Below, piece after piece: positions 1 through 26,619 of a DNA stretch of 26,619 bases. The notes under the pieces are model-generated. The model had not been told where the DNA came from. It saw only the letters and a program-made list of their open reading frames with translations, and made no database searches. Each line of letters opens with the position of its first letter. Within the stretch, counting starts at the first letter, position 1. A program made the position numbers and the translations under genes. Origin of the DNA: a virus. Location of the stretch: positions 1-26,619 of IMG/VR virus record IMGVR_UViG_3300017788_000142. One strand, given 5' to 3'.

Positions 1-99
1 TCAGGTCTGAAGATTTTCACCAGTGCTACACCCTCTTGTCGTCACGCATTGAATCAAATTGAACGTGATATTCAGCGTAAAATGGTTAAAATCAAATGA
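1..99 (+). CDS. C-terminal end of an unidentified gene (partial, 5' end outside window)
   Basis: An open frame runs from the first base to a TGA at 97-99 and encodes 32 residues ending in a basic tail (QRKMVKIK). The stretch includes TSATPSCRHALNQIERDIQR, which looks like the end of a soluble helical protein. I do not recognise the family. It is called because it is open from the window edge, lies on the same strand as all other genes, and its stop is followed by an AT-rich non-coding stretch. The short length means it could be a chance open frame. Confidence 0.45.
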   Translation, partial: SGLKIFTSATPSCRHALNQIERDIQRKMVKIK

Positions 100-231
100 A
101 AAAGCCTTTTTTTAATTATATTGAGTTTTTTAATTCATTCTCAATAAGTGTTGGTAATTGCGAATCAATTAGGGTGATTGTTGAGAATTAAGACCCTATA
201 AAGCCCTTCGGTTATAGCGATCTTAGCCCGC

Positions 232-260
232 ACTCTACCACAACCGCACAGAAATGTCAA
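232..260 (-). promoter_or_regulatory. Leftward sigma-70-type promoter candidate
   Basis: Read on the - strand, TTGACA (255-260) is followed by exactly 17 bases and then TAGAGT (232-237). The -35 is perfect and the -10 matches four of six positions. A transcript would start near base 225 and run toward base 1. No convincing leftward gene lies there, so the product would be non-coding or antisense to the gene ending at 99. Confidence 0.4.
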
Positions 261-290
261 GTCCCCCAGTATTACCATAACCGCACAGAA
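237..290. repeat. Two-copy 17-base direct repeat, 37 bases apart
   Basis: The sequences at 237-253 (ACCACAACCGCACAGAA) and 274-290 (ACCATAACCGCACAGAA) differ at one base. Read on the - strand, the repeat fills the spacer between a -35 and a -10 in both copies: TTGACA/TAGAGT in the first and TTGGGA/TAATAC in the second. It may be a duplicated promoter or a protein-binding site. Confidence 0.6.
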
Positions 291-314
291 CTCCCAATTC
301 TTATAAGACCCGCT

Positions 315-322
315 GATAAATA
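315..322 (+). promoter_or_regulatory. T4-type late promoter octamer candidate (GATAAATA)
   Basis: Seven of eight bases match the T4 late -10 element TATAAATA. It lies upstream of the small gene at 394 and just ahead of a sigma-70 promoter, so that gene may be read both early and late. The short motif could occur by chance in AT-rich DNA. Confidence 0.35.
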
Positions 323-333
323 CTCTCAAGGTC

Positions 334-362
334 TTGACAGTTTCCACTCTGCATCTTATACT
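334..362 (+). promoter_or_regulatory. Strong sigma-70-type promoter
   Basis: TTGACA (334-339), a 17-base spacer and TATACT (357-362) give a near-consensus host-type promoter. Transcription would start near base 369, about 25 bases before the ATG at 394. In T4-type phages such promoters are used early by the host polymerase. Confidence 0.7.
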
Positions 363-393
363 GGCCACAGTTAAGTCGTCTGCCCGCAATCCC

Positions 394-561
394 ATGTCAG
401 TTTCTTATCTTCAAGCCCAGAAAAAGAATGTGCGTGTGACACTGGATCTTTCCGTGTATAGTGATTTTGATGCCCGACAGATTGACTGGCAGAAACTATT
501 CCAACTCGATGGTGATGAGAGCGTGGAGGCTTATGTGGAAGACCTGGATGTAGAGTGGTGA
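394..561 (+). CDS. Small acidic protein of unknown function, 55 aa
   Basis: The chosen start is the ATG at 394. The longer in-frame reading that begins with TTG at 334 would start on the -35 box of a strong promoter, so it cannot be translated from that transcript. The protein begins MSVSYLQAQKKN and ends with a strongly acidic segment (GDESVEAYVEDLDVEW). It has no signal peptide or membrane segment. It resembles small conserved proteins I associate with marine cyanophages, but I know no function for it. Base composition is visibly richer in G and C than the structural genes downstream. No good Shine-Dalgarno sequence precedes the start. An early-expressed accessory role is inferred from the promoter only. 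Confidence 0.65.
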   Translation: MSVSYLQAQKKNVRVTLDLSVYSDFDARQIDWQKLFQLDGDESVEAYVEDLDVEW

Positions 562-633
562 CGGTATAACCACAGAGGGAATGAGATGTGCCCTAAAGAC
601 ACTCACCAAACACACAGTTTCTTATAGTTTATC

Positions 634-750
634 ATGACTCGTTCGATTGCACTTTCTCTGCTCGCACAAGGTAACACTGGCAATGAGCTTCTGAGCATTC
701 TCGATGCCATCGCCACCGAAGATGTGGAGGTTGACATTATAGAGTTTTGA
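634..750 (+). CDS. Very small conserved-looking protein, 38 aa
   Basis: The frame from ATG 634 to TGA 748-750 encodes MTRSIALSLLAQGNTGNEL followed by LSILDAIATEDVEVDIIEF. The N-terminal half looks like an amphipathic helix and the C-terminal tail is acidic. I recall similar short proteins beginning MTR-IA-LL-QGNTG-E-LSILD in cyanophage genomes, but no function is known to me. There is no clear ribosome binding site. It lies 72 bases after the 55-residue gene and could share its promoter at 334. Its last codons overlap the -35 of a perfect downstream promoter (731-759). Length alone would not support it; the case rests on protein-like composition and the remembered family. Confidence 0.5.
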   Translation: MTRSIALSLLAQGNTGNELLSILDAIATEDVEVDIIEF

Positions 751-759
751 TGTTATAAT
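731..759 (+). promoter_or_regulatory. Perfect-consensus sigma-70 promoter
   Basis: TTGACA (731-736), 17 bases, then TATAAT (754-759) is the full consensus with optimal spacing. It sits inside and just past the end of the 38-residue gene. Transcription would start near 766 and read toward the small gene at 952. Confidence 0.7.
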
Positions 760-761
760 GA

Positions 762-795
762 GGGTGGCTCGGTGATACTCTGAGCCACTCTTATT
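762..795 (+). terminator. Hairpin, possible intrinsic terminator
   Basis: Bases 762-772 pair with 780-790 (11 pairs including G-T pairs) around a 7-base loop, TGATACT. The hairpin is followed by the U-rich but interrupted stretch TTATTCGTCT. It could end transcripts of the two small genes upstream. The expected start of the promoter at 731-759 falls within its left arm, so that transcript would escape it. The imperfect U tract keeps confidence moderate. Confidence 0.45.
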
Positions 796-918
796 CGTCT
801 CAGCAGTTATTCGTATTGGCAGTATGTGGCCCCTTGACGGTTGTGTGGGCGGGGGGCGACGCGGTTATAAAAATCGATAACTACCCTAACCTACAGAGGT
901 GACAATTCGACCGAGCTT

Positions 919-926
919 TATAAATA
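919..926 (+). promoter_or_regulatory. T4-type late promoter (TATAAATA)
   Basis: This is an exact match to the T4 late promoter -10 octamer read by the gp55 sigma factor. It lies 26 bases ahead of the ATG at 952 and probably drives the 27-residue gene together with the oxygenase-like gene at 1039. Confidence 0.6.
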
Positions 927-951
927 TCAGAAAAAATTCCCGGAGAAAAAA

Positions 952-1035
952 ATGGGCATCAAATGGATTCATAAAGACGGTTATTCAAGACCTGATAAGC
1001 GCACACTACCTAAGAAAGGAGGAAAGAAAAAATAA
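952..1035 (+). CDS. Tiny basic protein, 27 aa
   Basis: ATG 952 is preceded by CGGAG at 941-945 with good spacing and by an exact late-promoter octamer at 919-926. The frame ends at TAA 1033-1035, three bases before the next gene. The product begins MGIKWIHKDGYSRPDKR and ends in a lysine/glycine tail (KKGGKKK), so it is highly basic. It has no recognisable family and could bind nucleic acid or be virion-associated, but that is only a guess from charge. The tail codons AAG AAA GGA GGA also form a perfect Shine-Dalgarno for the downstream gene, so the frame may serve partly as a translational leader. Confidence 0.5.
   Translation: MGIKWIHKDGYSRPDKRTLPKKGGKKK
1015..1022 (+). promoter_or_regulatory. 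Strong ribosome binding site inside the upstream small gene
   Basis: AAAGGAGG is a full Shine-Dalgarno sequence located in the last codons of the 27-residue gene, 16 bases before the ATG at 1039. The spacing is long. Translation of the small gene should run over this site and end almost at the next start, which implies translational coupling. Confidence 0.5.
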
Positions 1036-1038
1036 AAA

Positions 1039-1713
1039 ATGAATACAATTATTCCAAGTACTATTGTAGATGGATTTTTCAATGATCCACATCAAATAAG
1101 AGAACTTGGACTACGATCTGCACAACATAGAGATATTGATGAAAATCAAACAACTTATCGAGGAGAAAGATCAAAGTGTCTTTCACAAATACACCCAGTT
1201 TTATTTGATCAAATTAATAAAAAAATTTTAAGTAGTTTCTATGATTTAAACCGAGAAAATATTTCTTGGAAGTCGGAAATTAAATATCAGTTAACAGATG
1301 GAACTTTTGGTGATGGTTGGGTTCATACTGATTATTATCGACCTTCATTGCTCACGGGAATTATCTATTTGACTCCTAATGCTCCATTAGAATGTGGTAC
1401 GAGTTTATATCAAGCAAAGAATATTGTTGCATACCAATTACATGATGATGTAAAAAAGAAAGCTAACGCAGATTTTGAATTAAGACAATCTGAGTATTAT
1501 TCTGAGTGTAGAGAAAAAAATAACAATCAGTTTGAAAAAATACTTACAGTCAACAATGTTTTTAATCGAATGTTTATATTTGATTCTCATTATTTTCATT
1601 GTGCAGATCGTTTCTTTGGAGATACTAAAGATAACAGTCGATTGACTCTAGTAGTATTCATAGAAGAACTTTTTGTAAATCATACTCCAATTGTAAGAAT
1701 TCGTTCTTTATAA
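1039..1713 (+). CDS. 2-oxoglutarate/Fe(II)-dependent oxygenase-like protein, 224 aa
   Basis: The protein resembles the cupin-fold oxygenases that are frequent in T4-type cyanophages, possibly the DUF6445-type branch. A candidate metal-binding triad is visible: H96 and D98 in WVHTDYY, and H187 in SHYFHCADRFFG. R201 in SRLTLVVF sits where the family binds the 2-oxoglutarate carboxylate. The segment LLTGIIYLTPNAP (104-116) fits the usual strand after the HxD motif. Length is normal for a single-domain enzyme. Its substrate cannot be told from sequence; phage members may hydroxylate proteins or modify other molecules. It follows the 27-residue gene by three bases and uses the Shine-Dalgarno at 1015. 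It is more AT-rich than its neighbours at 1988 and 394. Confidence 0.65.
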   Translation: MNTIIPSTIVDGFFNDPHQIRELGLRSAQHRDIDENQTTYRGERSKCLSQIHPVLFDQINKKILSSFYDLNRENISWKSEIKYQLTDGTFGDGWVHTDYYRPSLLTGIIYLTPNAPLECGTSLYQAKNIVAYQLHDDVKKKANADFELRQSEYYSECREKNNNQFEKILTVNNVFNRMFIFDSHYFHCADRFFGDTKDNSRLTLVVFIEELFVNHTPIVRIRSL

Positions 1714-1721
1714 AATAAATA
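1714..1721 (+). promoter_or_regulatory. T4-type late promoter octamer candidate (AATAAATA)
   Basis: Seven of eight bases match TATAAATA. The motif begins immediately after the stop codon of the oxygenase-like gene and lies 26 bases before the GTG at 1748. That is the same spacing as the exact octamer at 919 has to its gene. Confidence 0.45.
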
Positions 1722-1747
1722 ATAGCGTTGAGCACAAAAAAATTCCC

Positions 1748-1939
1748 GTGCAAAAAATCTATCACATTTACGCAAAAGATAAGTGTTTATTTCATTCGAT
1801 TCAAGAGGAAGAATTCCAAGTAACGTGGAACACCTTGAATCGAATGGTTGGTCTTATGAAGACAGAGTATTCTATTAATGATCTTTCTTATGAAGAGTTA
1901 GTTCTGAATAAGGAGATGGCACTCAATTCTTCTCATTGA
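1748..1939 (+). CDS. Small conserved cyanophage-type protein, 63 aa
   Basis: The frame starts with GTG at 1748 (fMet-QKIYHIYAKDKCLFHSI) and ends at TGA 1937-1939. No upstream in-frame ATG exists, and the first internal methionine would remove half the protein. I recall similar small cyanophage proteins that start with KIYHIYAK and contain NDLSYEELV, but I know no function. The sequence is soluble and mixed in charge, with no signal peptide or membrane segment. The likely promoter is the late-type octamer at 1714. There is no strong Shine-Dalgarno. Its stop codon overlaps the -35 of the promoter for the next gene. Confidence 0.65.
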   Translation: MQKIYHIYAKDKCLFHSIQEEEFQVTWNTLNRMVGLMKTEYSINDLSYEELVLNKEMALNSSH

Positions 1940-1964
1940 CATTATCATATATACATGGTAAAAT
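1936..1964 (+). promoter_or_regulatory. Sigma-70-type promoter with extended -10
   Basis: TTGACA (1936-1941), 17 bases and TAAAAT (1959-1964) form a near-consensus promoter. TGG directly before the -10 gives an extended -10 element. The start would be near 1971, 17 bases before the ATG at 1988. Confidence 0.7.
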
Positions 1965-1987
1965 TGATCTGAAAGTTATTTTCTCTT

Positions 1988-2767
1988 ATGGCAAAAGGAT
2001 TTACTGTTAAGGCTCCTGCTCCAAAGGTACAAGAAGCAGAGTGGGACTATGATAAAATTAAAGAAAGAATGCGAGGAAAGGCAATTGTATTCTGTCTTCC
2101 AGGTCGTGGTTGTTCATATCAGTTTCTGAAGTCTTTCGTACAACTGTGCTTTGATATGGTACAGAATGGTATGAGTATTCAAATTTCTCAAGATTATTCT
2201 TCTATGGTCAACTTTGCACGTTGTAAGTGCTTAGGTGCAAATGTACTGCGTGGACCAAAGCAGATTCCCTGGGATGGTAAACTGCAGTATGATTATCAAC
2301 TGTGGATTGATAATGACATTGTGTTTAACACAGAAAAGTTCTGGCAACTCTGTGATCTGGCTCTGAGTGAAGACAGCGAAGGTAATCTCGTTGACAGAGG
2401 AATCACCGCAGGTTGGTATTGTACAGAAGATGGTCACACGACCTCAGTAGCACACTGGTTGGAAGAAGATGACTTCCGTAAGAACGGTGGAGTTATGAAT
2501 CATGAAACTCTGACCACCATGGAAAAGCGTCGTAAGCCTTTCACGGTTGACTACACCGGTTTCGGTTGGGTGATGATTAAGAACGGTGTCTTCGAGAACC
2601 TTGAGTACCCCTGGTTCGCTCCAAAGATGCAGGTCTTTGAATCTGGGAATGTTCAGGACATGTGTGGAGAAGACGTATCGTTCTGTCTCGATGCTAAAGA
2701 AAAAGGCTTTGAGATCTGGTGCGATCCTCGTATCCGTGTAGGTCACGAAAAAACTCGCGTAATCTGA
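1988..2767 (+). CDS. GT-A-type glycosyltransferase-like protein, 259 aa
   Basis: The fold appears to be a GT-A glycosyltransferase of the GT2-like kind. After an opening strand (KAIVFCLPGRG, 31-41) come the sugar-nucleotide region (ARCKCLGANVLRG, 77-89) and a DxD-type motif in LWIDNDIVF (D108, D110). A later segment, FTVDYTGFGWVMIKNGVF (185-202), and an acidic GED motif (227-229) followed by a histidine (H253) fit acceptor and metal-binding elements near the C-terminus. It would move a sugar from a nucleotide donor to an unknown acceptor, possibly phage DNA, virion protein or host surface. It has its own early-type promoter (1936-1964) and overlaps the next gene by one base (TGATG). The second half is visibly richer in G and C than the structural genes. 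Confidence 0.65.
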   Translation: MAKGFTVKAPAPKVQEAEWDYDKIKERMRGKAIVFCLPGRGCSYQFLKSFVQLCFDMVQNGMSIQISQDYSSMVNFARCKCLGANVLRGPKQIPWDGKLQYDYQLWIDNDIVFNTEKFWQLCDLALSEDSEGNLVDRGITAGWYCTEDGHTTSVAHWLEEDDFRKNGGVMNHETLTTMEKRRKPFTVDYTGFGWVMIKNGVFENLEYPWFAPKMQVFESGNVQDMCGEDVSFCLDAKEKGFEIWCDPRIRVGHEKTRVI

Positions 2768-2916
2768 TGGATATTGTATACCGAGGGAGAGTCTTATATC
2801 GTAATCTCACTCATGAAGACTGTGCTGAGATTCTGGATGAACTCTCTCAGAAGTATTATGAAGACGAAGAGTTTGATGCAAACGAATTAGAATTAAGAGA
2901 GAATACTTATGGCTAA
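2767..2916 (+). CDS. Small acidic protein, 49 aa
   Basis: The start at ATG 2767 overlaps the stop of the glycosyltransferase-like gene in the TGATG arrangement typical of coupled translation. The frame is open upstream, but that part is covered by the preceding gene. The product begins MDIVYRGRVLYRNLTHEDCA and contains EILDELSQKYYEDEEF, a strongly acidic helical segment. It looks like a small adaptor or regulator, but I recognise no family and make no functional claim. Co-transcription with the glycosyltransferase-like gene is likely. Its last eight bases overlap the next gene in another frame. Confidence 0.6.
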   Translation: MDIVYRGRVLYRNLTHEDCAEILDELSQKYYEDEEFDANELELRENTYG

Positions 2917-3055
2917 ACCAAAGACTTCACCAACTAAGACTTCTCATGTTCCCGGACCTCCGAAAAAAACTCGGCAGGGTCGGAGTCCTATGACATTGAC
3001 CTCTGCCACTTCTCGTAATGGTAAGTCGAAGAAATATAGAGGACAAGGTAGGTAA
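2909..3055 (+). CDS. Small basic protein, 48 aa
   Basis: ATG 2909 overlaps the end of the 49-residue gene by eight bases. The product is rich in lysine, threonine, serine and proline: MAKPKTSPTKTSHVPGPPKK at the start and KSKKYRGQGR at the end. It contains TRQGRSP and TSATSRNG, segments I associate with a short conserved cyanophage protein of unknown role. The high positive charge and apparent disorder suggest nucleic-acid or capsid binding, but this is inference. The strong terminator at 3063 begins eight bases after its stop, so it ends the 1988-3055 operon. Confidence 0.6.
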   Translation: MAKPKTSPTKTSHVPGPPKKTRQGRSPMTLTSATSRNGKSKKYRGQGR

Positions 3056-3062
3056 TATAGAT

Positions 3063-3087
3063 AAAGCAGGGTTCGTCCCTGCTTTTT
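3063..3087 (+). terminator. Intrinsic (rho-independent) terminator
   Basis: AAAGCAGGG (3063-3071) pairs perfectly with CCCTGCTTT (3077-3085) around a 5-base TTCGT loop, and the T run continues through 3087. This nine-pair stem with a U tract is a textbook terminator. It separates the accessory operon from the pre-baseplate genes. Confidence 0.9.
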
Positions 3088-3096
3088 ATTAACTTT

Positions 3097-3798
3097 ATGG
3101 CATACTTAAATCACAATCTTCCAACCATCACTTGTTATATTCGTAATGAGTTTTTGTACAATCATAAAAAAGGACATGGTGGGGTAACTTTATGTGATGT
3201 ACACTCCGTAGCGTCCTTAGAGAAACATGTACCCCTCTTTGAAGCGTTTTTAGAGAATGGGGTGAACTGGACACGAAGACCGATTCATGCATTTTGTTGG
3301 AAACCTGATGCACCGGTGCCAAAGTTAGAAGAGTGCATGTGGTGGGATTGCTTTTCTCCTTATATTGATGTTCAAGTTCGTGCAAGACTGTCTAACTTAC
3401 GTGCTGAACTGATCAATTATCGTGGAGAAAAGAATGAAGGAACCTACTTGTTTACTCTTGATTGGTCATGGGAGTCAAAATCTACGTTGAATACTAACTT
3501 TAGTGAGACTCCAGAGCATAAATGTGCTCATGTTTTTAAGATGGACAATGGAAATTTCTATGCATATCCAAATAATAAAATCTTATGGTATGATGATGCA
3601 TGGACTAAGAACAGAATCACTCAAAATCCAGGTTATGAAATTGACTTAACAGAGTACTCTGTCGAAAATCGTCGCAAAATTGAGACCTCAGATGATTTTA
3701 TGTACGATATTACAGAAATTCGGGATAGCAACCCCGTAAAAAGTTCTGATTTTAACGAATCAGGAGCTAAACCCAATGGCAACTTCACCAACAGATAA
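3097..3798 (+). CDS. Conserved-looking phage protein of unknown function, 233 aa
   Basis: The start ATG lies ten bases after the terminator, with no Shine-Dalgarno visible. The protein has many aromatics and six cysteines (C13, C33, C67, C80, C85, C143). Distinct segments are CWKPDAPVP (67-75), CMWWDCFSPYIDVQ (80-93), FTLDWSWE (119-126) and HKCAHVFKMDNGNFYAYPNN (141-160). The last of these recalls a protein I associate with T4-type cyanophages near gene 25, where its role is not known to me. It has no signal peptide or membrane segment. Its C-terminus overlaps the next gene by 23 bases. Position just before the baseplate operon suggests a morphogenesis or virion role, but it does not resemble T4 gp53, gp48 or gp54 as I remember them. 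Confidence 0.65.
   Translation: MAYLNHNLPTITCYIRNEFLYNHKKGHGGVTLCDVHSVASLEKHVPLFEAFLENGVNWTRRPIHAFCWKPDAPVPKLEECMWWDCFSPYIDVQVRARLSNLRAELINYRGEKNEGTYLFTLDWSWESKSTLNTNFSETPEHKCAHVFKMDNGNFYAYPNNKILWYDDAWTKNRITQNPGYEIDLTEYSVENRRKIETSDDFMYDITEIRDSNPVKSSDFNESGAKPNGNFTNR
3762..3766 (+). promoter_or_regulatory. Ribosome binding site for the 64-aa gene
   Basis: AGGAG lies nine bases before the ATG at 3776, inside the end of the preceding gene. It supports that start even though the two genes overlap. Confidence 0.5.
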
Positions 3799-3970
3799 AG
3801 GAAATGAGTTTATTAAGTCTGGAATGACGCTAATCACTCAAGTTTCCTCTGAGAAATACCTTCAAAAACAGAAAAAAACTGAACAATATGACATTCCGAC
3901 AGATCGTTACTCCAGACCATGCGGTGGAGCTGGTGGATTTGACGATTTTGTCGAAAGATGGCACGAATAA
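3776..3970 (+). CDS. Small phage protein of unknown function, 64 aa
   Basis: The gene overlaps the end of the 233-residue gene by 23 bases and has a good AGGAG at 3762-3766, which fixes the start. The protein begins MATSPTDKGNEFIKSGMTL and ends CGGAGGFDDFVERWHE, with a central lysine/glutamine-rich helix (EKYLQKQKKTEQYD). I recognise no domain; it looks like a small soluble cyanophage protein. Overlap with its neighbour suggests that the two are made together. The late-type octamer before gene 25 begins 14 bases after its stop. Confidence 0.65.
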   Translation: MATSPTDKGNEFIKSGMTLITQVSSEKYLQKQKKTEQYDIPTDRYSRPCGGAGGFDDFVERWHE

Positions 3971-3984
3971 TCTTCAAAATTACG

Positions 3985-3992
3985 AATAAATA
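3985..3992 (+). promoter_or_regulatory. Late promoter octamer candidate ahead of gene 25 (AATAAATA)
   Basis: Seven of eight bases match the T4 late octamer. It lies 21 bases before the ATG at 4014, in the short gap before the baseplate run. It is the only such motif I see in the gaps ahead of genes 25, 6 and 7, so it probably drives all three. Confidence 0.5.
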
Positions 3993-4013
3993 AGATAGAT
4001 TTATTATATTTTC

Positions 4014-4415
4014 ATGCCTTTAGAAAGGGTAAGTAAAGGATTTAAGGACGTAAGTGCTTCTTTTTTAGTAAGCGCACTTAATTACGACCTTATTTCGCTT
4101 AAAAATGAAAATGCAATTGCTCGTTCGCTTCGAAATTTGGTTCTGACACTGCCTGGAGAGCGATTTTTTAATGAAAATTTGGGTTCAAACGTCTCAAAAT
4201 CACTTTTTGAGAACATTGACTCGATTTCAGCATCAATTATACAGAGTGAAATTGAAAATACAATCAAAAATTATGAGCCAAGAGTCAATTTACTTGAGGT
4301 AAAGGTTGATCCAGACTTTGATAACAACAATTTTAACGTTACTATCACTTATGAGATCATTGGAATTGATGTTTTACCGCAACAGTTGACATTTGCATTA
4401 CAACAGACACGATAA
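4014..4415 (+). CDS. 25: gp25-like baseplate wedge / sheath initiator, 133 aa
   Basis: This is the homologue of T4 gp25, which joins the inner baseplate to the first ring of the tail sheath. The length is almost identical to T4 gp25 (132 residues as I recall). The hallmark EPR motif shared by gp25 and type VI secretion TssE is present as NYEPRVNLLEV (EPR at 88-90). Before it are the typical ARSLRNLVLTLPGERFFN segment and a following GSNVSKSLFEN helix (57-68). The stop codon directly abuts the ATG of gene 6 (TAAATG), indicating an operon and coupled translation. No strong Shine-Dalgarno precedes the start. Confidence 0.9.
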   Translation: MPLERVSKGFKDVSASFLVSALNYDLISLKNENAIARSLRNLVLTLPGERFFNENLGSNVSKSLFENIDSISASIIQSEIENTIKNYEPRVNLLEVKVDPDFDNNNFNVTITYEIIGIDVLPQQLTFALQQTR

Positions 4416-6329
4416 ATGGCACTAGTAAATTTTAGCAATCTCGATTTCGATCAAATTAAGAGTTCTCTCAAGGAATATCTGAGAGCAAACTCGAATTTTA
4501 CTGACTATGATTTCGAAGGTTCCAATTTATCAACGATTATTGACACTCTTGCGTACAATACGTACATTACTTCGTACAACGCTAACATGGTTAGCAACGA
4601 AGTTTTCATTGATTCGGCAACTTTAAGAGAAAATGTCGTTTCTCTTGCAAGAGCCATTGGTTATGTGCCAAAATCAAGGAAATCTGCTGTTGCAACGATT
4701 TCATTTTATGTCGATACAACTTCTGAAGCAACAACACCTCTTACAGTAACATTACAAAAAGGTTTAGTTTGTACAAGTGCTTCTTCCTTTGAAGGTACAA
4801 GTTATACCTACAATATCCTTGATCCGGTTACAAAGCCTGTCGTCAATAATATTGCATCATTTGACTCAATTACAATTTATGAGGGAACATATCTTACTCA
4901 GTCATTTACTGTAGATGCAAATAATCCCAATCAGAAGTTTATTCTGACAAACCCTAATATTGATACGTCATCGATACGTGTGAGCGTCAGGAACACGCAG
5001 AACAGCACGGTTACGAGGAAATTTACCCTCGCTGACAATTTAATTGGAATCAACGCATCATCAAAGGTTTTCTTCATTCAAGAGATTGAAGATCAGAGAT
5101 ATGAACTCATCTTTGGCGATGGAGTTTTTGGTGTTAAACTTGATAATCTTAACTACATTGAAGTCTCTTATGTCGCCACCAATGGCAAATATGGAAATGG
5201 CATATCAGATTTTACATATTCTGGAAGAATTTTAGATAATAACGGCACTCCAGTCACAACTTCAATCTCAGCATTAACAACTGACGTTTCATCAAATAAC
5301 GGCCAAGAGATTGAATCTGTAGATTCTATTAAAAAGTACGCTCCACGAATCTATGCATCACAAAATCGTGCAGTTACTGCTGCAGATTATGAAGCAATCA
5401 TTCCTAAGATCTTTCAAGAGACAGAATCAATTTCAGTTTTTGGCGGAGAGACCTTAAATCCCCCAAGATATGGAAAAGTTTATATTTCCATCAAACCTTA
5501 TAATGGAGATTTTGTTTCAGATATTCTTAAAAACGCAATCATAACAGAATTAAGAAAATATACTGTTGCTGGTATTGTAGTAGAAATTATTGACCTTAAG
5601 TATCTGTATGTTGAGTATGATACTGTCGCATATTACAATGCTAACGTAGCTCCTGGAGAAGGAACTGTCAAATCAATTATTCAAAGTAATATTTCCGCGT
5701 ATTCGGACTCAATTGAACTGAATAAGTATGGTTCCAAGTTCAAATACAGTAAATTCCAAAAAATAGTTGACGACAGTCATCAAGCAATCACTTCAAATAT
5801 CACAAAAATCATAATTCGTCGCAATTTACAGGCAAAAGTAAATTATCTTGCTGATTATGAAATTTGTTTTGGAAATGCATTCCACTTAAAGAACACAAAG
5901 AGTGGATATAACATCAAATCATCTGGATTTAATGTTGACGGTATCGTAGATACTGTTTATCTTGGAGATTTACCCAATGCAGATCAAAAAACTGGATCAG
6001 TATTCCTGTTTAAATTAAACTCACCTACAGAACCAGTCGTTGTTCGAAATAATGTTGGCACAATTGATTATGAAAGAGGGGAAGTAAAATTATATCCAAT
6101 TAAAATTACAAATACAGCAAAATCGAAGGATGGTGTGCGAATTATTGAAATTTCTGCATCTCCAAATTCAAATGATGTCATCGGAAAAGAGGATCTTTAT
6201 TTGCAACTAGATATTAATAACAGTGTATTAAATATGCAAACAGATGATATCTCATCTGGAGCAAATATTTCTGGATCAACATACACAGTAACATCAAGTT
6301 ACACAAACGGGAATTTAATCAGATTGTAA
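4416..6329 (+). CDS. 6: gp6-like baseplate wedge protein, 637 aa
   Basis: Homologue of T4 gp6, the wedge protein that forms the continuous ring of the inner baseplate with gp7 and gp53. The N-terminal segment FTDYDFEGSNLSTIIDTLAY (28-47) followed by NANMVSNEVFIDSATLRENV (55-74) is characteristic. The Baseplate_J-type core shows FGDGVFG (233-239) and then APRIYASQNRAVTAADYEAI (309-328). Length is close to T4 gp6 (about 660). It starts at the base after the gp25 stop and ends one base before gene 7. No ribosome binding site is evident, so translation probably depends on coupling. Confidence 0.9.
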   Translation: MALVNFSNLDFDQIKSSLKEYLRANSNFTDYDFEGSNLSTIIDTLAYNTYITSYNANMVSNEVFIDSATLRENVVSLARAIGYVPKSRKSAVATISFYVDTTSEATTPLTVTLQKGLVCTSASSFEGTSYTYNILDPVTKPVVNNIASFDSITIYEGTYLTQSFTVDANNPNQKFILTNPNIDTSSIRVSVRNTQNSTVTRKFTLADNLIGINASSKVFFIQEIEDQRYELIFGDGVFGVKLDNLNYIEVSYVATNGKYGNGISDFTYSGRILDNNGTPVTTSISALTTDVSSNNGQEIESVDSIKKYAPRIYASQNRAVTAADYEAIIPKIFQETESISVFGGETLNPPRYGKVYISIKPYNGDFVSDILKNAIITELRKYTVAGIVVEIIDLKYLYVEYDTVAYYNANVAPGEGTVKSIIQSNISAYSDSIELNKYGSKFKYSKFQKIVDDSHQAITSNITKIIIRRNLQAKVNYLADYEICFGNAFHLKNTKSGYNIKSSGFNVDGIVDTVYLGDLPNADQKTGSVFLFKLNSPTEPVVVRNNVGTIDYERGEVKLYPIKITNTAKSKDGVRIIEISASPNSNDVIGKEDLYLQLDINNSVLNMQTDDISSGANISGSTYTVTSSYTNGNLIRL

Positions 6330-6330
6330 T

Positions 6331-9300
6331 ATGTCAGAATTTAGAGTCAAGACAAGTTTAATCGTTGAAAATCAGGTTCCATCATACGTTAGAGAAGAAT
6401 TTCCTCTTCTTGTTGAATTTTTATCGCAATACTATAGATCTTTAGATTTTCAAAGTGGGCCATCTGATATTTTACAGAATATTGATCAATATGTAAAATT
6501 AGATAGTCTTGTAAACTTAATTGACTCGACCACTTTAAGTTCTTTTGTAGAATTTTATGATACGACGATTAATGTCGTATCTACTACAGGATTTCCAGAC
6601 TCATATGGATTATTGTTGATTGATAATGAAATTATCACATATGAATCAAAGACTTCTACTTCATTTGTAAATTGTAAGAGGGGATTTTCTGGAACAACAG
6701 CATATCAAGACTCAACATCTGTAGATCAACTTGTATTTGCCGACACAAATGTCGATGAACATGCAGATGAGTCTATTGTATCAAATTTAAGTGTTCTTTT
6801 CTTAAAAGAATTTCTGCTCAAAGTTAAAAAGCAAATTTCTCCAGGATTTGATGGAAGAGATCTATATTCTCAACTGAATGAATCCTTATTTCTTAAGCAA
6901 GTAAAAGATTTTTACTCATCAAAGGGAACGGATAATTCATTTAGAATTCTGTTCTATGCTTTGTATGGAGATACTGAAGCTTCGGTCATCAAACCAAGCG
7001 ATTATTTGATTCAACCATCCGATGCTCGTTATTATATCACAAAAGATCTGGTAGTAGAAAAAATTATAGGGGATCCAAATGACCTTGTAGGATCTACGTT
7101 ATATCAAGACGATGAATTCTTTGAACCTGCAAAAGGAACTGTTTCAAAAGTAGAAAGAATTCTTAGAGGGCAAAAAGAGTATTTTATTATCAGTCTTGAT
7201 CATGATCAAGACACAGATTTCCAGGTATATGGCACATTTGCAATTCATCCAAAAACAAGAGTTGTAACAACTGCAGGAATCGGTGTTACAACTCTTGATG
7301 TTGACTCGACAGTTGGATTTCCACAATCAGGAACCCTCATTTTAAATCAGGCTACAGATACTGAGTTTTCCGTAACTTATCAGGAAAAAACACTAAACCA
7401 GTTTCTTGGTTGCTCTAATATTACTTCAGAAATTCCATCACAAAAAGAAGTTGTGTTGGATTCCTATGCATATGGACGTGTCGGCATTTCTACAGATAAC
7501 ATTGTAAAGGTTAGAATAACAGGTGTATTATCGGATCTTAAAATTTTAGATAAGACTTATTATTATGAAAAGGATGAAAGAATTGAAATAGAAAGTCTTG
7601 GTTCAAACTTATCCTCTGCAAAAGCAAACAACTGGTTCTTTAATGTATCAGTAAGATATGATGTAAAATCAATTCAATTAGTAGATGTCTCAACATATAC
7701 TTATCGAGTCAATTTATTTGATGAACATGATTTTGTAATTGGAGATTCAATTACTTTAATTTCATCAAATAGCAGAGAATTCTATGGTGAAATTATTCCA
7801 GAAAATATTAATTCAGTATATTCATCAAGTATTTCTGGATTTGACAGTAAGTTATCTTTTAATATAACTGGCCAAGGACAATTAAATACAGGCGTTTTTT
7901 ATACCGTAAGGAAAAACGTTTCCAAAGTATCTACAACAAATTATGCAAGTTTAACAAAATATACTACTAATGTTCAGAACGTTTATACGGATCTAAATGA
8001 TACTTTATATGTTGCATCCAACTCACTCCCAACATATTATAATAATCCATTAGCAATTAATGATCGATCAATTACTTTCTCGGGATCTTTCTCCGGAACT
8101 GAGTTAATAATTGGAACGCATGGATTTATAACTGGAGATGCAATTGTTTATAATCCAACAGTTAATACAAATAAATTAGACTTACGTTCCGGCATATATT
8201 TTGTTAAAAGAGTAAACAATACTACGATTAGCATTGCAAGAAGCAGAGAAAATATCTTTACGGAAAATTATATTTCTGTAAGTGGAACCGTATCAAATAA
8301 TGTATTCTTCTTATATGATTTTAGTGATGATCTTTTAAATGCAAAACAAGTAGAACCACAAAAATTAATTCGTAAAATATCTCCAGCAGAAAGTGACGGG
8401 TCATCATATGATACTCCTGTTGGAACAACGGGAATGTTTATCAATGGTGTTGAATTAGTTAATTATAAAACAACTGACATTATCTTTTATGGTCCACTGC
8501 AGCAGGTAGTTCCAACTGCATCTGGAAGTGGTTATGATGTTATCAATCCTCCAACTCTTCATATCGCAGATGCAATTGGTTTTGGAGCAACTGGCATTTG
8601 TACTGTAACTGGATCTTTAGTCAGAGTCGATGTCATTGATCCCGGATTTGATTACCTGGAAGATCCAATTATTACAATTACGGGTGGCGATGGATCTGGA
8701 GCTTTGGTCAAACCTAATTTAATCGAGTTTGACCACTCTTCATCCTTCAACTCATCCGCAGGGGCATTACAGGTCAATACAACGAACGATACGATTGGTT
8801 TCTCTTCCTATCATAAGTTCCGAGATTCGGAAGAAGTAATCTATGATACTCAGGGCGGAACAAACGTAAGTGGACTTACAACAGGTGCAAAATACTACGT
8901 CAAGGTTCAGGATGGATTCACTATTAAATTACACAAAACCTTTACAGATTCTGCCGTTGGAATTAATACCGTTGATTTGACATCATATGGTGCTGGAAAT
9001 CATAAATTGCTTTCCACAGCAAAGAAAAAGAAAATTGGAACCATTTCTGTTATTAATGGTGGTAGCGGATATGTAAGTAGTGGATCTACAATTCTACTTA
9101 CAATCAAGAGTAGAATTGGAATTTCAACCTTAACTGGACAAAGTTTTGAGGCCATCTTAAATCCCATCTTTAGAGGAAATATTACGTCAGTTTCTCTCAC
9201 TTCTTCTGGTGTAGAATATGGAAGTGAAGAGATTATCAATTATAATAGGCAACCAACATTCTCTCTGAATAGTGGATCTGGGGCAGAAGTAATACCAGTT

Positions 9301-12300
9301 ATTTCAAATGGAAAAATCAAGCAAGTTTTTGTTACAAAACCTGGGCATGACTATAATTCGTCACCAAATCTGATTATCAATAGTTCAACAGGATCTGGTG
9401 CCGTATTATCTCCAGTTGTTCAAAATGGACAATTAGTAGATGTAAAAGTAATTTTTGAAGGTCTTGGATATTCCGAAGGTACAAATATTGATATTATTGC
9501 AGCAGGATCTGGTGCTCAGTTTGAAGCAGAAATAAAATCTTGGAGAGTAAATGAAGTAGAAAGATTATTATACTTTAATCAAATTAATCTTGATGACGGC
9601 ATTTTATTAAAGTCTAAAACCGAATCATACGGATTGCAATATGGTCATGCTTATGCATCTAGAGGATTGAGATCTTCATCACTTGCAAAAGAAACGGTTG
9701 GCGAAAGACCAATTTATGTTCCAGATTTAAGAACATCTGGAGGATCTGAAATCAATTCATCTTCCCACTCACCAATTATTGGTTGGGCTTATGATGGAAA
9801 TCCAATATATGGGCCATATGGTTTTGATTCTAACGGTTCTGTTAAGAGAATGGTTTCCGGATATACGCAAGTTTCAAGTTCTGTAAGACCCAATATTCTA
9901 AGATATCCCTTAGGATTTTTCGTAGAAGATTATCAATTTACAAATACTGGAGATCTTGATGCAAGTAATGGAAAATATGGGCCAACTCCAGAATATCCAG
10001 ATGGTACATATGCATACTTCTGCACTATAAACTCAGTAAATGATTCCACAGGAATATTCCAATCTTATAGGAGACCAGTATTCCCATATGTAATAGGAAA
10101 TACCTATAAGTCAAATCCAATATCATTTAATTATCTTGCAAGTTCAAATCAAGATGAGATAAACATTAACGAGACTAATTGGAGTAGAAACACTCATCCA
10201 TATCATCTCACAAAATCTAGAAGTTATTATGACTACGTTTTAGATTCAAATAAAATCAAAAAACAGTTATCTTTGATCAAGAGTACAACAAAATCTGGTA
10301 TTGACTCGATTGGAATTACTACAGGTGGATCAAACTATCAAGTAGGTGATAAAATTGTATTTGATAACGAAACTACTGGTGGATTTGGCATTTCCGCAAA
10401 AGTTTCGATTGTAGGAGGAAAACAAGTAACAAGTGTTGGAATTGCTACTTCTACATTAACTAATGTCCAAATGATTCCAATTGCTGATGCTAAGAATTTT
10501 GTTGGTTATTCGCCAAATCCACATAATTATTTAAATCGTGAGACCATCACATTCACAGCTTCTGGAATTACTACGAGTGGAAAAATTACATCAATTGCAA
10601 ATGAACTTTTAGTAACTACTGGAATTGGTTCGACTGGATATACTGGATTGGTAACTTATTTTAATGTATCTGGTAATTTAGTTACGATCAAAGAGAATGA
10701 TGTTTATCAAATTCTTGCAGAGCAAGTAAAGATCTTAAATGTAGATACTGTTTCGTCTAGAATTAGAGTAAGACGTAGTTATAATGAAACTCAAGGAATA
10801 TCTACAATTTCCGCCGGAATTGCAATTACAGAAAGACCAAGAAAGTTTATATTACCATTTGGTATTTCAACTTCAACCTATAATTTTAAATTAGATAAAC
10901 AAATTTATTTTGATCCAAAAGAATCTGTAGGACTGGGAACAACTGCAGGTCCGGGAATTGGATATACTTTAACATTTACAAATCCTGGAGCAGGATTGAC
11001 TCAGATCACAATTCCTACTCAGGCATTATGGTTACCAAAACATGAGATTGAAACTGGAACTCAATTAATCTACAATGCGAATGGTGGGAATGCCATTTCC
11101 ATTTCAACAGATGGAATAAGCAGTTATCAACTTGCAAATGATAGTGTTCTCTATGCTGCACGTCTTGGGGATTATATATTAGGAATTTCTACAGTTAAAG
11201 TTGGATTAGGAACAACAGGTTCTTTTGTTGGAATTGCAACTACAGCATCGCTAGTTTATTTTACAAATATTGGACTTGGCAATACTCATAGCCTTACAAC
11301 AAATTATGATAATACTTTAGATGGAACTACAACATTAAATCGAGTAACTGTATCTACAGCATCGACTCATAATCTTCAGTCTGCAGATTATGCAAATGTT
11401 TCTGTCCTTTCCGGAGTTATCACGAGTTTATACTCTGGAAATTATGAAGTTATTTCTGCGGGCGGAACACAGTTCACATATACAATCAAAGATTATCCAG
11501 AGAACGCTCTCTACACACAAAATGATGGAGAATTAAAATACTCTACTAATTCTACTCAAGTCTATGGATCTATCGTTGGTATTGATTTAATTTCCAAAGG
11601 ACTTTCATATAAAACTTTACCAAAAGTTTCTTATGTAAGTAGCGGAATTGGTACTGGAGCTATCTTAGTTTCATATGGAACAAGTATTGGTTCAATTAAT
11701 AAAATTGAATTGCAAGATATTGGATTTGATTATCCATCAGATTTAAGTTTGAGACCAACAGCAAATCTTCCACAAATTTTACAAGTCAAAGATTTATATT
11801 CATTTGAATCTATTGGAATTGCGTCTGTGGGTAAAAACTATAATGTTGCTCCAGATTTAATTGTTGTTGATGAATTAACAGGGGAAGTAAATTCACAAAC
11901 AAATCTGAGATACAACTTAGGTGACAAGAATGTTACTATTTTAAGTAATGCGTATAATCTCGATAAAGAAACTTCAGTTATTCGATCAGTAAACAATGGA
12001 AATGGTGTTGGTATTAGCACTATAAGATTTATACCAGCATCTCAGGATGTTGTGGTTACTTTAGGTTCTAGTTTCAGTGATGCTGGATCTTATCCATTTG
12101 CAATTGGTGATAGAATTTTAATTGAAAATATTAGTGTTGGAATTGGTTCTACTGCTAAAGGATACAACTCAGAGAGCTATGGATATCGATTCTTTACAAT
12201 TGCGAATTTAGATCCAAATATTGGAGGTATTGGAGGAACAGTTTCTTATAATATTTCTGGATTACTTAAAACTGGAGAAATACCAGGAAATTATGATTCA

Positions 12301-15300
12301 ATTAATTCTGCTGGTAGAATTATACCAGAAAAAGATCTTCCAATATTTGTACCAGAATTTAAGACCAATGATTTCTTAGAAGGTGAAATTGTTAATTCAC
12401 AATCTGCATCTGGTGAAGTTGTAAGATGGAATAATAAAAATTCACTATTAAAAGTTTCTTCAAATATAGATTTTAATTCTGGGGAAGTTGTATCTGGAGA
12501 ATCATCTAAAACTCAAGCTGAAATTGTAAGCGTATTGAATTTTAATTCAATTTATGATGTTAAATCATCTTCAGTTGTCAAAAAAGGTTGGCAAAAAGAA
12601 ACTGGATTTTTGAGTAATGATCTTCAAAAAATTCATGACAACGATTATTACCAATATTTTTCATATTCAGTTAAAACAAATATTCCACTTGAAACCTGGG
12701 ATAGTAGTGTTGACGAATTAAATCATCCAGTAGGATTTAAAAAGTTTGCAGATCTTCAAGTAAAATCTTTACCTGTGGGTGTAGGTATAGGATCAACTGT
12801 TGGAACTGAATCTAATGTAATTGTTGAATTAGATTCTTCACTTAATTTACATTGTAAAACTGACTTTGATCTCGCTAGAGAAAATAACATAATAATTGGA
12901 GCAAATTATGCATCTAATCAAATAATTTTTGAATCTGCGATTCTTCAAGATTATTTGGAGTCTATTGGTAATAGAGTTCTGATGATTGATGATCTTTCAC
13001 CAGAATTTAATAGCAATCCAAGATCTACAAAATATTCAAATATCGATGTCTTTACATTATCTACTGCAAGATATAAAAAGTATGTGACTTTTGTAAATGA
13101 TTTGGCTTATGCTGATCAAAATCAAATTCTTCTTGTTTCATTATTGCATGACGATAATTATGGGTATTTGAATCAGTATGGAAAAATTTATAATGATGAT
13201 GATCTTGGAGCGTTTGACTTTAGTGTTTTTGGTTCTGAGGGTGTATTAGAATTTCATCCAAATTATTATGAAGAGAATAGTTATAATGTTTCATTCTCAG
13301 CTCTTGCTGTCAGCGATCTTACAACGTCCGTTGGGCAATTAAACCTTGGTGATGTTGTAAGTATTGCATCATCAAGCGTAACTATTCCTTCAGGAACATC
13401 AACTGCTACAGCTATTGTTGGAATCGCATCTACTTATAGAGGATCAAAAATTTATGTTGTCATTGGTGCAACAGATGGATCTTACTATGAAGTTGATGAA
13501 CTTAGTGTTGTACATAACGGAACTGATGTTTCATATATGGATTATGGGCAGTTAACAACTGGAAGTCTCTCTTCATATGGTTCTCCAGGAATTGGCACAT
13601 ATTATTCATATCTTTCAGGATCTAATTTAAATGTTGATCTTATTCCATACGCGGGTCTTTCAACAAACTATTTTGTAAATACGATTCGTGTTTCAATTGC
13701 AAACTCATCTTCAGTTGGTGTTGGAACATCATACATCTTTGACGGATTCGTTGGATCTGGTTTTACAAGCATTGCTTCATCGGGTTCTCCAACAGCAGTG
13801 AATGTCGCATCGTTCCCATCAGATCATGATGCAGCCTATTATATTGGTGTTGTCGAAGATTTTACAAATAATGAGTATCAGATTTCTGAAATGGTTGTAT
13901 TAAAAAATCAATCGAATGCATATATTACGGAATATGGATACATTCATACTGATGGATCTCTTGGAGATTTTACAGTTGCAAGAATTGGTGATGATACAGT
14001 ATTGCAATTTACGCCAAGAGCAAATATACAAACACAAGTCAGAGTATATCAAGAAGCAATTACAGCACTACATGCACATGATTATCCTAGAGAAATATCT
14101 TTAAATAATGCTGCTGTAGATGGTGGTCATGCACTCTATGAAGGAACTGCTATTTCTTCTAAGAAAAACTTTGGTTTGACTCATAGACAAAGACCAATTT
14201 TTGAAAGATATTTTGATGGAACATCTACTAATATTGTAGATTTAGCAAATGATAGATTACAGATTCCTGAACATTTCTTTGTAACTGGTGAAAAAATCTA
14301 TTATGAATATGGTGGTTCTGATACCAGTAGTGCCAATGCCATTGGAATTGCAACCACATCAATTTCTGGAATTGGAGTTACTGATAAACTTCCAAGAACT
14401 TTATATGCATATAAAACAGATAACTTATATCTAAAGTTTGCTGGATCAGCTGCTGATGCTTTATCAAGTCCACCAAAGTTCTTAGACATAACCAGTGTTG
14501 GAATTGGAACTTCACATATTGTTAAAGGGTCGAATCAAAATGCTAGATCGATGATTGCAATTGATAACGTAATACAATCACCAATCGTTGGCACTTCAAT
14601 AACAACAACTGTTGGAACATATGTAGAAGCAATAACAAATATTGTTACTCTATCCGGAATTACGTCAATATTCAGTGGAGATTTAATAAAGATTGATAAC
14701 GAAATTATGCGACTTGATACTTTGGGATTTGGTGCAACTAATGTTGCTATTGTTCAAAGAGGATGGCTTGGCACTGGAATTGCTACGCACCAAGTAGGAA
14801 CCGTAGTTACTAAATTATCGGGAAATTATAATATCGATGCAAATACAATTTACTTTGCAAATTCTCCATGGGGGCAAATACCATTTACAAATCCATCAAG
14901 TAGAGCGGATGAACAAGATTATGTTGGACTGATAACTGGATCTACATTTAGTGGTAGAGTCTTCTTAAGATCGGGAGATGTAAATTCTTCTTCTGATGCA
15001 TATTTTTACAATAAAATATTTGATGATATTTCAGAATCATTTACTGGAGTTAATACCAGTTTTATCCTTAAATCTAATGCATCAAATATTACTGGTGTAA
15101 GCACTAGCAATGCGGTGATATTGGTAAATCAAATTTTCCAACAACCATCTAGAAATACATCTCCAATTACGGTGACTGGTAATTATAGTCTTTCAGAGTC
15201 TTCTGGAATTACTACAATCTCGTTCATTGGTAATGCATCACAATCATATGATATTAATGCCTCAGGATTGCCAAGGAAAGGTATACTTGTTTCTGTTGGT

Positions 15301-17376
15301 TCAACTGCTGGATTTGGATTCCAACCTTTAGTTTCAGCTGGAGGAACTGCGGTTGTTTCTATTGCTGGCACAATTCAATCAATTAGTATTGGCAACAGCG
15401 GCTCTGGTTATCGTTCTGGAGCGCAGACTGTAAGAGTTGGTGTTGGAACTTCAAGTACAAGAACTCCAAATATTCAATTTATTGGAACCGCAGCAGTTCA
15501 AAATGGTTGCGTCGTAAGTATTGCGATTACGAATCCCGGAATTGGATATACTAGATCAAATCCTCCAGTTGTCTTTATTGATTCTCCACTTTCTTATAGC
15601 AATATTCCACTCATTTATAGTTCATCTTCAATTCCTGGAATTGGAAGTGGTGCAAAAGTTGATATTGTGGTGGGCCAAGGTTCAAGCGTTGTCAATTTTG
15701 AAGTTAGAAACAGTGGCTATGGATATGGTCAAGGTGAAACTCTTACCGTTGCAATCGGTGGTACAGTTGGTATTCCAACAAATACAACTCTATCCTATCA
15801 AGAATTCAGACTTACTGTTGATAGAACTCATACAGACTCTTTTGCTGGTTGGTCTATTGGCGATTTACAGGTTATTGATCCATTTGATGCTTTATTTGAT
15901 GGAGAAAGAAAAATCTTTCAAATTAAAATAAATGAAGCTCTTACATCTATTAGAACAAGACCTGGATCAAATATTGATATTCAGGCAACGTTATTAGTGT
16001 TTATTAATGATGTTTTACAAGTACCTGGATCTGGATATATTTTCCGTGGAGGTAATTTAATTACATTCCCAGAACCACCAAAATCTGGAGATACTTCAAA
16101 AATTCTCTTCTATAAAGGCACTAGTAATGTTGATGTTGCTTTAGTCGATGTTTTAGAACCAATTGAAGTAGGTGACGGTTTACAATTAATTGATGATTCA
16201 ATTTTCTTAACTGAAGATGAAAGACTTGTTACAAGTATTCCTGCAAGTGATTATGTAAATACGAATACTTATTTTAATCCTGGACTTACATTTGGAGAGA
16301 CCTATGTAAGACCTGTTACACTATGCTATCAAACTGAAGATAAAATTATTGATGGATTAGAAGTTGGAAAAACCAGAGTTCTTTATGAACCATTTGTTCA
16401 ACCATCAACAAATATAATTAATAGTCTTGGAATTACATCTTCAGTAGTATTTGTGGAAAATGCAAAGACTTTCTTTGATTCACAAAAAGAAAATACTACT
16501 GGAAGTACAAACTACAAGAAAATTACTATTACATCTCAAGATGCAGTTTCTGGAGCAGCTGCAACTGCAGTTGTTTCTGCCGCTGGAACAATTACTTCGT
16601 TTGTAATCAGTGATGGTGGTTATGGATATACTTCGGCACCAGACGTGGTTGTTTCAAATCCAGTTGGTCTTGGATCAACATATAGAGCTTCTGGTTCTGC
16701 AACCATAACGAATGGTGTTGTAACATCTATTGGAGTTTCTGCAATTGGTTATGGGTATACATCAACAAATCCGCCATTAGTTTTAATTCAAAGTCCAAAA
16801 GTTACTAAAGAAGAAATATCTAATGTTACATTTGAAGGCGACTTTGGTATTATTACAGGAATTAAAACTACATCAGTTTCTGTTGCAACAACGGGATTAG
16901 TATTTGACTTCTTTATTCCACAGAATTCTTATCTAAGAGATTTAAATATCAATACTGTCGGTATTGCCACAACCGGTGTCAGTGGAATTCAAACTGGATA
17001 TTATTTCGTAGTTAAGAATTCAAATGTTGGAAATGGAGTAACAGCAAAAGATGAAACCGGTGGAACCGTAGGTATTGGAACAACTTGTTTGGATAACATT
17101 TATAAGGCTGTTGCAGTTTCGATTGCACAAACTGCTGTCCCTGGTATTGGATTGACTTATGTTGCAAAAGTAACCATAAGTCTTACTTCATATAATAATC
17201 TTATAGGACTTGGATTTAGTTCATTCTATGGCGAATATAGTTGGGGAAGACTTTCTACTATGAATAGAGTATATCCAAAAGCATTTACAAATTATATCAA
17301 TGGTATTGCTGGAGTTTCAAGTTCTCCAACAGTTCAAAGATTACTTCCTCTGAAATACCGAGATTATACTACATAA
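6331..17376 (+). CDS. 7: Giant gp7-like baseplate wedge protein with YHYH domain, 3681 aa
   Basis: The position between genes 6 and 8 and two segments resembling T4 gp7 support a gp7 assignment. The first is VKDFYSSKGTDNSFRILFYA with DLVGSTLYQ (191-258), like the FYSTKGIEASYKFLF...DLVGQTIY region of T4. The second is DYYQYFSYSVKTNIPLETW with HPVGF (2105-2136), like the T4 segment ending in HPVGF. T4 gp7 is about 1032 residues; the extra length is insertions. These include immunoglobulin-like or beta repeats with GxGY/GSGA motifs, a YHYH-type domain (about 1131-1260), three tandem repeats (2248-2580), a fibre-like FINDVLQVPGSGY module (near 3225-3245) and a conserved-looking C-terminus (LLPLKYRDYTT). 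It should form the outer wedge of the baseplate. One uninterrupted frame, starting one base after gene 6. Confidence 0.8.
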   Translation: MSEFRVKTSLIVENQVPSYVREEFPLLVEFLSQYYRSLDFQSGPSDILQNIDQYVKLDSLVNLIDSTTLSSFVEFYDTTINVVSTTGFPDSYGLLLIDNEIITYESKTSTSFVNCKRGFSGTTAYQDSTSVDQLVFADTNVDEHADESIVSNLSVLFLKEFLLKVKKQISPGFDGRDLYSQLNESLFLKQVKDFYSSKGTDNSFRILFYALYGDTEASVIKPSDYLIQPSDARYYITKDLVVEKIIGDPNDLVGSTLYQDDEFFEPAKGTVSKVERILRGQKEYFIISLDHDQDTDFQVYGTFAIHPKTRVVTTAGIGVTTLDVDSTVGFPQSGTLILNQATDTEFSVTYQEKTLNQFLGCSNITSEIPSQKEVVLDSYAYGRVGISTDNIVKVRITGVLSDLKILDKTYYYEKDERIEIESLGSNLSSAKANNWFFNVSVRYDVKSIQLVDVSTYTYRVNLFDEHDFVIGDSITLISSNSREFYGEIIPENINSVYSSSISGFDSKLSFNITGQGQLNTGVFYTVRKNVSKVSTTNYASLTKYTTNVQNVYTDLNDTLYVASNSLPTYYNNPLAINDRSITFSGSFSGTELIIGTHGFITGDAIVYNPTVNTNKLDLRSGIYFVKRVNNTTISIARSRENIFTENYISVSGTVSNNVFFLYDFSDDLLNAKQVEPQKLIRKISPAESDGSSYDTPVGTTGMFINGVELVNYKTTDIIFYGPLQQVVPTASGSGYDVINPPTLHIADAIGFGATGICTVTGSLVRVDVIDPGFDYLEDPIITITGGDGSGALVKPNLIEFDHSSSFNSSAGALQVNTTNDTIGFSSYHKFRDSEEVIYDTQGGTNVSGLTTGAKYYVKVQDGFTIKLHKTFTDSAVGINTVDLTSYGAGNHKLLSTAKKKKIGTISVINGGSGYVSSGSTILLTIKSRIGISTLTGQSFEAILNPIFRGNITSVSLTSSGVEYGSEEIINYNRQPTFSLNSGSGAEVIPVISNGKIKQVFVTKPGHDYNSSPNLIINSSTGSGAVLSPVVQNGQLVDVKVIFEGLGYSEGTNIDIIAAGSGAQFEAEIKSWRVNEVERLLYFNQINLDDGILLKSKTESYGLQYGHAYASRGLRSSSLAKETVGERPIYVPDLRTSGGSEINSSSHSPIIGWAYDGNPIYGPYGFDSNGSVKRMVSGYTQVSSSVRPNILRYPLGFFVEDYQFTNTGDLDASNGKYGPTPEYPDGTYAYFCTINSVNDSTGIFQSYRRPVFPYVIGNTYKSNPISFNYLASSNQDEININETNWSRNTHPYHLTKSRSYYDYVLDSNKIKKQLSLIKSTTKSGIDSIGITTGGSNYQVGDKIVFDNETTGGFGISAKVSIVGGKQVTSVGIATSTLTNVQMIPIADAKNFVGYSPNPHNYLNRETITFTASGITTSGKITSIANELLVTTGIGSTGYTGLVTYFNVSGNLVTIKENDVYQILAEQVKILNVDTVSSRIRVRRSYNETQGISTISAGIAITERPRKFILPFGISTSTYNFKLDKQIYFDPKESVGLGTTAGPGIGYTLTFTNPGAGLTQITIPTQALWLPKHEIETGTQLIYNANGGNAISISTDGISSYQLANDSVLYAARLGDYILGISTVKVGLGTTGSFVGIATTASLVYFTNIGLGNTHSLTTNYDNTLDGTTTLNRVTVSTASTHNLQSADYANVSVLSGVITSLYSGNYEVISAGGTQFTYTIKDYPENALYTQNDGELKYSTNSTQVYGSIVGIDLISKGLSYKTLPKVSYVSSGIGTGAILVSYGTSIGSINKIELQDIGFDYPSDLSLRPTANLPQILQVKDLYSFESIGIASVGKNYNVAPDLIVVDELTGEVNSQTNLRYNLGDKNVTILSNAYNLDKETSVIRSVNNGNGVGISTIRFIPASQDVVVTLGSSFSDAGSYPFAIGDRILIENISVGIGSTAKGYNSESYGYRFFTIANLDPNIGGIGGTVSYNISGLLKTGEIPGNYDSINSAGRIIPEKDLPIFVPEFKTNDFLEGEIVNSQSASGEVVRWNNKNSLLKVSSNIDFNSGEVVSGESSKTQAEIVSVLNFNSIYDVKSSSVVKKGWQKETGFLSNDLQKIHDNDYYQYFSYSVKTNIPLETWDSSVDELNHPVGFKKFADLQVKSLPVGVGIGSTVGTESNVIVELDSSLNLHCKTDFDLARENNIIIGANYASNQIIFESAILQDYLESIGNRVLMIDDLSPEFNSNPRSTKYSNIDVFTLSTARYKKYVTFVNDLAYADQNQILLVSLLHDDNYGYLNQYGKIYNDDDLGAFDFSVFGSEGVLEFHPNYYEENSYNVSFSALAVSDLTTSVGQLNLGDVVSIASSSVTIPSGTSTATAIVGIASTYRGSKIYVVIGATDGSYYEVDELSVVHNGTDVSYMDYGQLTTGSLSSYGSPGIGTYYSYLSGSNLNVDLIPYAGLSTNYFVNTIRVSIANSSSVGVGTSYIFDGFVGSGFTSIASSGSPTAVNVASFPSDHDAAYYIGVVEDFTNNEYQISEMVVLKNQSNAYITEYGYIHTDGSLGDFTVARIGDDTVLQFTPRANIQTQVRVYQEAITALHAHDYPREISLNNAAVDGGHALYEGTAISSKKNFGLTHRQRPIFERYFDGTSTNIVDLANDRLQIPEHFFVTGEKIYYEYGGSDTSSANAIGIATTSISGIGVTDKLPRTLYAYKTDNLYLKFAGSAADALSSPPKFLDITSVGIGTSHIVKGSNQNARSMIAIDNVIQSPIVGTSITTTVGTYVEAITNIVTLSGITSIFSGDLIKIDNEIMRLDTLGFGATNVAIVQRGWLGTGIATHQVGTVVTKLSGNYNIDANTIYFANSPWGQIPFTNPSSRADEQDYVGLITGSTFSGRVFLRSGDVNSSSDAYFYNKIFDDISESFTGVNTSFILKSNASNITGVSTSNAVILVNQIFQQPSRNTSPITVTGNYSLSESSGITTISFIGNASQSYDINASGLPRKGILVSVGSTAGFGFQPLVSAGGTAVVSIAGTIQSISIGNSGSGYRSGAQTVRVGVGTSSTRTPNIQFIGTAAVQNGCVVSIAITNPGIGYTRSNPPVVFIDSPLSYSNIPLIYSSSSIPGIGSGAKVDIVVGQGSSVVNFEVRNSGYGYGQGETLTVAIGGTVGIPTNTTLSYQEFRLTVDRTHTDSFAGWSIGDLQVIDPFDALFDGERKIFQIKINEALTSIRTRPGSNIDIQATLLVFINDVLQVPGSGYIFRGGNLITFPEPPKSGDTSKILFYKGTSNVDVALVDVLEPIEVGDGLQLIDDSIFLTEDERLVTSIPASDYVNTNTYFNPGLTFGETYVRPVTLCYQTEDKIIDGLEVGKTRVLYEPFVQPSTNIINSLGITSSVVFVENAKTFFDSQKENTTGSTNYKKITITSQDAVSGAAATAVVSAAGTITSFVISDGGYGYTSAPDVVVSNPVGLGSTYRASGSATITNGVVTSIGVSAIGYGYTSTNPPLVLIQSPKVTKEEISNVTFEGDFGIITGIKTTSVSVATTGLVFDFFIPQNSYLRDLNINTVGIATTGVSGIQTGYYFVVKNSNVGNGVTAKDETGGTVGIGTTCLDNIYKAVAVSIAQTAVPGIGLTYVAKVTISLTSYNNLIGLGFSSFYGEYSWGRLSTMNRVYPKAFTNYINGIAGVSSSPTVQRLLPLKYRDYTT
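8500..9530 (+). repeat. Gly/Tyr beta-module repeats, cluster A in gene 7
   Basis: At least five degenerate copies of a module with a G-x-G-Y turn, a strand, and a GSGA turn can be read: GSGYDVINPPTL, GGSGYVSSG, SGVEYGSEE, PGHDYNSSPNL and GLGYSEGTN, with SGSGAE, STGSGAV and AAGSGAQ between. The DNA 10-mer GGATCTGGTG recurs exactly at 9391 and 9505. Confidence 0.65.
9721..10100 (+). other. YHYH-type domain encoded within gene 7
   Basis: Residues about 1131-1257 of the gp7-like protein contain GWAYDGNPIYGPYGF (1151-1165), then YPLGFFVEDYQF, LDASNGKYGPTPEYPDGTYA (1209-1228) and YFCTI. This order (YDG-PIYGPYG, LD--NG, PEYPDGTY-YF) is the signature of the YHYH domain as I remember it. The domain's function is unknown to me. 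Confidence 0.7.
11560..11860 (+). repeat. Gly/Tyr beta-module repeats, cluster B in gene 7
   Basis: Three more copies are recognisable: SKGLSYKTLPKVSYV, DIGFDYPSDLSL and SVGKNYNVAPDLIVV, with GIGTGAILVSY as the GSGA-type turn. They lie between the YHYH region and the second gp7 core segment. Confidence 0.55.
13072..13311 (+). repeat. Tandem ~125-aa repeat in gene 7, copy 1
   Basis: The core reads KKYVTFVNDLAYADQNQI, then LVSLLHDDNYGYLNQYGKIY and LGAFDFSV...GVLEFHPNYY. Shared positions with copies 2 and 3 are the Y-V-V strand, a short loop, a Y/I strand with L/M-V-hydrophobic, Y..YG.I, LG.F and a L.F.P-type strand. Confidence 0.6.
13441..13710 (+). repeat. Tandem ~125-aa repeat in gene 7, copy 2
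   Basis: The core reads GSKIYVVIGATDGSYYEVDE, then LSVVHNGTDVSYMDYGQLTT and LNVDLIPYAG. The matching tyrosine codon lies 372 bases (124 codons) after that of copy 1. It is the most divergent copy in its middle, with a GSPGIGTYYSYLSGS insertion. Confidence 0.6.
13831..14070 (+). repeat. Tandem ~125-aa repeat in gene 7, copy 3
   Basis: The core reads AAYYIGVVEDFTNNEYQISE, then MVVLKNQSNAYITEYGYIHT and LGDFTVARIGDDTVLQFTP. The matching tyrosine codon lies 387 bases (129 codons) after that of copy 2. Its LGDF and VLQFTP strands match LGAF and VLEFHP of copy 1 closely. Confidence 0.6.
15330..15770 (+). repeat. Gly/Tyr beta-module repeats, cluster C in gene 7
   Basis: Three clear copies occur close together: NSGSGYRSGAQTV, NPGIGYTRSNPPVVFI and NSGYGYGQGETLTV, with PGIGSGAKVDIVV between the last two. 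They follow a GFGFQPLVSAGGTAVVSIAG segment, which I associate with cyanophage tail proteins. Confidence 0.65.
16540..16800 (+). repeat. Gly/Tyr beta-module repeats, cluster D in gene 7
   Basis: Two near-identical copies are adjacent: ISDGGYGYTSAPDVVVSNP and SAIGYGYTSTNPPLVLIQSP, joined by ASGSATITNGVVTSIGV. They lie about 270 residues before the C-terminus of the giant protein. Confidence 0.65.
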
Positions 17377-17379
17377 ATA
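17372..17379 (+). promoter_or_regulatory. Late promoter octamer candidate overlapping the gene 7 stop (CATAAATA)
   Basis: Seven of eight bases match TATAAATA. The octamer includes the TAA stop of gene 7 and lies 15 bases before the ATG of gene 8. A start near 17385 would leave a leader of only about ten bases. Confidence 0.5.
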
Positions 17380-17394
17380 CATAAAAAACTCCAA

Positions 17395-18948
17395 ATGGCT
17401 GCTATTATAACAGATCAATTTAGAATATTGAGTGCTAAGAATTTTGTTTCTGTAGCTAGTTCTTCAGACAACTCATATTATGTTTTTGTAGGACTTCCCA
17501 ATGCGTCAGAATATAGTACGACGTGGGACACAAATCCTCCAGCACCAAAGGATAATTTTAGTGAAGAGAATTCATATTGGGATACTGCAATTGCAGTCAA
17601 AAAAATATCGACAGAAAATATTAAACAAATTATTAGAAAGATAACCTGGACATCGGGAATTACTTATGACATGTATAGACATGATATAAGTAGAACTAAT
17701 ACATCAAAACCATCTGATGCAACTAGTTTATATGCTGCAAATTATTATGTCGTAAACTCGGACTACAGAGTTTATATCTGTTTACAAAATGGAACAAATC
17801 CAGAAAACCCAGAAGGAAGACCTTCTCTTGATGAGCCAATCTTTACAGATTTAGAACCAAGATCCGCAGGTACAAGTGGTGATGGATATATTTGGAAATA
17901 TCTGTATACAATTGCTCCTAGCGATATTATCAAGTTTGAAACTTCAAATTTTATTCCTGTTCCAAAAGATTGGGGAACTAGTGATACAAACTCAACAGTA
18001 AGAAACAATGCCGCTACAAGCGGACAGATCAAAATTGTAACGATTACCAATCGTGGTGTTGGCATTGGAACTGCAAACACAACCTACACTAGAGTTCCAA
18101 TTAAAGGAGATGGGATTGGTGCCGAAGCAACAATCATCATCAACAATAATTCTAAAGTAGAATCTATTACAATATCCAATGGTGGATCTAGTTATACCTA
18201 TGGAACAGTTGATTTAGTTGCAGGAAACGTACCTGTAGGAACTACTCAACCAAACTTTGACGTAATTATTCCTCCAAAAGGTGGACATGGAGCAGATATC
18301 TATAGAGAACTTGGGGCTAATAGAGTTGCACTTTACGCGAGAATTGAAAACGACACACAAAATCCAGATTTTATAACAGGAAATCAAATTTCAAGAGTTG
18401 GTGTAATTGAAAATCCATTGGTTTACAATTCAAGTTTTATCCTTACTGAAGATAAGGCAAGTGCAGTTTATGCATTGAAACTTGTTGGTACTGGATATAG
18501 CACTGCAACTTTTATTGCCGATGCATTAGTTACCCAAACAGTAGGAGTAGCATCTACTGCTGTTGGTAGAGTCATTTCATATGATCAAAATACTGGAGTT
18601 TTAAAATACTGGCAAGATAGAACTCTTGTTGGATTTAATAGTGATGGTACTAAAAACTCCACACCAATTTATGGATTTAATATGAATAGATTCACATCAT
18701 CTCCTGGTGTTGGTGGCACTACTATAATTCAAGGTGGAAGTGCTGGATTATCTATTGATACAAATTACAATGGTATATCTACCTCAATAAATAGTAGGAC
18801 ATATTATTTTGGACAGAACTTTATTAATGGTGTGTCTAGTCCAGAAGTTCAAAAGTATTCTGGAAACATCATTCATGTAGATAATAGACCCTCTGTTACA
18901 AGATCGTCTAGCCAAAAAGAAGATATCAAGGTAATTTTGCAATTCTAA
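17395..18948 (+). CDS. 8: gp8-like baseplate wedge protein, 517 aa
   Basis: Homologue of T4 gp8, a wedge protein of the baseplate. Three blocks align with T4 gp8 as I remember it. These are GDGYIWKYLYTIAP (162-175) followed by NFIPVPKDWG (185-194), like GDGYVWEYLFEIPP and VPWPEE; GNQISRVGVIENPL (329-342), like FRQISIITNPL; and KYSGNIIHVDNRPSVTR with a final IKVILQF (487-517), like HSGEMIYMENRPP and INILFTF. T4 gp8 is about 334 residues. The extra length lies mainly in two insertions, residues 195-296 and about 343-482, that carry GSSY/GTGY beta modules and a TGVLKYWQD segment. No Shine-Dalgarno is visible. The next gene begins six bases after the stop. Confidence 0.88.
   Translation: MAAIITDQFRILSAKNFVSVASSSDNSYYVFVGLPNASEYSTTWDTNPPAPKDNFSEENSYWDTAIAVKKISTENIKQIIRKITWTSGITYDMYRHDISRTNTSKPSDATSLYAANYYVVNSDYRVYICLQNGTNPENPEGRPSLDEPIFTDLEPRSAGTSGDGYIWKYLYTIAPSDIIKFETSNFIPVPKDWGTSDTNSTVRNNAATSGQIKIVTITNRGVGIGTANTTYTRVPIKGDGIGAEATIIINNNSKVESITISNGGSSYTYGTVDLVAGNVPVGTTQPNFDVIIPPKGGHGADIYRELGANRVALYARIENDTQNPDFITGNQISRVGVIENPLVYNSSFILTEDKASAVYALKLVGTGYSTATFIADALVTQTVGVASTAVGRVISYDQNTGVLKYWQDRTLVGFNSDGTKNSTPIYGFNMNRFTSSPGVGGTTIIQGGSAGLSIDTNYNGISTSINSRTYYFGQNFINGVSSPEVQKYSGNIIHVDNRPSVTRSSSQKEDIKVILQF
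18010..18230 (+). repeat. Gly/Tyr beta-module copy inserted in gene 8
   Basis: IVTITNRGVGIGTANTTYT, then GDGIGAEATIIINNNSKVES and ISNGGSSYTYGTVDLV repeat the turn-strand-GSGA-strand pattern of the gene 7 modules. It sits exactly in the first insertion relative to T4 gp8. Confidence 0.6.
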
Positions 18949-18954
18949 GAAATC

Positions 18955-21900
18955 ATGCCAGAGTCAACCAATCTCAACGTTTCTCCATATTTTGATGATT
19001 TTGATTCTACTAAGAATTATTATAAGGTCTTGTTTAAACCTGGATATCCTGTTCAGGCTAGAGAATTAACTACTTTACAATCCATTCTTAAAAACCAAAT
19101 TGAACAATTTGGTAATCACGTATTTAAAGAAGGATCTGTAGTAATCCCTGGGCAGTTAAGTTATACAAATCAGTATAAATTCGTAAAGATTGAAAATTCA
19201 TATCTCGGCGTAGACGTAAGCGTTTATATTAATGATCTTGTAGGTAAAAAAATCACAGGAGATCAATCTAAAGTACAAGCACAAATTTTATCTGTGCTTC
19301 CACAAAACGAACTTGGAAATGAATATACAACTCTTTATGTGAACTATTTGGCTTCTGGATTGGGTGATCAAAAAGTATTTTCAGATAATGAAAAATTAAC
19401 ACTTAACGAAAGTTACTCTCAAAACTCAATCATTATTCAAAGTGGTGAAGGATTTGCAAACACTACTTTATCTGCGACTGGTAATGGTTCTGCTGCTGTT
19501 CTTAGCAATGGAATTTATTTCTTGCGCGGATACTTTGTTGAAGTATCTGAGCAAACATTAGTTCTTGAACCATATAGCAATATCCCAAGTTATAAAGTTG
19601 GATTTGATATTATTGAAGAATTTATTAATGCGGATGAAGATGATTCTTTAAATGATACTGCGAAAGGATTTTCTAACTATGTAGCACCAGGAGCTGATAG
19701 ATTTAAAATCACTGCAGTATTATCTAAGAAAGGTTTAACAGAAACGACAGCAGAAAATTTTATTAGTTTATTAGAAGTAAGAAGTGGAGAATTAGTAAAA
19801 AATACAACTACAACATCCCAATATAACGTTCTTTCTACAGAACTTGCTAGAAGAACATCTGAAGAGTCTGGTGATTATTATGTCAGACCATTTGACATTA
19901 CTGTAAAAGAAACTTTAAATGACAATCTTGGAAATAATGGAGTATTTCAAGAAGGTCAGTTAACATATAATAATCAAACTCCTAAAGAAAGTTTAGGCAC
20001 TTATAAAATTGGTGCAGGAAAAGCATATGTCAAAGGATATGAAGTAGAATCTTTATCTGCAAATTTCCTCGATTTCCAAAAACCAAGAACAACAAAAACA
20101 ATTACTGATGCAAGTCTTGCATATGTAACTGGTCCGACTTTTACAGTTAATAATGCTTTTGGAGCTCCTAATTTAAATCTTGGAAGTCCATTCATTGTAA
20201 GTTTAAGAGACTCTAGAGTTGGAGTTGTTTCTGCTACGCTTCCAGGAAAAGAAATTGGATTAGCAAGAGTTTATGATTATGCTTTAGAATCTGGATCCTA
20301 TAATACCACGAATTTAAAATTAAATCAATGGGATATTTCTTTATTTGATGTAGAAACCTATACTGAAATTACTCTTAACCAAAATGTAACGTTAACAACT
20401 CCAGTTCATATTAAAGGAAAAGCAAGCGGAGCTACTGGATACCTTAGATTTGATGTTAATAATGCAGGCATTCTTACTGCATATGGTGTGAAAGGATCAT
20501 TTGCTGCAAATGAGAAATTTATCTTTAATGGCGTAGAAACCACAAGTAGAGTTTCTACTGCGATTACTGAGTATACAATACAAAATGTAGAATCTTTATC
20601 AAATGTAAGCACATCTTCAACTTCATTCACTGCAGATATTGTACCAACTATTACATATAATGTAGGACTTGCTTCTGTTACTGCAAGATCTGCAACTGGA
20701 ATCAGCAGCATTAGTTTAAATGTAGGAAATAGTAACTTTGCATTTACAAATAATGTGAAAGTTGGTGGATTAGTAAAATATACAATTGCTGGATCCACAG
20801 TTCCAACTCATAACACAATTGTTACAGTTTCAGCAAATTCTATTGTTGTAACTGGAGTTACGACTGTAACTGGAATTTGTGAGGGTTCTCCACCGGCAAC
20901 AGCAAGTTCTGTAAGTGATCTTGCAATTCTTGGATCTTCTTTTCAGACTTCAGTAGATAATACTTTATATACGAAGCTTCCTAAGAATTTTATTTCTTCT
21001 GTAGATCTTACAGATTCTAATCTTACAATTAAAAAAGAATTTGCCGTTACTATTGCAAGCAATCAATCAAACACATTGGTTGCATCTGCAAATGAAACAT
21101 TCTTACCATTTGATGAAGAAAGATACGTACTGGTTAGATCTGACGGCACATTTGAAACGTTACGTGCAGATAAGTTCTCATTTGATGCAACTGGATCTCA
21201 ACTAACAATTTTTGGATTAGGCTCAAATGATAGTGGTGCAAGACTGATTGCAACTTTGCGTAAAATCAAAGTTAAAGCAAAAGCAAAAAATAAGAACAGA
21301 ATCAAAACTTTAATCATCAATAAATCAAAGTATGAGCATTCTGGTATTGGATCAACCACTGTAAATGATGGATTAACTTACGGAACGTTCCCATACGGCA
21401 CAAGAGTTCAGGATGAAGAGATTTGTCTGAATGTTCCAGATGTAACAAAGCTCTACGGCATTTTTGAATCTACAACAACATCTGAAGCGTCTTTACCAGC
21501 AGTTACCTTCAGCTCTTTAACTGGACCTACAAATAAAACTAGCGATTTGTTAGTTGGTGAAAAATTTACGGGACAAACTTCAGGAGCTGTTGCGGTCTTT
21601 ACAAATAAAGTCAATGATCTTCAAATTAATTATGTTTACTTAAACGACAAGTCATTCCAATCAAGTGAAGTTGTAATGTTTGAAGAAAGTGGAATTAATG
21701 CCACTATTTCTGCCCTTACATTGTCCGATAAAAATATAACTGCAGATTATACATTAGATGCTTCACAAAAAAATACAATCTATGATTATTCCAGAATTGT
21801 AAGAAATCCAGTATCAAAAGAACCAGTAAAGCAAATTAAAATTATTTTTGAATCTGCAAGTTTTGCATCTTCAGATCTTGGAGATATCACGATTGTAAAT

Positions 21901-24900
21901 TCTTACAATGACTATGATTATTGCGATATAGCTCCTGTAGAAGGAAAAGTAGCAAATAGTGATATTATTGATATTCGTCCAAGAGTATCAGAATATGCTG
22001 TCGCTGCTGGTTCTCGTTCACCGTTTGAATTTTTATCAAGAACATTCTCGGAAGCTCAGAATTGTGGTAGAAATATTCTTGCATCTGATGAGTCTATTCT
22101 TCTCTCATTCGATTACTACTTAGGAAGAATTGATAGAATTTTCTTAACGAGGAATGGTGGATTGCAACTTCTTACTGGCGATCCTTCAGAAACTCCAAGA
22201 CCACCTAAAGCATTAGATGATGCTCTTGAGATTGGATCGGTATCACTTCCACCTTATCTTTGCGATGTAAACAAGGCATCGGTAAGTTTGGTTTCTCATA
22301 AGAGATATCAGATGAGTGATATTTCTAGACTTGAAGATAGAATTAAAAATCTTGAATCTTATACCACACTCAATCTTTTGGAAGCAAATACGCAGTCTTT
22401 AAGTATTAAAGATGTTAATGGTTTGGACAGATTTAAATCTGGATTCTTTGTAGACAATTTTAGAACAACCAATTTCCAAAATAAAACCACAACAATTAAA
22501 AACTCAATCGATCAAACGAATCAAGAATTAAGACCATCACCATACACAACTGAAATTGATTTATTAATTGGTTCTAAGTCTTTAGTTGGAATTGGAGCTT
22601 CTGTAGATCCAAACGCTGATGTAAGATTTGTCGATGATTTAATTGGTAATAATGTAAGAAGAACTGGTCAAGTAATCACGCTTGACTATACAGAAGCTTC
22701 TTTTATAAGACAACCATTTGCTACAAGAATTGAAAATGTAACACCATATCTTGTAACAAACTATGAGGGAACTATTTCATTAACACCTTCATCTGATGTT
22801 TGGACAGATCAAGTTAGATTAGCGCCAAGAACAATTACTCAAGATAATTTTACTGCTACTCAACAACAACTTGCATCTCAAGGATTTGATCCCCAGACAG
22901 GTCTTGGCCCCGTTAATTGGGGTGCATGGGAAACCACCTGGACTGGACAATCTACTTCACAACAAGTAGAAAATTCTGGAGATACAACCACAACATTTAC
23001 TACGACTACAACCACTGAGGATCAAAGAAGAAGTGGAACTCAATTACAACTTACTGAACAAACCACAACGACTTCACAAGGAGATTCTCTGATTTCTTCT
23101 TCTCTTGTAACATTCATGAGATCAAGAAACGTCGAATTTGTTGCTAAGCGTTTTAGACCACATACTCGGGTATATTCATTCTTTGATGGTGAAGACGTAA
23201 ATTCATTTATTGTTCCAAAACTTCTTGAAATTGGAATGGTATCTGGTATTTTCCAAGTTGGTGAAACAGTAGTTGGTACATTTGCAAATTCTTCAATAAA
23301 TCAAAACACTACGCCAGGATCTACTCCAACTGAGATTAGATTTAGAGTCGCAACAGCAAATCACAAGTATGGTTCATTTAATGCTCCAAGTGATGTTTAC
23401 ACAAATAATCCATACGATCAGCAAGCAACTGGAACTTTAACTTCAGTTTATTCTGCAACTTCTACACTTCTTAATGTAGATATTGCAAGTCTTTCGGAAC
23501 AAGTTCAAGGACAGTTCTTCGGAAGAGTTCTGCCAGGATTAAAATTAAAAGGATTGACAAGTGGCGCTGAAGCTACGGTATCAGATGTCAGATTGGTGTC
23601 GGATAATCTTGGAACAATCATTGGATCATTCTTAATTCCCAATCCAAACGTACCTACAAATCCAACATTTGAGACTGGAATTAAAACATTTAAACTGACC
23701 AATGATAGAACAAACTCTTTAGTACCAGGATCTGTATATACTGAAGGTGAAGTCAATTATTATGCACAAGGTCTTCTGAATAATGTTCAAGAAACTATTA
23801 CTTCTGTCAGAAGTCCTCAGTTTACATCAACATCATTATCAGATGCAAGATCCCAATCAAATTCTACTACATCTTCAAGTTCAACTAGAGTTCAACCAGT
23901 ATTCATCACTAATGTAATAGAAACTACGATTATACAAATAGTAGAAGTAGAAGTTCCAGCGCCGCCCCAAGATCCATTAGCACAATCGTTTAATCTTCCT
24001 GCAGGGAATGGATTATTTGTAACCAAGATTGATTTGTATTTCAGATCAAAAGATGATATTCTTCCAGTTACGGTTCAACTTCGTCCAATGTCTCTTGGAT
24101 TGCCCACAGGAACTGTATATCCATTCAGCGAAGTAAGCATTGATCCAAAAGATGTTAATATATCAGAAGATGGAACTGCTGTTACCACAGTTACATTCCC
24201 ATCACCAGTATATTTGAAAGGTGGAGAAGAACATTCTGTTGTTCTTCTTTCAGAATCAACTTCATATCAAGTTTGGATTTCTAGACTTGGTGAAGTCGAT
24301 AGAACAACTGCTGGATTACCAGAATCACAACAAATTTTTGTAACTCAGCAACCACTCTTAGGATCATTATTTAAGTCTCAAAATGCATCAACTTGGACTC
24401 CAAGTCAATATGAAGATCTTAAGTTTACTCTCTATCAGGCAGTATTTACAAATCAAACAGGAGACATCAATTTCTATAATCCACAGTTAAATATTGGCAA
24501 CAAGCAGATTGCAAATCTTCTGGTCAATCCTCTTGAAATGAATTCAAGAAAAGTTCGTGTTGGACTAGGAACAACAGTAACAAGTACAAACTTTATCGTT
24601 GGTACAACTGTTGGTCAGTTAAACTCAAACGCAACTGGCAATTATGTTGGAGCTGCTGGATCTGGCACAGGAAATCTGACAATTACAAACGCTGGTATTG
24701 GTTATTCTAACGGTTCATTCAATAACGTTTCTTTGACAAATGTAACTGGATCTGGTGTTAACGCAACCGCAAATATCACCATTTCTAATAACGTTGCCAC
24801 TGCTGCAACAATTAATGCTGGTGGATCTGGATATCGTGTTGGTGATGTTCTCAGCGTTTCGAGCCTTAGTGGAAGTACACTTGGATCTAACTTAAGACTC

Positions 24901-26451
24901 TCCGTTCCACAAATTACTGGCACTAAAGAAATTATTTTAGATAATGTTCAGGGTACATTTACAACAGGAACTGGAAGCACAATCACTTACGTTGCTTCTG
25001 GAATAGGAGTAACAAGTCTGAACGGTGGTGGAGTAACAGCAAGTTATGTTACTGTGGATTCAGAACCATCTGATGGATTACATATCAAGGTAAATCACAA
25101 GAACCATGGTATGTACGCTCTGAATAACAATGTTGCTATTTCTGGAGTTTATTCAGATTCAACTCCAACAACATTAAATACTGCATATGCAAAAGAAAGT
25201 TCGGGCAGTATTGTTCTTACAAATGCAAGCGGATTTGAAACATTTGAAAATGTAAGCGTTGCATCTACAAATCCTGGTTATATCCAAATTGAAGATGAAA
25301 TCATTGCTTATGAGGGAGTTGTTGGAAATACGCTGACTAGTATTACCAGACAAATTGATCAGACAAAATCATTTACATATGCTGCTGGAACTCCAGTATT
25401 TAAATATGAAACAAATGGCATTTCTCTGAGAAGAATTAATAAGACACACACGCTGCAGGATGTTGGATTCTCATCAACTAGAACATATGATTTAGATTAT
25501 TATTACCTGAAAATTGATACAAGTTCTGCAGGAAACAGTGCATCTCTTCCACAAGGACAAGTTAACAGAAGTTCTGCAATATCGTTCCCACCACTTTATA
25601 TTGATCAAACTAAGTCTGCCGGTGGTCCAAACGTATACGCTACTCAAAATATTCCATACTCAATAATTAGACCTAATGTTCAGATCATGAACTTACTGGC
25701 AACAACAGTTTCTGCATCAATCAGAACTGTAACAGGATCTAGTGTTGATGGTAGTGAAGAATCCTATATGGATGCTGGTTACGAACCAATCGTATTGACT
25801 TCTAACAATTACTTATCTTCACCAAGAATAGTAGCTGCATCAATTAATGAATCTTCCGCATTAACCACTCTCCCCGGAAATAAATCATTCACAATGAATG
25901 TGAAGATGAGTACTATTGATCGTAATGTTTCTCCTGTAATTGACCTTGATAGAGTATCTGCAATCTTTATCAATAACAGAGTTAATAGTCCAATCAGCGA
26001 CTATGCAACGGATTCAAGAGTATCAACTCTTGCAGATGATCCTTCAGCATTTGTTTATGCATCAAATCCAATTGCACTTGAAGTTCCAGCATCGTCTCTG
26101 AAAGTTATTGTAAGTGCATACGTGAACAGAGACAGTGATCTGAGAGCATTATATGCAATTATGAAAGATCCTACAGAGAATCCAATTTACTATCCATTCC
26201 CAGGATGGAATAATCTGAATAGTCTTGGTAATGTAATTGATGTTGCCAATAATGATGGTCTCTCAGACATTAAGGTTGCCAAAACTGACAATCTTGCTAA
26301 CCTGAGTCAGAACCTTGACTATAAGGAATATACATTCACTGTAAATAATTTGACCGATTTTAGATACTTTACAATCAAACTTATTGGATCATCATCGGAT
26401 ATGGCTCATCCACCTAGATTAAAAGATCTGAGAGTCATTGCTCTTGCGTGA
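18955..26451 (+). CDS. Very large DUF4815-like baseplate/tail structural protein, 2498 aa
   Basis: The N-terminus (NVSPYFDDFDSTKNYYKVLF, then GYPVQARELTTLQSILKNQI) is typical of DUF4815-type phage structural proteins as I know them. Further blocks are YDYSRIVRNP (943 on), YLGRIDRIFLTRNG, a coiled-coil segment YQMSDISRLEDRIKNLESYT (1118-1137), a threonine-rich linker (1343-1356) and MRSRNVEFVAKRFRPHTRVY (1388-1407). Then come DPLAQSFNLPAGNGLFVTKI (1673-1692), beta modules near 1905-1970, and a C-terminal domain with SFTMNVKMSTIDRNVSPVID, YYPFPGWNN and LRVIALA. It occupies the place of T4 genes 9 and 10, to which I see no similarity. It probably forms the outer baseplate or a fibre-attachment element; this is inferred from position and family. 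It starts six bases after gene 8 without a clear ribosome binding site. Confidence 0.75.
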   Translation: MPESTNLNVSPYFDDFDSTKNYYKVLFKPGYPVQARELTTLQSILKNQIEQFGNHVFKEGSVVIPGQLSYTNQYKFVKIENSYLGVDVSVYINDLVGKKITGDQSKVQAQILSVLPQNELGNEYTTLYVNYLASGLGDQKVFSDNEKLTLNESYSQNSIIIQSGEGFANTTLSATGNGSAAVLSNGIYFLRGYFVEVSEQTLVLEPYSNIPSYKVGFDIIEEFINADEDDSLNDTAKGFSNYVAPGADRFKITAVLSKKGLTETTAENFISLLEVRSGELVKNTTTTSQYNVLSTELARRTSEESGDYYVRPFDITVKETLNDNLGNNGVFQEGQLTYNNQTPKESLGTYKIGAGKAYVKGYEVESLSANFLDFQKPRTTKTITDASLAYVTGPTFTVNNAFGAPNLNLGSPFIVSLRDSRVGVVSATLPGKEIGLARVYDYALESGSYNTTNLKLNQWDISLFDVETYTEITLNQNVTLTTPVHIKGKASGATGYLRFDVNNAGILTAYGVKGSFAANEKFIFNGVETTSRVSTAITEYTIQNVESLSNVSTSSTSFTADIVPTITYNVGLASVTARSATGISSISLNVGNSNFAFTNNVKVGGLVKYTIAGSTVPTHNTIVTVSANSIVVTGVTTVTGICEGSPPATASSVSDLAILGSSFQTSVDNTLYTKLPKNFISSVDLTDSNLTIKKEFAVTIASNQSNTLVASANETFLPFDEERYVLVRSDGTFETLRADKFSFDATGSQLTIFGLGSNDSGARLIATLRKIKVKAKAKNKNRIKTLIINKSKYEHSGIGSTTVNDGLTYGTFPYGTRVQDEEICLNVPDVTKLYGIFESTTTSEASLPAVTFSSLTGPTNKTSDLLVGEKFTGQTSGAVAVFTNKVNDLQINYVYLNDKSFQSSEVVMFEESGINATISALTLSDKNITADYTLDASQKNTIYDYSRIVRNPVSKEPVKQIKIIFESASFASSDLGDITIVNSYNDYDYCDIAPVEGKVANSDIIDIRPRVSEYAVAAGSRSPFEFLSRTFSEAQNCGRNILASDESILLSFDYYLGRIDRIFLTRNGGLQLLTGDPSETPRPPKALDDALEIGSVSLPPYLCDVNKASVSLVSHKRYQMSDISRLEDRIKNLESYTTLNLLEANTQSLSIKDVNGLDRFKSGFFVDNFRTTNFQNKTTTIKNSIDQTNQELRPSPYTTEIDLLIGSKSLVGIGASVDPNADVRFVDDLIGNNVRRTGQVITLDYTEASFIRQPFATRIENVTPYLVTNYEGTISLTPSSDVWTDQVRLAPRTITQDNFTATQQQLASQGFDPQTGLGPVNWGAWETTWTGQSTSQQVENSGDTTTTFTTTTTTEDQRRSGTQLQLTEQTTTTSQGDSLISSSLVTFMRSRNVEFVAKRFRPHTRVYSFFDGEDVNSFIVPKLLEIGMVSGIFQVGETVVGTFANSSINQNTTPGSTPTEIRFRVATANHKYGSFNAPSDVYTNNPYDQQATGTLTSVYSATSTLLNVDIASLSEQVQGQFFGRVLPGLKLKGLTSGAEATVSDVRLVSDNLGTIIGSFLIPNPNVPTNPTFETGIKTFKLTNDRTNSLVPGSVYTEGEVNYYAQGLLNNVQETITSVRSPQFTSTSLSDARSQSNSTTSSSSTRVQPVFITNVIETTIIQIVEVEVPAPPQDPLAQSFNLPAGNGLFVTKIDLYFRSKDDILPVTVQLRPMSLGLPTGTVYPFSEVSIDPKDVNISEDGTAVTTVTFPSPVYLKGGEEHSVVLLSESTSYQVWISRLGEVDRTTAGLPESQQIFVTQQPLLGSLFKSQNASTWTPSQYEDLKFTLYQAVFTNQTGDINFYNPQLNIGNKQIANLLVNPLEMNSRKVRVGLGTTVTSTNFIVGTTVGQLNSNATGNYVGAAGSGTGNLTITNAGIGYSNGSFNNVSLTNVTGSGVNATANITISNNVATAATINAGGSGYRVGDVLSVSSLSGSTLGSNLRLSVPQITGTKEIILDNVQGTFTTGTGSTITYVASGIGVTSLNGGGVTASYVTVDSEPSDGLHIKVNHKNHGMYALNNNVAISGVYSDSTPTTLNTAYAKESSGSIVLTNASGFETFENVSVASTNPGYIQIEDEIIAYEGVVGNTLTSITRQIDQTKSFTYAAGTPVFKYETNGISLRRINKTHTLQDVGFSSTRTYDLDYYYLKIDTSSAGNSASLPQGQVNRSSAISFPPLYIDQTKSAGGPNVYATQNIPYSIIRPNVQIMNLLATTVSASIRTVTGSSVDGSEESYMDAGYEPIVLTSNNYLSSPRIVAASINESSALTTLPGNKSFTMNVKMSTIDRNVSPVIDLDRVSAIFINNRVNSPISDYATDSRVSTLADDPSAFVYASNPIALEVPASSLKVIVSAYVNRDSDLRALYAIMKDPTENPIYYPFPGWNNLNSLGNVIDVANNDGLSDIKVAKTDNLANLSQNLDYKEYTFTVNNLTDFRYFTIKLIGSSSDMAHPPRLKDLRVIALA
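24655..24860 (+). repeat. Gly/Tyr beta-module copies in the 2498-aa protein
   Basis: LTITNAGIGYSNGSFNNVSL, then GSGVNATANITISNN and INAGGSGYRVGDVLSV match the modules of gp7 and gp8. The DNA 10-mer GGATCTGGTG seen twice in gene 7 recurs at 24748. Confidence 0.6.
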
Positions 26452-26453
26452 TT

Positions 26454-26619
26454 ATGAATACAAAATTTTCTAAAGTTGAGGGTTATACTAACCTAGTTCG
26501 TGATAATTCTACGAATGCTATCCTAAACACCAATATGAGTGACTATCAAAATTATAAAAATTTAAAACAAGTAAAAGAGTCTGAGAATCAAAAACTTCAA
26601 AGACTCGAAGATGATATGA
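26454..26619 (+). CDS. Small coiled-coil-type phage protein (partial, 3' end outside window)
   Basis: ATG 26454 lies two bases after the stop of the 2498-residue gene, and the frame is open to the window edge (55 complete codons). The visible part has VRDNSTNAILNTNMSDYQNY (15-34) and then a charged heptad-like helix, KQVKESENQKLQRLEDDM. I recall small T4-type cyanophage proteins with the same RD-STNAI-NTN start and a coiled-coil tail, of unknown function. It is probably co-transcribed with gene 8 and the DUF4815-like gene. Because the end is missing, its full length is unknown. Confidence 0.65.
   Translation, partial: MNTKFSKVEGYTNLVRDNSTNAILNTNMSDYQNYKNLKQVKESENQKLQRLEDDM

Follow-up and report, generated by a model that had tools for sequence, protein, structure and literature searches.

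An uninterrupted open reading frame of 3,681 codons in a virus record very probably encodes a true gp7, a baseplate wedge protein, with its core split in two. The frame occupies positions 6331..17376 (+ strand) of the window, by which we mean the whole stretch of DNA analysed, a record of 26,619 bases that is probably a fragment. Residues 6-303 and 2084-2141 of the product correspond to about 643-837 and 844-894 of phage T4 gp7, which are consecutive, and the gap between these core parts is 6 residues in T4 gp7 and 1,780 in the window gp7. An earlier note on this DNA had proposed that a T4 gp7 core is split within the protein, to be recognised by comparing the two segments with gp7 as profiles. 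Both pieces do match consecutive parts of gp7, and the outcome was neither an absence of match nor an unrelated fold.

We propose that the protein serves a marine T4-like virus of the cyanophage type as its baseplate wedge gp7. The core of this protein, about 260 residues, would comprise a helical bundle, an FYSxKG segment, a beta part and an SYxxHPxG segment, probably interrupted at two loops and lengthened at the C end.

The gene and its neighbours

Five genes lie on the + strand of the window in the order gp25-gp6-ORF-gp8-VrlC, with the 3,681-residue frame directly between gp6 and gp8. Upstream are the baseplate wedge genes gp25 (4014..4415, +; phrog_261, E = 3.3e-51) and gp6 (4416..6329, +; phrog_219, E = 3.4e-193). 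The latter encodes the wedge partner of gp7, and its product matches the gp6 chains 5hx2_D (E = 4.7e-30) and 9f4a_AX (E = 8.2e-33) among PDB sequences. Downstream lie the baseplate wedge gene gp8 (17395..18948, +; phrog_438, E = 6.6e-160; PF09215), which contains one GxGY repeat, and a gene for a VrlC-like protein of 2,498 amino acids (18955..26451, +) with a DUF4815 match, related by BLASTP to VrlC of HTVC008M (3e-90) and to part of phiM7 VrlC (4.5e-54).

The frame matches PHROG 2885, 'baseplate wedge subunit', in four stretches with 3063 bits. With the protein searched in pieces, the best stretches are 1-330, 339-916, 1138-1696 and 1698-3047, the last of which includes the pieces 2028-2167 and 2173-3047; residues 3048-3681 lie outside every best stretch. 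The Pfam family PF23786 (Baseplate_wedge, curated cut-off 27 bits) scores 21.5 bits against the whole protein and 27.7 bits against residues 1-330 alone. T4 gp7, of the T4 type in the narrow sense (Straboviridae), has all three of the Pfam domains Gp7_helical, Gp7_5th and Gp7_6th; none of them is listed for the window gp7 at E up to 1, nor is T4 gp7 domain VI (PF21456).

Residues 1-330 match 466 of 50,697 phage records at E ≤ 1e-5, and these are named for Synechococcus (372), 'Cyanophage' (61), Prochlorococcus (24), 'Marine virus' (5) and Methylophilales (4). From the names and annotations of these relatives we take the window virus to be cyanophage-like and the protein family to be already known. 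The label gp7 is already in use for many cyanophage relatives, including P-SSM2 in GenBank, and other relatives go by names such as structural, hypothetical or head closure protein. The earlier note had expected that such proteins may go unrecognised as gp7. This expectation goes too far for the best 60 of the 466 records, where 46 are labelled baseplate wedge, as is PHROG 2885 itself; four have no annotation, two have no feature at the position and eight are named otherwise, one of them with the gene symbol gp7. It does apply to Syn19, where the protein is a 'virion structural protein', and to HTVC008M, where it is 'head closure Hc2'.

Parts of the window gp7

We compared the protein with gp7 from 23 named sources. 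These comprise seven T4-type proteins, the window itself, seven others and a group of eight that we call bridging gp7 (247-1,006 residues; Yut3, pf16, RHph_I1_18, Cr30, phiM7, phiOC, SRB7757 and Bakedbeans). The gp7 of Stenotrophomonas phage Yut3 has 503 residues, lies between gp6 and gp8 and is annotated as hypothetical.

The N core opens with helices at residues 6-62 (6346..6516, +), which are helical in the predicted model; residues 6-60 match bridging gp7 (Yut3 3-57, prob 97.3) and 8-43 match PF23786. Within this helical part lies beta module A (residues 63-152; 6517..6786, +), a gap in the alignment with Yut3 that is predicted to form strands. The second part of the N core follows at 153-303 (6787..7239, +) with the motifs DFYSSKG at 193 and DLVGSTLY at 251, and its residues 185-290 correspond to T4 gp7 725-814 (prob 96.6, E = 6e-10). 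The C core, DYYQYFSY...HPVGF, occupies residues 2084-2141 (12580..12753, +), with HPVGF at 2132. In T4 gp7 the same motifs stand at 733, about 780 and 884. The two motif regions, which the earlier note had correctly named and placed some 1850 residues apart, are thus about 1,880 residues apart in the window gp7 versus about 100 in T4.

The large insertion of 1,780 residues (304-2083; 7240..12579, +) is the interval that separates the two core HMM matches. It starts with beta module B, a second copy of module A, at 320-368 (7288..7434, +; HMM iE 1.2e-22). An iterated HMM finds nine GxGY beta repeats in the protein, five of them within the interval, at 732-779, 936-965, 970-1012 and 1010-1049 (8524..9477, +; iE 2.5e-20 to 2.5e-5) and at 1758-1804 (11602..11742, +; iE 4.3e-12). 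A partial YHYH domain is present at 1141-1234 (9751..10032, +; PF14240, E = 7e-21, 75.5 bits against a cut-off of 25), spanning profile positions 87-183 of 193. The interval is therefore occupied by beta repeats and other domains, as the earlier note had described. Beyond the C core, a C-terminal extension of 1,540 residues (12754..17373, +) carries the other four GxGY repeats (3002-3074, 3394-3479).

Sequence matches of the two pieces

Bridging and T4-type gp7 align with each other over T4 644-830 (HHalign, prob 98.7, E = 2e-16). A profile of window residues 1-330 (84 rows) matches T4-type gp7 with prob 96.6 and bridging gp7 with prob 99.6. A second profile, of residues 2021-2200 (45 rows, with rows covering under 40% left out), matches bridging gp7 with prob 98.1 and T4-type gp7 with prob 41.2 (E = 2.8e-4) at T4 817-889. 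Since the T4 positions run 725-814 and then 817-889, the window pieces match consecutive stretches of T4 gp7. PHROG 26741 (497 positions) likewise matches the window gp7 at both places, 183-308 and 2070-2144, and T4 gp7 at 664-759.

Against circularity we built HMMs from the eight bridging gp7 with no T4-type or cyanophage row, and searched a large database of the 23 gp7 and 4,198 other sequences (460 shuffles, the rest being locus ORFs, gp7 genes included). The N HMM finds window residues 8-300 at iE 4.6e-21 and all seven T4-type gp7 at iE 2e-5 to 3.8e-12, and the C HMM finds window residues 2086-2138 at iE 1.6e-12. The best shuffled decoys in the same database have iE 16 and 33. For six T4-type proteins the C HMM gives iE 0.028 to 1.7 in the large database, where T4 gp7 itself gives nothing below 10. 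In the 23-protein set six T4-type proteins have values of 1.5e-4 to 9.2e-3 and T4 has 0.35, and the best place is the expected one in seven of seven. The direct C match to T4 is weak, and the link of the C part to T4 therefore rests mainly on bridging gp7; the N part matches T4-type gp7 directly.

Among PDB sequences, an N-core profile (A3; 59 rows, with compact gp7 supplying 14) puts T4 gp7 first at E = 2.9e-6, and a C-core-only profile ranks a gp7 first at E = 0.04. A profile of window residues 1996-2200 finds no gp7 there at E up to 10, and the whole 3,681-residue protein has no match at E up to 10.

We also scanned the window gp7 as 41 overlapping segments, keeping the best match of each. 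Against the T4-type profile, prob exceeds 30 only in the two segments that hold residues 185-290; the C-part segments give 12.9 and 6.5, and all others at most 1.5. No segment with its best match in the N-terminal part of T4 gp7 (1-642) exceeds prob 1.5. Against the bridging profile other segments reach up to 92.6, at Yut3 216-370, where Yut3 has GxGY repeats of its own. As controls, gp6 segments were profiled from relatives, and gp8 and the VrlC-like protein were used as single sequences, which makes a weaker control. A weak match in Pantoea phage Survivor (E about 6), where no wedge gene is annotated, was set aside.

Predicted structures

For window residues 1-330, AlphaFold2 gave a model of middling quality from 59 rows (pLDDT 75.7, pTM 0.43). 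Its best Foldseek match among 350,542 PDB chains is 5iv5_BJ from the T4 baseplate (E = 2.8e-3, with a TM of only 0.14). We take this chain to be gp7 because of its length of 1,004 and the gp7 numbering in the alignment, entry 5iv5 being one that holds gp7. VIA-align returned no gp7 in the 50 rows listed for the model. Matches to the beta module 63-157 fill these rows, and the absence of gp7 there therefore says nothing against gp7. The module resembles small barrels of phage structural proteins (8jov_1, Z 10.3; 9in6_M, 10.2; 8rk3_b, 9.1), and barrels in F1-ATPases too.

In a compact natural gp7 of 273 residues (L106) the core parts adjoin. Its AlphaFold2 model is also middling (pLDDT 73.5, pTM 0.42), and was made from an alignment of 32 rows that includes neither T4 nor the window. 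The first three PDB matches of the model are 9f4a_A0 (E = 6.8e-10), 5iv5_BJ (1.6e-8) and 5hx2_A (2.7e-7); 5hx2_A is named gp7, and entries 9f4a and 5iv5 hold gp7 of matching chain length. After gp7 come other baseplate chains of phages and injection systems, from E = 1.7e-2 on. The model lies on residues 643-891 of 5iv5_BJ with 217 residues aligned, Z 9.8 and an rmsd of 14, which we take to reflect jointed parts; the best row other than gp7 has Z 6.7. Searched against PDB sequences, the L106 alignment matches 9f4a gp7 at 648-898 (E = 8.6e-12), spanning both parts, and T4 gp7 at 646-759 (E = 1.6e-11), the N part.

The interval between the core parts

We measured the N-to-C interval with HMMs that include T4, RB16, KVP40 and the window. 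It is 6-13 residues in the seven T4-type gp7 (6 in T4). Among compact gp7, Bakedbeans has none, phiOC 11 and SRB7757 16. Longer intervals are found in pf16 (150), Yut3 and YB07 (162 each), RHph_I1_18 (244), Melnitz-3 (313), Atu_ph04 (318), LG08 (328), Cr30 (461), HTVC008M (461, from 290 to 752) and phiM7 (716), and the giants are the window (1,780), P-SSM2 (2,166), S9220M01 (2,172) and Syn19 (2,632). Going by the profile matches and models, a single core site is shown to carry insertions of many sizes across related phages.

A survey of 236 viral loci and the window gave 162 ORFs with both core parts, the window included, and N precedes C in every one; the 28 listed of these each have one C part. 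Only the C part was found in one ORF. Another 76 have the N part only, of which 70 run off their locus, five end inside it, and one is a weak match in the VrlC-like protein of the window. For the 162 ORFs the gap is at most 40 residues in eight (smallest 15), 41-200 in 21, 201-600 in 32, 601-1,200 in 19, 1,201-2,000 in ten and above 2,000 in 72, the largest seen being 2,393. The sample is not random: the C motif was the target of one scan and cyanophage-like N parts that of two more, and in at least six pairs the two loci are one and the same contig.

These results bear on whether only the N-terminal 300 residues are gp7, with the HPVGF segment unrelated or a chance likeness and the remainder a fused structural protein. 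The weak direct match of the C part to T4 would fit such a protein, and the five N-part ORFs that end inside their locus without a C part count against the split core. Yet an HMM that holds no cyanophages links the C part to bridging gp7 at 1.6e-12. The C part follows N in 162 of 162 ORFs, eight of them with 15-40 residues between, and as a profile on its own it ranks a gp7 first in the PDB (E = 0.04); the compact gp7 model folds onto T4 643-891. We give the chance explanation very little credence, and retain the split core.

Growth points of the core

Three growth points are seen in the window gp7: module A within the helices (63-152), the insert of 1,780 residues (304-2083) and the C-terminal extension. 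Across the family, the N end carries 642 residues in T4 and 264-271 in Atu_ph04 and LG08, the helical loop carries 90 in the window gp7 and about 600 in Syn19, and the C end carries 1,540 in the window gp7 and 138 in T4; the beta loop is the site of the large insert. Related beta modules stand at the helical loop (78-123) and at 320-368, in P-SSM2 and S9220M01 as well, and the one directly after the N core is found in the gp7 of P-SSM2, S9220M01 and Syn19. An HMM search did not find module A in compact gp7. In the window, Yut3, Melnitz-3, phiM7, Cr30, Atu_ph04 and HTVC008M the large insert contains GxGY repeats, and in Syn19 both inserts do.

Because both pieces match consecutive parts of gp7, we regard gp7 as a scaffold that has received a large insertion, as the earlier note had suggested. 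The shared scaffold is the core of about 260 residues rather than the whole of T4 gp7, and it has three growth points in the window gp7 rather than one. The same note's estimate of a mass more than threefold the usual holds for gp7 (3,681 versus 1,032 residues) and not for the whole wedge.

We built a quick core tree of 56 rows, comprising 23 named proteins (YB07 left out, HTVC008M added) and every fifth contig ORF (33); it is unrooted, with long branches. Insert size tracks the tree, with 6 label changes versus a mean of 25.6 in shuffles, although near-copies by themselves cluster labels. The window and two relatives (L008 and L017), with inserts of 1,779-1,793 residues, nest among relatives with about 2,100-2,400, which suggests that, if the tree is right, this sublineage later lost some 320 residues of insert. 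Since losses may occur, the long form could be ancestral and the compact forms could have lost the insert. We consider this rather improbable, as nearly gapless gp7 appears at several places in this quick, unrooted tree, and the XM1 counterpart has just 242 residues (PMC10457771).

Structure and possible function of the insert

In six relatives the insert is alignable throughout and lower in identity than the core by about ten points. Identity to the window is 17-77% in the insert regions (310-2083), lowest just before the C core, and 34-89% in the core regions, with at least 79% of positions aligning in every insert region; four of the six end at a locus edge, leaving two for comparison of the far C-terminal part. 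The YHYH domain and the lower conservation of the insert could point to a cassette for host recognition or cell-wall degradation, formed by the insert and the C-terminal extension with YHYH as a metal-dependent hydrolase, in place of baseplate structure. This seems unlikely to us, though it deserves more weight than the alternatives above. The YHYH match is limited to profile positions 87-183 of 193, gp8 also carries a GxGY repeat, and the insert is not hypervariable. In comparison with S9220M01, the insert has 25-48% identity and the core 45-54%, and the YHYH region (43%) varies no more than the sequence around it. Because the insert shows lower conservation than the core without being hypervariable, these identities lean towards structure rather than recognition. 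The giant length by itself might also suggest a precursor that is cleaved after assembly, leaving core and insert as separate virion chains. But the flanks on either side of the insert are both required for the core, and we think cleavage highly unlikely.

The wedge core of other phages consists of gp7 together with two gp6 chains. If the window gp7 is an intact split-core wedge protein, its two core pieces would reunite in the folded protein and pair with two gp6 chains as in T4, anchoring the wedge, and the core would have been kept for this assembly with gp6. The insert would emerge from the core at a single loop and run on as linked beta modules (GxGY repeats and the YHYH domain), which may form the outer baseplate or fibre sockets. 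It might do the work of the N-terminal half of T4 gp7, perhaps also that of peripheral pin proteins. Alternatively, it might hold tail fibres, as loops of the XM1 gp7 counterpart hold spikes.

In XM1, gp17, the gp7 counterpart, forms a helical bundle with the gp6 counterpart and holds the tail spikes through residues 80-106 and 201-242 (PMC10457771). We liken it to the window gp7 by description as a simple wedge counterpart; it differs in having 242 residues, with no large insert described (PMC10457771). A second simple counterpart, by our inference, is gp32 of A-1(L), likened by description, a wedge protein whose C-terminal loop helps to hold the long tail fibre (PMC10966104). In T4, gp7 touches gp10 and gp9 at the periphery (PMC3004832). 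The insert ports resemble these spike- and fibre-holding loops in place, since one lies within the helical domain and the other at the C end. More generally, gp7 may be a small universal wedge scaffold with fixed ports. T4-type proteins would have grown at the N end and marine T4-like ones at two loops and the C end (to 6,483 residues), with arms that replace separate peripheral proteins, leaving most of the outer baseplate to a single chain in each wedge. We offer this tentatively, as a possibility to which we assign rather less than even chances. Syn19, whose giant gp7 is accompanied by genes annotated as gp9 and as a wedge subunit, is a case that could count against such a replacement. The graded series of insertions at one site makes such baseplate growth testable.

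Related proteins and their names

The closest named counterparts are the cyanophage gp7 called 'baseplate wedge initiator' (PHROG 2885; P-SSM2, 5,195 aa; S9220M01, 4,067 aa). They are related to the window protein over nearly the full length and share its gene order, split core and beta modules. Their inserts exceed that of the window by about 390 residues, and the C-terminal extension is 1,540 residues in the window, 2,677 in P-SSM2 and 1,562 in S9220M01. T4 gp7 (1,032 aa; PDB 5iv5, 5hx2) shares the core (643-894) and the place between gp6 and gp8; it has no internal insert, and about 640 further residues at its N end as well as domain VI, neither of which was found in the window protein. The compact gp7 of Yut3 (503 aa), phiOC (631), SRB7757 (586) and Bakedbeans (247) have both core parts in the same order, with an interval of 0-162 residues versus 1,780, and PF23786 is above the cut-off in the three scanned (Yut3, phiOC and Bakedbeans; SRB7757 was not). 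Yut3 has its GxGY repeats at the site of the large insert in the window. The Syn19 protein (6,483 aa) has the same core and adjoins gp6, and differs in the length of its helical loop. That of HTVC008M (1,016 aa) also has the core next to gp6.

In the literature searched, mostly outside subscription journals, we found no description of a split gp7 core and no experiment on this protein. In their account of the non-cyanophage core, Sullivan et al. (2010) mention gp7 as diverged strongly enough for such proteins to spread over up to nine clusters (PMC3037559), and the 2017 DLP6 paper gives gp7 identities of 4 to 11.3% with HTVC008M, cyanophages, T4 and others (PMC5349666). Zaragoza-Solas et al. 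(2020) describe cyano- and pelagimyophages as without T4 gp7, with VrlC apparently substituting for it (PMC7029224). We reject the substitution because HTVC008M and the window carry the gp7 core and VrlC together. This co-occurrence contradicts the printed absence (PMC7029224). HTVC008M VrlC has only weak local matches to the N-core HMM (iE 0.0058 and 0.033) and none to the C-core HMM.

With the core mapped, a giant marine phage protein becomes a known part, and its split shows where gp7 grew and why it has sometimes been mislabelled or called absent. It explains the naming of HTVC008M gp7 as a head closure protein and of tail-fibre-like proteins as wedge initiator. Four HTVC008M proteins bear the latter label, 'baseplate wedge initiator'; we reject them as gp7, as neither the N- nor the C-core HMM matches them at iE ≤ 1, and all four belong to tail-fibre-type families.

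gp7 under other labels

Within the genome of phage HTVC008M, the gene I899_gp055 (4436-7486 of locus L264, corresponding to HTVC008M 33435-36485) is annotated head closure Hc2, and it is gp7. The HMM of the N-terminal part of the gp7 core matches residues 148-290 with iE 7.6e-30 and that of the C-terminal part matches residues 752-804 with iE 5.3e-17, and the gene is flanked by gp6 and gp8. PHROG 3465, which carries the name head closure Hc2, aligns with I899_gp055 over its full length, and therefore this family looks like gp7 as well. The four HTVC008M proteins labeled baseplate wedge initiator (8146-10026, 10674-13736, 13761-15650 and 15700-18906 of locus L263) all lack the gp7 core. They match PHROG 8215 and tail-fiber families, and two of the four contain an endosialidase chaperone domain.

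The 6,483-residue protein of phage Syn19 (L091:3645-23096), annotated virion structural protein (T4-GC 969), is also gp7, with insertions of ~600 residues at the helical loop and 2,632 at the beta loop.

In Ochrobactrum phage vB_OspM_OC (L103:4001-5884) the label T4-like gp7 is attached to both of two adjacent wedge genes, of which the first matches gp6 in position and size.

Partial ORFs and further features of the window

Five ORFs with the N part of gp7 and no C part stop within their loci (L011, L029, L240, L249 and L260), at lengths of 320-961 residues. Each would be either a broken gene, an error of assembly or a gene split in two.

The N-terminal half of the YHYH domain in the large insert (window 9751-10032) is without a match, so this copy may have only part of a metal site that members of the family are predicted to have. 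Upstream in the window lie genes that match PHROGs annotated as minor coat protein (1039-1713, phrog_1644), unknown (1988-2767, phrog_1574) and ferredoxin (3097-3798, phrog_3704).
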